Part shown: piece by piece, positions 1 through 64,000 of the stretch
How the letters are laid out: the number at the start of each line of letters is the position of its first letter
Position numbering within the stretch: position 1 is the stretch's first letter
Origin: Microbacterium sp. No. 7
GTDB lineage: Bacteria; Actinomycetota; Actinomycetes; Actinomycetales; Microbacteriaceae
Length of the DNA: 64,000 nucleotides
Assembly: GCF_001314225.1 (NCBI RefSeq)
Contig: NZ_CP012698.1
Location: 71,112 to 135,111 of the forward strand
Direction: 5' to 3'
The notes under the pieces: model-generated
The model's database searches: none
Seen by the model: the letters and a program-made list of their open reading frames with translations, nothing else
Told to the model about the DNA's origin: nothing
Made by a program: the position numbers and the translations under genes

Positions 1-1716
1 GATGTGCGGTTCGTCGACCAGATCGTCACTTCGCTCTCGCGACGCATCGGTGAGGAGTACCGCGTGCTCAAGCACGTCCCCCGCCGCTGCCTCCTCGTGC
101 TCGAGCTCGCGCCTCCGACCACGCCGGTCTCTCGTGAATACCAGCGCGCCGAGCAGGTGGCGAAGGTGCTGTTGGGGGAGAGCTCCACCGTCGACATCAC
201 CGCGGACCCCGACAGCGGCGAGGTCCAACGGATGAAGGTGAAGTACGACATGGGGCCGCGGCTGGCGATCCCCGCGCGCCGGATGCAGATCGAGAAGCTG
301 CTGTCGTCGATGTTGCCCGGTCGGTGGCGGGCGCACTGGGATCTCGAGGGCGATGAGGTCACCTTCGAGATCCGTCCGCCGATGCCGGACCTGGTTCTCC
401 ACGAGCCAGCCCCGTCGACGAAGCAGCTGACGCACGCCGAATACAAGGCGTTCATGATCCCGATCGGCATCGACGAGGACGGCAAGTGCCAGTACTGGCA
501 GCCCTCGGTCTCGCCTCACATGCTCGTCATCGGTGGCACCGGCTCGGGTAAGACGTCGTTCCAGCACACGGTGCTCACCCACCTGGCTCAGGCCCGCTGG
601 CGGGTATGGGTGCTGGACGGGAAGCGGATCGAGTTCGCGGGGTTCCGCACCTGGCCGAACGTCGAGCTCGTCGCGGCTCGTGTCGAGCACCAGGTGCGGA
701 TGCTGCACGCGGCCCACGAGCTCATGGAGCAGCGGTACACCCAACTCGAGCAGGGCACCGCCCGCCTCGAGGACTTCGAGCCGCTCGCGCTGATCATCGA
801 CGAGTACGCGACATTCAAGGCTCGCGTGCAGCGCTGGTACAAGACGGTCAAGCCGAAGGGCGCGCCCACTCAGGCGCCGGTGCTCGAGCTCCTGTCGGAT
901 CTCGCCCGCCTGGCTCGAAGCGCGAAGATCCACATGCTGCTGGGCATCCAGCGCCCCGATGTCGAGTTCCTCGGCGGTGAGATGCGTGACAACTTCGGAG
1001 CCCGCCTTTCCCTCGGCCGACTCTCCCCCCAGGGCGCGATGATGATGTGGGACTCCCCGGCGATCGGCGTCGCGCTGCCCCGCAACAAGCGCGGCCGCGG
1101 CGTCACCCTCAGTGCCGAGTCGCTCCCGGTGGAAGTGCAGACCTTCTACACGCCCGACCCGGCAAAGCTCGACAAGTCCGACACGCGGGACTGGGAGCAC
1201 CTGCGCACCCTCACCCCGCTCGAGACGGATCACCCCCGTAAGACGATTGCCGAACCGTCCTCGCTCATCGACGGCGATGAGGAGATCCCGCCGACCTACA
1301 ACGACTGGTCGACCACCCGCATCACCCTGTTCGACGGGATCGAGCAGCCGGCGGTCGAGCCTCCTGCAGCGCTGCCCAGCAACGTCGTCGCGCTCGGCGC
1401 CCGCAAGCCCGGCAACGTCCGGTTCGTGCCCGAGCCGGTCGACGTCGAGGACGACGATGCCGCCGCCGCGGCCGCGGACGACGACGAAGGCTACGGGGAG
1501 ATCTCCGAGGGCCTGGCCGGCGACCTCGAAGTCGGTGACCTGGTGCTGTCCGATTCCACCCTCGGGGTCTGGGTGGTCGTGGAGTCGGTGGAACCGGACA
1601 TCGTCGACGAGGACGCGATGGCGATCGAGTATCGCGAGCTCGACTCAGGTGACGAGGGCCTGATGACCGTGTCGGACAACGAAGTGCTCACCTACCGGCG
1701 TCCCGCCGCGGCGTGA
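1..1716 (+). CDS. FtsK/SpoIIIE-family DNA translocase (TraB-like), 5' end cut by window edge
   Basis: The reading frame is open from the first base, so the true start probably lies upstream; an internal GTG at 4 gives 570 residues. A Walker A motif (GGTGSGKTS) lies near residue 178 and a Walker B motif (LALIIDEYA) near residue 262, with the FtsK/SpoIIIE-type ATPase core between and after them. The last ~100 residues are acidic and end in a small beta-rich segment. The family comprises hexameric ATPases that pump double-stranded DNA; on actinobacterial plasmids such proteins (TraB/TraSA) drive conjugation. It heads a plus-strand operon with two small genes and a redoxin. A cell-division FtsK is less likely because no N-terminal membrane domain is visible, although the N-terminus is incomplete. 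Transfer function is inferred from family and context. Confidence 0.85.
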   Translation, partial: DVRFVDQIVTSLSRRIGEEYRVLKHVPRRCLLVLELAPPTTPVSREYQRAEQVAKVLLGESSTVDITADPDSGEVQRMKVKYDMGPRLAIPARRMQIEKLLSSMLPGRWRAHWDLEGDEVTFEIRPPMPDLVLHEPAPSTKQLTHAEYKAFMIPIGIDEDGKCQYWQPSVSPHMLVIGGTGSGKTSFQHTVLTHLAQARWRVWVLDGKRIEFAGFRTWPNVELVAARVEHQVRMLHAAHELMEQRYTQLEQGTARLEDFEPLALIIDEYATFKARVQRWYKTVKPKGAPTQAPVLELLSDLARLARSAKIHMLLGIQRPDVEFLGGEMRDNFGARLSLGRLSPQGAMMMWDSPAIGVALPRNKRGRGVTLSAESLPVEVQTFYTPDPAKLDKSDTRDWEHLRTLTPLETDHPRKTIAEPSSLIDGDEEIPPTYNDWSTTRITLFDGIEQPAVEPPAALPSNVVALGARKPGNVRFVPEPVDVEDDDAAAAAADDDEGYGEISEGLAGDLEVGDLVLSDSTLGVWVVVESVEPDIVDEDAMAIEYRELDSGDEGLMTVSDNEVLTYRRPAAA

Positions 1717-1731
1717 ACGAAAGGAGCAACC

Positions 1732-1923
1732 ATGCAGATCACTCAGAACCGGGCCGAGCTCGCGCATGAGCAGGCCTTCGCGTTCGCACTCGCCCAGGGT
1801 GCCGAGCGCGAGCGGGCGGAGGAGTTCGCCGGCGAGTACGTCAACGTGCTCGAGGATCGCGCCGGCGAGATCCCATACCCGGACGCGCCGGCGCCGACGC
1901 CGGAGGAGGTGTGGATCTCATGA
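1732..1923 (+). CDS. Small acidic hypothetical protein (63 aa)
   Basis: It starts at an ATG preceded by a good ribosome binding site (GAAAGGAG, 6 nt away), 15 bp after the translocase stop. The product is alanine- and glutamate-rich, predicted helical, and ends with a proline-rich tail. Its stop overlaps the next gene's ATG in an ATGA arrangement, so the three genes are probably translated as one operon. No family is recognised; an accessory role in transfer is a guess from position only. Confidence 0.7.
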   Translation: MQITQNRAELAHEQAFAFALAQGAERERAEEFAGEYVNVLEDRAGEIPYPDAPAPTPEEVWIS

Positions 1924-2201
1924 CGCAGTCGGCTGCCGAGAACGAGGACGACCTGCTGACGCTGATGTTCATGCTGTGCGGCGGCATGGCCACCGGCATG
2001 TTCTCGTTCGGGGTGCTGTTCAACCCGGTGCGTGACTGGATGGTGCAGTACCACCTGCTCGCTCACGGCGCCGAGGTCGTCATCCCGTTCGTCGACGACA
2101 TCGGGTTCGGGTGGCCTCAGATCGTCGTGGCCGGCGGCCTGATCATCGCCCTGGTCGCCACCGTCGTCTGGCTGCGCCGCCGCGCGCGCGAGCGTGTCTG
2201 A
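1920..2201 (+). CDS. Small membrane protein with two transmembrane helices (93 aa)
   Basis: I take the ATG at 1920, which overlaps the upstream TGA, over the in-frame GTG at 1911. A first hydrophobic helix (around residues 13-37, rich in Met, Gly and Phe) and a second (around 64-86) are separated by a loop, and the protein ends in an Arg-rich cytoplasmic tail (RRRARERV). Its position directly after the FtsK/TraB-like gene suggests a membrane partner of the transfer apparatus, but no family is recognised. Confidence 0.7.
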   Translation: MTQSAAENEDDLLTLMFMLCGGMATGMFSFGVLFNPVRDWMVQYHLLAHGAEVVIPFVDDIGFGWPQIVVAGGLIIALVATVVWLRRRARERV

Positions 2202-2244
2202 CCCGACCCCCAAACTACGAGACCAAGAGAGGAGGATGAGTCAC

Positions 2245-2478
2245 ATGGCTGTCACGGTGTACACGAAGCCGTCGTGCGTCCAGTGCACGGCGACCTATCG
2301 CGCGCTGGATTCCAAGGGGATCGAATACGAGATCCACGACCTGTCGGAAGACGCGCATGCGCTCGAGCAGGTGAAGTCGCTCGGCTACCTGCAGGCGCCG
2401 GTTGTGATCACGGATCAGGATCACTGGTCCGGGTTCCGGCCCGACAAGATCGACGAGCTCGCCGCACGCCTGGTGTGA
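2245..2478 (+). CDS. nrdH: NrdH-like glutaredoxin-type redoxin
   Basis: This 77-aa protein has the thioredoxin fold hallmarks of NrdH: a CVQC active site at residues 11-14, the Ala-Pro-Val segment containing the cis-proline, and the WSGFRPD signature near the C-terminus that separates NrdH from ordinary glutaredoxins. NrdH reduces class Ib ribonucleotide reductase and is itself reduced by thioredoxin reductase. The ATG at 2245 is chosen because GGAGG lies 9 nt upstream; the in-frame ATG at 2236 abuts the Shine-Dalgarno. No nrdE, nrdF or nrdI is nearby, so this is a stand-alone plasmid or phage-type copy. It is followed by a strong hairpin terminator. Confidence 0.88.
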   Translation: MAVTVYTKPSCVQCTATYRALDSKGIEYEIHDLSEDAHALEQVKSLGYLQAPVVITDQDHWSGFRPDKIDELAARLV

Positions 2479-2487
2479 GCGAAAAGT

Positions 2488-2523
2488 GACTGAGGGGCGT
2501 CCCGGATGGGGCGCCCCTCAGTC
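2488..2523. terminator. Bidirectional hairpin terminator between convergent operons
   Basis: A perfect 12-bp inverted repeat (arms 2488-2499 and 2512-2523, 12-nt loop) follows the redoxin stop. It also lies just beyond the stop codon (2527-2529) of the minus-strand gene that was later split by IS21, so it can serve both converging transcripts. Confidence 0.75.
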
Positions 2524-2635
2524 GTGTCAGGTCTGCTGCCGGGTGGCGTAGAGCCGCAGCACCGCGTCGCGCATGTCGGCGGCGCTCGAACTCTGGACGC
2601 TTTCGGCGCTCGAAAAGTGAACGGTTGCGGGCAGT

Positions 2636-4635
<2,000 letters not shown>

Positions 4636-4887
4636 TCTCCAATCGTTGAGTGTCCACTTTTCGAGCGCCGCTATCGATCAGTTCTCAAGCGCCGTCGACA
4701 GCGCAGATGGGTGTTGTGCTCGAGCGATCGCCGCAGCGCCACCCCATCGGCGGGTCGTGGGTCGGGGCCGGCGCGCACGACGCCGGCAGAGATCGCCCAC
4801 CGTGCTAGCTCGTCGAGTTCGACGTCGACGGTTGCGGTGGCGATCGCCTGCTGGGTCCAGGTGACCTTGTAGGCCGGCATGGCGGTC

Positions 4888-5112
4888 TCAGCTGCTGCGG
4901 AAGAAGTCGATCACGCTGATCACGAGCGCCCAGAGCAGCACGATCGCGACCGCGGTCAGCAGGATCTTGCCGATGTGCGGCCCGAGGATGATGCCGAGCC
5001 AGCCGGCGCCGACCGCGAGGCCGATCGTGAGCAAGCCGATGATGATCCGGCGCAGCCGGGTGAGGATCTCGTCGGGGATGTCCGCGTGCTTGCGCGGAGT
5101 CGCCAGGCTCAT
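4888..5112 (-). CDS. Small two-helix membrane protein (74 aa)
   Basis: The protein has a short basic N-terminus (RKHADIPDEILTRLRR) then two hydrophobic helices, about residues 24-43 and 50-70, separated by a GPHIGK turn. Its ATG overlaps the stop of the upstream gene (ATGA), so the two are coupled. Second gene of the operon under the backbone promoter module at 5.7 kb. No family recognised; a membrane partner in plasmid transfer or entry exclusion is conceivable but unproven. Confidence 0.75.
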   Translation of the reverse strand: MSLATPRKHADIPDEILTRLRRIIIGLLTIGLAVGAGWLGIILGPHIGKILLTAVAIVLLWALVISVIDFFRSS

Positions 5113-5666
5113 CGGTCACCCACGTCCAGGGCTTTCGCGGCCGCGGCCACGGTCAGCGACGACCGGAACCCGATCTCGCGCGTCCACTCGTCGACGGCGC
5201 GACTGAGGCCGACGTACTCCACGACGCCGGGCTCCTGCGGGGATGCCTCGCGGGGGTGGAAGTACAGGCGCGCCTCGATGCTCTGCTCGAGGCGGCTCAG
5301 CTGCCGGTTCGCTTCGGAGTCGTCCCACCCGGCGTGATGGCAGGAGACCTCCTCCATGTACAGCCGGCTGCGTTCGATCTGCAGGATCTGTTCGATGTCG
5401 ACGCGGTCGCCCATGAGCTCCGCGACAGGCCGCCAATCGTAGCGGGGCGCCGGCAGGTTGCAACGGTTCGTGAAGCTGACGCTGGCGTAGTTCTCGTCCC
5501 ACAGCTGCTGCCCGAGGTGATCGGCGTCGGCGAGGACTGCGGCGGGGGAGCGGCCGGGGGTGACGATGGGCGCCCGTGCGGGTGACTGGGTGATGTCGGT
5601 GCTGCTGATCAGGATCGCTGTGACCAACAGGTCGACGACGTCCTGGGGAACGGGAAGCGCGCGCAT
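5109..5666 (-). CDS. Hypothetical protein, first gene of backbone operon (185 aa)
   Basis: The start is placed at the ATG at 5666, with GGAGGT about 8 nt upstream, rather than the in-frame TTG at 5681 that overlaps the Shine-Dalgarno. The protein is soluble, with an aromatic-rich centre (RYDWRPVAELMGDR) and a helical C-terminus. I recognise no family. It is transcribed from the canonical copy of the repeated promoter module. An out-of-frame reading frame starting MSDTQ overlaps most of the gene. Confidence 0.75.
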   Translation of the reverse strand: MRALPVPQDVVDLLVTAILISSTDITQSPARAPIVTPGRSPAAVLADADHLGQQLWDENYASVSFTNRCNLPAPRYDWRPVAELMGDRVDIEQILQIERSRLYMEEVSCHHAGWDDSEANRQLSRLEQSIEARLYFHPREASPQEPGVVEYVGLSRAVDEWTREIGFRSSLTVAAAAKALDVGDR

Positions 5667-5688
5667 GGCAATTACCTCCAACTCTAAG

Positions 5689-5737
5689 TTGTGTATCTGA
5701 CATGCACAACAATATTGCGGAGGTTAAGATGTGTCAA
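5689..5737 (-). promoter_or_regulatory. Repeated backbone promoter module, copy 1 (strongest -35)
   Basis: On the minus strand there is TTGACA (5732-5737), a 17-bp spacer and TATTGT (5709-5714). The -10 overlaps the palindrome TTGTGCAT-N5-ATACACAA at 5689-5709. The invariant half TGTCAGATACACAA begins at the expected transcription start. A Shine-Dalgarno and the ATG at 5666 follow. It drives the three-gene operon 5666-2527 and is the best consensus member of the family, which otherwise lies 48-58 kb away in this window. Confidence 0.88.
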
Positions 5738-5779
5738 GAGGTCGTGTAGGTTCCGTTTGGAGTTGTCCATTTCGCAGAG

Positions 5780-5812
5780 GAAATGTCCACGGTGTGTCCG
5801 TCTGGACATTTC
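5780..5812. repeat. Perfect 10-bp inverted repeat with TGTCC motifs
   Basis: GAAATGTCCA (5780-5789) and its exact complement TGGACATTTC (5803-5812) flank a 13-nt spacer that contains a further TGTCC. It sits between the backbone promoter module and the AraC-type gene, at the left edge of the accessory region. It could be an operator for the neighbouring regulator or a recombination site; the sequence does not decide. Confidence 0.5.
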
Positions 5813-5939
5813 GGCCGGTTTGGTTTGTCGATAGCGAAACGGGGCACGGGTCGCGTGGAGGGCTCAGTGACCCCCGGCGGGGAAGTCGATTCGCAAGAAA
5901 TGTCGAGACGTCGAGCACCCTCGCTCGTAGATTCGATGC

Positions 5940-6902
5940 GTGTCTGCACCTCTACTCCCGTCGACCACTCGGCGGCATGAGGAGTGCGTGAGTCGAGCGC
6001 TTCAGTGGGTGGAAGAGCGACTCGAGGAGCCGGTGACGCTTGCCGATATCGCGGCGGTCGCCGGTCTCTCCCCGCATCATTTCCATCGGGTATTTCGTGC
6101 TGTTGTGGGCGAGAGCCCGAAGGCGCATCTGCGGAGATTGCGGCTCGAGCGAGCGGTCTATCGACTCAAGGTGAGCAGCGATACGGTGCTGGACATCGCG
6201 TTGGAGTCCGGGTTCGCTACACCCGAGACTTTCACCCGAGCTTTCGTCAGACGCTTCGAGCTCAGCCCCTCGGAGTACCGGGGGATGGTGCGGGCGTATC
6301 GCGAGTATGTGGACGTGGCGCAGCAGAGCAAGACATTTGAGGGTTTCGCGGCGGAAACGCCGCTCACTCTACGTTTCGATCTCGACGCGGCACCCGTGTG
6401 GATGGAGCGCACCCCCGAATGGCACCTGCTCGTGCTGCGGCATCGCGGGTACGGTGGCTTCGGCATCGGACATCCTTCGCTCGAGCCCTGGAAGCAGCTG
6501 CGCGAATTCGCGACCGCGAGCGGCATCCCACACGAATCTGATCGTCTGGTAGGGATCACACGCGACGACCCCTATGTCGTTGATGAAGAACAGATCCGTT
6601 TCGACGCCGCGCTGTTGATCCCGGCGCCGGTAGACCCGCCTCGCCCCTTTACATACCGCACGATGCCGGCTCAGCTGTGCGTCGTGCATCGACATACGGG
6701 CGGTGCTGAGGAGATAGCGAAGACCTTCGCCGCTATCGGTGTGCAGTGGATGCCCTCAGAAGGGTGGCGTCTCCGCTGCGCATCATCCTTCGAGGTTCAT
6801 CACGTCGACCGACCTGTCGCCGGCGCTGCCCGCATCAGCCACACCCACGCCTATGTCCCTCTTGAGCACCGGCAACATACTCATCCAGAAGGAGCGCCAT
6901 GA
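5940..6902 (+). CDS. AraC-family regulator with GyrI-like effector domain
   Basis: The N-terminal ~110 residues form an AraC double helix-turn-helix (VTLADIAAVAGLSPHHFHRVFRAVVGESP and a second HTH ending FVRRFELSPSEYR). The C-terminal ~150 residues match the GyrI-like/SOUL-type small-molecule binding domain, as in Rob and SoxS-like multidomain regulators. A TAGATT box at 5928-5933, 6 nt before the GTG at 5940, would suit a leaderless mRNA; an alternative GTG at 5988 has GAGGAG just upstream. It overlaps the next gene by 4 bp and heads a four-gene operon, probably regulating it. Confidence 0.88.
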   Translation: MSAPLLPSTTRRHEECVSRALQWVEERLEEPVTLADIAAVAGLSPHHFHRVFRAVVGESPKAHLRRLRLERAVYRLKVSSDTVLDIALESGFATPETFTRAFVRRFELSPSEYRGMVRAYREYVDVAQQSKTFEGFAAETPLTLRFDLDAAPVWMERTPEWHLLVLRHRGYGGFGIGHPSLEPWKQLREFATASGIPHESDRLVGITRDDPYVVDEEQIRFDAALLIPAPVDPPRPFTYRTMPAQLCVVHRHTGGAEEIAKTFAAIGVQWMPSEGWRLRCASSFEVHHVDRPVAGAARISHTHAYVPLEHRQHTHPEGAP

Positions 6903-7354
6903 TCGGATTTCAGTTCACCGAGCACATCGACAGACCCCCGCGGGACGTGTTCGCCGTCCTGGCAGATCCCACTCGATCGGTCGACTACGTCGAGGGAGTG
7001 GTGAGGAGCGTGAAAGTGGCAGACGAGCCCCTTGCCGAGGGATCCATGATCGAGGAAACCCGTCTCGTGAAAGGCAAGGAATCGACAGGTCGGCTGCGGA
7101 TCGTCACCCTTGACCCACCGTCGACATTCGCGATCACCAGCGAGGCGGAGGGCATCACTGCTACCTACCGATACCGCCTTCACCCCGAAGCTGCTGGAAC
7201 TCGGATCGAGTGGACATGCGAGCTCGAAGCGACGGGATTGCGCCGGGTGATGCTTCCCCTCGTTGCCGCGATCTCGAAGAAAGAAGACGGCGACCACCTG
7301 GTCCGCCTCAAGGCGTACGTCGAGTCGCAGCACAACGCTGGGGCCGCATCGTGA
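6899..7354 (+). CDS. SRPBCC-family protein (polyketide cyclase/START-like fold)
   Basis: The 151-aa protein begins FQFTEHIDRPPRDVFAVLADP, the usual opening of the SRPBCC helix-grip fold, which binds hydrophobic ligands. The alternating beta-strand pattern and a C-terminal helix (LVRLKAYVESQ) support this. It overlaps the regulator upstream (ATGA) and the DUF1801 gene downstream. The ligand is unknown; such proteins often accompany AraC-type regulators that respond to small molecules. Confidence 0.85.
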   Translation: MIGFQFTEHIDRPPRDVFAVLADPTRSVDYVEGVVRSVKVADEPLAEGSMIEETRLVKGKESTGRLRIVTLDPPSTFAITSEAEGITATYRYRLHPEAAGTRIEWTCELEATGLRRVMLPLVAAISKKEDGDHLVRLKAYVESQHNAGAAS

Positions 7355-7758
7355 TGCCCTCCGACACCAGGGTCGAAGAGGCGCTTGACCGTGCCACGGG
7401 GCCGCGACGCGAAGAGGTCACTGAACTCCTCGACCTCTTCGAGGAAGTGGCGCAACGGCCCCCCGTGGTGTGGGCTGATCGGATCGTCGGCTTCGGCCAA
7501 TACGAGTACACCTACGACAGCGGGCGCGAGGGCATCGCACCCGAGATCGCCTTCGCGTCCGGCGCTAAGCACACGCTCTACCTGGTGGAGGGATTCGCCG
7601 AGAGGTGGCCCGATCTGCTCGATCGACTCGGTCCCCATCGCACGAGCACCGCCTGCCTCTACCTCACCCGGCTGTCGGCAGTGGATCGGGATGTGCTGAG
7701 GGAGATCCTTGAGCGATCGCTCGCAACCGTCCGCGACGGACGCGAGGCAGACAGATGA
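7354..7758 (+). CDS. DUF1801-family protein (YdhG-like, 134 aa)
   Basis: The protein contains the DUF1801 pattern: a helical N-terminus, then VVWADRIVGFGQYEYTYDSG and an aromatic core leading to LYLTRLSAVDRDVLREIL. The start is the ATG at 7354; the GTG at 7351 overlaps the preceding stop and is an alternative. It is in a tightly overlapping operon. The biochemical function of this family is not established. Confidence 0.8.
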   Translation: MPSDTRVEEALDRATGPRREEVTELLDLFEEVAQRPPVVWADRIVGFGQYEYTYDSGREGIAPEIAFASGAKHTLYLVEGFAERWPDLLDRLGPHRTSTACLYLTRLSAVDRDVLREILERSLATVRDGREADR

Positions 7759-8132
7759 CCGGATCGGCCCTTGTCCAGGTGGCGCAGAGAGTCCAAGACC
7801 TCGAGCGGGCAGCGGCCTTCTACTCCGCGCTCATCGGTTCGCCCCCTGTGGCCACGTTTGATCCCCCAGGGCTTGTGTTCTTCAATCTGGCAGGCGTCCG
7901 GTTGCTCCTCGAGCGGGAAGCGCCGTCTGCGCTGCTCTATCTCCGTGTCGACGACTTGGAATCCGCGGTCGCGCGCGTCGGCGACGTGGAGATTCTCTCG
8001 ACGGCGCACCGTATCTTCACCCACGATACGAATACCCTCGGCCCGATCGGGCAAGAGGAGTGGCAGTCGTTCATACGCGACCCCGAGGGAAACACGGTAG
8101 GGCTTGTCGAGTTTCGAGACCGGAAGCTTTGA
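7755..8132 (+). CDS. VOC-family (glyoxalase/bleomycin-resistance fold) protein
   Basis: The 125-aa protein shows one to two beta-alpha-beta-beta-beta units of the vicinal oxygen chelate fold: VQVAQRVQDLERAAAFYSALIG at the start and FIRDPEGNTVGLVEF at the end, the typical metal-ligand Glu region. It overlaps the DUF1801 gene by 4 bp. Substrate unknown; the operon as a whole looks like a small-molecule-response cassette. Confidence 0.85.
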   Translation: MTGSALVQVAQRVQDLERAAAFYSALIGSPPVATFDPPGLVFFNLAGVRLLLEREAPSALLYLRVDDLESAVARVGDVEILSTAHRIFTHDTNTLGPIGQEEWQSFIRDPEGNTVGLVEFRDRKL

Positions 8133-8280
8133 AAGGCGAGCCTGGCTATGCGAGTTTTCCGAGGTCGATGGAGCTATGCGCGCATTGGTCGGACACTTCG
8201 AGCTGTGCGCGGTGACGGCAGCCGTGGACATTTCATCCCCTGGCGCCGTGGCTTCTCCGCCCCAACAGGAACAAGTCTGA

Positions 8281-8523
8281 GCGATCCCTACAGGTCGGGC
8301 GCGGGCGCCTCAACGATCGGTCTGCCTACGCACCCGACTGTCTAGGGGATACGGTGCTCAGAGGAGCCTGTCTGACCGCATCCGCCTCGCCCTGTTGCGA
8401 GGACGAGAGAACACCCTTCATCGTCAAATCGCGGGTGCGTATGCGCGGGGGAACTATGTGGCCAAGCTGCGCGCTGAGCAGCAGCAGGTGAGGCAGGCGA
8501 TACGGCGTCTAGAAGGGCGTTGA
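8281..8523 (+). other. Possible gene remnant in a 458-bp gap (8133-8590)
   Basis: Between the VOC gene and the methyltransferase fragment there is no complete gene. A frame open from 8281 to a TGA at 8521 reads like the end of a helical protein (RIRLALLRGRENTLHRQIAG ... QQVRQAIRRLEGR), but it follows an in-frame stop and has no ATG or GTG start. It may be a decayed gene at the island boundary. A 65-codon frame at 8148 shows no coding features. Confidence 0.3.
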
Positions 8524-8590
8524 CGGGTTAGGGGGTTGCCATGCCCCCTCGCAGTACCGTAATCCCGCGGTCCCTCGGTGGGGTGCTGCC

Positions 8591-10294
8591 TCAGCTGATC
8601 GCGAAAGGTAGCCGCCGAAGGGTCGTCGCCGACATGCCGGTGCTCTTGAACATGCGAGCGTGCGCGTACTGGATCTCTGGCAGCAGATCCATCCGGCCGA
8701 TCGAGGTCAGAATGATTTCGTCAGCTTCGTCGGTAAGGTGGCGCAACTCGGGGACCGCGTAGCCGCCGACGTACTTGCCGGAGTTGAGATCCCATGACCG
8801 AACATCGGGCAGCGCCTTCTCGATCCGCTTCCCCAAGTCGATCAGTGCGTCGCGGGTGGTCTGGTCGCAGCTGCGCAGCGAGAACGGGATCGCGGACATG
8901 GTGCCCTTGGTGACGTTGAAGCAGTCGCCGGTGAAGGTCCACCACAGGAAGGCCAGTCGTGACGCCGCGACGGCGCTGGCAGCCAGCTGGTCGTCGCGGT
9001 GCTGGGTGAACAGCTTCCCTTCGTTCAGTGGCACGGTGGCATGGGTGGACTTTTCGTAGGTCACCGGCGGCACCGTATACGTGCTGAGGAAGTAGGTTGC
9101 GGTCTTCTTGAAGCCGACCGAGAAGTCGCTCACACGAACCAGCGATGCCTGCAGTGATCCCTTCGCCAGCAGTGTGTCCATGAGCTCGTACATAGCGTCG
9201 CCACTCGATCGCATCCAATTGGGCGTCTTCGTGGTGTTCGGTCGCAATGCATATCGGAGCGTAGCCATCAGGTGGGGGCGGAACGGCTCGATCCAGCTGT
9301 GGGTGATTGTGGTGTGGATCTCTGACGCTTTCCCCTGCCCGGCAGCGGTGATTATGGTGCTGCGGACCTTGACCTGGAACAGTGCAGCAGGCCGCTCCTG
9401 GAAGGTGCTCACCCAGATCGCGCCGAATCGCTCGGTGTAGTACTTCCGCAGCGACTCGTCGCGATCGCCGAACTGGCTGCGGATCGGGACGATCAGGCTC
9501 AGGCGCCCATCGTGGCGAGTGATCTGCGCGGATCTCTCACAGCACGATGCGTAGATGTCGTCTACGTCGTCGGTCCTGAAGCCGGTGATGCGATAGCTGA
9601 GCTCGCGACGGTTTACATAGGGCGGGTTCCCGATCACGACGTCAAATCCGCCCTGCTCGAAGACCTCGGGGAACTCGACGAACCAGTGGAAGGGGTGGTG
9701 CGTCTCGACCCACGCCGTAAGCGGCTGGGGCACCATTGTCGCTGAGTGGTAGAGGTCATCGACATCTCGGCGGACCTCGTCGAGGAGAGCTACGAGCTCG
9801 CGCCGAACGTCGACGGATGATTCGTTGGTCTCTTGACGCTCCCGGAACGCGGAGTAGCGCTCCGAGATCCGCGCCGCAGACTTCTTGACCTCGATGATTC
9901 GGTCGCTGGTAAACAGGGTGCCGCTGTCCTCCTCGAGCGAGTCCAGGGTGAGGGCACCTACGAGGGTGTTTCCCGCCTTGATGTTGAAATCGAGGTCGGG
10001 GAGCGGTTCGAGATCCTTGCGGTCGTCGATGGATGCTACGAGTTTCAGGAAAAGTCGGAGCCGGGCAACCTCGACCGCTTCGCGCATGATGTCGACGCCG
10101 TAGAGATTGCTGAGGGTGGCGTGCTTGAGGACGAAGTACTCGGTGTTGGCGTGTTTGGAGACGGTCTCGAGTAGGGCCATGCCCTCGGGGAATGACGTCG
10201 ATCGGACGTGACGGTCCAGAGCGTCAAGCGTGGCGTCGTAGAGCGGCTGCAGCACCCGCAACCCGGCGAACAGGAAGGCTCCCGAGCCGCAGGT
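8591..10294 (-). pseudogene. Eco57I-type DNA methyltransferase, 3' part (split by the 35.7-kb element)
   Basis: This half encodes 567 residues beginning TCGSGAFLFAGLRVLQPLYD, the second half of SAM-binding motif I. It contains the next conserved helix (LYGVDIMREAVEVARLRLFL) and the catalytic motif IV, VVIGNPPYVN, then a target-recognition region. The 5' half lies at 45976-47475 in the same orientation. Joining 45976 to 10294 gives ...RVIDP-TCGSGAF... without frame change and a 1067-aa protein. Such enzymes are N6-adenine methyltransferases of type IIG or BREX-PglX-like organisation. A short in-frame protein could still start at an internal codon, but without motif I it would be inactive. Confidence 0.92.
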
Positions 10295-10354
10295 CGTTAT
10301 GTGTACGTTCGGTCAGTGTCTCAACCACTCACCCGATCGCACCCCTGGAGCACG

Positions 10355-11767
10355 ATGCACCTGCGTTTCGTAGACCACCGCCTCACCGCCACAGCCGACC
10401 TCGACGAGCGCATAGGCGACCTCTACTCGCGCGGCCGCCCACTACCCGAGGGGATGCCGATCCTTCTCGACGATGGTTGGCGCCCGGTTGAGCCGTGGCT
10501 GACGTACTTCCGAATCGTCGCAGCGTCGGCAGACCGAGCAACACTTCGCGCCTACGCATACGACGCACGGCGGTTCGCCGCTTTCCTCGACGCACGGCGA
10601 ACGGACGTGATCCATGCAACGAGTGACGACATCGTCGCATATCGCGAATGGCGGCTGAACGGCTCCGAGCGACCGGTTGCGCATACGACGTGGCAGCGCG
10701 ACGTCGTCGTCATTCGTGGGATCTACCAGCTGCTCACGCAAACCGGGCAGATCCAGCGTGAGCCGTGGATCACCATCGGGAAGTCGTCGCCACTCCGAAC
10801 GCGTTGGACGAGTGAGCCGGACATACGACCGCTGACGCAATCGCAGTGGCGGACGTTCCGTGAGGTCGGGCTCGGCGGACGAACTGCGAGCGGCGACCTG
10901 GACGAAAGCTGGCGCGGTAGCACCAGCTTGCGCTCACAAGCGGGCGCCCAACTTGCGGTGACAACTGGGATGCGCCTCGGAGAGTTCTCAACTTTGCTCG
11001 ATGTCGAAATTCCGTCGTCAATCGACAGCGGAGGCTCCCTCTTGCTCGAGGCATGCGCGAAGTATCAGAAGCGCCGCCGTGTCCATATTCCCCTCACGAC
11101 CCTCCGTGCCGTCGACCTGTACCGCCAGACAGAGCGCCGCGCCGTCGTCCGCGCGTCGGCTGCCTCACTCTGGCGTCGTCGCGCGGAACTCTTCATCGTT
11201 GATGAGATAGACATGTCGGCAGGCGTCGTGCGGGGACGAGTGGATGGCCGACGGTCGAGATGGCGGCTGCACCAGCTCCCTCCGCGCCTGCGACGAATTG
11301 CCGTCACGGAGCGGAACGAGGGACTGGAAGCGCTGGGCCTGTTCGTCGGCCGAGGCGGTTTGCCGATCAGTAGGCGGCAATGGCATGCCACGTTCGAGGC
11401 AGCGAGCCGTCGCACGCTGGATCTCGCACAGGCAGAGATGGGCGGTCGGCGTGTCCGGATCACCCCGCACGATTTGCGCCACACATTCGCTGTCGTTCTC
11501 TTGAAGTCTCTGACCGAGGTCGCCCTCGCCCGCGAGGCTGAGCGACGAGCCGGCAACGTCGGACCGTCCACGCTCTCCGAGCACATCAGTATCAACCCGC
11601 GACTCACTGTCCAGCGGCTGCTCGGGCACTCGAATCCTGCGACGACGATGGTCTACCTGCGGTATGTGGAGGACACTGATGCGCTCATTCAGGACGTGTT
11701 CGAGAGCTGGAGCGACGAGGCCATGACGTTCGCAGACGCGGTCCTCGCTGATCGGAACGCCGCGTGA
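10355..11767 (+). CDS. Tyrosine recombinase 1 of the element (TnpA-like, 470 aa)
   Basis: The ATG at 10355 has CTGGAG 4 nt upstream. An N-terminal SAM-like core-binding domain (LRAYAYDARRFAAFLDARR) precedes a catalytic domain with TGMRLGEF (first Arg), HDLRHTFAV (His-x-x-Arg), LLGHSNPATT (His) and the likely nucleophile tyrosine in MVYLRYV near the C-terminus. The full RHRHY set appears present. It overlaps the next recombinase by 4 bp. Three overlapping integrase-like genes followed by a small coiled-coil gene recall Tn554 (TnpA, TnpB, TnpC). Confidence 0.9.
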   Translation: MHLRFVDHRLTATADLDERIGDLYSRGRPLPEGMPILLDDGWRPVEPWLTYFRIVAASADRATLRAYAYDARRFAAFLDARRTDVIHATSDDIVAYREWRLNGSERPVAHTTWQRDVVVIRGIYQLLTQTGQIQREPWITIGKSSPLRTRWTSEPDIRPLTQSQWRTFREVGLGGRTASGDLDESWRGSTSLRSQAGAQLAVTTGMRLGEFSTLLDVEIPSSIDSGGSLLLEACAKYQKRRRVHIPLTTLRAVDLYRQTERRAVVRASAASLWRRRAELFIVDEIDMSAGVVRGRVDGRRSRWRLHQLPPRLRRIAVTERNEGLEALGLFVGRGGLPISRRQWHATFEAASRRTLDLAQAEMGGRRVRITPHDLRHTFAVVLLKSLTEVALAREAERRAGNVGPSTLSEHISINPRLTVQRLLGHSNPATTMVYLRYVEDTDALIQDVFESWSDEAMTFADAVLADRNAA

Positions 11768-13572
11768 GCAACGTCGACCTCGCCCCGCGTCGGATGTCGT
11801 TCGTTCTGCCGACCACGAAGCTCGACGGAACGGTTGCCCCGCTCGACTTCGCGCACCCGATACTTGCCGCGGAGCTCTCCGATGCTTTGATCGAAATGCG
11901 TCGAACGATTGGTCAGTCCGATGGCACCGCGTATCAATACCGGCGGGCTCTCATGAGTCTTCTGCGCGGCATGCCTGATGTGTGTCCGCGCACTGCGAGT
12001 TTGGCGTCGCCAGGTCTCGCCATCACCGACGCGTTCCACTTATGGGAGTCTGCGTTGGCTGGCAGTTACGCGCCCGAGAGCGCGATCCCGAACAGGTACG
12101 GCAGGCAGATCCGCGCTCTCGTCCGCGTCCACGCAGCCAACGGTCATGAGGTTAGCGAGGCCACGCTTCGTTGGGCCCAGGCGCGCGTTTTACACCAGGG
12201 CGGAGACTCCACGCCGCTGGATGAGTTCTCGAACGCGGAGCGCCTCGCCATACGTGACGCCTGCCGTGCCCGAATCCGCGACCTGGAGACGCGTCTTGCG
12301 GTCGGACGTCGGATCCTTTTCACCGGCGAGGACCCCCGAGTCGCAGGATGGAACCGTGGCGCCGATGTGCTCTGGGGCGTCCGCCATCTCGGCCGACTTC
12401 CGGGTACATCGATAGAGGCTGATCTCGTCCGTGCGTGCGGTGCTGGCGTGCTCAGCGACTTCCACGCGGACTTCGCAGGTGAGAAGTCCATGACCCACTC
12501 TGATGCTGGTCCGATCACGCGCCACCTGCTGACGCACCTCTATCCGACTAGTGAGGACCTCGTTGCGTTCCGCACGTTGCTGCAGTTAGAAAGCGGTGCG
12601 GCGCCGGAAGAGTGGTCGGGCGTGCGGCTCTCGGATATCGAGCGCACAACCGATTCCCTCGGCGTGAGACTCCGCAAGGCACGGGCGCACCGGACTCGAA
12701 CCGTGCGCTGCACCATCACCGAGTCGGGCAACGGATGGCGAGCTGGGGATCTCATCCTTCGACTGATCGCCGTGACCGAAGCAGCTCGGGAGGAAGCGAA
12801 TGAGGTGGGAGCCCCGGACGCAGACTCCTTGTTCCTGACTGTGCACCGAACCACGTCCAGACATCTCGTCGCGCGCCAGGAGTCATTCTCTCGTCGTCCG
12901 TTCACGTCGCTCTTGACGTCGATCTCTCCTGAGATATCCAGGCCATACGACTCCCGTCGGCTGCGCAAGACAGTGAAGAGTGTTCGGGCAGCAGTGCTCC
13001 GCAGCGCAGACGCCGCGGCGGGAAACGACCACAGCATCGCCGTTTACCAACGCCACTACGCGCAGTCGACGACGGTGCACGTTCTGGCAGGCATCGCCGT
13101 CAACGCGGCGCAGCACCAGGTCTTCGATCGAGCACGAGGGCCACTCTTCGTCCATGCGGCAGCCAGCACAGTCGACGATGCTGCGGGCGACCTCGCTGCT
13201 GCCGCCGCAGCCGAGCTGGCCTCGAGCACCACCGAGCACGGAATCAATGTGACTCAGTGCACGTCACCGTACGAATCACCCTTCACGCCAGCGGGCCGGC
13301 TCTGCGAGCACCGGCCGTCCATGTGCTTTGCGTGCCCGAATGCCATCGTGTTCGCCGACCACCTCCCGCGAGTCCTCGCGTACCGAGAGATACTCCGCAA
13401 TCACGAGAACGAGATGCCTCCAGCCCAGTTCGCGGCGGTACACGGCCAACAGCTGGTCAACGTCGAGCGCATTCTCCACGAGTTCTCCACGACGGAGCTC
13501 GAGAATGCGCGGGCTGCGCACGAGACCGCCGCGGTCCATGTGCCACTCAGCCAGAGAGGAATCCACTTATGA
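11764..13572 (+). CDS. Tyrosine recombinase-like protein 2 (TnpB-like, 602 aa)
   Basis: The protein is coupled by ATGA-type overlap to recombinase 1. The integrase fold is divergent: WSGVRLSDIE carries the first Arg, YDSRRLRKTVKS the second Arg region, and VYQRHYAQSTTVHVL the probable tyrosine. The C-terminal ~100 residues contain CEHRPSMCFACPNA, a cysteine cluster typical of the large Tn554-type recombinases. It probably acts as a heteromer with its neighbours. Confidence 0.82.
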   Translation: MSNVDLAPRRMSFVLPTTKLDGTVAPLDFAHPILAAELSDALIEMRRTIGQSDGTAYQYRRALMSLLRGMPDVCPRTASLASPGLAITDAFHLWESALAGSYAPESAIPNRYGRQIRALVRVHAANGHEVSEATLRWAQARVLHQGGDSTPLDEFSNAERLAIRDACRARIRDLETRLAVGRRILFTGEDPRVAGWNRGADVLWGVRHLGRLPGTSIEADLVRACGAGVLSDFHADFAGEKSMTHSDAGPITRHLLTHLYPTSEDLVAFRTLLQLESGAAPEEWSGVRLSDIERTTDSLGVRLRKARAHRTRTVRCTITESGNGWRAGDLILRLIAVTEAAREEANEVGAPDADSLFLTVHRTTSRHLVARQESFSRRPFTSLLTSISPEISRPYDSRRLRKTVKSVRAAVLRSADAAAGNDHSIAVYQRHYAQSTTVHVLAGIAVNAAQHQVFDRARGPLFVHAAASTVDDAAGDLAAAAAAELASSTTEHGINVTQCTSPYESPFTPAGRLCEHRPSMCFACPNAIVFADHLPRVLAYREILRNHENEMPPAQFAAVHGQQLVNVERILHEFSTTELENARAAHETAAVHVPLSQRGIHL

Positions 13573-15677
13573 CCGTCGACCGCGGGCACTCCGCCGAACG
13601 GTTGTCGCCTTCAGCGAGCGAGTACTGGGCAGGCGATACGGCGGTCGTCTCTGATCGCAAACTCGAACATGACTACCCGATCCCATTGTTCGGAAATGAG
13701 GATCGTTGGGAGCTCGGTGCGCTGGGGTGGAACCCGGCGGCCGGCCGACACTCCTCCGTTCTGCTGTTCGACTCGTTCAGCGGCGCGTGGAACCTTCGTG
13801 CTCGCGAACTCGCGATGGCACTTCTCAACCCTGTACACCCCGTGCTGCGCGATCAGATGATCTACCTGCGAGCAACGCCTGCTCACGTGAAGACGATTCG
13901 CTCGAAGCTCGAAGGCTTGAAAAGGTTCGCCGCGTGGCACGCCGAGAACCTCCCGGGCCATCCACTCCGCGATCTCGACCAGTCGCACCTCGACAGCTTC
14001 CTCACCGATGTCAAGAAGATGGGGATCCATTCGCGGACGAGGCAATCAGTCGATGCGGTCCGCGAACTCCACACATACGCGACAGTCCTCACCGGCGGCG
14101 GCGTTCTGTTTCGCCCGTGGGGTGAGATCACGACGATCGCGCTCAGCGGACGCAAGTCGAGCACCGAGCTGAGCACGCCGGTGATCCCGCCGCAGGTTTG
14201 GTGGCCGTTGCTTCGGGCGTGCTGGCAGTACATCGATGTGTTCTCGCACGACATCTTCGCGGCCGCAGCAGAGTGGTCGGCGCTCGACCGACCCAGAGGC
14301 CAGCGCACGAGAGTTCAACATCCCGAAGAGGCTCTCGCGAGGTGGATCTCGAGGCCAGGGAGTGCAGTGCCGATGCACCGCATGACGTATGGGCGATTCC
14401 GCGAGGGCGAGATTCATTGGACGCTCTTGTCCCTGCTCGTGTCAGACGGTCACAGCAAGCAGTTCTTCGCCGAACTGGACCGGCCTGACATCGTGCGCCG
14501 ACGTCAGGACGTCATTGAGGCGATCGCCGCTGGCACGCTCTCGACCGTCCGCGGGGGTCTCACGACACCGGCAACAGCGGTCGAACGCTCCGATGGATCC
14601 GTCGGACCATGGATCGACGGATTCGACCCGGCGACGATTCGCGCTCAGCTGAAGCTCCTCCGCAACGCGTGCTACGTCTTCTGCGCGGCTCTCACGATGA
14701 TGCGCGACTCGGAGCTGCTGAGCATCAAGAAGGGGGCGCTCACGACGTCGTACGGCGCACCTGCTGTCACATCCCAGCTCCGAAAAGGTCGACGCGGAAC
14801 ACAGCGACGCAACTGGTGGATCATCGAACCCGTCGCGCAGGCAATCGTCGTCGCCGAAAAACTCGCTCTCGGTGACGACGTTTTCGGCTCTGTTCGCCGT
14901 GAACACCGAGCGCAAGACGGAGCCGGTAGGTTCGATCGACATAGTGAGCTGAAACAGTTCATCTCGCAACTCAATGGTCAGGACCTCGACGCCGGTCTCG
15001 ACATGATCCCCGCATTTCATCTCGCTCCGCACATGTTCCGGCGGACGATGGCCGTGATCACCGCGCAACAGCCAGACGGCGAGATTGCCCTCGGCATCCA
15101 GCTCAAGCACGCTGCTCGGCGCGCTGTCGCGAACGGCACGACCTCCGGGTACGCGAGCGAGACACCTGAATGGGCCGCGGAGTTCGAGCATGAGCTCCAA
15201 GAAGCCGTCGCGTCGCGGTTGGTCGGCGCCTGGTCTTCTCACCGTGACCACGAGATGAAGCTCGCGGGCGCGGGCGCTCAGCGGTTCCGAGACGAACTCA
15301 AGAAGATTGATGCAGTCGCGAGCAACGCGGTCAAAGTCGGCGACGAACGCACGCTGCGCACGCTCCTCCGCGATCGGTTCAGCACGCTCCGGTGGGGAAC
15401 CGTCAATCACTGCCTCGGCATCCCCGACCAGGCAGCGTGCTTGAAAGGTCTGCCAGCCGACGCAATCGCCGGAGGTGCAGTCATGCCCAATCGGTGCCAG
15501 CCCACCACGTGTGGCAACTCCGTCGTCACGGAGGAGCACGCGTCGATCTGGATCGCGGAGGAACGCGACCTTGTCGCGAAGCTTCGCGACCGAAAGATGG
15601 CGGCACACAATCGCGAACAGCTCGAAGCCGAGCTCGAGGATGTTCGCCGAGTCACGAGGAAGTTCACGGATGCCTGA
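13569..15677 (+). CDS. Tyrosine recombinase-like protein 3 (702 aa)
   Basis: The ATG at 13569 overlaps the preceding TGA; the frame is open further upstream but that is read-through of the neighbouring gene. A core-binding-like segment (LEGLKRFAAWHAENL) is followed by a divergent catalytic domain: MMRDSELLSIKKGAL, HMFRRTMAVITAQ and TSGYASETPEW. The C-terminus contains cysteines (CLGIPDQAACL, CQPTTCGN) and a coiled-coil tail. Family membership is inferred from these motifs and from gene order. Confidence 0.8.
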   Translation: MTVDRGHSAERLSPSASEYWAGDTAVVSDRKLEHDYPIPLFGNEDRWELGALGWNPAAGRHSSVLLFDSFSGAWNLRARELAMALLNPVHPVLRDQMIYLRATPAHVKTIRSKLEGLKRFAAWHAENLPGHPLRDLDQSHLDSFLTDVKKMGIHSRTRQSVDAVRELHTYATVLTGGGVLFRPWGEITTIALSGRKSSTELSTPVIPPQVWWPLLRACWQYIDVFSHDIFAAAAEWSALDRPRGQRTRVQHPEEALARWISRPGSAVPMHRMTYGRFREGEIHWTLLSLLVSDGHSKQFFAELDRPDIVRRRQDVIEAIAAGTLSTVRGGLTTPATAVERSDGSVGPWIDGFDPATIRAQLKLLRNACYVFCAALTMMRDSELLSIKKGALTTSYGAPAVTSQLRKGRRGTQRRNWWIIEPVAQAIVVAEKLALGDDVFGSVRREHRAQDGAGRFDRHSELKQFISQLNGQDLDAGLDMIPAFHLAPHMFRRTMAVITAQQPDGEIALGIQLKHAARRAVANGTTSGYASETPEWAAEFEHELQEAVASRLVGAWSSHRDHEMKLAGAGAQRFRDELKKIDAVASNAVKVGDERTLRTLLRDRFSTLRWGTVNHCLGIPDQAACLKGLPADAIAGGAVMPNRCQPTTCGNSVVTEEHASIWIAEERDLVAKLRDRKMAAHNREQLEAELEDVRRVTRKFTDA

Positions 15678-16086
15678 GATCACTGCCGGGACAGAACGCA
15701 AGCTACGCGACGCGATGGAGCGGCTGCTCAGTGGGGTGGCAGTCCGAACCGACGGCCGCATCAACAAGGAGAACCTTTATCGCGAAGCCGGCGTCAGCCG
15801 CGCCACCATGAACCGTGCGACCGCAGTCATGGACGAGTGGGCTCGGCGCGTCGACGGGACCCAGCCCCGTGATCGCGAGATCGAGTCGTTGCGAAGTTCG
15901 CTTGCTGCCCGTACCGCCGAGATCAAGAAGCTCCGTGAGCGACTGAGCGACCTCGAAGCACATCTGACGATCGCCGCCACCACCGTCGCCGAGCTGCACG
16001 TAGAGAATCAACTCCTGCGGGGCGACGACCCGACCCGTAACGTCACCCCGATGAAGCGCCCGGCGGGTTCAGTCGGCAGCCGGTGA
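15670..16086 (+). CDS. Small accessory transposition protein (TnpC/DUF6262-like, 138 aa)
   Basis: It overlaps recombinase 3 by 8 bp and closes the operon. The N-terminal half has a helix-turn-helix-like stretch (INKENLYREAGVSRATMNRA) and the C-terminal half is a heptad-rich coiled coil (RTAEIKKLRERLSDLEAHL). Size, position and layout match the TnpC-type accessory factor of Tn554-like elements, which influences orientation and efficiency of integration in Tn554. Confidence 0.8.
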   Translation: MPEITAGTERKLRDAMERLLSGVAVRTDGRINKENLYREAGVSRATMNRATAVMDEWARRVDGTQPRDREIESLRSSLAARTAEIKKLRERLSDLEAHLTIAATTVAELHVENQLLRGDDPTRNVTPMKRPAGSVGSR

Positions 16087-16094
16087 TTCCTGCT

Positions 16095-16736
16095 TCAGCA
16101 CCATTTCGGAGGGCGCGTATAGGTGCTCGCTGCGACGCTGAAGGTCTCGGGAAGGAGTGCCTGGCGGATCTTGTCACGCCCGATCTGTGACGACGCAGGC
16201 ATCAGCTGCTTGAGCTCGCTCGAGAATCGCTTGGGCGGGAAAGCAGCGCCGATGAACATGTGCGGGCGGAACTGCTTGGCCGCTCTGACTGCGGGAGCAA
16301 GATCGCTGTCGGCGCTGATGATCAGCGCCGAGTCCATAGCGCTCGAGGCAGCGTCGCCGACGAGGGCAACCGCGATGTTGACGTCGGTTTCTTTCTCCTC
16401 GTGCGCAATACGCGTAGCGCGACAGTTGAAGCACGTCACCGTCTTCGCCTGGTACCTGCCCTGCGTGACGCTGAATACGTTGGGGTGACGCGCGGCGACC
16501 GCAGCCTGATGGTAGGCCTGGCGACTCGCCGCCCCCGCATCGCCCAACACAGGCGCGGTGAAGTATTTCACCGCGACAATGTGGCTGCGCGGGCGGAGGC
16601 TCTGCGCGAGTGCGACGAAGTCTATCCAGAGCGTCGAGCGGCCGAACTTGTCGTGCATGCCGTGATAGAAGTTGAAGCCGTCGATGTAGACGATGAGGCG
16701 CTCGTGCGGTGGTCCAGGTACGGGTAAAGCTGGCAA
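16095..16736 (-). CDS. NYN-domain (PIN-like) ribonuclease-type protein
   Basis: The 213-aa protein matches the NYN fold: YIDGFNFYHGM near the N-terminus with the first catalytic aspartate, EKETDVNIAVALVGDA in the middle, and ALIISADSDLAPAV with two further aspartates. A CxxC pair (CFNC) is inserted before the second acidic motif. The likely start is a TTG at 16736 with GGAG 7 nt upstream, because no ATG precedes the fold. NYN proteins are metal-dependent RNases; here it is convergent with the recombinase operon and may belong to the element's defence or stability cargo. Confidence 0.87.
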   Translation of the reverse strand: MPALPVPGPPHERLIVYIDGFNFYHGMHDKFGRSTLWIDFVALAQSLRPRSHIVAVKYFTAPVLGDAGAASRQAYHQAAVAARHPNVFSVTQGRYQAKTVTCFNCRATRIAHEEKETDVNIAVALVGDAASSAMDSALIISADSDLAPAVRAAKQFRPHMFIGAAFPPKRFSSELKQLMPASSQIGRDKIRQALLPETFSVAASTYTRPPKWC

Positions 16737-16803
16737 CAGACGACTCCAAATCGATACGCGAGGTGCTCACCTTCCTACCAGCGATCGTGTGTATAGTGTG
16801 GAT

Positions 16804-16869
16804 ACACCCCGCCCGGTTGTTCATCCCAACCGTGGCCCGACGCCCTCCCTCGGGAGGGCGTCTTTGTTT
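16804..16869 (+). ncRNA. Possible short transcript ending at a strong intrinsic terminator
   Basis: A TATAGT -10-like box lies at 16792-16797, inside a GTGTAT/ATACAC inverted repeat, but the -35 is poor. Downstream come a hairpin (CGGTTG 16814-16819, CAACCG 16827-16832) and then a 10-bp stem at 16840-16849/16852-16861 with a T-rich tail (CTTTGTTT). Together they could make a ~65-nt RNA or an attenuated leader of the XRE gene at 16947. The transcript is a prediction only. Confidence 0.35.
16840..16869 (+). terminator. Intrinsic terminator upstream of the XRE gene
   Basis: Stem ACGCCCTCCC/GGGAGGGCGT (10 bp, 2-nt loop) is followed by CTTTGTTT on the plus strand. No plus-strand gene ends nearby, since the NYN gene is on the opposite strand, so it terminates a leader or small RNA. 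Confidence 0.7.
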
Positions 16870-16946
16870 CCAGATTCCTCATCGATGACGAAGAAAGCCA
16901 TACGGATTAGGCCTTTCCGTGGAGGCCAGATCGCGACTCTGGATGA

Positions 16947-17228
16947 GTGCCCTCCCATGCAGCTTCGTCCGACACATGGGATAGCTATGCCCGCGAACTC
17001 GGTCAGAATATCCAGCGGGAGCGAGCGCGCGTTGGCTACAGCCAGGACCGTGTTGCGTACGAGTCCAACCTGAGCCGTTATACGTACCAGAAGCTTGAGA
17101 AGGGCGAATCGCGGCCGGGCACTCCCGCGAACCCAACAGTCAAGACACTCTTGGCCGTGGCTCAGGTGCTCGATGTGCAGATCACCGACCTGTTGCCGGC
17201 CGCGCCTCCCGACCTCACCTTCCGCTGA
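16947..17228 (+). CDS. XRE-family helix-turn-helix regulator (93 aa)
   Basis: A single HTH_3 domain: LGQNIQRERARVGYSQDRVAYESNLSR with the recognition region, then YQKLEKGES and PTVKTLLAVAQVLDVQITDLL. The GTG at 16947 is the only suitable start. Small XRE proteins of this type repress their own promoter or nearby operons; here it may control the cargo genes between 17.3 and 19.2 kb or the element's recombinases. Confidence 0.88.
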   Translation: MPSHAASSDTWDSYARELGQNIQRERARVGYSQDRVAYESNLSRYTYQKLEKGESRPGTPANPTVKTLLAVAQVLDVQITDLLPAAPPDLTFR

Positions 17229-17301
17229 CCAGGTCGCCTACTTCAAATGACTGGCCGCGATCTACCAGTTGAGGCCTAGTGCGTATGGCATTGTGCACTG
17301 T

Positions 17302-17697
17302 ATGGGCACTGCGGAGCTGAACCAAGAGTCATTCGTCTTGGCGGTGGAAGACCCGTACCTCGACGCCCTGATAGGAACGATCGAGGAGCCCGCTGGGTCT
17401 CGCAACGCGGCGGAGGCGGGACGACTGACGATCGCGTGGTGGGATCGACACGGGACAGGTCCCTCGTGCGCCGAGCTACTGGATGCGATGTTCGCGGGCA
17501 TCGCGTGGGACGAGGTTATCGAGGACCCGGCTCGCACGCTCCCCGAACGCCGCGCGCAGGTCGAGCTGTTGCAGCGCTGGCTGATCAGCTACTGGGCGCG
17601 GATCGGTGCGATCGCCTTCATTCCCGGCCACGACGATGTTGTTCGGCCCGGACGGATTCATCGCGAACCCGAGACTGAACGAAACGCCGACACCTGA
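17302..17697 (+). CDS. Hypothetical protein (131 aa)
   Basis: The ATG at 17302 or the TTG at 17269 could start it; neither has a clear Shine-Dalgarno. The protein is soluble and mainly helical, with the tryptophan-rich blocks LTIAWWDRHG and QRWLISYWARIG. No family recognised. It precedes another small cargo gene by 31 bp. Confidence 0.6.
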   Translation: MGTAELNQESFVLAVEDPYLDALIGTIEEPAGSRNAAEAGRLTIAWWDRHGTGPSCAELLDAMFAGIAWDEVIEDPARTLPERRAQVELLQRWLISYWARIGAIAFIPGHDDVVRPGRIHREPETERNADT

Positions 17698-17728
17698 TGC
17701 GTTGTCCGGTTGTGATCGAGGAGGAAAG

Positions 17729-18136
17729 ATGCGCGAGATCTCCATCGCCGGCCGCACGATCACGGTCTCGCACGTGAAGACGACTCATAGCGACTACGGC
17801 GATATTCAGCGCTACCTCGCGGAGGTGTCGGACTCAGATGCCACGACGTACCTCACCATTCTGAGATCTAGCAGCACAGTTGATGCCCGCGTGGTGGGAT
17901 CTGTCGTCGACACCGAACTCCTCCGCGGGCACGACGGCAGCGCAGATTCAGGACTACTGCGAGATCCTGCGATCCGCGCGTGGCGCGACGAAAACCGGCA
18001 CTCGATTGACACCGCTATGCAGACCCTCGCTGACGAGATCGCCGGGCTGCCACCAGAGCCCGTGACCGACATCGAGCGAACGCTGCTCAGCGCGTTCGGC
18101 ATCGATGCCGGAGCGGAGGAATCTCCCCGTGCGTGA
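17729..18136 (+). CDS. Hypothetical protein (135 aa)
   Basis: The ATG at 17729 follows a strong GAGGAGGAAAG ribosome binding site. The protein opens with short beta strands (MREISIAGRTITVSHVKT) and closes with a helical region. It overlaps the phosphoesterase gene by 8 bp and is therefore probably its partner. No family recognised. Confidence 0.7.
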   Translation: MREISIAGRTITVSHVKTTHSDYGDIQRYLAEVSDSDATTYLTILRSSSTVDARVVGSVVDTELLRGHDGSADSGLLRDPAIRAWRDENRHSIDTAMQTLADEIAGLPPEPVTDIERTLLSAFGIDAGAEESPRA

Positions 18137-18938
18137 GTACCCGTGGTTCGACTTCGATCAAGTCGACTTCGTGACTTCCGACACCCACTTCAGCCACGCC
18201 CGCATCAGCGAACTCGCCGATCGTCCGTACTCCACCGTCGACGAGATGAACGACGACCTTGTGCGCCGGTGGAACGACATAGTCGCGCCCGCCAGCGTCG
18301 TCCTCCACCTTGGTGACTTGGCGCTCGGCCCGATCGAAGAATCTATCGCGCTCACCGCGCAGCTCAACGGGCGCCGGCTGCTCGTACCCGGCAACCACGA
18401 TCGCGTCTCACCCGCGACTCAGTCGAAGCGGGCAATCGAACGATTCCTGCCCGTGTACGAAGCGGCGGGCTGGGAGATCCTCCCAGAGGTCATCGAGGGA
18501 ACCCGCCACGGGTACAGGATCATTGCCTCGCACTATCCCTACGGCGGCGATAGCCAGGAACAGGATCGACACACGTCGCATCGCCCGCGCTGGGACGACG
18601 GCATCCCACTGCTCCACGGACACACGCATGCTCGCGACCGCGGCCCCAACGGCCACCAGTTCCATGTCGGCGTCGACGCCCATGACTTCGCACCGATCCC
18701 GTTCAGCGTGATCGACACCTGGATCCAGAGCCTGCCGGGGATCGAAACCCGGCTCCAGACAGCGATACGCGAAGCTCGAGGAGTCCTCGCCGACCTGGAC
18801 AACACATCTCCATCCCAAATGGACTCGATGTTCTACATGCAGGCGTACGACGATCTCCACATGCACCTCGAGGAACTGCTGACGGCCGTTGACGAGACAG
18901 GGCACGCCAAGGGCGACGCGGACGCAGGGTCCCGATAG
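18129..18938 (+). CDS. Calcineurin-like metallophosphoesterase (269 aa)
   Basis: All the family's metal-binding motifs are present in order: SDTHFSH, GDLALG, GNHD, ASHYPY and GHTHAR. The start is set at the GTG at 18129, which has GGAGGAA 7 nt upstream. The C-terminal ~70 residues extend beyond the domain and are helical. Such enzymes hydrolyse phosphomonoesters or diesters; the substrate here is unknown. It is cargo of the 35.7-kb element, just ahead of the defence cluster. Confidence 0.88.
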   Translation: MREYPWFDFDQVDFVTSDTHFSHARISELADRPYSTVDEMNDDLVRRWNDIVAPASVVLHLGDLALGPIEESIALTAQLNGRRLLVPGNHDRVSPATQSKRAIERFLPVYEAAGWEILPEVIEGTRHGYRIIASHYPYGGDSQEQDRHTSHRPRWDDGIPLLHGHTHARDRGPNGHQFHVGVDAHDFAPIPFSVIDTWIQSLPGIETRLQTAIREARGVLADLDNTSPSQMDSMFYMQAYDDLHMHLEELLTAVDETGHAKGDADAGSR

Positions 18939-18986
18939 GATCGGCCATACCCGGATAAATCCGACTCAATCCGCATGGGGGCGTGA

Positions 18987-19169
18987 ATGTCCGAGCCATG
19001 GCTTTCTGCCGACGACATCGCCGAGCACCTGGGCGTCACCAAAGACACGATCTACGCCTGGATAGCCGAGAAGGGGATGCCGGCCCACAAGGTCGGACGT
19101 CTGTGGAAGTTCCAGGCGAGCGAGGTTGATGCCTGGGTGCGTAGAGGGGACGCTGGATCACCGGACTGA
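18987..19169 (+). CDS. Excisionase-type helix-turn-helix DNA-binding protein (60 aa)
   Basis: A complete HTH_17/MerR-like winged domain: LSADDIAEHLGVTKDTIYAWIAEKGMPAHKVGRLWKFQASEVDAWV. Proteins of this size are either excisionases or small regulators. It lies 68 bp upstream of the helicase that opens the defence cluster and could regulate that cluster or act as directionality factor for the recombinases. Confidence 0.85.
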   Translation: MSEPWLSADDIAEHLGVTKDTIYAWIAEKGMPAHKVGRLWKFQASEVDAWVRRGDAGSPD

Positions 19170-19237
19170 CTCAGCCAGCCGCGATGTCGACGGCCCGACG
19201 TATCCTGATCGACTTGCCATTTTCCGGGAGGAACCAC

Positions 19238-22200
19238 GTGCAAACAACCACAGTGACGCTCGCTTCACTGCGCGCCGGGCAGCGCCTGCGCGGCGTCTTG
19301 CCCGGGCAGCCGGTGACGCTTGTCGGCGTGACCACGCTGGATGATGCGCTTGTCGAGATCTTCTTCCGCGACGACTCTGGCCGCACTGGCGAACGCATGA
19401 TCACCGACGCGGATGCCGGCAAGCTCGAACTGGTCACCGAGCTCGGCAACGCCCCCGCGTTCGACGGCGACCCTGACGAGTTTCGGCTCGCGGCCGAGGC
19501 GCTCCGCATCAAATACGCCGCGCTCTACGACCCGATGGCTGCCGTCAACAGCTCCGACGTCGACCCACTGCCACACCAGATCCGCGCGGTGTACGAGGAG
19601 CTCCTTCCGCGGATCCCGCTGCGTTTCCTGCTCGCTGACGATCCCGGTGCCGGCAAGACGATCATGGCGGGCTTGTACCTAAAGGAGCTCGTCCTCCGCG
19701 CCGACTGCGAACGAGCACTGATCGTTGCGCCCGGCGGACTGGTAGAGCAGTGGCGGGAAGAGCTCTCCCAGAAGTTCGACCTCTCGTTCGAGATCTTCAA
19801 CCGCCTGATGGTCGACGACGCGCAAGGTCGAAATGTGTTCGCCGAGCACCCATTCCTCATCGCGCGGATGGACCAGCTCTCGCGCAGCGACGACCTGATC
19901 GAGCAGCTCTCCGACGTCACCTGGGATGCTGTCGTCGTTGATGAGGCGCACCGCATGTCGGCGCACTACTCGTCGTGGGCGGGTCAGGTCGACGAGACAA
20001 AGCGTTTCCGTCTGGGTCGACTGCTCGCCGAGACCGCGCATAACTTCCTCCTCATGACAGCGACACCGCACGCGGGCAAGGAAGAGGACTTTCAGCTGTT
20101 CATGTCACTGCTGGACCGCGACCGCTTCGAGGGCCAGTTCCGGGCCGGCGTGCACCGCACAGACACGCGCGGTCTGATGCGGCGCATGGTGAAAGAGGAT
20201 CTCCTCACCTTTGAAGGCAAGCCGCTTTTCCCGGAACGTCGCGCTTACACAGTCGAATACGACCTCAGTGACCCGGAGCGCGAACTTTACGAGCTCGTCA
20301 CCAGCTATGTACGCACAGAGATGGGCCGCGCCGAACGCCTCGCGCAAGCTGGCGACAAGAAGCGCGGCAATAACGTCGGCTTCGCTCTCACCGTGTTGCA
20401 GCGACGCCTCGCCTCGAGCCCCGAAGCCATCCTCCGATCGCTTGAGCGCCGCCAAGCGCGACTTGAGACACGACTCCGCGAGTGGCAGCGCGCGACTGAC
20501 GCTGCGCGCTACACCAGCTCGATGACGGCGACGATTGACGAGTGGTCGACCGGCCGAGTGGCTCTCGACTTTGAGGACTCGACCGGCTCGACACCGAGCT
20601 TCGATCCAGACCTATTCGACGACCTCGACGAAGAGGTCGCGGAAGAAGAACGCGCCCAGTTCGAGGCGCGCGTCGACGAAGTCGTCGATCTCGCCACAGC
20701 TGCGGCGTCGATTGGCGAGCTCCGCGCAGAGATCGCGATCCTCGAAGACCTCATCAGAGTCGCCCGCCGGGTCCGAATCCTCGACGACGACAAGAAGTGG
20801 GTGCAACTCCGCACCATCCTCGACGAACAGCTCCTGGTCCACGATGACTCGGGTGAACCGCGCAAGATCATCATCTTCACCGAGCACAAAGACACCCTCG
20901 ACTACCTCCGCCAGAAGATAACAACGCAACTGGGCCGCCCGGAGTCGGTCATCACAATCCATGGCGGGACGCGCCGCGAAGACCGCAAAGCAGCGCGCGA
21001 GAAGTTCACCTACGATCACACCACCGTCGTCCTCCTGGCGACGGACGCGGCCGGCGAAGGCCTCAACCTGCAGCGCGCACACCTGATGGTCAATTACGAC
21101 CTGCCGTGGAACCCGAACCGAATCGAGCAGCGATTCGGACGCATCCACCGCATCGGTCAACGCGAAGTGTGCCACCTGTGGAACATGGTCGCGAAGGACA
21201 CGCGTGAGGGCGATGTGTTCACGCGACTCCTCTCGAAGATCGATCAGATGTCGATCGCATACAACGGCAACCTCTTCAACGTCCTCGGCGACGCGGACGC
21301 CTTCCAGGAGAAGTCGCTTCGCGAACTACTGATCGAAGCGATCCGCTATGGCGACGAGCCTGAACGCAAAGCCGAACTCGACCGCGTTATCGATGCGAGC
21401 GTCTCCCACGGTCTTGACGCGATGGTCGCCGAGCGCGCGCTCCACCCAGAGATGTACTCCTCGCTGAATCTTGAGGAGATCCGTGGACGCATGGAGAAAG
21501 CCCGCGAGCGACGGCTACAACCGGGGTACATCGCGGCGTTCTTCATCCCGGCCTTCGAGCGCCTCGGCGGCCGCATTCGTCGGCGCGAGAAGGGTCGCTA
21601 TGAGATCACTCGCGTGCCCCAGCGAATCATTGACACCGCCCGCAGGCTCAACCGCTGGGCACCCGTATCCGAACGATACGAACGGGTCACCTTCGAGACC
21701 GCGCACGTTCGCCCCGAGCATCAGACGCAGGCCGCGCTTCTCGCGCCCGGTCATGCCCTGCTGCAAGCAGTCATCGAACTCACCATCGAGGACCTTGGCC
21801 CCGTGCTCAAACGTGGAACCGTGTTCGTCGACCGTCGTGAGCAGCAATCCGACCAGACCGCTCTGCTGTACGCGGTTGAGCAGCGCATCCAGAACGCCAC
21901 CCCTGACGCCGACACTGTCTCTCACCACTTCGATTACCCCGTCCTCGACACGGCTGGCACAGTAACGCTTGCCTCGGCTCCTCCCTACCTCGACTACGAC
22001 GCCCCGCAGGCGGACGAAGCCGCGGCGATCGCCACCGTGCTCGCGGACGAGTGGGTTAAGAGCGATCACGAACGTTCCATCCGCGCGTGGGCCTACCGAG
22101 ACGGACTTGCACCCCGCATGGACGAACTCGGCGCTCGGATCGCGGTGGAGGTCAACCGTACGCGCGTGCAGGTCAAGGATCGGCTCCTCGCTGAGATCAA

Positions 22201-22837
22201 CCACTGGGATCGCGAGCACAATCGCCTCGAAGCTCTCGAACGCGGCGGAACGATCGGACGAGTCCGCGCCGAGACTGCGCTCCAGCGGTCAAGGCAGCTC
22301 GACGAGAGACTGGATCGGCGGCTCCGTGCGCTCGACGAGAGCACACAACTCGTCGCGCTACCGGCGGTCGTCCGTGGATCAGCGCTCGTCGTGCCGAGTC
22401 AGCAGCTCTCATCGGAGGGCAAGGATGCCGCTCCTCACACTTTCGCGCGCGAGACCGAGATGGTCGAACGTCGAGCGGTCGAGGCTGCCCTTGCTGCTGA
22501 GCGCGCGCTCGGGCGCAGTCCCCGCGAGATGCCTCGGAACAATCCCGGCTACGACATCCAGTCGTTCGACCCCGAGGGCCGCATCCACTACATCGAAGTG
22601 AAAGGCCGGATCGCGGGATCGGACACCTTCACCATCACAACGAATGAAGTCACCTTCGCCCAGACCCAGGGTGACCGCCACCGACTCGCACTCGTGCGCG
22701 TGTCGCCAGAGGGCGCCGAGCATGACACGTTGCGCTACGTGCTCGACGCGTTTACTCATATCGAGCCCTCGGTAACCACGCGCTCGTACAACGAGGATTG
22801 GCGCGACTACTGGGATCGCGGAGATGTCCCCCGGTGA
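19238..22837 (+). CDS. SNF2-family helicase with C-terminal DUF3883 domain (defence cluster)
   Basis: The GTG at 19238 has GGGAGG 6 nt upstream and is preferred over the in-frame ATG at 19184. The 1199-aa protein has Walker A (DDPGAGKT, near residue 134), DEAH box (VVVDEAHRM, near 232), and the helicase motif VI region QRFGRIHRIGQ near 630. The last ~100 residues, with HYIEVKGR, match DUF3883, a nuclease-like fold found on helicases of DISARM-related systems. It is the first gene of an apparent operon with a DUF1156 methyltransferase, a DUF499 ATPase, an OLD-type ATPase and an HNH nuclease. Confidence 0.9.
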   Translation: MQTTTVTLASLRAGQRLRGVLPGQPVTLVGVTTLDDALVEIFFRDDSGRTGERMITDADAGKLELVTELGNAPAFDGDPDEFRLAAEALRIKYAALYDPMAAVNSSDVDPLPHQIRAVYEELLPRIPLRFLLADDPGAGKTIMAGLYLKELVLRADCERALIVAPGGLVEQWREELSQKFDLSFEIFNRLMVDDAQGRNVFAEHPFLIARMDQLSRSDDLIEQLSDVTWDAVVVDEAHRMSAHYSSWAGQVDETKRFRLGRLLAETAHNFLLMTATPHAGKEEDFQLFMSLLDRDRFEGQFRAGVHRTDTRGLMRRMVKEDLLTFEGKPLFPERRAYTVEYDLSDPERELYELVTSYVRTEMGRAERLAQAGDKKRGNNVGFALTVLQRRLASSPEAILRSLERRQARLETRLREWQRATDAARYTSSMTATIDEWSTGRVALDFEDSTGSTPSFDPDLFDDLDEEVAEEERAQFEARVDEVVDLATAAASIGELRAEIAILEDLIRVARRVRILDDDKKWVQLRTILDEQLLVHDDSGEPRKIIIFTEHKDTLDYLRQKITTQLGRPESVITIHGGTRREDRKAAREKFTYDHTTVVLLATDAAGEGLNLQRAHLMVNYDLPWNPNRIEQRFGRIHRIGQREVCHLWNMVAKDTREGDVFTRLLSKIDQMSIAYNGNLFNVLGDADAFQEKSLRELLIEAIRYGDEPERKAELDRVIDASVSHGLDAMVAERALHPEMYSSLNLEEIRGRMEKARERRLQPGYIAAFFIPAFERLGGRIRRREKGRYEITRVPQRIIDTARRLNRWAPVSERYERVTFETAHVRPEHQTQAALLAPGHALLQAVIELTIEDLGPVLKRGTVFVDRREQQSDQTALLYAVEQRIQNATPDADTVSHHFDYPVLDTAGTVTLASAPPYLDYDAPQADEAAAIATVLADEWVKSDHERSIRAWAYRDGLAPRMDELGARIAVEVNRTRVQVKDRLLAEINHWDREHNRLEALERGGTIGRVRAETALQRSRQLDERLDRRLRALDESTQLVALPAVVRGSALVVPSQQLSSEGKDAAPHTFARETEMVERRAVEAALAAERALGRSPREMPRNNPGYDIQSFDPEGRIHYIEVKGRIAGSDTFTITTNEVTFAQTQGDRHRLALVRVSPEGAEHDTLRYVLDAFTHIEPSVTTRSYNEDWRDYWDRGDVPR

Positions 22838-22878
22838 GTGGACTTGCACGAACTCGAGGCAGGAACGGAAACGACACA

Positions 22879-25135
22879 ATGTCACCAGCACCAAAGCGAA
22901 AGCTCATCGAGGTCTCGTTGCCCCTAAAGGCGATCAACGATGCAGCTCAACATGAGAAGTCTGTACCTCGGCGGGGACACCCGTCGACGATGCACCTCTA
23001 TTGGGCTCCCCGACCCCTCGCGACGGCTCGAGCGGTGCTCTTCTCGCAACTCGTTGACGATCCGTCCTCTCATCCGGAGGAGTTCCCCACCGAGCAAGCC
23101 CAGAATGCCGAACGTGCTCGACTACACGCCCTGCTCGCAGAACTCGTTCGGTGGGAGAACTCGAACAACCGTGAGTTACTGGCGCAGGCGAAGGAGGAGA
23201 TTCAGCGGTCCAACCCTGGCAGTCCGCTATCCTTTCTCGACCCTTTCTCCGGCGGTGGTGCGATCCCGCTGGAAGCACAGCGGCTCGGACTGAATGCCTC
23301 CGCGTCGGATTTGAACCCGGTGGCCGTTCTCCGAACCAAAGGGCTCATCGAGATCCCTCCCAGATTCGAGGGACTCGCGCCCGTAAGCCCGAACGCAGAA
23401 GGCCGCGCCACACCATGGGAACGCGCCGAAGGGTTAGCTGAAGACGTCCGCGCATACGGCAGAGTCGTTCGCGACGAAGCGAAGCGGCGGCTGGCGGACA
23501 CTTATCCCACCGTTACAGCACCCGGTGGGACGGAGCACAAGGTAATTGCCTGGATCTGGGCTCGCACCGTCCAGAACCCCAACCCTGCGAACCCTATCGA
23601 GGTGCCGATCGTAGCTACGTGGTGGCTTAGCAAGAAGAAGGGGAAAGAAGCGTACATTGTCCCCTCAATCCGGGATGGCCGTGTGGTGTATGACATCCGA
23701 CGGGATGCACATGGGCCGACTGGTTCGGACGACGGCACACGCGTCGGACGCGGTGCCGTCAGCATCGCAGATGGCACCCCCATCTCCGCCGACTACATCA
23801 AGTCCGAAGGGTCCGCTGGCCGGCTCGGTGCGCATTTGATCGCGATCGTCGCCGACGGCACGAGGGGACGCCTCTATCTGCCCCCCACCACCGAGCATGT
23901 CCTGGCCGCGAATGTAGCGAGGCCCGCCGACGTGCCCGACCAGGAACTTCCGTACGACCCGAGAAACATTTGGACGCCGCCCTACGGCCTCACCCGCTTC
24001 TCAGATCTATTCACGAACAGACAGTTGACGATTCTCACGACCCTCAGCGACCTCATCACTGAGGCTCGCTCATCTGCCATCGGAGATGCAGTGGCGTCTG
24101 GGTTGGAGCGCGGGGATCGCTTGGAAGACGGCGGACGCGGCGCAATTGCATATGGGGATGCAGTTGCAACCTATCTGTCGTTTGCGATAAGCAAGTTGGC
24201 CGACTGGTCATCCACTTCCTGTAGTTGGATCAACACCATAGAAGGTGTCCGCGACACTTTCGCTCGGCAGTCGATCCCGATGGCCTGGGACTACGCAGAG
24301 ATTAATCCTTTTTCGGACTCTGTCGGCAATTTCCTCTCTCATGTGATGTGGGTGGCAGCTGGCGTTGCGGCGATGCCGGCCTCCGCTAACCTTCCCGGAA
24401 CCTCGCTTCAGGCCGACGCGTCGACAAGGTCTTATGAGGGTCTCGTCGTGTCCACCGATCCGCCCTACTACGACAACATCTCCTACGCCGATCTCTCGGA
24501 CTTCTTCTATGTTTGGCTCAGGCGTTCGATCGGTGACATTCATCGCAAGACGCTCGGCACCGTTCTCACGCCGAAGTCAGAAGAATTGGTCGCGAGCCAA
24601 TATCGTCATGATGGTAAGAGCAACGCAGCGGCGTTCTTCGTTGATGGCTTTAACCGCGTGTTCTCGCGAATTCGACACGGAGCGAACCCAGACGTGCCGA
24701 TGACCGTGTACTACGCATACAAGCAGCAGGACACGCGTGGTGCCGGGACATCGTCGACCGGCTGGCACACCCTGCTGGATGGTCTGATCGGCGCGGGTTG
24801 GGAAATCTCGGCAACGTGGCCGATGCGGAGCGAGCGCAGCGGACGCATGCTGAGTGTAGGTACTAACGCGCTTGCATCCTCGATTGTCCTCGCGTGTCGG
24901 CCCCGTCCGCTCGACGCGCAGGCGACGACACGCCGCGCATTCGTCGCTGCTCTCAAGTCCGAGCTCCCGGGCGCCCTCCGAGACCTTCTGTCAGGGGACA
25001 TTGCCCCCGTTGACCTCGCACAAGCCGCGATCGGACCCGGAATAGCGGTGTTTTCTCGTTACTCGCGAGTTCGCGAGTCGGACGGCTCAGACATGAGTGT
25101 TCGCGACGCGCTGCTCTTGATCAACGCGACGCTGG
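22879..25135 (+). pseudogene. DUF1156 DNA methyltransferase, 5' part (split by IS3-family element)
   Basis: The ATG at 22879 begins the protein; frames extending upstream overlap the helicase. The N-terminus MHLYWAPRPLATARAVLFSQLVDDP is the DUF1156 signature. SAM motif I (FLDPFSGGGAIPLEAQRLG) and the catalytic motif (STDPPYYDNISYADLSDFFYVWLRR) follow. After 25135 the frame runs into the IS and stops at 25143. The missing C-terminus is at 26387-26919; removing the IS and one CTGG restores ...INATLDEVLGEQE... and a 929-aa protein. The methylase would mark host DNA in a DISARM-like system. Because both catalytic motifs are retained, residual activity of the truncated form cannot be excluded. Confidence 0.92.
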
Positions 25136-25218
25136 TGGGCTGACCCCGTTTCGTAGGTCCGGTTGTTATGTGAGTCGTCCTGTCGTCCGCGGTCGCGGGC
25201 AGGGAGACTGGTCAGATC

Positions 25219-25503
25219 ATGACGAACAGCAGGAAGCGGCACACCCCGGAGCAGGTCGTCCGCAAGCTCGGGCAGGCCGACAGGATGCTCGCCGACGGCG
25301 CCGACATCGCGGCGGTGTGCCGGGACCTCGGAGTCTCCGAGCAGACGTATTACCGGTGGCGGAACCAGTACGGCGGGCTCAAGGCCGACGACGCGAAACG
25401 GCTCAAGGAGCTCGAGAAGCAGAACGCAACCTTGAAGCGGCTGCTCGCGGAGGCGGAGCTGGAGAAGGCGGCGCTCAAGGAGCTGGCTGAGGGAAACTTC
25501 TAA
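25219..25503 (+). CDS. IS3-family OrfA (helix-turn-helix), with -1 frameshift signal
   Basis: The 94-aa protein has a Tnp_8-type HTH (DIAAVCRDLGVSEQTYYRWRNQYGG) and a leucine-zipper coiled coil (AKRLKELEKQNATLKRLLAEAELEKAALKEL). A canonical slippery heptamer G-GGA-AAC lies in the OrfA frame at 25491-25497, just before its TAA. A -1 slip there joins the frame of OrfB without a stop, giving the OrfAB transposase expected for IS3 elements. Confidence 0.93.
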   Translation: MTNSRKRHTPEQVVRKLGQADRMLADGADIAAVCRDLGVSEQTYYRWRNQYGGLKADDAKRLKELEKQNATLKRLLAEAELEKAALKELAEGNF

Positions 25504-25553
25504 GCCCGGACAGACGCCGCGCCGCCGTCGCTCACCTCAAGCGCAAGCTGCAG

Positions 25554-26366
25554 GTGAGCGAACGGATGGCGTGCCGTCTGGTCGGGCTCTCACGCTCCGC
25601 CTACCGGCGCCCGCGCAAGGGCGACACCGTCGCGGACCCGGACCGGGCGCTCAGGGACTGGCTGCGCGCCTGGGCGAAGAGCCACCCCCGCTACGGGTAC
25701 CGACGCGCGTACCACGACGCCCGCGCCGAGGGCTGGGCCGTGAACCACAAGAAGATCCAACGCCTCTGGCGCGACGAAGGGCTCCGGGTCCCGCAACGCC
25801 GTCGCCGCAAACGCGTCGGGTCCTCCACCGTCGGCCCGCCTACAGCAGACGCACCGAACGTGGTGTGGGCCGTCGACTTCCAGTTCGACGCGGACGAGCA
25901 GGGCCGCCCGATCAAGATCTGCTCGATCGTCGACGAGCACACCCGTGAGTGCATCGGCGGGCTCACCGAACGGTCGATCACCGCCGACCGCCTCACCGCC
26001 CACCTCGAGGACCTCGTCGCCGTGCGCGGCGCCCCGGCTGTGCTCAGATCGGACAACGGACCGGAGTTCATCAGCGAAGCGATGGCCGACTGGGCCGGCA
26101 CCCGCACCGGGCTGTCCTACATCCCGCCCGGCTCTCCGTGGCGCAACGGGTACGTCGAGTCGTTCAACAGCCGGATCCGCGACGAGTGCCTCAACATCAA
26201 CAGCTTCTACTCACTCCTGCACGCCCAGGTCGTGATCGGCGACTGGAAGAACGAGTACAACCATCACCGCCGGCACTCCTCGCTCGGCTATATCGCCCCC
26301 GCCGACTACGCTCGGGAGTGCACCCATCGAATGGAAACCGACGACTCACAGATCGCCTGGACCTAA
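25554..26366 (+). CDS. IS3-family OrfB transposase (DDE integrase core)
   Basis: The 270-aa frame contains an HTH_21 domain, then the rve core: VWAVDFQFD (first Asp), RSDNGPEFIS (second Asp) and YVESFNSRIRDECLN (Glu). The frame is also open upstream to the frameshift site at 25491, so the functional product is probably OrfAB. The GTG at 25554 may give free OrfB. Intact. Confidence 0.93.
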   Translation: MSERMACRLVGLSRSAYRRPRKGDTVADPDRALRDWLRAWAKSHPRYGYRRAYHDARAEGWAVNHKKIQRLWRDEGLRVPQRRRRKRVGSSTVGPPTADAPNVVWAVDFQFDADEQGRPIKICSIVDEHTRECIGGLTERSITADRLTAHLEDLVAVRGAPAVLRSDNGPEFISEAMADWAGTRTGLSYIPPGSPWRNGYVESFNSRIRDECLNINSFYSLLHAQVVIGDWKNEYNHHRRHSSLGYIAPADYARECTHRMETDDSQIAWT

Positions 26367-26386
26367 CGAAGGGGGCGGCCCACTGG

Positions 26387-26919
26387 ACGAGGTCCTAGGC
26401 GAGCAAGAGAGTGACTTTGACCCCGACACGCGCTTCGCGGTGAAGTGGTATCGCCAGTATGGCTGGGATCGGGAAAGCTCAGGCATCGCTGATCAGTTGG
26501 CGCGCGCCTCAGACACTTCGATTGGAACCCTCGAGCGCGGCGGAATATTCGAAACCAAAGGCGGAAAGGCACGACTACTTGCGCCCGGCCAACTGGAGGA
26601 CTCGTGGGATATTGAAACCGACGAGCGCGTCAGCGTCTGGGAGGCCACCATACGTCTGGCTGCGGTGATGGCCAAGCACGGCGCTGACCAGGTCGCTTCG
26701 TTGCTCCCGGCAGTGCAGGCTCGGTTGAATCTCGACGCAGTGAAGGAGCTCGGCTTTCTCCTTTTCCATGAGGCGGAGAAGAAGCACGACGCCAAGGACG
26801 CCATTCTCTTCAACGGCCTCGTGAGCGCATGGGGTGACGTGAACGAGCAGGCGCGCAAGCACGGGGGGGCGCCGCGTGCAGTGCAGCAAGCGTTTGACTT
26901 CGATGAGGATGGGGACTGA
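26387..26919 (+). pseudogene. DUF1156 DNA methyltransferase, 3' part
   Basis: This frame has no start codon of its own after the IS and reads DEVLGEQESDFDPDTRFAVKWYRQYGWD, the conserved C-terminal region of DUF1156 methyltransferases, ending ...AVQQAFDFDEDGD. It fits directly onto the 5' part at 25135 once the IS and one CTGG are removed. It ends 5 bp before the DUF499 gene, showing the original operon layout. Confidence 0.9.
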
Positions 26920-26924
26920 GCTCG

Positions 26925-29900
26925 ATGGCGATGAACAACCGTGACCGCGTGGGCAAGGCTTTCGACCTGTTGTCGGAAGGACTACTCGACTCCGTTGATG
27001 AAGTGATGACCGCGGCCTATGGCACACAGGACTGGCCAGCCGCCTGGGCTCAAGAGGATGCCCAACGTCGGGGTGGGCCGGCGCGAACGCTGACGAAGCA
27101 CGACGTTCAGGTACAGCTTCGCGCGATTACGGAGCAGGGCTATCGGTTTAAGGACGTGCTGTCCCGCGCGCAGCAGGGGTTCGGTTCCGAGCTCCGTGAG
27201 ACGCGCAATCTGTGGGCTCACAACGAACCGTTCGGTTCAGATGATGCCGCGCGGGCACTCGACACGATCGAGCGCCTGCTTCACGCGGTCGGCGCGGTTG
27301 ACTCCGCCGAGGACGTCCGCAAGCTCCGCATCGATCTTCAGCGCACGGTCTTCGAGGACCAAACTCGTAAACAGGTCAAGCGCACTATCGTCTCCCTCGA
27401 CCCAGGCTCGGGGTTGCGGCCCTGGCGTGAGGTCATTCGCCCTCACGACGACGTCGCGCGAGGCGAGTTCACCGCATCCGAGTTCGCCGCCGACCTGCAC
27501 TTGGTCCGAACCGGTCAGGCGACGAGCCCCGAGTACGGCGACCCCGTCGAGTTCTTCACCCGCACCTACCTCACTTCGGGTCTGCGAGATTTGCTGTCCC
27601 GCGCGCTACGGCGCGTTAGCGGTGACGGCAACGCGAGCCCCGTCGTCAACCTGCAGACAAACTTCGGTGGCGGCAAGACACACTCGATGCTTGCGCTATA
27701 CCACCTCTTCAGTGACACCCCCGCGAAGGACTTCCCGCAGGAGCTCCAAGAACTCATCGCAGAGAACGGCAACCCCGATCTCGTAGCGCTGGGGGCCAAG
27801 CGGGTGGCGCTTGTCGGAACGTACCTGAAAGCAGGCTCGCCGCTCATCAAGGATGACGGGACCGAAGTGCGCACGCTCTGGGGTGAGCTCGCCTGGCAGC
27901 TAGGCGGACGCGAGGCGCACGACCTGATTGCGGCAGATGACCGTGCCGGCACGAACCCGGGCGAAGCGCTGCACACGCTGATCGCAAAGTACTCGCCCGC
28001 GCTGATCCTGATCGACGAGTGGGTCGCATACGCCCGGCAGCTTGTGACGGACAAGGAGCTTCCGGCCGGATCGTTCGAAACGCAGTTCACGTTCGCTCAG
28101 TCGCTGACCGAGGTGGTCCGGTCAGTGCCGGGAGCGATGCTGGTCGTTTCGATTCCGGCATCCGATACCGGCGAGGCGGGGAGCGGAAGCGACATCGAGA
28201 TCGGTGGCGCCAACGGTCAGCTTGCGTTGGAGCGTCTGCAGAACGTGATCCGCCGTGTCGCCGATCAGTGGCGTCCGTCGAGCAAAGACGAATCCTTTGA
28301 GATCGTTCGACGCCGTCTCTTCCAGGCACCCAACGCTGAAGGCCTCACCACGATCTCCGCTGTTGCCCGAAGCTTCGTCACGCTCTATCGGAGCAATACG
28401 GCGCTTTTCCCGCGGGATGCCGCGGCTCCGAGTGATGACTACGAGCAGCGCATCCGTGCGTCCTATCCGTTGCATCCCGAGTTGCTCGACCGTCTGTACG
28501 AGGACTGGTCAACGCTCGAGCGCTTCCAGCGCACACGAGGCGTGCTCAAGCTTGTGTCGTCGATCGTGCACGAACTCTGGGCATCCAACGACACCTCACC
28601 GCTGATCCTCCCCGGCAACGTGCCACTCGAGGCCACGACCGTCAACACGGATCTGACCCAGTACCTCGAGGATCAATGGAAGCCAATCATCGACTCCGAC
28701 ATCGACGGGCCTGGATCGATGGCGCAGCAGATCGACCTGGATCGTCCGAACCTTGGTCAGCGATTCGTCACACAGCGCATCGCTCGCACGATCTTCATGG
28801 GCGCGGCACCTCGAATCAAGGCGTCGCGAAAAGGCCTCGACAAGCAGTACGTCTGGTTGGGCACGGCCGCACCCGGTGACACGCTGGGTAACTTCGGCAG
28901 CGCGATCGAACAGCTCGCGCAACGTTCGACGTACTTCTACGAGGAGCAGGGTCACTACTGGTTCGACACCCAGCCGTCGGTGACGAAAACCGCGAACGAC
29001 TATGCCGAGCGGCTCCGTGAAGACGTCGAGACTGTCTGGAACGAAATCACGGAGCGCCTCCGCATCGAGGAACGCGCGCGCGGTGTATTCGACCGAGTGC
29101 ACGTCGCCCCGGCATCCAGCGCTGACATCCCCGACCTCGAAGACGCGCGACTGGTCATCGTCCACCCGCGCCACTCGCGGCGCAAGTCGGACGGTGCCGA
29201 CTCATCGGCCCACCAGTGGGTGCGTGACGCGGTCGAAGCCAAGGGTGGCAGCCAGCGCGTGTACCGCAACACGCTCGTTTTCCTCGTCGCCGACAAGAGC
29301 GAACTGGAGAGCCTCGAGGCCGCTGCTCGTAGCTTCCTCGCGTGGAGACGTGTGCAGGCGACCAGCGAGAGCCTCAACCTATCGGTGCAACAGCGCAGGC
29401 AGACAGACGACTGGGTCACGCGTCTCGACCGGACCGTCTCAGATCGGATCCGCGACACCTTCGTGTGGGCGGTCTACCCCGAGCAATTTGACGCCACCAA
29501 GCCGTTCGAGTTGATCACGGACAAAGTGCCCGACTCGAGCGGCCGCTCCCTCGCGGAGCGCGTCGCCGCGAAGCTCTCCCGTGACGATCAGCTCGTGACC
29601 GAGTTCGGCGCACCAATTCTCGGCGCGACACTGCATCAGGAACTCGGTCAGCTGTGGCGCGACAAGGGAGAGATCACCGTCGGCGAACTTTGGGGCTACT
29701 TCGCACGGTACGTGTACCTGCCACGTCTCGTGCGGCGAGAGACTCTGGACGCCGCCATCGAACGCTCAGTGAACTCCGTGCTCGTCGACGGCGAGAAGTT
29801 CGCAATCGCGGCAACGAAGGACACTGACGCAAGACGCTATCGCGGACTGATCGTGCCCCCGGCTCACAACGTGGCGATCCAGGTCACCGATAGCACGCTC

Positions 29901-30314
29901 CTCGTGGACTGGAACATTGCAGACGAGCAGGCATCTGCAGACCGCGCAGCCGCCGCTCGGGAAGCCGCCCGGCGCGCATCTGAGGAGGGTGCCGCAGAGC
30001 TGGGCCCGATCGACATTGTCATGGTCGATGATGAAGCGGAGGAGTCGACAACGGCGGTCGAAGACATCGCCGCACAGCGAAGCCCGAGCCGCTACTTCGG
30101 GTCGGTGAAGGTCGACCCCGATCGCTATTCACGGGATATCGGAAACGTGACCCGCGAGATCATCGATCGCCTTGCGGGCGCCGGCGCGAAGCTCGAGATC
30201 ACCATCGACATCCAGGCGAGCAAGGGCGATGGCTTCGACGAGGGCGAGGTGCGCACGATCTCCGAGAACGCGCGCGTCCTCAAGTTCGACCCGAGCTCCG
30301 GCTTTGAAAACTAG
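26925..30314 (+). CDS. Swt1/HEPN-DUF499 ATPase (defence cluster)
   Basis: The 1129-aa protein opens with a Swt1-type HEPN domain holding an RNLWAH (R-x4-H) catalytic-like motif near residue 94. It is followed by the DUF499 ATPase with Walker A NFGGGKTHS near residue 245 and Walker B region LILIDEWVAYARQL. DUF499 proteins are a standard partner of DUF1156 methyltransferases in anti-phage loci. The HEPN motif suggests an RNase effector held in check by the ATPase; that role is inference. The gene looks intact although its methylase partner is broken. Confidence 0.88.
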   Translation: MAMNNRDRVGKAFDLLSEGLLDSVDEVMTAAYGTQDWPAAWAQEDAQRRGGPARTLTKHDVQVQLRAITEQGYRFKDVLSRAQQGFGSELRETRNLWAHNEPFGSDDAARALDTIERLLHAVGAVDSAEDVRKLRIDLQRTVFEDQTRKQVKRTIVSLDPGSGLRPWREVIRPHDDVARGEFTASEFAADLHLVRTGQATSPEYGDPVEFFTRTYLTSGLRDLLSRALRRVSGDGNASPVVNLQTNFGGGKTHSMLALYHLFSDTPAKDFPQELQELIAENGNPDLVALGAKRVALVGTYLKAGSPLIKDDGTEVRTLWGELAWQLGGREAHDLIAADDRAGTNPGEALHTLIAKYSPALILIDEWVAYARQLVTDKELPAGSFETQFTFAQSLTEVVRSVPGAMLVVSIPASDTGEAGSGSDIEIGGANGQLALERLQNVIRRVADQWRPSSKDESFEIVRRRLFQAPNAEGLTTISAVARSFVTLYRSNTALFPRDAAAPSDDYEQRIRASYPLHPELLDRLYEDWSTLERFQRTRGVLKLVSSIVHELWASNDTSPLILPGNVPLEATTVNTDLTQYLEDQWKPIIDSDIDGPGSMAQQIDLDRPNLGQRFVTQRIARTIFMGAAPRIKASRKGLDKQYVWLGTAAPGDTLGNFGSAIEQLAQRSTYFYEEQGHYWFDTQPSVTKTANDYAERLREDVETVWNEITERLRIEERARGVFDRVHVAPASSADIPDLEDARLVIVHPRHSRRKSDGADSSAHQWVRDAVEAKGGSQRVYRNTLVFLVADKSELESLEAAARSFLAWRRVQATSESLNLSVQQRRQTDDWVTRLDRTVSDRIRDTFVWAVYPEQFDATKPFELITDKVPDSSGRSLAERVAAKLSRDDQLVTEFGAPILGATLHQELGQLWRDKGEITVGELWGYFARYVYLPRLVRRETLDAAIERSVNSVLVDGEKFAIAATKDTDARRYRGLIVPPAHNVAIQVTDSTLLVDWNIADEQASADRAAAAREAARRASEEGAAELGPIDIVMVDDEAEESTTAVEDIAAQRSPSRYFGSVKVDPDRYSRDIGNVTREIIDRLAGAGAKLEITIDIQASKGDGFDEGEVRTISENARVLKFDPSSGFEN

Positions 30315-30382
30315 CGAGGGGCAAGCGGCGACTGCGCCGAGCGTGCGCAGACCAAGAAATCAAATCGGAAGGAGCCTCAGGG

Positions 30383-32401
30383 ATGAGGATCGAATCAGCA
30401 GTTGTGACCAACTATCGCTGCATCGTCGATAGTGGAGAGTTCGGCGTTGAAGCTGACAAGACGATCCTGGTTGGGATCAACGAAGCAGGAAAGACAGCGC
30501 TGCTGAAGGCGATCCAGCTCGTTAGTCCGACGCCCGACACGCCCAAGATTGACTGGCTTTTTGACGCGCCCGCGCCGATGGTTGATGACATCCGTCGCGG
30601 GAATCTGGATCGCGAGCGGATGGCCGTTGCGAAGGTCGTCCTGACGCCCGACGCAAATGATGTTGAGGGACTTGGTCTCGCGAACGACTCTGACATCCGG
30701 CTTGAGATGACGGCTTGGCTCAGTGGCAAGCGCACCTACCGCGTTACGGGACTGCAACCTTCGGTCTCGCTCGGAGACGTCGATAAGAGCATCGTTCGCC
30801 TCACGAGTGCGATGTCGAAGCAGTCGAGCGAAGACGCGAAGGCCGCCGCTCAGGGGCTGACTGCCTGGAGGGCAAGCCGCGGCCAAAGTGATCCGATCAG
30901 TGGCGAAACCGCGGATGAACTTCGCGACCACCTGGATTCGCTATTGCCGCTGTTCGCCGACGGTTCTGCCGCCGAAGGCTATTGGGATGCGCTGGATTCC
31001 GTCGTCAAAGAGGCGAAGGGACAAGACGAGGTTGGCAAGCACCTCCTGTCGAAATTGCCACCGTTCGTCTACTTCTCCTCTTACTTCTCGGTGCGCCCAC
31101 GAATCCACCTGAACCGCCTCGCGGAACGGGAGGAATCAGGCGAGATTGACCTGGACTACGATTTCGGCAACCTGCAGTTGCTGAAGTTTCTCGGATTCAC
31201 GGCCCGCGAGCTGTCGAATATGGACTCGGAGGCTCCTACAAAGGGCGTCAACTATGACACCGATGTCCAGGAGCAGGAACGATACAAGGCTGCTCTTGCC
31301 GCGCACGAACGCAGGCTCACAGAACGCAAGCGCGCGCTGCAGACGGCTGGTGCGCGCTTGACGGCTGAGATTCGTCGCGTATGGAACGATGACTCCCTCA
31401 CGCTTCGGCTCGATGTCGACGGACAATACCTTCAGACGCTCGTCGAGGATGAACTCGGGATTCCAGTCGAACTCGACCAACGAAGCGAGGGCTTCCGCTG
31501 GCTCGTCTCATTTTTCGTCGTTTTCCATGCGCAGGCAAAGGATGATCTCCGAAACGCAGTCTTGCTACTCGATGAGCCCGGTCTCAGCCTCCACGCGCTC
31601 AAACAGCAAGAGTTCCGCAAGACTGTGTCCGCCCTGGCGGAGGGGAATCAGATCATCTACACGACGCATTCCCCCTTCATGGTGGGAGCGGACGAGCTGG
31701 ATCTCGTTCGGGTGGTCGAGATGGTGGACCGCAAGGTCGGGACGAAAGTCCATACTCGCCTGGCCGTCGACGATCCAAAGTCGATCTACCCGCTCCAGGC
31801 GGCGCTCGGGTACGACCTCGCGCAGAGCATGTTCACTCACCAGCGGAACCTGGTGGTTGAGGGCATCACCGACCTCCTCATCATCGAGGCACTGAACGCC
31901 GCCTTCTCCTCGGACGGCGGACCAGCGCTGGATGGCGACATCGCAATTGTTCCCGCCGGAAGTGCAAGCAAGGTCGTCTACTACAGCACGATTCTCACCA
32001 GCCAGAGCCTCAAAGTGGCGGCTCTTCTGGACTCGGATTCTGCCGGCGATCTGGCCGCCGAACAGGAGGCGCTGTGGCAACTTCTGAGCACGAAGAGGAT
32101 CCTCCGAACTGGTGATCACATCAGCGTCGTGCAACATGCCGAAATCGAGGATCTCCTGCGTCAGACACTTGCTCAGATTGCTCGAGACGAGCTCGGGTGG
32201 GACAGCGTCGAGACCGTGCAGAGCCAGCCCACTCGACCTCTCATGGAGGTTCTCGTCGCCGAGCATCCTGGAGCGTCCAAGTGGAAGCTGTCTCGCGCCT
32301 TCGCAAAGTGGTTGAGCGCGAACGGGACGGCAGCGCTCGATGATTCGGAGCGTGAGGCGTGGCGTTCGCTGTCAACGGCGGTCAACAAGGCGCTCGCCTA
32401 A
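30383..32401 (+). CDS. OLD-family ATPase with TOPRIM nuclease domain (defence cluster)
   Basis: The 672-aa protein begins MRIESAVVTNYRCIVDSGEF, with Walker A GINEAGKT near residue 30 and an ABC-type signature and Walker B (LLLDEPGLSLHALKQ) around 395, an SMC/RecF-like head. The C-terminal third is TOPRIM: LVVEGITDLLIIEAL and LLDSDSAGD. OLD-family enzymes are ATP-dependent endonucleases active in phage defence (as in the Gabija GajA subunit). A GGAAGGAG ribosome binding site precedes the ATG. Its stop overlaps the HNH gene start. Confidence 0.9.
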   Translation: MRIESAVVTNYRCIVDSGEFGVEADKTILVGINEAGKTALLKAIQLVSPTPDTPKIDWLFDAPAPMVDDIRRGNLDRERMAVAKVVLTPDANDVEGLGLANDSDIRLEMTAWLSGKRTYRVTGLQPSVSLGDVDKSIVRLTSAMSKQSSEDAKAAAQGLTAWRASRGQSDPISGETADELRDHLDSLLPLFADGSAAEGYWDALDSVVKEAKGQDEVGKHLLSKLPPFVYFSSYFSVRPRIHLNRLAEREESGEIDLDYDFGNLQLLKFLGFTARELSNMDSEAPTKGVNYDTDVQEQERYKAALAAHERRLTERKRALQTAGARLTAEIRRVWNDDSLTLRLDVDGQYLQTLVEDELGIPVELDQRSEGFRWLVSFFVVFHAQAKDDLRNAVLLLDEPGLSLHALKQQEFRKTVSALAEGNQIIYTTHSPFMVGADELDLVRVVEMVDRKVGTKVHTRLAVDDPKSIYPLQAALGYDLAQSMFTHQRNLVVEGITDLLIIEALNAAFSSDGGPALDGDIAIVPAGSASKVVYYSTILTSQSLKVAALLDSDSAGDLAAEQEALWQLLSTKRILRTGDHISVVQHAEIEDLLRQTLAQIARDELGWDSVETVQSQPTRPLMEVLVAEHPGASKWKLSRAFAKWLSANGTAALDDSEREAWRSLSTAVNKALA

Positions 32402-32674
32402 TGTCCGACAGTGCGGACGGTTCCGAAGATGATGCGACCGATGGCGCACTCGATCCTGCGGCGGTGCCCATGGGTAGGCGTGGAAACGTCGGCTTCGATG
32501 GACGAGTCTTTCTCACAGATGCGGAGCATCAGACGTACCTGCGCCGACGGCCAGTTCGCTACGTTCGAAAGGTGATCGCCGCCTCCAATTCGTGCTCTGT
32601 CTGCGGCGAAGACGGATCGGCCGAGAATCCGTTGCAGGTGGCGCACATCGTTCCGTTCGGACTCGGTGTCGTGC
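32401..32674 (+). pseudogene. HNH endonuclease, 5' part (split by composite transposon)
   Basis: It is translated from the ATG overlapping the OLD gene stop. The zinc knuckle CSVCGED and the first HNH histidine in VAHIVPFGLG are present, then the frame meets the IS at 32675. The rest lies at 45712-45860; joining through one GTGC gives ...AHIVPFGLGVVHFKLTPEW... ENLRWAHRRCNKAA and a 140-aa protein with the complete H-N-H set. It is the last gene of the defence operon. Confidence 0.9.
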
Positions 32675-32690
32675 TGGGCCGCCCCCTTCG

Positions 32691-33503
32691 TTAGGTCCAG
32701 GCGATCTGTGAGTCGTCGGTTTCCATTCGATGGGTGCACTCCCGAGCGTAGTCGGCGGGGGCGATATAGCCGAGCGAGGAGTGCCGGCGGTGATGGTTGT
32801 ACTCGTTCTTCCAGTCGCCGATCACGACCTGGGCGTGCAGGAGTGAGTAGAAGCTGTTGATGTTGAGGCACTCGTCGCGGATCCGGCTGTTGAACGACTC
32901 GACGTACCCGTTGCGCCACGGAGAGCCGGGCGGGATGTAGGACAGCCCGGTGCGGGTGCCGGCCCAGTCGGCCATCGCTTCGCTGATGAACTCCGGTCCG
33001 TTGTCCGATCTGAGCACAGCCGGGGCGCCGCGCACGGCGACGAGGTCCTCGAGGTGGGCGGTGAGGCGGTCGGCGGTGATCGACCGTTCGGTGAGCCCGC
33101 CGATGCACTCACGGGTGTGCTCGTCGACGATCGAGCAGATCTTGATCGGGCGGCCCTGCTCGTCCGCGTCGAACTGGAAGTCGACGGCCCACACCACGTT
33201 CGGTGCGTCTGCTGTAGGCGGGCCGACGGTGGAGGACCCGACGCGTTTGCGGCGACGGCGTTGCGGGACCCGGAGCCCTTCGTCGCGCCAGAGGCGTTGG
33301 ATCTTCTTGTGGTTCACGGCCCAGCCCTCGGCGCGGGCGTCGTGGTACGCGCGTCGGTACCCGTAGCGGGGGTGGCTCTTCGCCCAGGCGCGCAGCCAGT
33401 CCCTGAGCGCCCGGTCCGGGTCCGCGACGGTGTCGCCCTTGCGCGGGCGCCGGTAGGCGGAGCGTGAGAGCCCGACCAGACGGCACGCCATCCGTTCGCT
33501 CAC
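32691..33503 (-). CDS. IS3-family OrfB transposase, copy 2
   Basis: Amino-acid sequence identical to the OrfB at 25554-26366, with all DDE motifs (VWAVDFQFD, RSDNGPEF, YVESFNSR). Because orfA is truncated in this copy, no full OrfAB can be made here; it could act only if supplied in trans. Confidence 0.92.
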   Translation of the reverse strand: MSERMACRLVGLSRSAYRRPRKGDTVADPDRALRDWLRAWAKSHPRYGYRRAYHDARAEGWAVNHKKIQRLWRDEGLRVPQRRRRKRVGSSTVGPPTADAPNVVWAVDFQFDADEQGRPIKICSIVDEHTRECIGGLTERSITADRLTAHLEDLVAVRGAPAVLRSDNGPEFISEAMADWAGTRTGLSYIPPGSPWRNGYVESFNSRIRDECLNINSFYSLLHAQVVIGDWKNEYNHHRRHSSLGYIAPADYARECTHRMETDDSQIAWT

Positions 33504-33553
33504 CTGCAGCTTGCGCTTGAGGTGAGCGACGGCGGCGCGGCGTCTGTCCGGGC

Positions 33554-33772
33554 TTAGAAGTTTCCCTCAGCCAGCTCCTTGAGCGCCGCCTTCTCCAGCT
33601 CCGCCTCCGCGAGCAGCCGCTTCAAGGTTGCGTTCTGCTTCTCGAGCTCCTTGAGCCGTTTCGCGTCGTCGGCCTTGAGCCCGCCGTACTGGTTCCGCCA
33701 CCGGTAATACGTCTGCTCGGAGACTCCGAGGTCCCGGCACACCGCCGCGATGTCGGCGCCGTCGGCGAGCAT
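33554..33772 (-). pseudogene. IS3-family OrfA, 5'-truncated
   Basis: It reads from MLADGADIAAVCRD to the normal end and still has the G-GGA-AAC slippery site, but the first ~22 codons and the promoter end are gone at 33772. Confidence 0.9.
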
Positions 33773-34670
33773 ACCGAGTAGGCGGCGTCGCAGCCCTCGA
33801 CCCTCATGCGCGCACAGACAAGGGTGTCCGCCGAACCTCGGCCGAGACGGTCGCTTTCGTCGAGCGGTTGGCGCTCACTCGGCCACGGCCCAGTGTCGCC
33901 ACGCTGCATCGTCTTGCCATCGCGGATGCGCAAGCGCACGAGCTGCCGTCACCGACCTATGCGACCGTACGGCAAATTGTCCAAGCACTCGATCCTGCCC
34001 TTGTCACCCTGGCACTTGAAGGGCCGGTCTCGTATCGGGACAAGCACGAGCTCGTCTTCCGCCGCCGCGCGGGACAGCCCAACCAAACCTGGCAATCCGA
34101 TCACACCGAACTCGACATCCTCATCGTCGGCGCCGACGGAAAACCCGACCGCCCCTGGCTGACCACGGTGATGGACGACTACTCCCGCGCCATCTGCGGA
34201 TACATGGTCTTCACCGGCGCCCCCTCAGCCATCAACACTGCCCTCGCTCTTCGGCAGGCGATCTGGCGAAAGACAGACCCAGCGTGGGCGATGTGCGGCA
34301 TCCCCGACATCCTGCACGTCGATCACGGCTCCGACTTCATCAGCCACCACCTCGAGCGGACCGCTCTCGCCCTGCACACCCGGATCATCCACTCGACCGT
34401 CGGTCGACCCCAAGGGCGAGGAAAGATCGAGAGGTTCTTCGGCACCATCAACACCGAACTCCTGGCCACGCTACCCGGCCACCTCGGACCCGGCAGCCGG
34501 ACACCAACGCCTGTCCTCGACCTCGCAGGGCTCGATCGTGCGATCGGCGAATTCATCGGCACCTACAACGACCGGACCCACAGCGAGTTAGGGACCTCGC
34601 CGCGGAACGCATGGGTCGCCGACGGGTGGCTGCCCCGTATGCCCGACAGCCTTCAAGAACTCGACGGGCT
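33773..34670 (+). pseudogene. Mu/TniA-type DDE transposase fragment, both ends missing
   Basis: A plus-strand frame running straight out of the truncated IS reads RVGGVAALDPHARTDKG, then QTWQSDHTELDILIV (first Asp), ILHVDHGSDFIS (second Asp) and RGKIERFFGTINTELL (Glu), the rve core of Mu/TniA-like transposases, ending PRNAWVADGWLPRMPDSLQELDGLL. The N-terminus is lost at the IS junction and the C-terminus at a junction with a ZIP-like gene near 34670. A TTG at 33868 could start a shorter protein but it would lack function. Confidence 0.85.
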
Positions 34671-35096
34671 GCTCGCCTCGTCGTCGCCCTCGCGGTCGTT
34701 GTCTTGATCGACGGCGCCATCATCGGCATCGCCTTGTCCGCCGGCGGGGCGGCAGCCCTCTTGATCGCGATCGCGCTGTCGATCGAGCTTCTGTTCGTCG
34801 CCGCCTCCACAGCGGGATCCGCGCGCGCGGGCGGCGGCTCCCTCGGCACCGCGATCGGTGTCGGCGCCTTCGTTGCGGTCATGATGCCTATCGGCGCGGT
34901 GCTCGGCGCTGTCGTCTTCGCCGGTGTCTCAGCCCCCGTGCTGATCGCAGGCCTCGGCTTTGGTGCCGCCGCCCTGCTTTTCACCGCCGTCGCAGAGCTG
35001 TTGGTCGAAGCCTACGAAATCAAAGAGAGCACCGGCACCATCGCGATGGCAGCCGGCGGCTTCCTGCTATTTCTCATCCTCATGATGCTGATGTGA
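34671..35096 (+). pseudogene. ZIP-type metal transporter, 3' fragment
   Basis: After the transposase junction the frame reads LVVALAVVVLIDGAIIGIAL, IAIALSIELLFVAAS and AVAELLVEAYEIKE, a series of about five hydrophobic helices resembling the C-terminal half of ZIP-family permeases. The N-terminal helices and start codon are missing. It fits the metal theme of the segment but cannot be functional as it stands. The family assignment is moderate, from pattern only. Confidence 0.6.
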
Positions 35097-35180
35097 CCAT
35101 GCTTACGCACCCGAGGACGGGGCAAGCCGCATACGGGCCCGGTCGCACGCCACCTTTAGCCAAGCCATGGCGATACCGGT

Positions 35181-35864
35181 CTATCGAGGTGTGGCTACGC
35201 GTTCGAGCCCATCAATGTCGAGAATCGTGACATCACGACGCCCGTGGAGTTCGATGACACCGGAGGCGGAGAGCGCGGCAAGGCGTCGGCTCAGAGTTTC
35301 TGGCGTGGTGCCCAGATAGGAGGCGATTTCGTACTTCGCCAACGGCAGCCACACTGTGGGCACGCCATCTCGGATGCTGCCGGGCAGATCCAGCAAGTAG
35401 GCCGCGATGCGGGCACTGACATCGCTGGAGGTGATGGCGGCCAGCAATCGCTCGACGGAGGCGAGCCTGTCGGACAGAGTCCGCAGCATCCGCAGACCGA
35501 CATCAGGGTAGTCGCGCAGCAGGGCCGAGAGGTCGGTGTGGTCGAAGACGCACATCCGGCTGTCTTCCAGCGCGACGACGAGGTCATTGGGCAGGTGGCC
35601 GGTCAGGAAGGCCCGTTCGCCCACGACATCACCGTCGGTCACCGTGCGCAGGATTTGTTCCTGGCCATTGGCCGCCGCATGGCTGACCTTGAGCTGTCCG
35701 CTGTGCATCACCAACAGACGCGACACCGACTGTCCTGGCGAATAGACCGTCTCTCCCTTGGCAACATGCACCGGGCGGACGAACTCCGCGACCCGCAACT
35801 GCTCCTCGCGGGTGAGTCCTTGGAAGATCGGCACGCGGCTGACGCACAAATCATCCACAGGCAT
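35181..35864 (-). CDS. Crp/Fnr-family transcription regulator
   Basis: The 227-aa protein has a cyclic-nucleotide-binding-type beta barrel (residues ~15-130: VAKGETVYSPGQSVSRLLVMHSGQLKV, DGDVVGERAFL) and a C-terminal winged helix with LAKYEIASYLGTTPETLSRRLAAL as recognition helix. One N-terminal cysteine (C7) is present, not the cysteine cluster of oxygen-sensing FNR. It is divergent from the HMA/ATPase operon, with an FNR-like site in between, so it is the likely local regulator. Confidence 0.9.
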   Translation of the reverse strand: MPVDDLCVSRVPIFQGLTREEQLRVAEFVRPVHVAKGETVYSPGQSVSRLLVMHSGQLKVSHAAANGQEQILRTVTDGDVVGERAFLTGHLPNDLVVALEDSRMCVFDHTDLSALLRDYPDVGLRMLRTLSDRLASVERLLAAITSSDVSARIAAYLLDLPGSIRDGVPTVWLPLAKYEIASYLGTTPETLSRRLAALSASGVIELHGRRDVTILDIDGLERVATPR

Positions 35865-35964
35865 GTGGCAAGTCTACCGGAGTCGGCATCGGCGCCGCGG
35901 GACCGGACAGCGGCAGCGGCAGCGGCAGCGGCAGCGACGCCTCGGTAGCAGGCGCGCACCGAAC

Positions 35965-35978
35965 ATGATCTATGTCAA
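35965..35978. promoter_or_regulatory. FNR-like operator between regulator and metal operon
   Basis: ATGAT-CTAT-GTCAA matches the TTGAT-N4-ATCAA consensus in 8 of 10 positions. It lies ~70-100 bp from both the divergent Crp/Fnr gene and the HMA gene, the position expected for an autoregulatory operator. Confidence 0.55.
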
Positions 35979-36046
35979 GGAGTTCCGGGCGCCGCAAACC
36001 TATCGTGAAGGTACCAATAAGGAACACATCACGAAAGGGGTCCACA

Positions 36047-36292
36047 ATGGCCACCTCCACCTCCACCCCCACCACCACTCACACCGTCCTGAGAGCGGAG
36101 GGATTCTCCTGCCCGTCGTGCGTGGCGAAGATCGAGAAGCAGGTCGGGCGACTCAAGGGTGTCGAGAACGTGAAGGTCCACTTCGCCTCCGCCCGCATCG
36201 AGGTCGACCATGACGCCGAGCGCATCTCCGTGGATGACCTCGTCGCCGCTATCGCCAAAGCCGGCTACAGGGCCGCACCGTCTGCCTTCTGA
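36047..36292 (+). CDS. Heavy-metal-associated (HMA) domain metallochaperone
   Basis: The 81-aa protein has a single HMA ferredoxin-like domain with the metal site GFSCPSCVAKIE (CxxC) and the usual C-terminal VDDLVAAIAKAGYRA helix. The ATG at 36047 has GAAAGGGG upstream. It probably hands copper or another soft metal to the P-type ATPase encoded 95 bp downstream, which has no HMA domain of its own. Confidence 0.9.
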   Translation: MATSTSTPTTTHTVLRAEGFSCPSCVAKIEKQVGRLKGVENVKVHFASARIEVDHDAERISVDDLVAAIAKAGYRAAPSAF

Positions 36293-36386
36293 GGCCAACG
36301 GCCCCCGCGGGCCGCCTGCGGACATCCTTCCGACATTCCACTCTGCCGGTCTGCTGGCACGAGACCCAGAAAGGTCGTACCCGAAA

Positions 36387-38390
36387 GTGAACAGGCTCCA
36401 AAAATGGGTCTATGGGAACTGGTCAGTCCCCGTCGTGTCCGGCGTGCTCATCATCATCTCCTTCGCCATCCAGTGGCTGGCCGGGGGTGTCGCCAACCTC
36501 ACCGTCAGCCCCCAGTGGTGGCTCGACGCCGGGGCCCACGCCACCCACGCCAGCGCGGCTTTCACCCTCGGGGATGTCTTCATGATCGCCGCGGCCGTGG
36601 TTGCCGGCTACGGGATCGTGGTGAAGGCGGTGCGCGCGCTGATCGCCAAGGTCGTCGGCATCGACCTGCTCGTGTCGGTTGCGGCTATCGGTGCGGTCAT
36701 CATCGGCAACTTCTGGGAGGCCGCGGCGGTCACGTTCCTGTTCGCGATCGGCCACGCGCTGGAAGCTGCGACCCTGAACAAGACCCGCTCGGCACTGGCC
36801 GAACTCGTCGCCGTCGCCCCGGATTCCGCGATCGTTGTGCGCGATGGCGAGCAACAGGAGATCCCTGCCGGGCAAGTGAGAATGGGCGAGATCGTCCTGG
36901 TCAAGAACGGTGCGAAGGTCCCCGTGGACGGCCAGGTCGTCTCCGGCACCGGTGCCATCGACGAGGCCTCCATCACCGGCGAGTCCATCCCGGTGGAGAA
37001 AACTAAAGGCGGGCAGGTCTTCGCCGGCACCGTCTCCCGCGGCGGCTTCCTACAGGTCCTGGCCACTGGCATCGGCGCAGATACCACCTTGGCCCGCATC
37101 ATCCACCGTGTGGAAGAGGCTCAGGACGCCAAGGCCAAGACCCAGGCCTTCATCGACCGGTTCTCCACGTGGTACACCCCCGCCGTCATGGTCCTGGCCC
37201 TGGTGGCCGGACTTATCAGCGGAGACGTGGTGCTGGCCCTGACCCTGTTGGTCATCGGCTGCCCGGGCGCCCTGGTGATCTCCATCCCGGTCGCCATCGT
37301 GGCGGGCATCGGCCGCGCCGCGCGCAACGGCATCCTCATCAAGGGCGGCGAGTTCCTGGAGACCTCCGCGAAGATCACGGCGGTCGCCGTGGACAAGACC
37401 GGCACCCTCACCGAGGGCAAACCGCAGCTGACCGACGTCATCATCCTGGATTCCACGCTCGACCGTACGGAGGTGTTGCGCTGGGCCGCGGCAGCTGAGG
37501 CCGGCTCCGAACACCCACTGGCCCGCCCCATCCTGGAGACCGCCCGCGAGGAGGGCGTTGCCCCGCAGGGCATCCCCGGCGCCGTCACCCCGGTCCCCGG
37601 CAAGGGCATCGTGGCGAACGTCAATGGCCGCCAGGTGCTGATCGGCAACCCGCCGCTACTGGAGCAGTACGGCATTGCCTCGGGCATCGCCGAGGCTGCG
37701 CAGGCCGCCCAGGACCTGGCCGCCGCCGGGAAAACACCTATGATCGTCGCTGTTGACGGGAGGGTGATCGGCGTCGTCGCCGTCGCGGACCAGATCCGCC
37801 AGGACGCACCGGAGATGGTCGCGCGACTGCACCGGGCCGGCGTCGAGAAGGTCGTCATGCTCACCGGTGACACCCGACTGGTGGCCGAGGCCGTCGGCAA
37901 AGCCACCGGGATCGACGAGATCCACGCCTCCCTGCTCCCTGAGGACAAGCTGGACGCTGTCACCGAGCTACAGCGCCAGGGCCACACGATCGCGATGGTC
38001 GGTGACGGCGTCAATGACGCTCCGGCTCTCGCCACCGCGAACATCGGCGTGGCGATGGGTGCGGCAGGCTCGGCCGTGGCCGTGGAGACCGCGGACATCG
38101 CCCTGATGGGCGACAACCTGCTCAAGCTGCCCGAGGCCATCGGCCTGGCCAAGCGAACCGTGAACGTGATGAAGCAGAACATCGCGATCGCCCTGATCAC
38201 CGTGGTGCTGCTACTGGCCGGAGTCTTCGCCGGCGGAGTGACCATGTCGATCGGCATGCTCGTCCACGAAGCCTCCGTGCTCGTGGTGATCGCCAACGCG
38301 ATGCGGCTGCTGCGAAACACCCGAGACTCCACGACGATGCCAAAGAGTGAACGCACCATCGGGACAGCTGCGGAGCAGGTGGCCGCCTGA
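36387..38390 (+). CDS. Heavy-metal P1B-type ATPase with unusual CPG motif
   Basis: The 667-aa protein from the GTG at 36387 has the phosphorylation site DKTGTLTEGKP near residue 336, actuator loop TGES, the nucleotide-domain HP (SEHPLARP) that marks P1B pumps, MVGDGVNDAPAL, and about eight hydrophobic segments. The transmembrane metal motif is GCPGALVIS, i.e. CPG where CPC, SPC or CPH is usual. No N-terminal HMA domain is present; the small HMA protein upstream may replace it. The last membrane helix carries HEASVLVV. Substrate cannot be assigned; zinc, copper and iron are all possible. Upstream frames to 36210 overlap the HMA gene and are not used. Confidence 0.9.
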   Translation: MNRLQKWVYGNWSVPVVSGVLIIISFAIQWLAGGVANLTVSPQWWLDAGAHATHASAAFTLGDVFMIAAAVVAGYGIVVKAVRALIAKVVGIDLLVSVAAIGAVIIGNFWEAAAVTFLFAIGHALEAATLNKTRSALAELVAVAPDSAIVVRDGEQQEIPAGQVRMGEIVLVKNGAKVPVDGQVVSGTGAIDEASITGESIPVEKTKGGQVFAGTVSRGGFLQVLATGIGADTTLARIIHRVEEAQDAKAKTQAFIDRFSTWYTPAVMVLALVAGLISGDVVLALTLLVIGCPGALVISIPVAIVAGIGRAARNGILIKGGEFLETSAKITAVAVDKTGTLTEGKPQLTDVIILDSTLDRTEVLRWAAAAEAGSEHPLARPILETAREEGVAPQGIPGAVTPVPGKGIVANVNGRQVLIGNPPLLEQYGIASGIAEAAQAAQDLAAAGKTPMIVAVDGRVIGVVAVADQIRQDAPEMVARLHRAGVEKVVMLTGDTRLVAEAVGKATGIDEIHASLLPEDKLDAVTELQRQGHTIAMVGDGVNDAPALATANIGVAMGAAGSAVAVETADIALMGDNLLKLPEAIGLAKRTVNVMKQNIAIALITVVLLLAGVFAGGVTMSIGMLVHEASVLVVIANAMRLLRNTRDSTTMPKSERTIGTAAEQVAA

Positions 38391-38495
38391 CGCCCATCCC
38401 GGGGCAATGGACCCACCCCGGACACCGGGCACCTCCAAGACTCAAAACAACGACGCGAACACCAAAATCAACACACGAAACAGAGGAGACCGACC

Positions 38496-38921
38496 ATGAG
38501 CGAAAAGAACTTCACCCTTGGCGACAACGTCGAGCATTTCACCATCGAGGACGTGGCCAGGGACAATCCTGACTTCCGGAAGGTGCTGTGGACCGGAGAA
38601 CACACCCAGATCGTGGTGATGACCATTCCGCCCGGTGGCGAGATCGGAGACGAGGTCCACGAACACACCGATCAGATCCTGACCTTCGTCTCCGGAACCG
38701 GCGAAGCCGACCTCAATGGCCACACCCACCCCATCGATGCCGGTGACCAGTGCGCGGTACCCGCCGGTGCCCAGCACAACTTCCGCAACACCGGCGACGA
38801 GCCGCTGGTGCTGTACACCATCTACAGCCCACCCGAGCACGCTACCGGCGCCGTATTCGCCACCCGGGAAGAGGCTGACGCCGCCGAAGCCGCCGGTGAG
38901 GACGAACCGCCCCGGTCCTGA
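38496..38921 (+). CDS. Cupin-domain protein (141 aa)
   Basis: A single double-stranded beta-helix with both cupin motifs: GDEVHEHTDQILTFVSGTGEADLNG (two His and a Glu-like position) and PAGAQHNFRNTGDEPL (third His). AGAGGAG lies upstream of the ATG. Small stand-alone cupins with this length bind a metal ion; its place in a metal-efflux segment suggests a metal-related or stress role, not proven. Confidence 0.88.
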   Translation: MSEKNFTLGDNVEHFTIEDVARDNPDFRKVLWTGEHTQIVVMTIPPGGEIGDEVHEHTDQILTFVSGTGEADLNGHTHPIDAGDQCAVPAGAQHNFRNTGDEPLVLYTIYSPPEHATGAVFATREEADAAEAAGEDEPPRS

Positions 38922-38997
38922 CCGCCACCGCCACGAAAGACCCACCCGGGACGTCGACGACGCGCCACCCAGTCCAGATCAGAAGGAGATTCGATTC

Positions 38998-39903
38998 ATG
39001 TCCAAGGTTTATGTCTTCACCGGCTACGGCGGACCCGAGACCCAGCAACTGATCGAGGGGCCTGTTCCAACGCCCGGGCCCGGGGAACTGGCCATCGAAG
39101 TCCGAGCCGCCGGTGTAAATCCGGCGGACTGGAAGATCCGGGAAGGCCAGCTGGGCCGTCACTGGAGCCTGCCGGCGCCGATGGGCCGTGAAGCCGCCGG
39201 CGTAGTCACTGAGGTCGGCGACGGGGTCGAGGACTTCGCCGTGGGCGACGAGGTGCTCGGCCTGGTGGCGCCCGGGCAGGGTGGAATGGCCGAGCACACA
39301 CTGCTGCGCGCCTCCACGACTGTGGCCAAGCCCGAGGAGATCTCCTTCGCCGACGCGGCCACCATCCCGGTGGCCGCAGCCACGGCCTACGACGCCACCC
39401 ACCAGATTGAACTCAAACCTGGCCAGACCCTGCTACTGCTCGGCGCCGGCGGCGGAGTGGGACTGATGGCGACCCAGATTGGTCGCGTGCACGAGTTCAC
39501 GGTCATCGGCGTGGCCAGCGCAACCAAGCGGGAACTCGTCGAGTCAACTGGTGCCACCTTCATCGAATCCGGTCCAGGGGTGGCCGATCGGGTGCGGCAG
39601 GTGAGTGCCGACGGCCCCGACCTGATTGTTGATCTCGTCGGTGGCGATGCGCTGCGTGCTGTTGCGGACCTGGTGCCCGACCGAACCCGGATCATCTCCG
39701 CAGCGGACCCAGACACCGCCGCCGAGCTGGGCGGCCTGGCCCTGGCACGCACGGATGAGGCCATGGCCAAGATCACCGAGGTCATCCAATACGGACTGGT
39801 CGATCCCCACGTGGACGCTCAGTTCGCCCTTGATCAAGCAGATCAGGCGATTGCCGCAGTGGAGACCGGACACGCCGCTGGAAAGATCATCGTGGTGCCC
39901 TAA
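38998..39903 (+). CDS. NADP-dependent quinone oxidoreductase-like protein (MDR family)
   Basis: The 301-aa protein has the MDR catalytic GroES-like fold (GVNPADWKIREGQ, MGREAAGVVTEVG) and a Rossmann domain with LLGAGGGVGLMATQIG. The structural zinc-ligand loop is lacking, as in zeta-crystallin-type quinone reductases. AGAAGGAG precedes the ATG. Probably a detoxifying reductase; it follows the cupin gene by 76 bp. Confidence 0.88.
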   Translation: MSKVYVFTGYGGPETQQLIEGPVPTPGPGELAIEVRAAGVNPADWKIREGQLGRHWSLPAPMGREAAGVVTEVGDGVEDFAVGDEVLGLVAPGQGGMAEHTLLRASTTVAKPEEISFADAATIPVAAATAYDATHQIELKPGQTLLLLGAGGGVGLMATQIGRVHEFTVIGVASATKRELVESTGATFIESGPGVADRVRQVSADGPDLIVDLVGGDALRAVADLVPDRTRIISAADPDTAAELGGLALARTDEAMAKITEVIQYGLVDPHVDAQFALDQADQAIAAVETGHAAGKIIVVP

Positions 39904-40087
39904 GGCTGGCTCCACCGACACCACCGGGGGCGTGGGTGATTAACCGGCAAATCCGAAGACGAACACATGACAACAGATAACCACCATGGGAACGACCACC
40001 GGCACTGGGCCGCTTCCATTGGCTGACGAGCCGGGTGTCCTTAAGCCCGCCCGCCGCATACCCACACCGGGTAAAGAAAGGAGCATG

Positions 40088-42346
40088 ATGACGCGACCCG
40101 ATCATCACCGAACGCCAGAATCACCCACACCTGAGCAGCACGGAGACCATCCCGACACGCACTCGGGCGCCACGGATCACGGCGACAAGCACTCCGATGG
40201 CGGCGGTCACGACCATCATCACGCGCCTTTCCATTACGGCAGTCCAGATCATGACCCAGCACACCGTGACGAGCACGCCGGCCACCATGGCGATCACGGT
40301 CAGGCCGGCCAGCACCACGCCGGGCACGAGGACCACGGCGGTCATGCAGGCCACGGCGACCACGTCGGGCAGTTCAGGCGGCTGTTCTGGATCATGCTGG
40401 TTCTGGCGGTGCCAGTGGTGGGCTTCAACGACATGTTCGCCGACCTCCTGGGCTACCAGCTCCCCGATGCCGGATGGGTGTGGTGGGTCTCCCCAATTCT
40501 GGGCACCGTGATGTATGTCTGGGGCGGCCGGCCGTTCTTGACCGGCGCGGTTTCCGAGCTCCGCGCCCGCCAACCCGGCATGATGCTTCTCATCGGCCTG
40601 GCGATCACCGTGGCGTTCATCGCCTCCTGGGGCGCGAGTCTGCGAATTCTGGATCACGAGTTGAACTTCTGGTGGGAACTGGCCTTGCTGGTGGTCATCA
40701 TGCTGCTGGGCCACTGGATCGAGATGCGTTCCCTGGCGCAGACCACCTCCGCACTCGATTCCTTGGCTGCCCTGCTGCCCGACGAGGCCGAGAAGATCGA
40801 CGGCGACGACGTGGTCACAGTCGCTCCGGCCGACCTCGCGGTCGGTGACATCGTCATCGTGCGCCCCGGCGCCTCCGTGCCCGCCGACGGCAGAATCACC
40901 GACGGCTCGGCGAGCATGGACGAATCCATGGTCACCGGCGAATCCAAGTCCGTCCGACGCGAGACCGGCGAGCAGGTGGTCGCCGGCACGGTGGCCACCG
41001 ATTCAGGCTTGCGCATCGAGGTCACCGCGATCGGCGAGGACACCGCCCTGGCCGGTATCCAGAAGCTGGTGACCGACGCGCAGACATCATCCTCGCGCGC
41101 TCAGCGCATCGCCGACACGGCGGCGGCCTGGTTGTTCTGGTTCGCACTCGGTGCGGCCGCGATCACCGCCGTCATCTGGAGCTTCCTAGGGATGCCGGAT
41201 ACGGCGGTGGTACGGACGATCACCGTGCTGGTGATCGCCTGCCCGCACGCACTGGGGTTGGCGATCCCGCTGGTGGTCTCGATCGCCACCGAACGCGCCG
41301 CCCGCGGCGGAGTGCTGGTCAAGGACCGCCTCGCGCTGGAGTCGATGCGAACGGTGGACACCGTCCTGTTCGACAAGACCGGAACCCTGACCAAGGGCGA
41401 GCCCAACGTCACCGGGATCGAACCGATCGAAGGGCACACCGAAGACGAGGTGCTGGCTCTGGCCGCAGCAGCCGAGAGCGACAGCGAGCACCCGCTGGCA
41501 AGGGCCGTGGTCGGGGCGGCGCGCGCCCGTGAGCTGGCCGTGGCCGAGGCGACCGACTTCTCCTCCTCGCCCGCTGTGGGTGTGAGGGCCAGGGTGGACG
41601 GCACCGTAGTCGAGGTCGGCGGCCCCCACCTCCTGGACCAGCATGGCCTCGACGAACTCGCCGTCGCCGATGAGTGGCGCACCGAGGGCGCGATCATCCT
41701 GCACATCCTTGCCGACAGCCAGGTGATCGGCGCGCTGCGGTTGGCCGATGAGGTCCGGTCCGAGTCCCGCGACGCCATCGATGCGCTCCACGCTGCCGGT
41801 GCGCAGGTCGTGATGATCACCGGCGACGCCCAGGCCGTGGCCGACACCGTCGCCGCCGAGCTGGGCATCGACCGAGTCTTCGCCGGGGTCCGGCCGGAGG
41901 ACAAGGCCGCCATGGTCGCCGAACTTCAGGGCGAGGGCCGCAAGGTGGCCATGGTCGGCGATGGAGTCAACGATGCCCCGGCACTGGCCCAAGCCGATGT
42001 CGGCATCGCCATCGGCGCAGGCACCGACGTGGCCATCGCCTCCGCCGGTGTCATCCTGGCCAGCTCGGACCCGCGCTCGGTGCTGTCGGTCATCGACCTC
42101 TCTCGGGCCTCGTACCGGAAGATGAAGCAGAACCTCTGGTGGGCCGCCGGCTACAACCTCATCTCCGTACCGCTGGCCGCCGGAGTGCTCGCACCGATCG
42201 GATTCGTACTGCCGATGAGCGTTGGCGCGATCCTCATGTCCGCCTCGACCGTGGTGGTCGCGCTCAACGCCCAGTTGCTGCGTCGGCTAGATCTGACTCC
42301 AGCCCACAGCACCTCCAGGTTCCTCGACCGCGATACGTCCGGGTGA
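40088..42346 (+). CDS. copB: CopB-type copper/silver P1B-ATPase with His-rich N-terminus
   Basis: The 752-aa protein begins with ~95 residues extremely rich in His, Asp and Gly (HDHHHAPFHYG, HAGHEDHGGHAGHGDH), a metal-binding tail typical of P1B-3 pumps. The transmembrane motif is ACPHALGLAIPL (CPH, near residue 384), diagnostic of CopB. DKTGTLTKGEP, SEHPLARA and MVGDGVNDAPAL are present. The second of two adjacent ATGs (40088) is chosen because GGAG ends 4 nt before it. It exports copper (II) or silver from the cytoplasm. The gene is intact. Confidence 0.92.
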   Translation: MTRPDHHRTPESPTPEQHGDHPDTHSGATDHGDKHSDGGGHDHHHAPFHYGSPDHDPAHRDEHAGHHGDHGQAGQHHAGHEDHGGHAGHGDHVGQFRRLFWIMLVLAVPVVGFNDMFADLLGYQLPDAGWVWWVSPILGTVMYVWGGRPFLTGAVSELRARQPGMMLLIGLAITVAFIASWGASLRILDHELNFWWELALLVVIMLLGHWIEMRSLAQTTSALDSLAALLPDEAEKIDGDDVVTVAPADLAVGDIVIVRPGASVPADGRITDGSASMDESMVTGESKSVRRETGEQVVAGTVATDSGLRIEVTAIGEDTALAGIQKLVTDAQTSSSRAQRIADTAAAWLFWFALGAAAITAVIWSFLGMPDTAVVRTITVLVIACPHALGLAIPLVVSIATERAARGGVLVKDRLALESMRTVDTVLFDKTGTLTKGEPNVTGIEPIEGHTEDEVLALAAAAESDSEHPLARAVVGAARARELAVAEATDFSSSPAVGVRARVDGTVVEVGGPHLLDQHGLDELAVADEWRTEGAIILHILADSQVIGALRLADEVRSESRDAIDALHAAGAQVVMITGDAQAVADTVAAELGIDRVFAGVRPEDKAAMVAELQGEGRKVAMVGDGVNDAPALAQADVGIAIGAGTDVAIASAGVILASSDPRSVLSVIDLSRASYRKMKQNLWWAAGYNLISVPLAAGVLAPIGFVLPMSVGAILMSASTVVVALNAQLLRRLDLTPAHSTSRFLDRDTSG

Positions 42347-42401
42347 ATACCCGACCGGACCGACATCAGATTCGCCAAGCCACGAAACAGGAGCAGACAG
42401 G

Positions 42402-42434
42402 ATGGCCACCGAGACCAAAACACCGCTTGGTCAA
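42402..42434 (+). pseudogene. Start of a gene cut off by an IS3 remnant
   Basis: AACAGGAG and an ATG at 42402 begin MATETKTPLGQ, then the sequence changes to the end of an IS3-type element (TTATGAACGG...). Only ~11 codons remain, so the product cannot be identified. It was the next gene after copB. Confidence 0.55.
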
Positions 42435-42775
42435 GTTATGAACGGCCGTGGTTGGATGCGCCCCGCATGCACCTGTCTCAAACCTCTGAAGCGCCCCGGG
42501 TTTCGTGGAGGCTCGGTTATCTGGAACCGGCTCCGACGGGAACCTGTTCTCCAACGTAGCTGACGGGCTTGTGGGATGCCCAGTGGGCGGCCTCGAACTC
42601 GGCGGGCGGGACGTGTCCGATCTCGCCGTGCAGGCGCCGGTTGTACCAGTCGACGTATTCGGCGACCGCGATCTCGACGTCGCGGACCGACGCCCACCCG
42701 CCCTTGGGGCGCATGACCGGGTTGCGGATGCACTCGGCCTTGAACCGCGAGTTCAGCGCCTCGGCCATCGCGTTG
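42435..42775 (-). pseudogene. IS3-family (second type) OrfB, C-terminal fragment
   Basis: The minus-strand frame ending at 42517 reads NAMAEALNSRFKAECIR, VDWYNRRLHGEIGHVPPAEFEAAHW, the conserved C-terminal end of an IS3-family OrfB different from the IS407-group copies. Sequence 42435-42516 is its non-coding tip. The frame continues at 44121 on the other side of the IS110, where the preceding residues (YTERLAEADAVASVGTVGDSYD) are found. Confidence 0.85.
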
Positions 42776-42790
42776 AAGCTCCTATATTTG

Positions 42791-43861
42791 TCAACTCCCG
42801 ATTTCGCCGGTCGTGGGGTGCGCTTTGACGAGGTGGTAGACCTCGCGGATCACATAGCGCTTGAGGCAGCGGATGATGTCTCGCTTGCTTCGGCCCTCAG
42901 CGGTGCGTCGGGCGACGTACGCGATGGTCGGCTCATGAAACCGCATCCTCACGATCACTGTCCGATAGATCGCGGCGTTGAGCTGGCGGTGGCCTCCGTG
43001 GTTGATGCGATGCTTCCCGCTGCTCATGCCCGAGCCTGTTGGGACGGGGGCGATGCCAGCGAGCTTGGCGAATGCGGCTTCGGAGTGGATCCGTTCCGGG
43101 TTGTCTCCGGCGACTATGAGGATTTCTGCGGCGGTGTCGACTCCGATCCCGAACTGCTCGAGCAGCTGCGGGGCGGTGCTGCGCACGAGGGCCTCGATGA
43201 GTTCTTCGAGTTCCTTGGCTTCCGCGTCCAGGGCAAGCCAGCGTCGCGCCAAAGTGCGGACCGAGTGGCGCAGCGCGTCGTCGGGAGTGTCCAGGTTCCG
43301 CGGTCGTGAGGCAGCGAGGTGTCGGGCGAGCTTCGGGCGTGACATTCTGTTCGTCTCGCGGCGCATCTCGTCCGTGCCGTGGACGAGCATCGCTTTCATC
43401 ATGATCATCGTCGAGGAGCGGTTCACGACCGCGGAATCATGCACAACTTTCAACTGGCGGATCATCTCGACGGCGCCGTCGGCGGTTTTCGGAATCGCGG
43501 TCGCGAATCCGGCGAGCACGCTTCGCGCGGCGTTCTCTGCGTCGAGAGTGTCGGACTTGCCGTTCGCTCGCCGAAGCCGACGGTCAGGCCTGCCCGCTTC
43601 GACCACCTTGATGTCGTGCCGACGGAGGAACGATGTCAGGGTGGCCCCGTAGGACCCGGTGCCTTCGATCCCGAACGCGAGGATCCGACCGAACCCTTCC
43701 GCCCAAGCGAGTAGCTGCCGAAACCCACCGGTGTCGGTGGGGATCGTGAGCGTCGAGAGGATGCCACCGACCGTGTCCATCACGGCTGCGACGTGGATGT
43801 GTTTGTGCGTGTCGACGCCGACCACAATATGGCCCGATCGCGTCGAGGTGAGATCTGTCAT
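42791..43861 (-). CDS. IS110-family transposase (DEDD recombinase)
   Basis: The 356-aa protein has the RuvC-like DEDD N-terminal domain (VVGVDTHKHIHVAAV with the first Asp, FGIEGTGSYGA with the Glu, ANGKSDTLDAENAARSVL with the two Asp) and the C-terminal Tnp_20 domain with the serine region LAGIAPVPTGSGMSSGKHRINHGGHRQLN. IS110 enzymes act with a bridge RNA. It appears full length. Confidence 0.94.
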   Translation of the reverse strand: MTDLTSTRSGHIVVGVDTHKHIHVAAVMDTVGGILSTLTIPTDTGGFRQLLAWAEGFGRILAFGIEGTGSYGATLTSFLRRHDIKVVEAGRPDRRLRRANGKSDTLDAENAARSVLAGFATAIPKTADGAVEMIRQLKVVHDSAVVNRSSTMIMMKAMLVHGTDEMRRETNRMSRPKLARHLAASRPRNLDTPDDALRHSVRTLARRWLALDAEAKELEELIEALVRSTAPQLLEQFGIGVDTAAEILIVAGDNPERIHSEAAFAKLAGIAPVPTGSGMSSGKHRINHGGHRQLNAAIYRTVIVRMRFHEPTIAYVARRTAEGRSKRDIIRCLKRYVIREVYHLVKAHPTTGEIGS

Positions 43862-44120
43862 CGTGTCCTGTCCTTCTGCCGGTTAGCGTGGAATCACGTT
43901 GTCGCCGGCGGGTGGACAGGACTGTCACGGGGACGCTCTCAAAGTCTGCTCCAGGCTCCTATCAGGTCACGCCCGACCGGCGGCAGCGCTCACTGCAAGC
44001 CCGGCCGGACGGTCGACAGATCAACGCAAAGGCACCATTCGGGCCGATCGTAAGCAAGGGTCAGACCGCGCCGGCCGGGACTACCGAATCAGTCTCGACC
44101 CGGCAGAAACAAACTGACAG
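43862..44120 (-). ncRNA. Probable IS110 bridge-RNA region
   Basis: The ~260 bp between the transposase start and the element end have no gene. In IS110 elements the non-coding end next to the transposase start makes the structured bridge RNA that specifies target and donor. The stretch holds several GC-rich complementary segments (e.g. CGCCGGCGGG near 43910 and CGACCGGCGGCAG near 43974). Presence of the RNA is inferred from the family, not demonstrated. Confidence 0.5.
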
Positions 44121-44225
44121 TCGTAGCTGTCGCCGACCGTTCCGACGGACGCGACCGCGTCGGCTTCGGCGAGTCGCTCGGTGTAGCGAATCGCACGGTA
44201 TTGACTGGGCTCAACCGGTGGAAGC
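44121..44225 (-). pseudogene. IS3-family (second type) OrfB, internal fragment
   Basis: The minus strand reads PSQYRAIRYTERLAEADAVASVGTVGDSYD, the block just before the catalytic Glu helix of IS3 transposases, ending at the IS110 insertion. Upstream residues degrade into unrelated sequence around 44225, so the left half of the gene has been lost. Confidence 0.75.
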
Positions 44226-44246
44226 AACACCTGATCGGAGGGTGTT

Positions 44247-44460
44247 GTGGGAAGACCATCGAACTGGATGAAGGAAGTGACCGGGCGAGCGCCGATGCGG
44301 TCACCCGGCGCACCATCGCACCCGCGAGTGAAGGAGCGTGAGTTCTGGACGAAGATCAGCACCGGCTTGCTCCCGACGGAGGCGGGCGTCGCGATCGGCG
44401 TGGCTCCAGTCTTGGGGTCGCGGTGGTTCCGACAATCAGGCGGTATGTCACCGTATTCAT
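44247..44460 (+). pseudogene. IS30-like transposase, N-terminal fragment
   Basis: The plus-strand frame begins MGRPSNWMKEVTGRAPMRSPG and contains REFWTKISTGLLPTEAGVAIGVAPVLGSRWFRQSGGM, the HTH region of IS30-family transposases as seen in actinobacteria. It is cut off by the IS407-group copy at 44461. Confidence 0.65.
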
Positions 44461-44476
44461 TGGGCCGCCCCCTTCG

Positions 44477-45289
44477 TTAGGTCCAGGCGATCTGTGAGTC
44501 GTCGGTTTCCATTCGATGGGTGCACTCCCGAGCGTAGTCGGCGGGGGCGATATAGCCGAGCGAGGAGTGCCGGCGGTGATGGTTGTACTCGTTCTTCCAG
44601 TCGCCGATCACGACCTGGGCGTGCAGGAGTGAGTAGAAGCTGTTGATGTTGAGGCACTCGTCGCGGATCCGGCTGTTGAACGACTCGACGTACCCGTTGC
44701 GCCACGGAGAGCCGGGCGGGATGTAGGACAGCCCGGTGCGGGTGCCGGCCCAGTCGGCCATCGCTTCGCTGATGAACTCCGGTCCGTTGTCCGATCTGAG
44801 CACAGCCGGGGCGCCGCGCACGGCGACGAGGTCCTCGAGGTGGGCGGTGAGGCGGTCGGCGGTGATCGACCGTTCGGTGAGCCCGCCGATGCACTCACGG
44901 GTGTGCTCGTCGACGATCGAGCAGATCTTGATCGGGCGGCCCTGCTCGTCCGCGTCGAACTGGAAGTCGACGGCCCACACCACGTTCGGTGCGTCTGCTG
45001 TAGGCGGGCCGACGGTGGAGGACCCGACGCGTTTGCGGCGACGGCGTTGCGGGACCCGGAGCCCTTCGTCGCGCCAGAGGCGTTGGATCTTCTTGTGGTT
45101 CACGGCCCAGCCCTCGGCGCGGGCGTCGTGGTACGCGCGTCGGTACCCGTAGCGGGGGTGGCTCTTCGCCCAGGCGCGCAGCCAGTCCCTGAGCGCCCGG
45201 TCCGGGTCCGCGACGGTGTCGCCCTTGCGCGGGCGCCGGTAGGCGGAGCGTGAGAGCCCGACCAGACGGCACGCCATCCGTTCGCTCAC
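44477..45289 (-). CDS. IS3-family OrfB transposase, copy 3
   Basis: Identical product to 25554-26366, 270 aa, DDE motifs complete. Together with the intact orfA at 45340-45624 and its G-GGA-AAC slippery site it can give the full OrfAB transposase, so this copy may be active. Confidence 0.93.
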   Translation of the reverse strand: MSERMACRLVGLSRSAYRRPRKGDTVADPDRALRDWLRAWAKSHPRYGYRRAYHDARAEGWAVNHKKIQRLWRDEGLRVPQRRRRKRVGSSTVGPPTADAPNVVWAVDFQFDADEQGRPIKICSIVDEHTRECIGGLTERSITADRLTAHLEDLVAVRGAPAVLRSDNGPEFISEAMADWAGTRTGLSYIPPGSPWRNGYVESFNSRIRDECLNINSFYSLLHAQVVIGDWKNEYNHHRRHSSLGYIAPADYARECTHRMETDDSQIAWT

Positions 45290-45339
45290 CTGCAGCTTGC
45301 GCTTGAGGTGAGCGACGGCGGCGCGGCGTCTGTCCGGGC

Positions 45340-45624
45340 TTAGAAGTTTCCCTCAGCCAGCTCCTTGAGCGCCGCCTTCTCCAGCTCCGCCTCCGCGAGC
45401 AGCCGCTTCAAGGTTGCGTTCTGCTTCTCGAGCTCCTTGAGCCGTTTCGCGTCGTCGGCCTTGAGCCCGCCGTACTGGTTCCGCCACCGGTAATACGTCT
45501 GCTCGGAGACTCCGAGGTCCCGGCACACCGCCGCGATGTCGGCGCCGTCGGCGAGCATCCTGTCGGCCTGCCCGAGCTTGCGGACGACCTGCTCCGGGGT
45601 GTGCCGCTTCCTGCTGTTCGTCAT
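45340..45624 (-). CDS. IS3-family OrfA, copy 3
   Basis: 94-aa HTH/leucine-zipper protein identical to the product of 25219-25503, with the same frameshift heptamer at its end. Intact. Confidence 0.93.
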   Translation of the reverse strand: MTNSRKRHTPEQVVRKLGQADRMLADGADIAAVCRDLGVSEQTYYRWRNQYGGLKADDAKRLKELEKQNATLKRLLAEAELEKAALKELAEGNF

Positions 45625-45711
45625 GATCTGACCAGTCTCCCTGCCCGCGACCGCGGACGACAGGACGACTCACATAACAACCGGACCTACGAAACGGGGT
45701 CAGCCCAGTGC

Positions 45712-45860
45712 ACTTCAAGCTCACGCCCGAATGGCTAGATAGCCCAGAGAATCTGCGCTGGGCGCACCGCCGTGTTTGCAATAAGGCTGCTGAGCTGAGT
45801 CTCGATCAGACACGGTTGCACCTAATCGAACGCGGCATCCTGACCGCAGACGTCCCCTGA
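45712..45860 (+). pseudogene. HNH endonuclease, 3' part
   Basis: The frame starts directly at the IS/target boundary and reads HFKLTPEWLDSPENLRWAHRRCNKAA, the Asn and second His of the HNH motif, ending at a TGA at 45858. It completes the 5' part at 32401-32674. Downstream, 45861-45975 is non-coding and forms the right tip of the 35.7-kb element. Confidence 0.88.
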
Positions 45861-45975
45861 CACTGAACCGCCGATAGGTTGAGAACGAATCAGGCGATGT
45901 CTACGCGGCCAGGCCATCTTGCTCCAGCGCGTTCCGACCGTTGTCTCGTGAGACATCCGACTTGCGCATAAACGC

Positions 45976-47475
45976 GGGGTCGATGACGCGCAGGGCAGTG
46001 AGGATCTGCCACGCGGCCAGTGCCTGCTCCGGGGCGTTCAGCTGGTCGATCGTGTCGACCGCGAGCTGCTCGAGGTCGATGTTCTCGGTGACGGCTCGGT
46101 CGACGGAGTCGATGTGCCCGGACTTGGCGGCGGCGAGCAGCTTGGCGTGTTCGTTGCGCCGCCGGTCGGTTTCCCACCAGGTCTCTCCCGGGAGGCCGAG
46201 ATTCTCGCTGGCGGGACCGTCCCACAGGGGGCGGCGCCGAGCCATGCGCTGTGCCTCAATCTCGGTCGGCAGCGGCTGGTCGATACCCCAGGCCAGGCTG
46301 GACCAGATGTATCGTTCGGGAGCTTCACGGACGTAGCGCCACGGATTGACGCCGGTGCGGGCGATCAGCCGTTCGAGGAACACGGGCACGATGGCATTGC
46401 TGGCCATGAAGTGCGTGACGTCTTCCTTGGTGTAGTACGCGCCCTTGTCGGAGCCGCGGTTGTCGAGGCTTTCCTTCTCGTTGACGAACTGCTCGAAGAT
46501 GTAGCCGAGCACGTCGGGGTTGATCTCGTTCTGGGACGCGGTTGGACGATCATCGAGGTGCCACTGGAAGCGGTCGAACAGGTCGAAGATTGAGGTGAAG
46601 ATCTCGTCGGGGATCTCGATGGTGTTGTCGTGCTCGAGCTTGTGCTCGGCGAAGATTCCGCCGTTGATGTAGGGCACGTCGCCGACCAGGCCGGCGACGA
46701 CGTCGTTGGGATACTGGCGCGACTCCACCTTTTGGCCCAGCCCCTCGTGGAACATCGGGAGCAGGAAGTCGCGATAGAACCCGTAGAACTGGCCCTCGCC
46801 AACCAGATCACGCAGCTGGTTGAGGCGATTCCGCAGATAGTCGGTGTCCTGATCCATGAACGACTTCTTCTGCATGAAGTAGATGAACATCAGCCGGTTC
46901 ATCATCAGCGAGGAGTACCACTCCCGCTCGCTGTCGTCGGGGATGCCCTGGATGGCGACGGTGAGAGCGCGCTGTCTGCGGACGAACTGGTCGTAGAACC
47001 GTTTGGTGACGATGTCGGCGTCGAAAGCCGCGCGCATCTTGCGCAGTACATCGATGAGGGTGGGGCTCTCGTTGATCTTGATCTCGATGGTGCCGAGCCG
47101 CTGATTGAGGGCCTCATTGGTGGTGCCAACGGTGTGCCGATGCAGTGCCAAACGAGGTTGGCCGACACCCTCGGCATCTGCCGATTGCAGCCACCGCCAC
47201 TCCTGGCGGGTGTGGTCGGAGAAGATGAGCAGTCGTGCGTCGGAGACTTTGCGCACGTGCTGGTCGATCAGTCGCTGTGTGCGCGCATCTGGAAGGTCGT
47301 TGCAGAGCCAGACCCGCAGACCCGAGTAGCCGGCGACCTGCTGCAGCGTGTACGTCTGCTCGTCGACGGTGACGCGCAGCGGTGCGAGGTCTGGTTTGTC
47401 CCAGCCGAGTTCCTCGAGAAACAGCGTCTGAAAATCACCCGAGTTGACGAGCTTCATCCGGGTTGATGCACTCAT
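45976..47475 (-). pseudogene. Eco57I-type DNA methyltransferase, 5' part
   Basis: The ATG at 47475 overlaps the helicase stop (ATGA). The 500 codons cover the N-terminal helical region and lead up to SAM motif I: KGAYYTKEDVTHFMASNAIVP, then LTALRVIDP, where the sequence enters the inserted element and ends after ~25 foreign codons at 45901. The other half is at 8591-10294. The restored enzyme would be 1067 aa, in the size range of PglX/type IIG methylases. As the split falls within motif I, neither half should bind SAM properly. Confidence 0.92.
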
Positions 47476-50400
47476 GACACCACCCCCATGGAGCACACGA
47501 TGTGGATCGGATCGGCTGCCGCGATGTCGATCACAAGCCGCTTGTCGCGATGGAGCAGCACGAGTAGGTCGGCCAGGTCGTCGACGTCGCTGCGCGCGGC
47601 CAGCGCGGTCGTGAATCGCTTTTCGGCCTCCTTGGTGAGAGGACGTGTGAAGATCGCTTCGAGCGCGTCGGCGACGTCGCCCTTCCCGGCTACCAGGGCG
47701 CCGTTGAGACGGTTCCATACCCGCTTGCGGACGCCGCTGAGGCGGCCCTCGATATTGCCGCTCTGGATGAGGTTTCCCTGCGCCATCTGCACCAGGAGCG
47801 GAAAGTGGTCCGCGCGGGCGGCCAGCGCCGTGGTGTCGATGTCACAGCGGAACCGGCTGAGCGCCTCCTGCCCGGTGAGCAGACGGATGCCCTCTGCCGA
47901 CCCGAACCCGAACCCGTCGTTGTCGTTCTCGGTGCGGACGTAACACACCACGCCGTCGACGTCCCGGTCGGACAGTGACGGCCTGGTCGCGTAAACGAGA
48001 TCCGGCAGTGCTTTGACGCGGTCAGCGAGTTCGGGGTGCTCCTGCTCGGCGGAGCTCCACACTTCGTAAGCGAGGCTCGATGCGTCGACCTCGTTGTCGA
48101 TCTCGTTGTCGTCGAGCTTGCCCTTATAAAGATCCTCGATGATCTTGACTTCGTCCTCGGAGCCGAAGAACTGTTCGTCTGATCCGAATACCTCGGCGTT
48201 GGCATGGAGGCGGTCTGCGATGCGCTGGCGGAGATTCAGGACCTGCTCCACGCCGTCGTGCCACAGCGAGTAGATGATGACCTCGTCGGATTTCTGGCCG
48301 ACGCGGTCGACGCGGCCTGCCCGCTGGATCAGCCGGATGATCGCCCACGGCAGGTCGTAGTTGACCACAATGTGCGCGTCCTGCAGGTTCTGTCCTTCTG
48401 AGAGCACGTCGGTCGCGACGAGCACTCGGTACTCGGCTGAGGGGTCGATGATCTTGTTGAGCTCGATGTCGGTGAGCGTCGCGGAGCCAAGCATGTTGGA
48501 CAGCGGGGCGAATCTGCGGGCGACGTCGGTCGGGTTGTTGGTGTCGCCGCTGGCGATCCCCACCCGGTCGATGCCCGCGGCTTTGAGCGCCTCGGCGACG
48601 TAGTTCGCCGTGTCCTTGTACTCGGTGAAGATCAGCACCTTCTCGTCGGGGTGTGTCTCGGTCAGCAACTTGAGGATCTCGGCCAGCTTTGAGTCCGCGT
48701 TCGTCGTCCACGCGCCGAACTCATTCAGCAAACCGGTGAGCGTCGTCGTGTCGGCCTTGAGGTCGTCGAGCAGCTTCGGGGTGAAGACGGAGGGGCGGAT
48801 CCACCGCACCGACTTCGGTGTCGATGCACGCAGCGCCTCATACTCGCTCTGGCCGTCGCCGGATGCCGGAGGTTCGATGCCCTCGTAATCTTCCTCGGCG
48901 TCGTCGTCGCTTTCGGACGAGGTGAGCATGACATCCAGCAGCGTGCCCAGCGGGAGGTCGAGGTCGTTCTGGACGGCGTAGATGTACAGCTGGTTGCGGG
49001 CGATGTGGCGCTGCAGGGACACCATGAACGAGTACCCGCAGCTGGACAGCCGCTTATACAGCCCGCTGCGGACGAACCCGATCAGGTGGCCGCTACCGCG
49101 CTCGAAGCGCTCGACGATCACCTTCTCCTCGGGGGTGAGGTCGAGCGATTTCCGGAGATACGCGGACAGGTTGTAGCGCGGCAGGTTCAGGTTGTCGATC
49201 GCGTCGAGGGTCTCGACGGACTCCATCTTGGCTGCTGGGTCGTGCTCGCCGAACGAGTGCACCAGCGGTTTGGGTACGCGGGCCGGGAATGTGAACCTCG
49301 TACCGTTCGCAAAGGTGAGGTACTCCTTGCCGTGCTCGTCGACCAGTGCGTAGTTCTTGCGGACGAACGAGCGGGTGCGGCGGATGAGGTGCTCGCTCAT
49401 CAGCCGCTTCCAGTCATCGGGCTCCTCGCTGCGCTTGAACGCCTCGAGCGTGCTTGTCTTGCCGTCGAGCTTCTCGGCGAAGCGGTCGTCCAGCGACATC
49501 GCGACCACGGGTTGCAGTCCGAGATCGTCGTCGGGGTCGATGTACAGCCCCAGCTGATTCCCGACGTCCTTGAAGCGGATGTTGTACGGCGTCGCGGTGA
49601 GCAGCAGCACTCGGCAGTCGTAGTTGCGGATGTAGTCGTAGAGCGCCCGATAGTCCTGACGGGTGTCGTTGCGCAGCGTGTGCGATTCGTCGACGATCAC
49701 GAACTGGTAGCGGCCGAGGTTGGGCAGGCGCTTCGCCGCCATGCTGTACGGGACGACGGTGGCATTCAGGGCGTAGCGCTCTTTGTACTCCTCCCACATC
49801 TTCACAAGGTTGACGGGGCACACGATGAGCGTGCGGTAGCCCTCGGCCTCGTTGAGCATCATCGCGGTGGCTGTTGCGGTGATCGTCTTGCCGAGGCCGA
49901 CAACGTCGCCGAGCATGGCGCCGCCCTTGGTCATGATGCGACGGGACAGCGTCTTCACGGCGCTCTCCTGGTACTCGAGCAGCTGGTCGCGCATCGACGG
50001 CGGCAGGGTGTACTCGATGAGCCCCTCGCGCACATCGCGGGAGAGATGCCAGCAGACCTTGAGGTAGACCTCGTAGGGGGTCAGCGGCGTCTCGCTCGCC
50101 CAGGACTCGTCGATGATCTCAATGAGATCGGCGGTGACGTCGATGGAAAACTTGTCGTTCCACCGATCCTCGAACCAGCTGTCAAGTTTTGCGGCTCCGT
50201 CCGAGTCGACGACGTCGACGTTGAGCTCGTAGTTGTTCGCGAGGCCGGCGATCGTGAGATTGGATGAGCCGACGTAGGCGACGATCGGTGTGATCTTGTC
50301 GTCCCGGTGGCAAATGTACGTCTTGCCGTGGAGGGGCCGGCGAGTGAACAGCTTGATCGCGACTCGGCCGTCCGCCAGCTGCGCGCGAAGTTCCCGAATG

Positions 50401-50759
50401 GTGGCCTCGTCCTGCGCGGTGGGGGCGCCGCGCATTAGCTGCTGTCGGAATTTGAGCTTTGCCTGCTGCTGACGCGCCTGCGCGGTCTTGCGGTCGATCA
50501 CGTCCTCAAGTGGTCCACCCTCGAGTGTGCGCTGCAGGTGGTCGAGCACCTGTTCCTCTGGCTCGCCATGAACCATGCCGATCAGCACTCGAGCGATGGG
50601 TGAGCCGCCAGAATCGCGTCCTTGGACGACGTCACCAAACAGTTTCCAGCCGCGAATGTTGAAGTACCCAACAGCGGCGTCGATGCGGTTGGACTCGGAA
50701 AGCGTCTCGACGAGGTGACCACCGAGGTTGAGCTCGATGTTGTCGAAGATACGGGTCAC
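47472..50759 (-). CDS. PLD-domain/SNF2-type helicase (defence or restriction operon)
   Basis: The GTG at 50759 has AAGGAG 4 nt upstream. The 1095-aa protein starts with a phospholipase-D-like domain: LHGKTYICHRD and YVGSSNLTIAGLANN form one HKD-type site (about residues 150-190). The helicase follows, with Walker A GLGKTITAT, DExH VIVDESHTLRN, and the C-terminal QRAGRVDRVGQ. Fusions of a PLD nuclease with an SNF2 motor occur beside large DNA methylases in restriction-like systems. It heads a two-gene operon whose methylase is split, so if it is a nuclease it now lacks its protective partner. Confidence 0.88.
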   Translation of the reverse strand: MTRIFDNIELNLGGHLVETLSESNRIDAAVGYFNIRGWKLFGDVVQGRDSGGSPIARVLIGMVHGEPEEQVLDHLQRTLEGGPLEDVIDRKTAQARQQQAKLKFRQQLMRGAPTAQDEATIRELRAQLADGRVAIKLFTRRPLHGKTYICHRDDKITPIVAYVGSSNLTIAGLANNYELNVDVVDSDGAAKLDSWFEDRWNDKFSIDVTADLIEIIDESWASETPLTPYEVYLKVCWHLSRDVREGLIEYTLPPSMRDQLLEYQESAVKTLSRRIMTKGGAMLGDVVGLGKTITATATAMMLNEAEGYRTLIVCPVNLVKMWEEYKERYALNATVVPYSMAAKRLPNLGRYQFVIVDESHTLRNDTRQDYRALYDYIRNYDCRVLLLTATPYNIRFKDVGNQLGLYIDPDDDLGLQPVVAMSLDDRFAEKLDGKTSTLEAFKRSEEPDDWKRLMSEHLIRRTRSFVRKNYALVDEHGKEYLTFANGTRFTFPARVPKPLVHSFGEHDPAAKMESVETLDAIDNLNLPRYNLSAYLRKSLDLTPEEKVIVERFERGSGHLIGFVRSGLYKRLSSCGYSFMVSLQRHIARNQLYIYAVQNDLDLPLGTLLDVMLTSSESDDDAEEDYEGIEPPASGDGQSEYEALRASTPKSVRWIRPSVFTPKLLDDLKADTTTLTGLLNEFGAWTTNADSKLAEILKLLTETHPDEKVLIFTEYKDTANYVAEALKAAGIDRVGIASGDTNNPTDVARRFAPLSNMLGSATLTDIELNKIIDPSAEYRVLVATDVLSEGQNLQDAHIVVNYDLPWAIIRLIQRAGRVDRVGQKSDEVIIYSLWHDGVEQVLNLRQRIADRLHANAEVFGSDEQFFGSEDEVKIIEDLYKGKLDDNEIDNEVDASSLAYEVWSSAEQEHPELADRVKALPDLVYATRPSLSDRDVDGVVCYVRTENDNDGFGFGSAEGIRLLTGQEALSRFRCDIDTTALAARADHFPLLVQMAQGNLIQSGNIEGRLSGVRKRVWNRLNGALVAGKGDVADALEAIFTRPLTKEAEKRFTTALAARSDVDDLADLLVLLHRDKRLVIDIAAADPIHIVCSMGVVS

Positions 50760-50912
50760 GGTGCTCCTTGCGCGTCGTCGAGGGCCGCCCAACGGAGTTC
50801 CCTGCGCCCCTCAGAGTATCGGCGGATAACCGCTGAGCCCCGAAAGTCGGCGCCTCAGGAAAAGCCGCGGGCGGTGCTATGGAGTGAACGCCGTGTGTGC
50901 GCGCGCGTAAAA

Positions 50913-51010
50913 GGGCACCCGTCCGGAGCCAACTCAGATGCGGATTGTCAGATACACAACTGGGAGGGCGGCACCACTGCGAACAGAGGATGCTCTACGG
51001 ACGGGTGCCC
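50913..51010. repeat. 13-bp inverted repeat around a decayed promoter module
   Basis: GGGCACCCGTCCG (50913-50925) and its exact complement (50998-51010) enclose TGTCAGATACACAA at 50946-50959, in plus orientation and followed by GGGAGG. The -10 position (ACTCAG) and the left palindrome arm are degenerate and no gene follows, so the module is probably dead. The 320-bp gap 50760-51082 holds nothing else I can support; it marks the return from island to backbone. Confidence 0.6.
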
Positions 51011-51082
51011 AGATCAGATGCTACCTGGTGAGCGTCGGAGCCCCTAGGTCGAACGGTCGCCGAGGGGGTCGTTTTCGAGGGG

Positions 51083-52333
51083 TCACGCGGAGATTGCCAG
51101 GGTCATGCCGGTGGGCTGCAGCGCGAGGATGCGCTGCGCCTTGGACTCTTCGATCTCCCGGGGGAGCTCGCCCTTACGCGCGCCGGAGCGTCCGTAGAGA
51201 AGGATCTTCACCCCGGTCTTGGAGACGTCTGCTTTCTCGGCGATGCCCAGGACGGTCATGCCGCCGGCCATCAGCTGTCGAACGTGCTCCCGGACGGGCT
51301 CGGCGGGCACACGAGCGGCCTGCTCGGTGATGCCGGCTTCACGACGCCGGCGCCGCTCCTCGGCGAGAGAGGCGTCAGCGCAGGAGATCTCCGCCGGGCA
51401 GGTCTCGCGGTCCTTGCACCCCAGCTGATACCCGTAGGCGGTGCCGTGGTGCTCGAGCGGGATGCCCTCGGCCCGGCGCTGCTGCATCCAGCGGCGGTGA
51501 TACTCACGGCCTGCCTCGACGCACTCGGGGCGATCGCAGCCGCGTGCTCGGCAAGCGTTGGTGCCGTGCGGCTGCAGCTGGCGAGGCTGGGTGACGCGCG
51601 GGGCGCGACGGGGACGCGGGGAGCGAGGCTTGGCGGGTGCTCCCGGCCGCTCCTGGTCGATGCTCGCGAGCGCCGCGGCGGCAGCTTGGTGCTGGTTGGT
51701 CGCGGCGCTCAGCGCGTTCTCGATCGCGCCGTTGACGGACAGTCCTGTGCCGGATGCGATGGTGGCGGTCTTGAGCGCTGCGGCCGCTGCGGTCAGCTGG
51801 GCGCGGGCGACGGCTCGCTTCTGTCGCCACTGCTCGAGCTCGCCGACGTGCTGATCGAGCTCGCGGCGGTACTGCGCGAGATCTTCGCGGCGCCGGGTCT
51901 GCAGGTCTGCAGGCAGCTGCGGGATCGCCTCGGTGGCCTGGGTGAGCCACTTGTACCCGGGGTGGGGTCGCTGCGGCCGCGCCGGCGGCGTCTGGCGCTG
52001 CGGGGCGGTCGTGGCGCGGGGTGGCGTGGTCTTGGCGACGGCGCGTGCCCGCGGCCGTGCGGCCTTCGGGTGTGCAGCTGCGCGGCGCTCTTCGCGGGCG
52101 GCGATCTTGTCGCGCTGGCGGATGCCCTCTTTCGCGGCTGCGTCCCGCTCGAGGATCTCGGTCAGCGGTACGCCGGCGTCGATGAGTTTGGCGAAGGTGA
52201 AGTCGCCGCAATAGCGAGTGTGCACTGCGCGGCAGGGGAGGACGGCGGGGCATGCCGCGGTGCGGCAGCCGAGACGGTAGCCGTCCGGGGTTCCGTGCGG
52301 GAAGGTGTCGGTGAGGAGATCGAGGGTCGACAT
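51083..52333 (-). CDS. Protein with three HGT-Cys repeats, coiled coil and C-terminal HTH (416 aa)
   Basis: I take the ATG at 52333 (MSTLDLLTDTF); longer frames overlap the upstream gene. Three copies of a His-Gly-Thr ... Gly-Cys ... Cys-Pro/Glu ... Cys motif occur: near residue 14 (HGTPDGYRLGCRTAACP), near 267 (HGTNACRARGCDRPEC) and near 306 (HGTAYGYQLGCKDRETCP). Such His/Cys motifs recur in actinophage proteins and may bind zinc. A basic, Arg- and Ala-rich linker and coiled coil separate the first and second. The C-terminus has an HTH-like stretch (TVLGIAEKADVSKTGVKILLYG). Last gene of the operon from the promoter at 53614. A DNA-binding role is plausible. Confidence 0.7.
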   Translation of the reverse strand: MSTLDLLTDTFPHGTPDGYRLGCRTAACPAVLPCRAVHTRYCGDFTFAKLIDAGVPLTEILERDAAAKEGIRQRDKIAAREERRAAAHPKAARPRARAVAKTTPPRATTAPQRQTPPARPQRPHPGYKWLTQATEAIPQLPADLQTRRREDLAQYRRELDQHVGELEQWRQKRAVARAQLTAAAAALKTATIASGTGLSVNGAIENALSAATNQHQAAAAALASIDQERPGAPAKPRSPRPRRAPRVTQPRQLQPHGTNACRARGCDRPECVEAGREYHRRWMQQRRAEGIPLEHHGTAYGYQLGCKDRETCPAEISCADASLAEERRRRREAGITEQAARVPAEPVREHVRQLMAGGMTVLGIAEKADVSKTGVKILLYGRSGARKGELPREIEESKAQRILALQPTGMTLAISA

Positions 52334-52346
52334 CGGTGGTGTCCTC

Positions 52347-52760
52347 TCAGTGCAGGTCGTACTCGATGAGCAGGCCGAGGGCGTCGGCGATGGCGCGCAG
52401 CCGGTAGCCGCGGCGGCCGTGCTCGACATGGCCGAAGATGTTGATGAACTCGAGCTCGCCGGGGGCGTCGTCGAGGTAGGCGATGGTGTGGATGTCCGCG
52501 GCGTCGAGGTACTGCCAGCCGTAGCGGTCGGCCGGCGTGTCGACGCGCGACTGAATCCATCGGACGATGACCGCGCCGAGCGGGCCGTCTGCGTTGGCGC
52601 GCGGCGAGTGTGGCGCGTTGGGGACCATGGCGTCGATGCCTCGAGGGCCGGCCGCGCTGGCGAGCAGATCGAAGCTGTCCAGGTCGAGATCGGCGAACAG
52701 GTCGGTGTAGTTGGTGCCGGTCTCGTCGCTGATGCGGATGTGGTGGAGGGCAAAGTTCAT
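52347..52760 (-). CDS. Hypothetical protein (137 aa)
   Basis: The ATG at 52760 has AGGAG 7 nt upstream. The protein is acidic and soluble, with motifs IRISDETGTNYTDLF and GELEFINIFGHVEHGRRGYRL. No family recognised. It lies 20 bp after the HNH gene and 13 bp before the HGT-repeat gene, in one operon. Confidence 0.7.
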   Translation of the reverse strand: MNFALHHIRISDETGTNYTDLFADLDLDSFDLLASAAGPRGIDAMVPNAPHSPRANADGPLGAVIVRWIQSRVDTPADRYGWQYLDAADIHTIAYLDDAPGELEFINIFGHVEHGRRGYRLRAIADALGLLIEYDLH

Positions 52761-52780
52761 GGCGGGTCTCCTGGGGCGGG

Positions 52781-53449
52781 TCATCGAGTGCTCGGGCAGC
52801 GGGTGATTGCGCGATCGAGGGCGCTGCGATCGGCTGCGGAGATCTCGAGGGCGTAGTCGACGGCGACCTCGAGGTAACGGGTGGAGTAGGTGCAGGCGGC
52901 GGCGTCGCCGGCGGGCAGCCATTGGCTCGGGGTGCTGTCTCCCTTGCTCTGGTTGGCCGTGGTGGCTTGCAGGTTGGCCGGGTCGTTGGCGAACCGCTCG
53001 CGCTGCTCGGCGGTCCAGGAGTCGGCTCCCGATGACCAGGCGACGGCGAGGGGGATGATGTGGTCGATCTGCACGGGCTGGTAGCCCTCGCTGGTTCGGG
53101 TGAAGGTGACTGTCTCGCCGGTGAGCGGGTCGTGCAGGATGCCGGTCAGTGCGACGCAGTCGTTGGTGCCCGGCTTGTAGACGACGTCGACGAGATCGCG
53201 GCTGAGGATGTCGTTGCGGGTGTCGCACCCGTTGCGGTCGACGTCGGCCCAGCGGGGGCCGAACAGGTCGCGGGAGTAGCCCTCGGCCGCGGTGGCTGCC
53301 GGTGACGGCTGCGAGCTCGTCGACGTGGACGCGGGGAGCGGTGCGGGGGATGCGCCGGCGTCGACGCCGAGGTTCGTCAGCAGCAGCGCGGCGGCTGCTA
53401 CGACGCCGACGACGCCGGCTGCGGCGCCTGCGGTGCGGGTGAGCTTCAT
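52781..53449 (-). CDS. Secreted HNH-type (DUF1524-like) nuclease
   Basis: The ATG at 53449 follows GGGAGGT. A signal peptide or N-terminal anchor is evident (MKLTRTAGAAAGVVGVVAAA up to ~residue 33), then a Ser/Pro/Ala-rich linker and a nuclease domain with IDHIIPLAVAWSSGADSW and NDPANLQATTANQSKG, the H-N-N pattern of secreted DUF1524/HNH proteins common in actinobacteria. First gene of the operon under promoter copy at 53614, with a 165-nt leader. It may degrade extracellular or incoming DNA. Confidence 0.85.
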   Translation of the reverse strand: MKLTRTAGAAAGVVGVVAAAALLLTNLGVDAGASPAPLPASTSTSSQPSPAATAAEGYSRDLFGPRWADVDRNGCDTRNDILSRDLVDVVYKPGTNDCVALTGILHDPLTGETVTFTRTSEGYQPVQIDHIIPLAVAWSSGADSWTAEQRERFANDPANLQATTANQSKGDSTPSQWLPAGDAAACTYSTRYLEVAVDYALEISAADRSALDRAITRCPSTR

Positions 53450-53613
53450 TGGGTGACCTCCCGGGGTCTCACTGCATATAGGCCGGTCTCCCGGCCGTTC
53501 GCGGACGGCGAGTTGGAGCGGCCACGAGTCGGGGCCACTGCTGGCCGGCTCGCGGTCGCGTGTCACTCGGGGGAGTGCTCGCCGTGTCGACGAGATCTCC
53601 CCGACGACTTATG

Positions 53614-53662
53614 TTGTGTATCTGACATGCACAACACTAGTCGCGCGGGAGAGGGTCGTCAA
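53614..53662 (-). promoter_or_regulatory. Promoter module at 53.6 kb
   Basis: TTGACG, 17 bp, TAGTGT, with the palindrome at 53614-53634 (upstream arm TTGTGCAT, invariant arm ATACACAA). The -35 overlaps the end of the Mom-like gene. Leaderless frame MSDTQHKSSG... stops after 21 codons; the first gene starts 165 nt downstream. Confidence 0.85.
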
Positions 53663-54579
53663 GCCCCGATTGGAATGCGCTGCATTAGGAGATCTCGCGC
53701 GGCTTTGGGGTAGGGCGTCTGCTCGAGCGCGATCAGCTGCCGGCGCCGTTGGCGGGCGGTGCCGAGCGCCCAGGCGTAGCGGTGGTTGCCGGGGTGGCGG
53801 ATCTTCTGCGTCCCGATCTCCTCGAGCGCTGTGCGCAGCCAGCTGCGGGCGTCCTCGTGTACTCGGCGTGCTCGCGCGCCGAGGGTCACCAGGTGTCGCT
53901 CTGCGGCGTCGGAGCCCTGCTCGCCGGTTCGGATCTTCGAGAGCGTGCGTTCCGAGAGCACGAGCCCTGCGGAGGGAACGTAGTTGATCGTGCGGGCGGT
54001 GGACCGGCCGAGGCTCACGGCGTTGGTGGCTTGGTAGATCACGCCGACGTGGCCGGGGGTGATCGTCTCGATGCGGGTGATCGGTTGGCCGTCCTCGTTG
54101 ACGTCAGCGACCGTGCGCTGCCGTTGCAGAGGGTCGGCGAAGGTGACGATCCCCCGGAGGCCGGCCGCGGCGGCCTGGCGCCAGACCTGTGCGAGGAACC
54201 ACGATTCGGCGTTCGCCGGCACGGCGTCGGTGAGCACGAAGCGGCCGAGCTCGAGCGATTCGGTGAACGGCTCGAGCTCGGGGAAGACGTTGGTGAGGAC
54301 GGCTGCTCGCATGGGCACCGACAGGACGGCGACGCCGACCAGGGGGCCGTCGTCGAAGAGGGTCTCGTCATCGGTAAACAGGCCCCACGCGAGGCGGGAG
54401 GCGGGGTAGGACGCGCTGTAGTGATGGCGGCATACGAATGCGCGCGCGACTGCCTCGGGGATCGCCGCGACGGTGAACCGCCGGCGATCGAACCCGCCTT
54501 CGGAGGCATGGCGCCAGGAGTGTCGGCCGAGCGTCCACCGCTGGCAGGCGGTGGACGTCGGCGAGGCCGGCTGGGGCAT
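53659..54579 (-). CDS. Mom-like DNA-modification protein (acyltransferase fold)
   Basis: The 306-aa protein from the ATG at 54579 carries the Mom pattern: FVCRHHYSASYPASRLAWGLF, LVGVAVLSVP, LELGRFVLTDAVPANAESWFLA, GIVTFADP and HVGVIYQATNAVSLGRS. Phage Mu Mom converts adenine to N6-methylcarbamoyl-adenine to resist restriction, and actinophages encode similar proteins. The gene overlaps DUF3846 upstream by ATGA, so the two are coupled. Longer than Mu Mom (about 240 aa) because of an extra ~70-residue C-terminal part with basic helices. The anti-restriction role is inferred. Confidence 0.8.
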   Translation of the reverse strand: MPQPASPTSTACQRWTLGRHSWRHASEGGFDRRRFTVAAIPEAVARAFVCRHHYSASYPASRLAWGLFTDDETLFDDGPLVGVAVLSVPMRAAVLTNVFPELEPFTESLELGRFVLTDAVPANAESWFLAQVWRQAAAAGLRGIVTFADPLQRQRTVADVNEDGQPITRIETITPGHVGVIYQATNAVSLGRSTARTINYVPSAGLVLSERTLSKIRTGEQGSDAAERHLVTLGARARRVHEDARSWLRTALEEIGTQKIRHPGNHRYAWALGTARQRRRQLIALEQTPYPKAARDLLMQRIPIGA

Positions 54580-54998
54580 CACGCGCTGAGTGTGCGGCGG
54601 ATGCTGTCGACCATCGAGTCGTCGACGTCGACGAAGTCGCCCGAGGCGTCATCGAACCCGACGATCACGACGTCGCCGACGAGCGGGCGCTTCGCGATCG
54701 CGCTGGCAAGGAGGTTCATCGGGAGGCGCTGGATCAGCCCCTCCTCGTTGGCGATGAGGTCGTGGCGGTCGTCGAGGCTGACGGTCTCGATGTAGCCGCC
54801 GACCGCGCGCTGGTAGTCCTCGAGCTCGGCGAACGCTGCGATCGCGAGCTCGCCGGTCGTCGTGATCAGCAGGCCCTTGGTGCCGGGCGCTTCGGTGGGC
54901 GCCGTGTACGTGTGGTTGTGCGAGCAGTTCGCTGTGGTGGTGGCGACCGTGCAGGTCGTGCCGTCGCTGTGGGTGGCGATCCAGGTCGTGATGGTCAT
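54579..54998 (-). CDS. DUF3846-family protein (139 aa)
   Basis: The C-terminal two thirds match DUF3846: LEDYQRAVGGYIETVSLDD, IANEEGLIQRLPMNLLASAIA, VGDVVIVGFDD. The ATG at 54998 follows GGAGGA. DUF3846 proteins are common on plasmids and phages, often near anti-restriction genes; function unknown. The leaderless MSDTQ frame of its promoter ends in a TGA that overlaps this ATG. Confidence 0.82.
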   Translation of the reverse strand: MTITTWIATHSDGTTCTVATTTANCSHNHTYTAPTEAPGTKGLLITTTGELAIAAFAELEDYQRAVGGYIETVSLDDRHDLIANEEGLIQRLPMNLLASAIAKRPLVGDVVIVGFDDASGDFVDVDDSMVDSIRRTLSA

Positions 54999-55015
54999 GG
55001 CATCCTCCATGTGTG

Positions 55016-55064
55016 TTGTGTATCTGACATGCACAACATTAGCAGCAGGGGCGGACGTCGGCAA
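55016..55064 (-). promoter_or_regulatory. Promoter module at 55.0 kb
   Basis: TTGCCG, 17 bp, TAATGT; palindrome 55016-55036 with upstream arm TTGTGCAT. Mini-ORF MSDTQHTWRMP ends in TGA overlapping the DUF3846 ATG (ATGA). Confidence 0.85.
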
Positions 55065-55109
55065 GGGGTCTGCAGCGGCAGGGGATCGACGGCGTGAGAC
55101 GATGCCGCG

Positions 55110-55601
55110 GTGACCACCACCCAGCACATCGGCGCAGCGGGCGAGCTGCTCGTGCAGTATCGGCTCCTCAAGCTCGGCATCGACTCGGCGAGGATGACGA
55201 CGGACTCCGGTATCGACCTGGTGGTCTACTCGCCGCTGCGCGCGGAGGCTGTCACCGTTCAGGTCAAGACCCAGACGGCTCCCTCTCCCTCGGGCGGCAA
55301 GGGCGCGCTGTCGGTCGGGTTCTACTTCCCCGACGACCTGCGGGCGGAGATCCTCGCATTGGCGCTGCTGTCTACCGATCAGGTGTGGCTGTTCACCCGA
55401 GACGAAGCGCGCGAACTCGCGCAGCAGCACAACGCGAAAGGCAACCGGCAGCTGTACTGGTACATGCAGCAGCGGCCGGCGCGAGGCCTCGGCCAGGCGC
55501 CGCTGCACGCCGGCGACGTCGAGCAGCACCTGCTCGAACGCTGCACGGCCGCTCTGTTCGTAGTGCCAGCGCCGGCGGTCGATGCGGATCAGCGTCGGTA
55601 G
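55110..55601 (+). CDS. PD-(D/E)XK-type nuclease-like protein (163 aa)
   Basis: The protein begins at a GTG and shows GAAGELLVQYRLLKLG (conserved Glu), TDSGIDLVVYS (Asp) and VTVQVKTQT (Q-x-K), the signature of restriction-endonuclease-like folds found in DUF4365 and Holliday-junction-resolvase-like proteins. It is one of the few plus-strand genes in this part and has no copy of the repeated promoter. It overlaps the convergent zinc-ribbon gene by 13 bp. Role in DNA processing or defence is inferred. Confidence 0.78.
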   Translation: MTTTQHIGAAGELLVQYRLLKLGIDSARMTTDSGIDLVVYSPLRAEAVTVQVKTQTAPSPSGGKGALSVGFYFPDDLRAEILALALLSTDQVWLFTRDEARELAQQHNAKGNRQLYWYMQQRPARGLGQAPLHAGDVEQHLLERCTAALFVVPAPAVDADQRR

Positions 55602-55810
55602 GGGCCGCTCGTCGCAAGTTGTCCGATCCGGGCAACTGCGATCGGCGTGGGGCGGCTGAGCGGTGAGCGGGTGGATTGAGTGGGCCGGACGGCATCCTCG
55701 GCGGGGCCTTCGATCTCGAACCCGCACTCGCAGCTGTACAGGCCGACGTCCGGGACGTCGGTGGAGGGAAGGTACATAACCTTCGGCTGGCCGCAGATCA
55801 GACAACGCAT
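55589..55810 (-). CDS. Zinc-ribbon protein (73 aa)
   Basis: MRCLICGQP and YSCECGFE give two cysteine pairs (CxxC and CxC) in a short zinc-ribbon, with a disordered tail. The ATG at 55810 has AAGGAGGA upstream and is under its own promoter module. Function unknown; such ribbons are common in phage and plasmid genomes. Confidence 0.8.
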   Translation of the reverse strand: MRCLICGQPKVMYLPSTDVPDVGLYSCECGFEIEGPAEDAVRPTQSTRSPLSRPTPIAVARIGQLATSGPYRR

Positions 55811-55830
55811 GATGATCCTCCTTGAGCTAG

Positions 55831-55879
55831 TTGTGTATCTGACATACACAACACTAGCAGACCGAGCGGACGAAGGGAA
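55831..55879 (-). promoter_or_regulatory. Promoter module at 55.8 kb (perfect palindrome)
   Basis: TTCCCT, 17 bp, TAGTGT; the palindrome at 55831-55851 is perfect (TTGTGTAT-GTCAG-ATACACAA on the minus strand). The upstream ~30 bp resemble those of the dprA module (TCCGC...TCTGCTA). Mini-ORF MSDTQLAQGGSSCVV stops 14 nt inside the zinc-ribbon gene. Confidence 0.87.
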
Positions 55880-56185
55880 GCGGATCTGCTGGCGCTCGAG
55901 GCGCTGCCTATCCAGCGGCCGCCGTGGTGTTCGCGCCGCCGTAATGCGGGCGGAGGTCTTCGCGGGCGAAGGCGATGCGGAAGGGGCGGGGGCGGCGGTG
56001 TCAGGGGCGCCGCCCCCGCCGGCAGCGGGCCGGGTGGAGGACGAAAGGGCCGGCTGCCATCGACGGGCGAGCGGCGAGCGGCGAGCGCTCATCAGGCTGC
56101 GTGTTGGCGCCCGTCCTGCCGGGGGGATCGACCTGGTGGTGCGATCCCCGCGGGTCTGGGGGTCTGTGGTTGCCCTGCTATGAGG

Positions 56186-56234
56186 TTGTGTATCTGACAT
56201 ACACAACACTAGTGCATGTCGGGGGATGCTGCAA
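56186..56234 (-). promoter_or_regulatory. Promoter module at 56.2 kb without a conventional gene (gap 55811-56257)
   Basis: TTGCAG, 17 bp, TAGTGT and a perfect palindrome (56186-56206) make one of the better promoters, yet no Shine-Dalgarno plus start codon follows before the next module 330 bp away. The only frame is the leaderless one (MSDTQPHSRATTD...), Pro-, Arg- and Ala-rich, running in phase through the next module into the zinc-ribbon gene. It may make an untranslated RNA, an unusual protein, or be a relic. Confidence 0.75.
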
Positions 56235-56257
56235 CCCCTGTGGTGGTGGTCGGGGGT

Positions 56258-56632
56258 TCAGGTGCGCAGCTGCGCGCGGGTGTGAGGGGCGGGGCTGTGC
56301 AGGATGCGGGTGAGCGTGCGCGCGGTGCGCGCCCACTTGCGGATGCCGAACGCGGGGATGAGCAGCAGCGGGATGCCGGCGGCCGCGGCAGGCCAGGAGA
56401 GCAGCCCGAACGCGCCGAGGAGCACGATGCCGCCGAGGATGTGCCAGGTGATCATCGAGGCCGCGTGTCGGCGAGCTCGAGCGGCGCGGTGCAGGATGTC
56501 GCCGTGTGAGGCGATCGGGGCCTTGCGGATGTGGCGGCGCCACAGCAGCAGCGCGAGAAGCGCGGCGAGCCAGAGCAGCAGCAGCGCGGGCGTCGCGAGG
56601 GCGAGCGGGTCGAGGTTCTGCGGGTTTCCCAT
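56258..56632 (-). CDS. Membrane protein with two to three helices (124 aa)
   Basis: Helices at about residues 14-31 and 60-98 (the second segment long enough for two spans, separated by SWPAAAAG) flank a basic loop (RRHIRKAP). The ATG at 56632 follows GGAGAGGACACCCCC. It is the second gene of the dprA operon, 59 bp downstream, with a strong hairpin in the gap. No family recognised. Confidence 0.72.
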   Translation of the reverse strand: MGNPQNLDPLALATPALLLLWLAALLALLLWRRHIRKAPIASHGDILHRAARARRHAASMITWHILGGIVLLGAFGLLSWPAAAAGIPLLLIPAFGIRKWARTARTLTRILHSPAPHTRAQLRT

Positions 56633-56657
56633 GGGGGTGTCCTCTCCGGGCTGTGGT

Positions 56658-56686
56658 GCGGGGGCCGGCGGGTGGCCGGCCCCCGC
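56658..56686 (-). other. Intercistronic hairpin (dprA / membrane protein)
   Basis: Perfect 12-bp GC stem (56658-56669 with 56675-56686, 5-nt loop) in the gap between the two genes of a module. No T-run follows, so partial attenuation or RNA stabilisation is more likely than full termination. Confidence 0.65.
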
Positions 56687-56691
56687 GGTCC

Positions 56692-57618
56692 TCAGCGTCC
56701 GAGCAGTTCGTAGGCCTCGTCGGCGCTGGTGACCAGGTGGGCGTCGGCCTCGCGGATGAGGCGGTGGCATCCGGTGGATGCGGCGGACGTGATCGGGCCG
56801 GGGACCGCGCCGATGGTGCGCCCGAGGGTCGCGGCGTGGTTCGCGGTGGTGAGCGACCCCGACCGGGCGCCGGCCTCGACGACGACGGTCGCGGCGGTGG
56901 TCGCGGCGATCAGTCGGTTGCGAGCGAGGAAGCGCCAGCGGGTAGGTGCCGCGCCGGGGGCGACCTCGCTGGCGATCGCGCCGCCGCGATCGGCGATCCG
57001 GGCGATCAGGTCGCTGTTCCCGGCGGGGTAGGGGCGGTCGGCTCCGCCGGCCAGCCAGGCGACGGTGGACCCGCCTGCGGCGAGCGCTGCGCGGTGAGCG
57101 GCGGCGTCGATGCCGTAGGCGGCGCCGCTGACGATGACGATGCCGCGGCCGGCGAGGTCGGCGGCGATCTCGGCGGTGACGTGCTCGCCGTAGCTGGTGG
57201 CGGCGCGGGCTCCGATCAGGGCGAGCCGGTCGCTCAGGTCGCGGGTGAGGGGGGTGAGGGTGCCGCGCGCCCAGATGACGTGCGGGGCGGCGTCGCCGAG
57301 GTCGCTGAGGCCGGGGATGGTGGCCGGGTCGATCAGGGTGATGCCGTGGCGGGCGGCGAGCGCGAGGGCCTCGTCGATGTGGCGGGGGTTGTGGCGGGGC
57401 AGCCAGCGGGCGGCGGCTTGTGTGGCCTCGTCGGCGTCGATGTCTGCCGCGGTGAGGGCGGCGAGGAGGGTGTCGCGGCCTGCGGCGAGCGCCTCGAGGG
57501 CGGTGGTGTGGCCGGCGTGGCGGGTGAGGGCTCCGGCGGTGGCGTCGCCGGGCTCGGTGATCGTCGACCAGGCGGCGCGGGCCTCGAGGGCGGTGGCGGT
57601 GGTGAGTGTGGTGTTCAT
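56692..57618 (-). CDS. dprA: DprA/Smf-family DNA-processing protein (308 aa)
   Basis: The Rossmann-like DprA core is clear: ALIGARAATSYG, GIVIVSGAAYGIDAAAH, DRPYPAGNSDL, RFLARNRLIAATTAATVVVEA, ARSGSLTTANHAATLGR, PGPITSAASTGCHRLI. A helical N-terminal region (~110 residues) precedes it; the C-terminal winged domain is absent. DprA loads RecA on incoming single-stranded DNA; a plasmid copy could help the plasmid establish after conjugation. The ATG at 57618 has GGAGGA; the leaderless frame of its promoter is in phase and would add 11 residues (MSDTQHVREDD). Confidence 0.93.
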   Translation of the reverse strand: MNTTLTTATALEARAAWSTITEPGDATAGALTRHAGHTTALEALAAGRDTLLAALTAADIDADEATQAAARWLPRHNPRHIDEALALAARHGITLIDPATIPGLSDLGDAAPHVIWARGTLTPLTRDLSDRLALIGARAATSYGEHVTAEIAADLAGRGIVIVSGAAYGIDAAAHRAALAAGGSTVAWLAGGADRPYPAGNSDLIARIADRGGAIASEVAPGAAPTRWRFLARNRLIAATTAATVVVEAGARSGSLTTANHAATLGRTIGAVPGPITSAASTGCHRLIREADAHLVTSADEAYELLGR

Positions 57619-57636
57619 GTCGTCCTCCCGAACGTG

Positions 57637-57685
57637 TTGTGTATCTGACATACACAACAGTAGCAGATTGGGCGGACAAAGGGAA
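57637..57685 (-). promoter_or_regulatory. Promoter module at 57.6 kb (dprA)
   Basis: TTCCCT, 17 bp, TACTGT, perfect palindrome 57637-57657. The leaderless MSDTQ frame is in phase with dprA. Confidence 0.87.
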
Positions 57686-57774
57686 GCGGATGCCCGCAGG
57701 GGTTTCGTGCTCGAGCGCTCGAGCTCGAGCGAGGAGGGGGGCGCCCGCCGGGGATGCGGCGAGCGCCCGCTTGC

Positions 57775-57990
57775 CTAGTCGTCTGTCTCGGTGGTCCGGG
57801 CGAGGGTGTCGATGATCAGGGTGCCGTCGCTGGTGGGAGCGGTGACGGTCGAGATCAGAGCGAAGCCGCGGCGGCCGTAGTCGTCGAGATCCTGCATCCG
57901 GTAGGAGATGTTGTTGTTGTTGGCGGGCTGGCCCTCTTTGGTGTCGTAGATCCGAGTGGAGATCGACTCGTAGGTGACCTTGGTTGTCAT
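57775..57990 (-). CDS. Small hypothetical protein (71 aa)
   Basis: The protein reads MTTKVTYESISTRIYDTKEG and ends TLARTTETDD; beta-rich and acidic. The ATG at 57990 follows TAGGAGGAGCC. The mini-ORF of its promoter ends exactly at the TAG that overlaps this Shine-Dalgarno. No family recognised. Confidence 0.75.
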   Translation of the reverse strand: MTTKVTYESISTRIYDTKEGQPANNNNISYRMQDLDDYGRRGFALISTVTAPTSDGTLIIDTLARTTETDD

Positions 57991-58010
57991 GGCTCCTCCT
58001 AGTGACTGTG

Positions 58011-58059
58011 TTGTGTATCTGACATACATAACAGTAGCACTTGCCGCCGACATTGGCGA
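58011..58059 (-). promoter_or_regulatory. Promoter module at 58.0 kb
   Basis: TCGCCA, 17 bp, TACTGT; palindrome 58011-58031 with one mismatch (upstream arm TTATGTAT). The mini-ORF is 8 codons, MSDTQHSH, then TAG. The upstream block ATGTCGG lies 28 bp from the invariant TGTCAG. Confidence 0.84.
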
Positions 58060-58160
58060 GCACCGGGATAGGGGTGCTGCCTCATATAGGCCGGGGCTGG
58101 CACCCCTCCCGGACATGGGAGGTTCCGGTGCGGGCGGGCGGAGGTTCCGCCGCGTCGGTG

Positions 58161-58331
58161 TCACGCGGCGAGCGCAGCGTGGCAGTCGGTACAGACCTCC
58201 GTTCGGGTGTGCTTGGGATCGGCGGTGTCGAGGATCGTCACGACGTAGCCGTTGGCGTCCTGGTCGCCGCACTCGGCGCACACCAGAGGGCCGGTTGCGG
58301 CGAGCGCGGCGGTGGTGTCGGTGGTGGTCAT
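58161..58331 (-). CDS. Small zinc-ribbon protein (56 aa)
   Basis: MTTTDTTAALAATGPLVCAECGDQ ... TEVCTDCHAALAA carries two CxxC pairs 32 residues apart, a compact treble-clef or zinc-ribbon pattern. The ATG at 58331 follows GGAG. Second gene of its module, 58 bp after the preceding stop, with a 12-bp hairpin in the gap. Confidence 0.72.
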   Translation of the reverse strand: MTTTDTTAALAATGPLVCAECGDQDANGYVVTILDTADPKHTRTEVCTDCHAALAA

Positions 58332-58353
58332 TGGGCTCCGTCCGGGTCGGTGG

Positions 58354-58384
58354 CCCTGGCGGGGCGTTGTGTGCCCCGCCAGGG
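58354..58384 (-). other. Intercistronic hairpin (58.4 kb module)
   Basis: Perfect 12-bp stem 58354-58365 / 58373-58384 with a 7-nt loop (GTTGTGT on plus), in the gap between the two genes of this module. Confidence 0.65.
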
Positions 58385-58389
58385 GTGGG

Positions 58390-58899
58390 TTAGACCCGCT
58401 CCGTGCTGATGATCGACACGTCGAAGCTCTCGCTCCCGTTGTCGCGGTAGGCGGCGATCACATCGTCGATGTCGATCCCGTCGCGGGCGTTCTCGTCGGC
58501 GTCGTCCTCCGTCGTGGCGCTCGTGGAGTAGGTGAGGCGAACGGTCACGGTGACCTCGGCCTCGACCTCCCAGTCGCGGTGTCGGGGGGTGCCGTTCATC
58601 GCCTCGGCGAGACGGTCGTACTCCTGGCAGAAGTCGGCGTGATCGGCGATCCGGCCCGCCTTGTCCCAGAAGTCGATCAGGCGGGGGTCCGACCCGTCCG
58701 TGATCTGCTCGGTGCGAAGCCGCTCGATCTCGCGCTCGCGCTCGGCGACCTGCGCGCGGGCCTGCTCGAGCTCGGAGTGAGCTCGAGCCAGCTCGCCGGC
58801 GAACGCGCCGCGGCGGTCGGTGACCGGCGGGGTGCCGGGGAAGGTCAGGGGGCCTTCCGCGATCCCGCTGGCCGGGGCGGTGATGGTGATGTCAGTCAT
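58390..58899 (-). CDS. Hypothetical coiled-coil protein (169 aa)
   Basis: The ATG at 58899 overlaps the TGA of the promoter's mini-ORF. A heptad-rich helix (FAGELARAHSELEQARAQVA EREREIERLR) is followed by a beta-rich acidic half (EVEAEVTVTVRLTYSTSATT). No family recognised. First gene of a two-gene module. Confidence 0.75.
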   Translation of the reverse strand: MTDITITAPASGIAEGPLTFPGTPPVTDRRGAFAGELARAHSELEQARAQVAEREREIERLRTEQITDGSDPRLIDFWDKAGRIADHADFCQEYDRLAEAMNGTPRHRDWEVEAEVTVTVRLTYSTSATTEDDADENARDGIDIDDVIAAYRDNGSESFDVSIISTERV

Positions 58900-58919
58900 A
58901 TCGTCCTCCCTTGAACGTG

Positions 58920-58968
58920 TTGTGTATCTGACATACACAACACTACGCGAGGGGTCCGACATTGGCAG
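58920..58968 (-). promoter_or_regulatory. Promoter module at 58.9 kb
   Basis: CTGCCA, 17 bp, TAGTGT, perfect palindrome 58920-58940. Upstream ATGTCGGACC is 28 bp from TGTCAGATAC. Mini-ORF MSDTQHVQGRTI ends in a TGA overlapping the ATG of the coiled-coil gene. Confidence 0.87.
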
Positions 58969-59015
58969 GAGACGCGCGGACACCGACCCGGCAGGGGCCG
59001 GCATCCGCGCGGCGG

Positions 59016-59543
59016 CTAGCGCATGCCGCTGTCCACGCTGTCTGCCAGCCACGCGGCGGCGTTGAGCATGTCGTGCGCGGCCTCGATCTCGGCGTCGTTG
59101 CTGTCACCCTCGGCGGCGGCGTTGAGGTTCGCGATCCCCTCGCGGACGTCCGCCACCTGCACGCTGAGGGTGCCGAACGCTGCGCGTGCGGCTTTGGCCA
59201 TGAGGGCGCGCACGGTGTGCGCGTCGATCGGCTGCGCCCGCAGTGCGAGGGCGAACGTTTCGGCGTCGCCGTACCCGGCGGCGATCACGGCATCCGCGAT
59301 CTGCTGCGCGGACTCGGGCGCGCCCTGCACCAGGATCGAGTCGGGCGCGGACGGCCCGCGAAACGCTCCGGGCGCGTCGTGCCGCTCGGGGTCGCCGTCG
59401 TACAGGGGCGGGCCGTCGTTGAGGTTCACGCGCAGCCATCCGGCATCCTGCGCGGTGTCGATCTGCACCACCGGCACGCCGTCGCGCTGGCCTCGGTAGT
59501 GGGTCACGGTGATGCCCTCGGCGGGCGTCAGCTGGTCGGTCAT
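59016..59543 (-). CDS. Hypothetical protein (175 aa)
   Basis: The protein has a beta-rich N-terminus (ITVTHYRGQRDGVPVVQIDT) and a helical C-terminus rich in Ala and Asp (IEAAHDMLNAAAWLADSV). No family recognised. It follows the DUF4192 gene by 57 bp with a hairpin between, so it is the distal gene of that module. Confidence 0.72.
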   Translation of the reverse strand: MTDQLTPAEGITVTHYRGQRDGVPVVQIDTAQDAGWLRVNLNDGPPLYDGDPERHDAPGAFRGPSAPDSILVQGAPESAQQIADAVIAAGYGDAETFALALRAQPIDAHTVRALMAKAARAAFGTLSVQVADVREGIANLNAAAEGDSNDAEIEAAHDMLNAAAWLADSVDSGMR

Positions 59544-59565
59544 GGTGTCCTCGGTGAGGTCCGGG

Positions 59566-59591
59566 CCGCACCCTCCCGGGGGAGGGTGCGG
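59566..59591 (-). other. Intercistronic hairpin (DUF4192 module)
   Basis: Perfect 12-bp stem CCGCACCCTCCC/GGGAGGGTGCGG (59566-59577, 59580-59591) with a 2-nt loop, in the gap between the DUF4192 gene and its distal partner. Confidence 0.65.
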
Positions 59592-59600
59592 CGTTCAGGG

Positions 59601-60605
59601 TCAGCGCGAGAACGCGAACTCGGGCAGGTGACCGGCATCCACGAACGTCCGCACGATCTGCGACAGTCCGTGCTCGGAGTCGATCGCCAGCGCGCGACGC
59701 GCGTAGGCGTCGGCGTGGGTGGAGCGCCCCAGCGCCCAGGACAGCCACGCGGCGGCCGCCAGCGGCCCCACCTGCGCCTCCTCGGGCGAGAGGGCCGCGA
59801 CGTACCGGCAGGCCGTTAGAGCGGCGTCCAGACGCTTCGGGTCCGGGCGCGGCCCCTCACCCCACATGACCCGCGCCAGGTGCGCCGGGTACTTTTCGCC
59901 CTGCTCCCAGCCGATCTGCGCGTCCAGCGCGCTCTCACCGGCGGCGAAACCGTGCGCCCACTGCACCAGGGCGATATCGCGCGTCGCGGGCCGGTTCAGC
60001 ATCGCCGACAGCAGCGCCACCGCGCCCGCCTCGAGGTCCGACCCATCCCAGGACAGCGCCTGCTCGATCGCGTCCAGCAGATCGCCGCCCGCCATCGCCA
60101 GCGCCACCGGCAGGTCGGTCGGCAGAGCCTCCGCGACCTGAGCCGCCAGCGCCTCGTCGACGGTGGGGAGCGTCGCCCCGGCGCGCTGGTCGGAAGCGGT
60201 CAGCATCGCCGCCAGGTGCGCGGGAGTCTCCGGCAGAGCCTCGGTCCCGTCCTCGCCGATGCGGCCCCAGGCGTCCCCGGCGACGTACAGCCGGTCGATC
60301 ATCTGCATCCCGCACATGTCGGCCTGCATGGCGATCGCCGAACCGACCGCCTCGGCCTGCTCGCGCTCGCCGTAGACGATCAGAGCGACGCCGGTGGCGT
60401 TCTCGACCTTGCACAGCAGGCCCATCGCCACCGCGGCGAACGAGCCGGCGTTCTCGACGGCGGGAACGTCGAAGCGCATGGCGCCGATCGTGCGAGTGCC
60501 AGCGAACGGCACCGCGACGACCGACTCGGTGGGGCGGTAGCCCAGCATCGCCGGGACCGCCGTGAGGAAGTCGCCCGCTCCGGTTGCTTTGTGGATGGTG
60601 GTCAT
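59601..60605 (-). CDS. DUF4192-family protein (334 aa)
   Basis: The N-terminus FLTAVPAMLGYRPTESVVAVPF is the hallmark of DUF4192, and the length matches the family, which is widespread in actinobacteria and their plasmids. Helical repeats (GPLAAAAWLSWALGRSTHADAYARRALAID) at the C-terminus resemble TPR-like helices. Function unknown. The ATG at 60605 has GGAGGA; first gene of its module. Confidence 0.88.
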   Translation of the reverse strand: MTTIHKATGAGDFLTAVPAMLGYRPTESVVAVPFAGTRTIGAMRFDVPAVENAGSFAAVAMGLLCKVENATGVALIVYGEREQAEAVGSAIAMQADMCGMQMIDRLYVAGDAWGRIGEDGTEALPETPAHLAAMLTASDQRAGATLPTVDEALAAQVAEALPTDLPVALAMAGGDLLDAIEQALSWDGSDLEAGAVALLSAMLNRPATRDIALVQWAHGFAAGESALDAQIGWEQGEKYPAHLARVMWGEGPRPDPKRLDAALTACRYVAALSPEEAQVGPLAAAAWLSWALGRSTHADAYARRALAIDSEHGLSQIVRTFVDAGHLPEFAFSR

Positions 60606-60624
60606 CTCGTCCTCCTAAGACGTG

Positions 60625-60673
60625 TTGTGTATCTGACATACACAACACTAGTCGATGCGATGACGATTCGCAA
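60625..60673 (-). promoter_or_regulatory. Promoter module at 60.6 kb
   Basis: TTGCGA, 17 bp, TAGTGT, perfect palindrome 60625-60645; drives DUF4192. It is divergent from the plus-strand gene at 60744 and only ~70 bp from that gene's promoter, so the two could interfere. Confidence 0.86.
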
Positions 60674-60693
60674 CCTTTCCACTGCGCTCGGCG

Positions 60694-60745
60694 GATACTT
60701 CTATCTATTGCGCTTTAGTTCCGTCTATGTGATACTTCTATCTAT
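60694..60745 (+). promoter_or_regulatory. Leaderless promoter with 15-bp direct repeats
   Basis: TTGCGC (60708-60713), 17 bp, GATACT (60731-60736), then 7 nt to the ATG at 60744, with no Shine-Dalgarno: the layout of an actinobacterial leaderless promoter. The 15-mer GATACTTCTATCTAT occurs at 60694-60708 and 60731-60745, covering the -35 edge and the -10/start, so a bound protein would block transcription. Confidence 0.7.
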
Positions 60746-61271
60746 GAGCGCATATCCGTGGGTATTTGAACCGAACGATCTCGTCCTCTTCGTCTGGCCT
60801 CGTCAGCACGAGACGCTCCGCCGAGCCGGCGGGTCTGTGGTCTCTCCGCAAGAGGCTGCGAGCGAGGCGTGGGCAATGGACGCAGCCAAGGCGGAGCGCG
60901 TCCGCATCCTCGTGTCCGTCTTTGAGGGAACGATCGTCGGCGCATGGGCGGTCAGCGGGGTTACCAACGAACTGCGAGCGCCCGAGGGGAAGACCCGGCG
61001 GGTGAATCGCGCGAGCTTCGAGACGCACGACGATCCGCGTCTGCACTATCTGACGGGGCGGGCATCGCAGCTCGGCCCGCGCAGGAACCCGCAGGCGACT
61101 ATCGAGATCCGTGACCTCGATGGCAGCGACATGCTCCTGGAAGACCCGGTAGACGTCCCTGCGCATGGTGTGGCGCGGGTGGGCGAGTATGTGCTGTCGG
61201 TCCTCGAGGACGGCTCCGCGACCCTGACCTACCCGGCATCGGCGCCGGTGACTCTGCGACCGGTCGCGTAG
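60744..61271 (+). CDS. Hypothetical protein on leaderless mRNA (175 aa)
   Basis: The protein opens MSAYPWVFEPNDLVLFVWPR and is beta-rich (VRILVSVFEGTIVGAWAVSG, GEYVLSVLEDGSATLTYP). No family recognised. It is one of the few plus-strand genes in the array, is divergent from DUF4192, and has its own repeat-flanked promoter; a regulatory or sensing role is possible but no DNA-binding motif is obvious. Confidence 0.72.
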   Translation: MSAYPWVFEPNDLVLFVWPRQHETLRRAGGSVVSPQEAASEAWAMDAAKAERVRILVSVFEGTIVGAWAVSGVTNELRAPEGKTRRVNRASFETHDDPRLHYLTGRASQLGPRRNPQATIEIRDLDGSDMLLEDPVDVPAHGVARVGEYVLSVLEDGSATLTYPASAPVTLRPVA

Positions 61272-61372
61272 GCCGCCTGCCGCGCTCGCCGCGGCCGATT
61301 GCCAGGCATGCGGGGATGCCCCACCGGTGTCGATCCCGGCGGGCATCCGAGCCGCGCGTCAGCGGCCCCGGG

Positions 61373-61714
61373 CTAGTCCTCCCATGACCGGCGTGGGGCG
61401 AAGTGGAACCGCTCTGCACCTTCGTTGTGGGCGAGATCCTCGGCGCGGGCTCGGTACTCCTCATCGCTAAGCCGGGAGCCGTGGCCGTTGGCCCAGGGGA
61501 GCGGGTCGCGGTCGCCCTCGGTTTCGCCCTCCCAGACCTCGCGGATGATGTGGTCGGCGGTGTCGTGTTCGTGCAGCGCGTCGAACAGCGCTGCCAGAGT
61601 GAAGCCCTCGCCCATGTTGATCCGGTTGAGCACTTCTTCCGAGTTCCAGTAGCCGACCATCTGCGCGGCCTCGGTGATGACCTCGCGGTCGATCTCGACG
61701 GTGACAGTTGCCAT
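61373..61714 (-). CDS. Hypothetical protein (113 aa)
   Basis: The protein begins MATVTVEIDREVITEAAQMV and contains LHEHDTADHIIREVWEGE and LPWANGHGSRLSDEEYRARA; helical and acidic. The ATG at 61714 follows GGAGGG at short spacing. No family recognised. Single-gene module. Confidence 0.74.
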   Translation of the reverse strand: MATVTVEIDREVITEAAQMVGYWNSEEVLNRINMGEGFTLAALFDALHEHDTADHIIREVWEGETEGDRDPLPWANGHGSRLSDEEYRARAEDLAHNEGAERFHFAPRRSWED

Positions 61715-61728
61715 GATCCCTCCATCTG

Positions 61729-61777
61729 TTGTGTATCTGACACCTATAACTCTATGGGCGGGGTCCGACATTGCACC
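61729..61777 (-). promoter_or_regulatory. Promoter module at 61.7 kb (degenerate upstream arm, GTG)
   Basis: GGTGCA, 17 bp, TAGAGT; invariant TGTCAGATACACAA kept but the other arm is TTATAGG, so the palindrome is lost. The predicted start codon position is GTG. Upstream ATGTCGGACC is present at 28 bp. Confidence 0.82.
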
Positions 61778-61788
61778 GGCCCCGGGTG

Positions 61789-61822
61789 GAGCGCCCCGCT
61801 TGATCGGATCGGCGGGGCGCTC
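61789..61822 (-). terminator. Module terminator hairpin (61.8 kb)
   Basis: 11-bp stem GAGCGCCCCGC/GCGGGGCGCTC, 12-nt loop, between the stop of the gene at 61828 and the next promoter. Same stem core as at 62456 and 63089. Confidence 0.72.
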
Positions 61823-61827
61823 GCGAC

Positions 61828-62382
61828 TCACGCGGCGTAGGTGCAGGGCACCTGCTGGCCGTGGTGCCAGCCGTCGCACTCGATGCGCCCGAGCTTGCGG
61901 GCGTCGTTCCGGCATGCGCGGCGGGCGTCGGCTTCCTCGGCGTCGATGCGCGAGGCGTGCAGCGCCTCGATGTGTTCCAGCTTCCCGGTGAACCCGTCGT
62001 GATCCGGCAGGCCCGCAACGGCCCACAGGCGCGCGCACAGGCCGAACCCCTCGTGTGAGAGCGGGGCGCGCTCTGCGGCCGCCAGCAGGCCGATCACGAC
62101 CTCTACAGCGGTGCCCGGGCGGGTGTCCTGCCCGTGCGCGACCCTCTCGAGAATCTCCCGCGCGTGCGCCCGGTAGACCGCCTCTACGCTCATCCGCTCG
62201 GCGGCGTCGCCACCGCTGAGCAGCGAGAACGAGTGATAGATCGCGTCAGCCTGCTCGGGGTGCCTGCTCGCCGCCTGCGCGATCTCGTCCTCGGCCCAGC
62301 CGATCCGGTCGAAGATCGCCCCGAAGCTGAGCTCGAAGCTCGCCAGGATCTCCGCTGCCGTGTCCGTCGTCGTGGTGCTCAT
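61828..62382 (-). CDS. Hypothetical protein (184 aa)
   Basis: Helical protein: LASFELSFGAIFDRIGWAED, AVYRAHAREILERVAHG, GLCARLWAVAGLPDHDGF. The C-terminus contains two cysteines and ends HGQQVPCTYAA. The ATG at 62382 follows GGAGGAT; the leaderless MSDTQHMEDA frame is in phase and would add 13 residues. No family recognised. Confidence 0.74.
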   Translation of the reverse strand: MSTTTTDTAAEILASFELSFGAIFDRIGWAEDEIAQAASRHPEQADAIYHSFSLLSGGDAAERMSVEAVYRAHAREILERVAHGQDTRPGTAVEVVIGLLAAAERAPLSHEGFGLCARLWAVAGLPDHDGFTGKLEHIEALHASRIDAEEADARRACRNDARKLGRIECDGWHHGQQVPCTYAA

Positions 62383-62397
62383 CGCATCCTCCATATG

Positions 62398-62446
62398 TTG
62401 TGTATCTGACACACACAACAATAGGCGGAGCCTCCGACATTGGCAC
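62398..62446 (-). promoter_or_regulatory. Promoter module at 62.4 kb (GTG variant)
   Basis: GTGCCA, 17 bp, TATTGT; palindrome 62398-62418 with one mismatch (TTGTGTGT). The start position is GTG and the frame is in phase with the gene. Confidence 0.84.
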
Positions 62447-62455
62447 GGAGACGGA

Positions 62456-62487
62456 AGCGCCCCGCCTGCTCGCGCGGGCGGGGCGCT
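62456..62487 (-). terminator. Module terminator hairpin (62.5 kb)
   Basis: 11-bp stem AGCGCCCCGCC/GGCGGGGCGCT, 10-nt loop, between the gene at 62501 and the next promoter. Confidence 0.72.
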
Positions 62488-62500
62488 CGGGTGGGGGAGA

Positions 62501-62998
62501 TCAGCAGATCTCGAACCCCCCGCAGTGGCGCAGGAATGCCGCGAACTCGCGCACGTTCTCCACGTCGAACGGGTAGGACTTGCCGAAGTGCTCGCGGCGG
62601 CCGGTCCCGGCGCAGCCGTTGCATCCGCCCTTGCCCGTGTCGGGGTCGCGCGGCTTGTCGTAGCCGTACTCCCGGCCGATGGCGTCGGTGCGCAGGCCCG
62701 TGCCCTGGCACAGGTCGCACTCGCTGTCCGGCAGTGCGCTCAGCTCGGCGGCGTACTGATCGGCGTAGGCCGTCACGCGCCCGCTGGCGAGGTCACGGTC
62801 CAGCGCGTCGGCCAGGGCCACGGACGCGGCCGCGTCGAGCCCGTCACCGTCGTTGCTCTGCCAGTGGATGCACCCGGCGGTGAGGTCCGGGTAGGTCGTG
62901 GTCAGGAACTCGGCGAGCGGGTGCCACCACCACACGTTGTTGCGGAAGTAGCCGCCGACCTCGGCGGTGGCGTTCTTGCCGTAGACGTCCATTCCCAT
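62501..62998 (-). CDS. Hypothetical protein with CxxCxGxG zinc motifs (165 aa)
   Basis: The protein begins MGMDVYGKNATAEVGGYFRN, an opening seen in phage and plasmid proteins of unknown role, with WWHPLAEFLTTTYPDL after it. In the C-terminal half CDLCQGTGLR and CNGCAGTGRR form a DnaJ-type zinc-binding pair. The ATG at 62998 follows GGAGGA. Possibly a chaperone-like or nucleic-acid-binding protein; not established. Confidence 0.78.
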   Translation of the reverse strand: MGMDVYGKNATAEVGGYFRNNVWWWHPLAEFLTTTYPDLTAGCIHWQSNDGDGLDAAASVALADALDRDLASGRVTAYADQYAAELSALPDSECDLCQGTGLRTDAIGREYGYDKPRDPDTGKGGCNGCAGTGRREHFGKSYPFDVENVREFAAFLRHCGGFEIC

Positions 62999-63018
62999 GA
63001 TGTCCTCCTAAAGACATG

Positions 63019-63067
63019 TTGTGTATCTGACACACACAACATTAGGAGGGGGGTCGGACATTGGCCG
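63019..63067 (-). promoter_or_regulatory. Promoter module at 63.0 kb (GTG variant)
   Basis: CGGCCA, 17 bp, TAATGT; palindrome 63019-63039 with one mismatch. Upstream ATGTCCGACC at 28 bp from TGTCAG. Confidence 0.84.
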
Positions 63068-63088
63068 GGGGCCGCTGGGTAGATGCAG

Positions 63089-63120
63089 AGCGCCCCGCCG
63101 GATGATCCCGGCGGGGCGCT
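63089..63120 (-). terminator. Module terminator hairpin (63.1 kb)
   Basis: 13-bp stem AGCGCCCCGCCGG/CCGGCGGGGCGCT with a 6-nt loop, just after the stop of the gene at 63134. Third copy of this terminator type. Confidence 0.74.
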
Positions 63121-63133
63121 GGCGGCGGGGTTT

Positions 63134-63571
63134 CTACCGGGTGCCGTCGAGGCCGTTGACCAGCCAGAGCGCCGCGGCCGCGAGATCCCCACCGCCTCCG
63201 AGCGCAGCGCGCACCGCCGCAACGCTCGCCGCGAGGTCCGTGGGCACCAGCCCGGACACGCGAGCGCGTGCGGCCTGGTACTCGCCGCCCACGTACACGT
63301 CGAGGCTCTGCCCCGCCTCGTCGGCATCGCGGGTGTCCCACTCCTGCAAGACCTCGGCGCGCGATCCCGGATGGCGGCGGGTGATGTCCTTTGTGAGGTC
63401 GTAGATCCCCTCGGCCTCGTACTTCGAGTGCCCGGTGATCTGCCAGCCCTCGCCGTCTCGATCCACGGCCTGATCCATCATGTCGAGCCCTGCCCGGTCG
63501 ATCGCCTTCCGCAGTCTCTTCTCCGTCAGCTTCGGCGCCTCGGTGATCGTGATGACGTTCCACGTAGACAT
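63134..63571 (-). CDS. Hypothetical protein (145 aa)
   Basis: MSTWNVITITEAPKLTEKRL opens an alpha/beta protein with EGWQITGHSKYEAEGIYDLTKDI and a C-terminal Ala-rich helical half (LAASVAAVRAALGGGGDLAAAALW). The C-terminal part resembles that of the 59016 gene product (short Ala/Asp helices ending in ALWLVNGLD), hinting at a shared domain. The ATG at 63571 follows GGAGGA. No family recognised. Confidence 0.74.
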   Translation of the reverse strand: MSTWNVITITEAPKLTEKRLRKAIDRAGLDMMDQAVDRDGEGWQITGHSKYEAEGIYDLTKDITRRHPGSRAEVLQEWDTRDADEAGQSLDVYVGGEYQAARARVSGLVPTDLAASVAAVRAALGGGGDLAAAALWLVNGLDGTR

Positions 63572-63588
63572 TGCTGTCCTCCCTTGTG

Positions 63589-63637
63589 TTGTGTATCTGA
63601 CACCTGAAACACTAGAGGCTGGGTCAGACACTGGCCG
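63589..63637 (-). promoter_or_regulatory. Promoter module at 63.6 kb (degenerate arm, GTG)
   Basis: CGGCCA, 17 bp, TAGTGT; the invariant 14-mer is intact but the other arm is TTTCAGG. Upstream GTGTCTGACC at 28 bp. Predicted start is GTG. Confidence 0.82.
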
Positions 63638-64000
63638 GGGAGCTAGGGGGCCGCGCAGCGGTTCCCGGAGCCCACACCAGCACCACCCTCAGCGGGCCGT
63701 GAGAGCCCGCAGAGCGGCCGGAATCGGCACCGCCAGGGAACAGGGGCCGGCAGGGGAGCCGGCTTCGAGCTCGGCGGCTCAGGAGGCCGTAACGGCGCGC
63801 AGCGCCGGGAGGCTCTGAGCCGCCCCTACCGGCTCGCCCTCCTCTGTGCGCACGCATGCCCAGCCCCCTCCGAATCGGGGGCGGAGGCACCCGCTCAGCC
63901 CCCTCGGGGAGGGCGCGCAGCGGCCGACCTGCGTGGCCCCGTGGGCGGCTTGCCGCCCACCCGGAGCACGGCGCGCAGCGCCGGGCACCCCATCCGCAGG
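63638..64000. repeat. Gene-free GC-rich tail with four CGCGCAGCG copies and a perfect hairpin
   Basis: No convincing gene is present. CGCGCAGCG occurs at 63652-63660, 63796-63804, 63914-63922 and 63972-63980, usually followed by CCGG or GCC. A perfect stem GTGGGCGGC/GCCGCCCAC (63941-63949, 63952-63960) has a 2-nt loop. It could be an origin, a partition or transfer site, or terminators for a neighbouring gene; the window ends before this can be judged. Confidence 0.5.

Follow-up and report, generated by a model that had tools for sequence, protein, structure and literature searches.

The window, a stretch of 64,000 nucleotides of contig C2 of Microbacterium sp. No. 7, carries an array of small genes behind copies of a single short repeat (Table 1). 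Contig C2 (135 kb) is evidently a plasmid, and probably a linear one with the array at its end. Its ends carry short inverted repeats, CCTGCGGATG and GCGCTGCGCGCC, and a Tpg-like match reaches just 27.8 bits, below the cut-off of 90. Linear plasmids may transfer end-first. The gene at 63134-63571 is the final predicted gene before the contig end, and the gene at 62501-62998 belongs to a family also found on plasmids from several actinobacterial families. A role in anti-restriction is possible for the Mom-like protein of the array. The description of these genes as backbone modules holds only in part: they are small, mostly unknown, situated near the contig end, and are not replication or transfer genes. 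The gene content of the tagged modules differs from plasmid to plasmid.

The repeat, TGTCAGATACACAA, is present in 13 exact copies, all on the minus strand, as the sequence-only reading had described. When up to three mismatches are allowed, 19 copies are found where 1.35 are expected, and none of 100 shuffles reaches 19. The exact 14-mer does not occur at random chromosomal positions: the whole 4.83-Mb genome contains 14 occurrences, all within the window's stretch of contig C2, and none on the other two contigs. The claim that all copies lie on the minus strand is true of the 13 that were listed and fails for the fourteenth exact copy, which is found on the plus strand (50946-50959) and has neither an array-type promoter nor the left arm discussed below. 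The invariant core is in fact 15 nt long, TGTCAGATACACAAC, in all 14 copies.

Each array copy lies at a promoter. The proposed -10 box was confirmed, as TAnnGT in 13/13 and TAnTGT in 12/13 copies, and it stands at a single distance (13 nt) in all 13, placing the predicted +1 at the G of GTCA, in agreement with an invariant sequence at the predicted transcription start. The proposed 17-bp spacing to a variable -35 is only partly correct: TTG-N16..18 is found in 5/13 promoters, TGTCNG-N10-TAnnnT in 7/13, and neither at 55831. Downstream, a Shine-Dalgarno-like stretch follows every tag and a start codon follows 11/13, which bears out the view that a gene nearly always follows; by reading, the two tags without a start codon are 53614 and 56186. 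The conserved untranslated transcript at 56186 has also been considered as an RNA sponge.

Table 1. Array sites, associated genes and the predicted antisense RNA locus on contig C2 (window coordinates).
Feature	Position	Strand	Remarks
Leader tag	5689..5702	-	TTGACA-N17-TATTGT sigma-type promoter; upstream of gene 5109-5666
Predicted antisense RNA gene, 98 nt	50913..51010	-	Fold, seed copy of tag, -10 box
-10 box TAGCAT of antisense RNA	51018..51023	-	Begins 13 nt upstream of stem
Leader tag	53614..53627	-	TTGACG-N17-TAGTGT; HNH nuclease-like gene 52781-53449 begins 165 nt past 14-mer end
Mom-like DNA-modification protein	53659..54579	-	PF25680 E 5.1e-24; phrog_1384 E 1.5e-30
Leader tag	55016..55029	-	Precedes DUF3846 gene 54579-54998, then Mom-like gene
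Leader tag	55831..55844	-	Precedes small gene 55589-55810; no TTG -35, no TGTCNG box
Leader tag	56186..56199	-	Transcript without clear ORF; leader conserved
DprA-family protein	56692..57618	-	PF02481 E 4.5e-62; TIGR00732 203.2 bits, cut-off 191.15
Leader tag	57637..57650	-	TGTCCG box; DprA-family gene 56692-57618
Leader tag	58011..58024	-	-26 box TGTCGG; gene 57775-57990
Leader tag	58920..58933	-	-26 box TGTCGG; gene 58390-58899
Leader tag	60625..60638	-	TTGCGA-N17-TAGTGT; DUF4192 gene 59601-60605
Leader tag, weak left arm	61729..61742	-	-26 box TGTCGG; gene 61373-61714
Leader tag	62398..62411	-	-26 box TGTCGG; gene 61828-62382
Leader tag	63019..63032	-	TGTCCG box; gene 62501-62998
Leader tag, weak left arm	63589..63602	-	TGTCTG box; gene 63134-63571

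What is the lone plus-strand copy? Read on the minus strand, it forms the seed of a predicted antisense RNA (50913-51010). A closing stem of 13 bp pairs 50998-51010 with 50913-50925 (GGGCACCCGTCCG/CGGACGGGTGCCC) and encloses an anti-Shine-Dalgarno segment, GCCCTCCCA, and an anti-leader segment, GTTGTGTATCTGACA, the TGACA of which lies in the apical loop; TTTT follows. The loop UGACA is complementary to a UGUCA that marks the predicted start of every mRNA of the array. The fold has a z-score of -5.27, none of 200 shuffles is equally stable, and no Rfam match to 50913-51010 was found at E<=1. Transcription of the locus as a discrete RNA is predicted from its -10 box (Table 1).

The predicted RNA can form 14-15 contiguous base pairs with the leader of all 13 targets. 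Among 140 gene-start windows on C2, 11 pair with it over at least 13 bp, all of them tagged, and the remaining 129 do so over at most 9. Among nine plasmids compared, eight form their longest helix with their own RNA, one of these a tie; the ninth is C2, where only the RNA of G557b, whose seed is identical to that of C2, beats it, by one pair. Crude duplex energies (RNAduplex) do not set the C2 targets apart from the remaining gene starts. By this measure, which is too blunt for targets, some foreign RNAs score better than the own RNA on the pC1b leaders. The first RNAduplex set included the self-antisense sites C3 12043 and pC1b 3120, which are excluded from the 132 targets counted below. On G552, G418 and G463 a single core position, in each case a wobble, sets the own seed apart from all targets, and the G463 seed has additional mismatches; by Watson-Crick pairs alone, the own RNA of these three does no better than foreign RNAs. 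In a hand tally of the 12 distinct core changes, nine still allow a G-U pair and three break the pair.

The same arrangement of tags and antisense locus is found on pYJNG, in M. paraoxydans, on C3 (a second plasmid in the same cell as C2) and on pC1b, each with its own tag. These RNAs and that of C2 were found via the tag. A covariance model search, which is independent of the tag, covered 366 genomes of the genus and gave matches at E<=0.1 in 20, one of which (29 bits) is probably due to chance. Ten of 11 further contigs examined have a matching repeated leader, the exception being G594. Overall, the seed matches the repeated leader of its own contig in 15 of 16 cases examined, the seeds vary between plasmids, and the matched sets of seed and tag make up eight seed classes. 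The seeds of C2 and C3 differ, and neither this pair nor the two plasmids of G557, which also share a cell, shows cross-pairing.

The fold of the RNA is conserved. In all 18 RNAs (15 distinct), the five nucleotides of UGACA are unpaired and the stem is preceded, at 12-15 nt, by a TAnnnT box. When the RNAs are aligned to fit the covariance model, 10 of 22 pairs are changed on both sides (a covariation score reached in 0/500 shuffles), and 93.8% are paired as against at most 47.5% when slid. U-tracts past the stem are weak or missing in several relatives. Of the 132 targets, drawn from 15 plasmids or contigs, 129 have TAnnnT at about the +1 distance and 126 a Shine-Dalgarno-like stretch.

Plasmids of Gordonia and Promicromonosporaceae have repeated leaders of different sequence. 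On four Gordonia plasmids the covariance model (R1) found no RNA, and leader-complement matches at no more than one mismatch were all array sites; the same model found no RNA in Xylanimonas or Cellulosimicrobium, and no match in M. paulum, the leaders of which are nevertheless tagged. It also missed the pC1b RNA, known through its tag. Across 398 genomes of the family, a degenerate-dyad search returned the own genome plus one stray, and a covariance search the own genome alone. Weight is placed on the genus search (11 candidates scored per genome), because the family set had nine genomes of this genus and about 10 candidates scored per genome.

How might the RNA act? From the tags, the RNA locus with its conserved fold and the match of seed to leader, all read directly from the sequence, we infer that the RNA is made and that it represses. 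It is likely that this plasmid antisense RNA of about 98 nt acts in trans on the 13 tagged mRNAs and blocks their translation. For each array mRNA the predicted 5' end reads 5'-GUCAGAUACACAAC. The antisense RNA would fold to a closed junction with UGACA in the apical loop; the loop would contact the first nucleotides of the mRNA, and pairing would then extend to the full 14-15 contiguous bp. The CCUCC segment right before the seed would cover the Shine-Dalgarno sequence and so block translation. Related plasmids would use the same RNA with another seed and a matching leader; since seed and leader are matched per plasmid, no cross-silencing would be expected within one cell. The cover of the Shine-Dalgarno sequence is not universal, because CCUCC or CUCCU occurs within 35 nt before the loop in 13/18 RNAs only; neither is present there in G594 and G557a, and pC1b has just UUCCUUU past the loop.

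The tag lies within a near-palindrome, TTGTGTAT-GTCAG-ATACACAA, as had been proposed. A good dyad is indeed present at most C2 sites. However, the halves are uneven: the right is constant and the left variable, being weak at two sites (Table 1). The left arm, which would not be transcribed, still matches the right in 11/13 C2 sites (by reading of the aligned sites) and at most pYJNG sites. Such a pattern would suit control in two layers, in which the antisense RNA acts on the mRNA while a protein, either a repressor or an activator, acts at the promoter half of the dyad. We regard this as a possible though doubtful elaboration, in that the left arm is not conserved in all plasmids and no candidate protein is linked to it.

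Pairing at the predicted extreme 5' end could also hinder 5'-end-dependent decay, in which case the RNA would activate or stabilise the tagged mRNAs by protecting their 5' ends, and the five of 18 RNAs that lack CCUCC or CUCCU before the loop would fit such a role. This is unlikely, as the segment beside the seed in the other 13 would cover the ribosome-binding site.

The sequence-only reading suggested a single regulator or leader mechanism. One regulator, possibly acting as a leader mechanism, is supported, and a plasmid antisense RNA that pairs with the transcribed half of the repeat is favoured over a protein on the palindrome. A plasmid repressor bound to the near-palindrome at the start site, in the style of a phage or plasmid regulon, would account for the good dyads of C2 and pYJNG, the otherwise unexplained left arm of which could be a protein operator, and several HTH-like plasmid proteins are present. 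None of these is tied to the site, however, and by reading C3, G552 and pC1b have only a weak dyad or none, so that the two half-sites are not both conserved. Sites in M. paraoxydans picked by their box alone have the right arm ATTCAC in 17/17 and a variable left arm, as in C2. The antisense RNA is preferred because the conserved half is the transcribed half, because the lone opposite-strand copy comprises the right half only and lies within a folded RNA gene, because a change of seed from one plasmid to another goes with a change of leader, and because most core disagreements are G-U pairs. We therefore consider a repressor acting alone quite improbable. That the repeat serves for recombination or cassette insertion, with the RNA-like locus as its relic, can be practically dismissed: the tagged genes do form separate modules of varying content, but the order of -10, tag and ribosome-binding site and the -10 spacing are kept, seed and tag covary between plasmids, and compensatory changes conserve the RNA fold.

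A regulator shared by C2, C3, pYJNG, M. paraoxydans and pC1b was also sought, and this search was dropped once the antisense locus had been found. The GntR gene of pYJNG (2229-2741) has no counterpart in C2. The end gene g2, preceded in C2 by a tag-like site and in pYJNG by a tag, has a sub-threshold HTH match only.

What activates the tagged promoters? PafBC promoters of mycobacteria are described as tTGTCRgtg-8nt-TannnT and belong to a DNA-damage response independent of LexA and RecA (PMC5656591). Part of the tagged promoters have the same box and spacing: TGTCRG, the -26 box, lies 10 nt before TAnnnT in 4/13 C2 targets, rising to the 7/13 given above for TGTCNG. Among the 132 targets the counts are 47 and 75, the base after TGTC thus being a purine in just 47/75 loose boxes. 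The host has a PafBC box 161 nt before the ATG of recA and a PafC-type protein (PF19187, 108 bits), a profile that also scores above its cut-off in 3/14 control genomes. Four to seven of the 13 array promoters would thus be expected to answer to the activator PafBC of the host, and through it to single-stranded DNA or DNA damage. The mycobacterial promoters serve chromosomal repair genes (PMC5656591), whereas those of C2 serve plasmid accessory genes under a predicted additional antisense layer. Since such promoters would respond to PafBC, the tagged genes may be switched on when the plasmid enters or damage occurs, and be shut off once the RNA builds up.

Plasmid antisense RNAs such as RNAI, CopA, FinP and Sok act in replication, transfer and killer systems; each is known to serve one target and is usually encoded opposite the target strand. 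Small RNAs of the OmrA/OmrB and RyhB type pair briefly and partially with unrelated leaders, often with Hfq. The C2 RNA resembles the latter in having many targets per RNA and pairing close to the Shine-Dalgarno sequence, and differs in that its targets share one predicted 5'-end tag and pair over 14-15 bp. RNAII of pMV158 is a small folded plasmid RNA that pairs with mRNA and can block translation (PMC4485353). Like it and the RNAI group, the C2 RNA is plasmid-encoded, folded, mRNA-pairing and sequence-specific between plasmids; in contrast to their single targets, it is encoded apart from 13 predicted tagged leaders.

The Start-Associated Sequence of Cluster K mycobacteriophages is a 13-bp repeat before many gene starts, with 11-19 copies per genome, and in Anaya, Adephagia, Angelica and CrimD one repeat is reversed and lies away from a gene start (PMC3203893). 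Many same-strand copies plus one opposite copy are thus common to Cluster K and C2, and the reversed copy of Adephagia forms a hairpin loop, CCUCCUAUCC (record 58661-58713). In DarthP the repeats were expected to follow its altered loop, which does not match them. The Cluster K repeat, GGGATAGGAGCCC, lies just before start codons and overlaps the ribosome-binding site, and no promoter is seen there (PMC3203893); the C2 tag is a predicted 5' end with a different sequence and position, and the difference in sequence had been noted in the sequence-only reading. Like the C2 array, the leading regions of conjugative plasmids, which have Frpo/ssi single-strand promoters, group small genes in one block, and some of the genes resemble anti-restriction genes (Mom-like in C2, ArdC-like in relatives); early expression on entry is proposed for them (PMC11541004). 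The C2 array differs in its position, at the terminus of what is probably a linear plasmid.

A more tentative proposal is an RNA-based plasmid switch for timing and immunity. Single-stranded DNA at entry would turn on PafBC while no RNA is present, and establishment and anti-defence genes would be made; later the RNA would silence them, and the RNA of a resident plasmid would silence a newcomer of the same plasmid. Seeds would diversify for coexistence, and Cluster K phages may share this logic through an antisense hairpin from their reversed copy.

To our knowledge, known plasmid antisense RNAs control one gene each. New here is one predicted RNA that would control a plasmid regulon through a common 5' tag. 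It offers a cheap and concrete test of accessory-gene timing on actinobacterial plasmids, would link part of their accessory genes to a host sensor of single-stranded DNA, and suggests an antisense RNA as a specific answer to the start-associated sequences of Cluster K.

The 14-mer TGTCAGATACACAA has 14 exact matches in the window, a count that no shuffle approaches. The 13 copies listed in the sequence-only reading are all exact and lie on the minus strand; a fourteenth, on the plus strand, was absent from that list. Searched against the whole genome (4.83 Mb, three contigs), the 14-mer has no chance chromosomal copies and no other match, being confined to the final 64 kb of C2 (NZ_CP012698.1, 135,111 bp), an evident plasmid. 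The 13 promoter copies are in register and share the claimed -10 element TAnnGT, with TAnTGT in 12, and the 15-mer TGTCAGATACACAAC is invariant in 14 of 14 copies. Because the -10 element is located 13 nt away in 13 of 13 tagged promoters, transcription is predicted to begin at the G of GTCA, which places the invariant half within the transcript. The palindrome proposed earlier survives in its right half, which never varies; its left half does vary, being weak at two sites, 61729 and 63589.

What is the fourteenth copy? It is located between two predicted genes, and the minus strand there reads TAGCAT, 7 nt, GGGCACCCGTCCG ... GCCCTCCCAGTTGTGTATCTGACA ... CGGACGGGTGCCCTTTT. The ends of the locus pair as a 13-bp stem, the whole-locus fold has a z of -5.27, and between them runs the leader tag in reverse complement (the seed), adjoining the complement of a Shine-Dalgarno sequence. 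No Rfam family matches this putative antisense RNA locus. One such locus each, with its own tag in antisense, is present in the related plasmids pYJNG, pC1b (Curtobacterium) and that of M. paraoxydans, and in C3 (93,808 bp), which resides in the same cell as C2. These plasmids carry repeated tags too, of other sequence: C3 has nine tagged promoters with GTCAAGTCA(A/G)CTAA; pYJNG (a plasmid of Microbacterium sp. YJN-G with broad tblastn similarity to C2) and the M. paraoxydans plasmid have 19-25 each with GTCACATTCAC. The pYJNG antisense extends through TGTCACATTCACCAACGATCC...GAGGAGGAGCC, a near-match to a typical leader and ribosome-binding site; in pC1b the order is swapped, with the Shine-Dalgarno complement 3' of the seed. 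Since perfect 10-bp stems with a comparable span are fairly common in these GC-rich plasmids, C2 having 43, the stem by itself is unconvincing, and it is its recurrent coincidence with an antisense tag that argues for the predicted RNA. All five loci were found via the tag, so that the tag match among them is by construction.

Positions of the features discussed (C2 features in window coordinates unless marked otherwise)
Feature	Record	Position	Strand	Observation
Predicted antisense RNA gene, 98 nt	C2	50913..51010	-	
-10 box TAGCAT	C2	51018..51023	-	
Fourteenth 14-mer copy	C2	50946-50959	+	
Tagged leader	C2	55900-56199	-	tag at 56186, then long leader without clear ORF
Aligning leaders	pYJNG; M. 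paraoxydans; C3	97871; 153407 and 80354; 4744		annotated gene ~277 nt downstream in pYJNG and M. paraoxydans
DprA-family array protein	C2	56692-57618	-	also matches PADLOC ShosA, 7.3e-48
Untagged ORF (approximate, by eye)	C2	60745-61263	+	within array, opposite to tagged genes
Array protein	C2	62501-62998	-	relatives in Proteobacteria, Gemmatimonadetes and Omnitrophota; 24 loci in total, far beyond plasmids
Degenerate tag TACTGTTGTGTATGTCACATGCACTCAA	C2 (host contig, outside window)	1895-1930	-	precedes end operon with HTH-like gene
Three-gene element, identical proteins (contig coordinates)	C2; C3	17768-21305 and 38767-42304; 19772-23309		
Tagged promoters, inverted at both contig ends	G552:C2	938, 2641; 125837, 127540		
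Hairpin with reversed start-associated copy	Adephagia (L156)	33662-33714 (phage record ~58661-58713)		

A covariance model, built on four of the five tag-found loci (two nearly identical), matched 20 of 366 genomes of the genus at E<=0.1; one match (29 bits, on a 2.46-Mb contig) is probably due to chance. Eleven further contigs were examined, four with the pYJNG/M. paraoxydans seed being left out, and occurrences of the 12-mer that each seed predicts were tallied across all contigs. Own-contig counts, which include the RNA locus itself, are 14 for C2, 5 for C3, 20 for pYJNG, 21 for M. paraoxydans, 3 for pC1b, 4 for G557a, 7 for G557b, 6 for G575, 5 for G516, 4 for G489, 11 for G584 and 4 for LCT-H2. 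On foreign contigs the 12-mers are absent, save one pC1b-element copy on each of G463 and G594. G552, G418 and G463 have no exact targets; they have 7, 14 and 2, respectively, with a single 12-mer difference, in each case a G-U pair. On the 6-kb contig G594 no target was found. The seeds of G552, G557a (same as G594), G418 and G463 are new; the other examined contigs repeat seeds of the model, possibly aiding their detection.

The resulting set comprises 18 RNAs (17 model matches and pC1b; 15 distinct sequences). In 18 of 18, UGACA is fully unpaired in the apical loop and TAnnnT lies 12-15 nt ahead of the stem. Changes on both sides are seen at 10 of 22 pairs, and 93.8% of cells pair, against 30-48% with slid partners; the covariation score was reached by none of 500 shuffles, on an alignment fitted to the model and leaning towards it. 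CCUCC or CUCCU occurs within 35 nt ahead of the loop in 13 of the 18; before the loop, G575 and G463 have UCCU only and G594 and G557a none, and pC1b has its Shine-Dalgarno complement only after the loop.

How well do the leaders pair with these RNAs? Among 132 targets on 15 plasmids or contigs other than G594 (not all independent, pYJNG and M. paraoxydans having homologous sites in common), TAnnnT lies at 11-16 nt in 129, and a Shine-Dalgarno-like stretch is present in 126, with a start codon besides in 114. At 140 sites (<=3 mismatches, -10 required), there are 111 substitutions relative to perfect complementarity, not independent of one another, of which 88 preserve pairing by wobble (88 of 90 transitions). 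With each distinct change counted once within a seed class (by hand, positions 1-11), pairing is retained via G-U in 9 of 12 and broken in 3. The longest Watson-Crick run with the C2 RNA is 13-16 in 11 of 140 C2 gene-start windows, each of them tagged; in the remaining 129 it does not exceed 9. When G-U pairs were counted across nine plasmids, the own RNA gave the longest helix in 8 rows, with one tie (G557a with G552); with Watson-Crick pairs only, this advantage is lost for G552, G418 and G463. C2 leaders have 14 paired with their own RNA versus 15 with the G557b RNA, whose seed is identical. Between the co-resident C2 and C3 the longest cross helix is 5-8 bp, and between the two G557 RNAs 7 bp; such an absence of cross-pairing would be required of plasmids that are to coexist.

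At 11 of 13 C2 sites (by eye) and at most pYJNG sites, the dyad's left arm mirrors the right arm. Lying upstream of the predicted +1, it would be expected to drift under the RNA model; a DNA-binding partner may therefore be involved as well.

The promoters themselves fall into classes. TGTCNG lies exactly 10 nt ahead of TAnnnT in 7 of 13 C2 promoters and TTG-N16..18 marks 5, 55831 belonging to neither; among the 132 targets, TGTCNG-N10 is found in 75 (TGTCRG in 47) and TTG-N16..18 alone in 48. PMC5656591 gives the mycobacterial LexA-independent P1 consensus as tTGTCRgtg-8nt-TannnT, with the same spacing as the C2 class, in which a purine follows TGTC in only 4 of the 7. PafBC acts at a -26 promoter motif and is activated by single-stranded DNA, according to PMC11804915. 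The host has a strong match to a PafC-type protein (PF19187, 108 bits), a model that also matches in 5 of 14 control genomes, in 3 above cut-off. The strict box occurs 18 times in the host genome (C1 11, C2 3, C3 4) against 0 for the reversed pattern, once 161 nt ahead of the recA start codon; another precedes a gene that we take, from its start, to resemble SbcD. The box and its spacing, the PafC-type match and the box at recA make it a well-motivated proposal that PafBC controls some of the array promoters.

To our knowledge, the 13-bp start-associated sequence of Cluster K mycobacteriophages has no known function. As in C2, repeats before gene starts are accompanied by one reversed copy: a single reversed copy away from gene starts is described for four such phages in PMC3203893, and in Adephagia it forms the loop of a hairpin. 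By blastn this locus is found in 128 phage records, many of those listed having it under an annotated hypothetical protein. The loop CCUCCUAUCC is retained in 6 of 8 compared phages (DarthP and SirPhilip differ); in a manual alignment of seven of them, without SirPhilip, 69 of 70 cells are paired over ten stem positions, with compensatory changes, and the Niklas window, folded by itself, gives a different fold. No promoter was seen for the phage hairpin, and DarthP retains the usual repeats despite its altered loop, which counts against the parallel. A phage antisense RNA is put forward as a possible lead.

C2 is probably linear, since short inverted repeats open its ends, as they do those of C3, and four relatives are labelled linear (others circular); the score of a Tpg-like terminal-protein match falls short of the model cut-off. 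Matches to the 62501-62992 protein lie <8 kb from the record end in 7 of 7 plasmid records found, and DUF4192 relatives in pYJNG and M. paraoxydans ~10 kb or less from the end, which does not hold for all Arthrobacter-type matches. The promoter duplication at both ends of G552 suggests long terminal inverted repeats. Gordonia plasmids (L049-L052) have arrays near record ends, each with five TGTCGG..TAnTGT boxes and a common leader with AGTTCCGRTGAG; no antisense RNA was found in them. Homologous arrays in Cellulosimicrobium and Xylanimonas plasmids (L010, L048) use a different leader repeat (GACCAACC..GGCCGACCACC, with variants) and lack the TGTCNG-N10-TAnnnT box. The leader at 56186, without an Rfam match, is a candidate structured leader or RNA, and the three-gene element probably reflects recent transposition in the strain.

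How might the RNA act? UGUCA, the tag part common to the seed classes, is exactly complemented by the loop and would thus make first contact, the diverging remainder of the seed conferring specificity. The RNA would pair with the extreme 5' end of the mRNA and, in most versions, on to the ribosome-binding site, repressing translation. Translational repression is our preferred mechanism; its direction, like transcription and timing, is inferred from sequence. No plasmid-wide antisense RNA of such kind was recognised in the titles and abstract openings of the open-access literature (subscription papers lying outside this scope), and a search there joining linear plasmid, Microbacterium and small RNA found no paper. 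Pfam gives no matches for 5 of 10 C2 array proteins scanned, and the VirB4/TcpF-like and TraB/FtsK-like proteins of C2 match only below model cut-offs. The C2 array includes Mom-like, DprA-family, DUF3846 and DUF4192 proteins, and its relatives ArdC-like proteins. That a plasmid-free recipient would hold no antisense RNA at entry, and that part of the promoters are PafBC-like, suggests that the switch may have a role at plasmid entry, with which the array content fits loosely.
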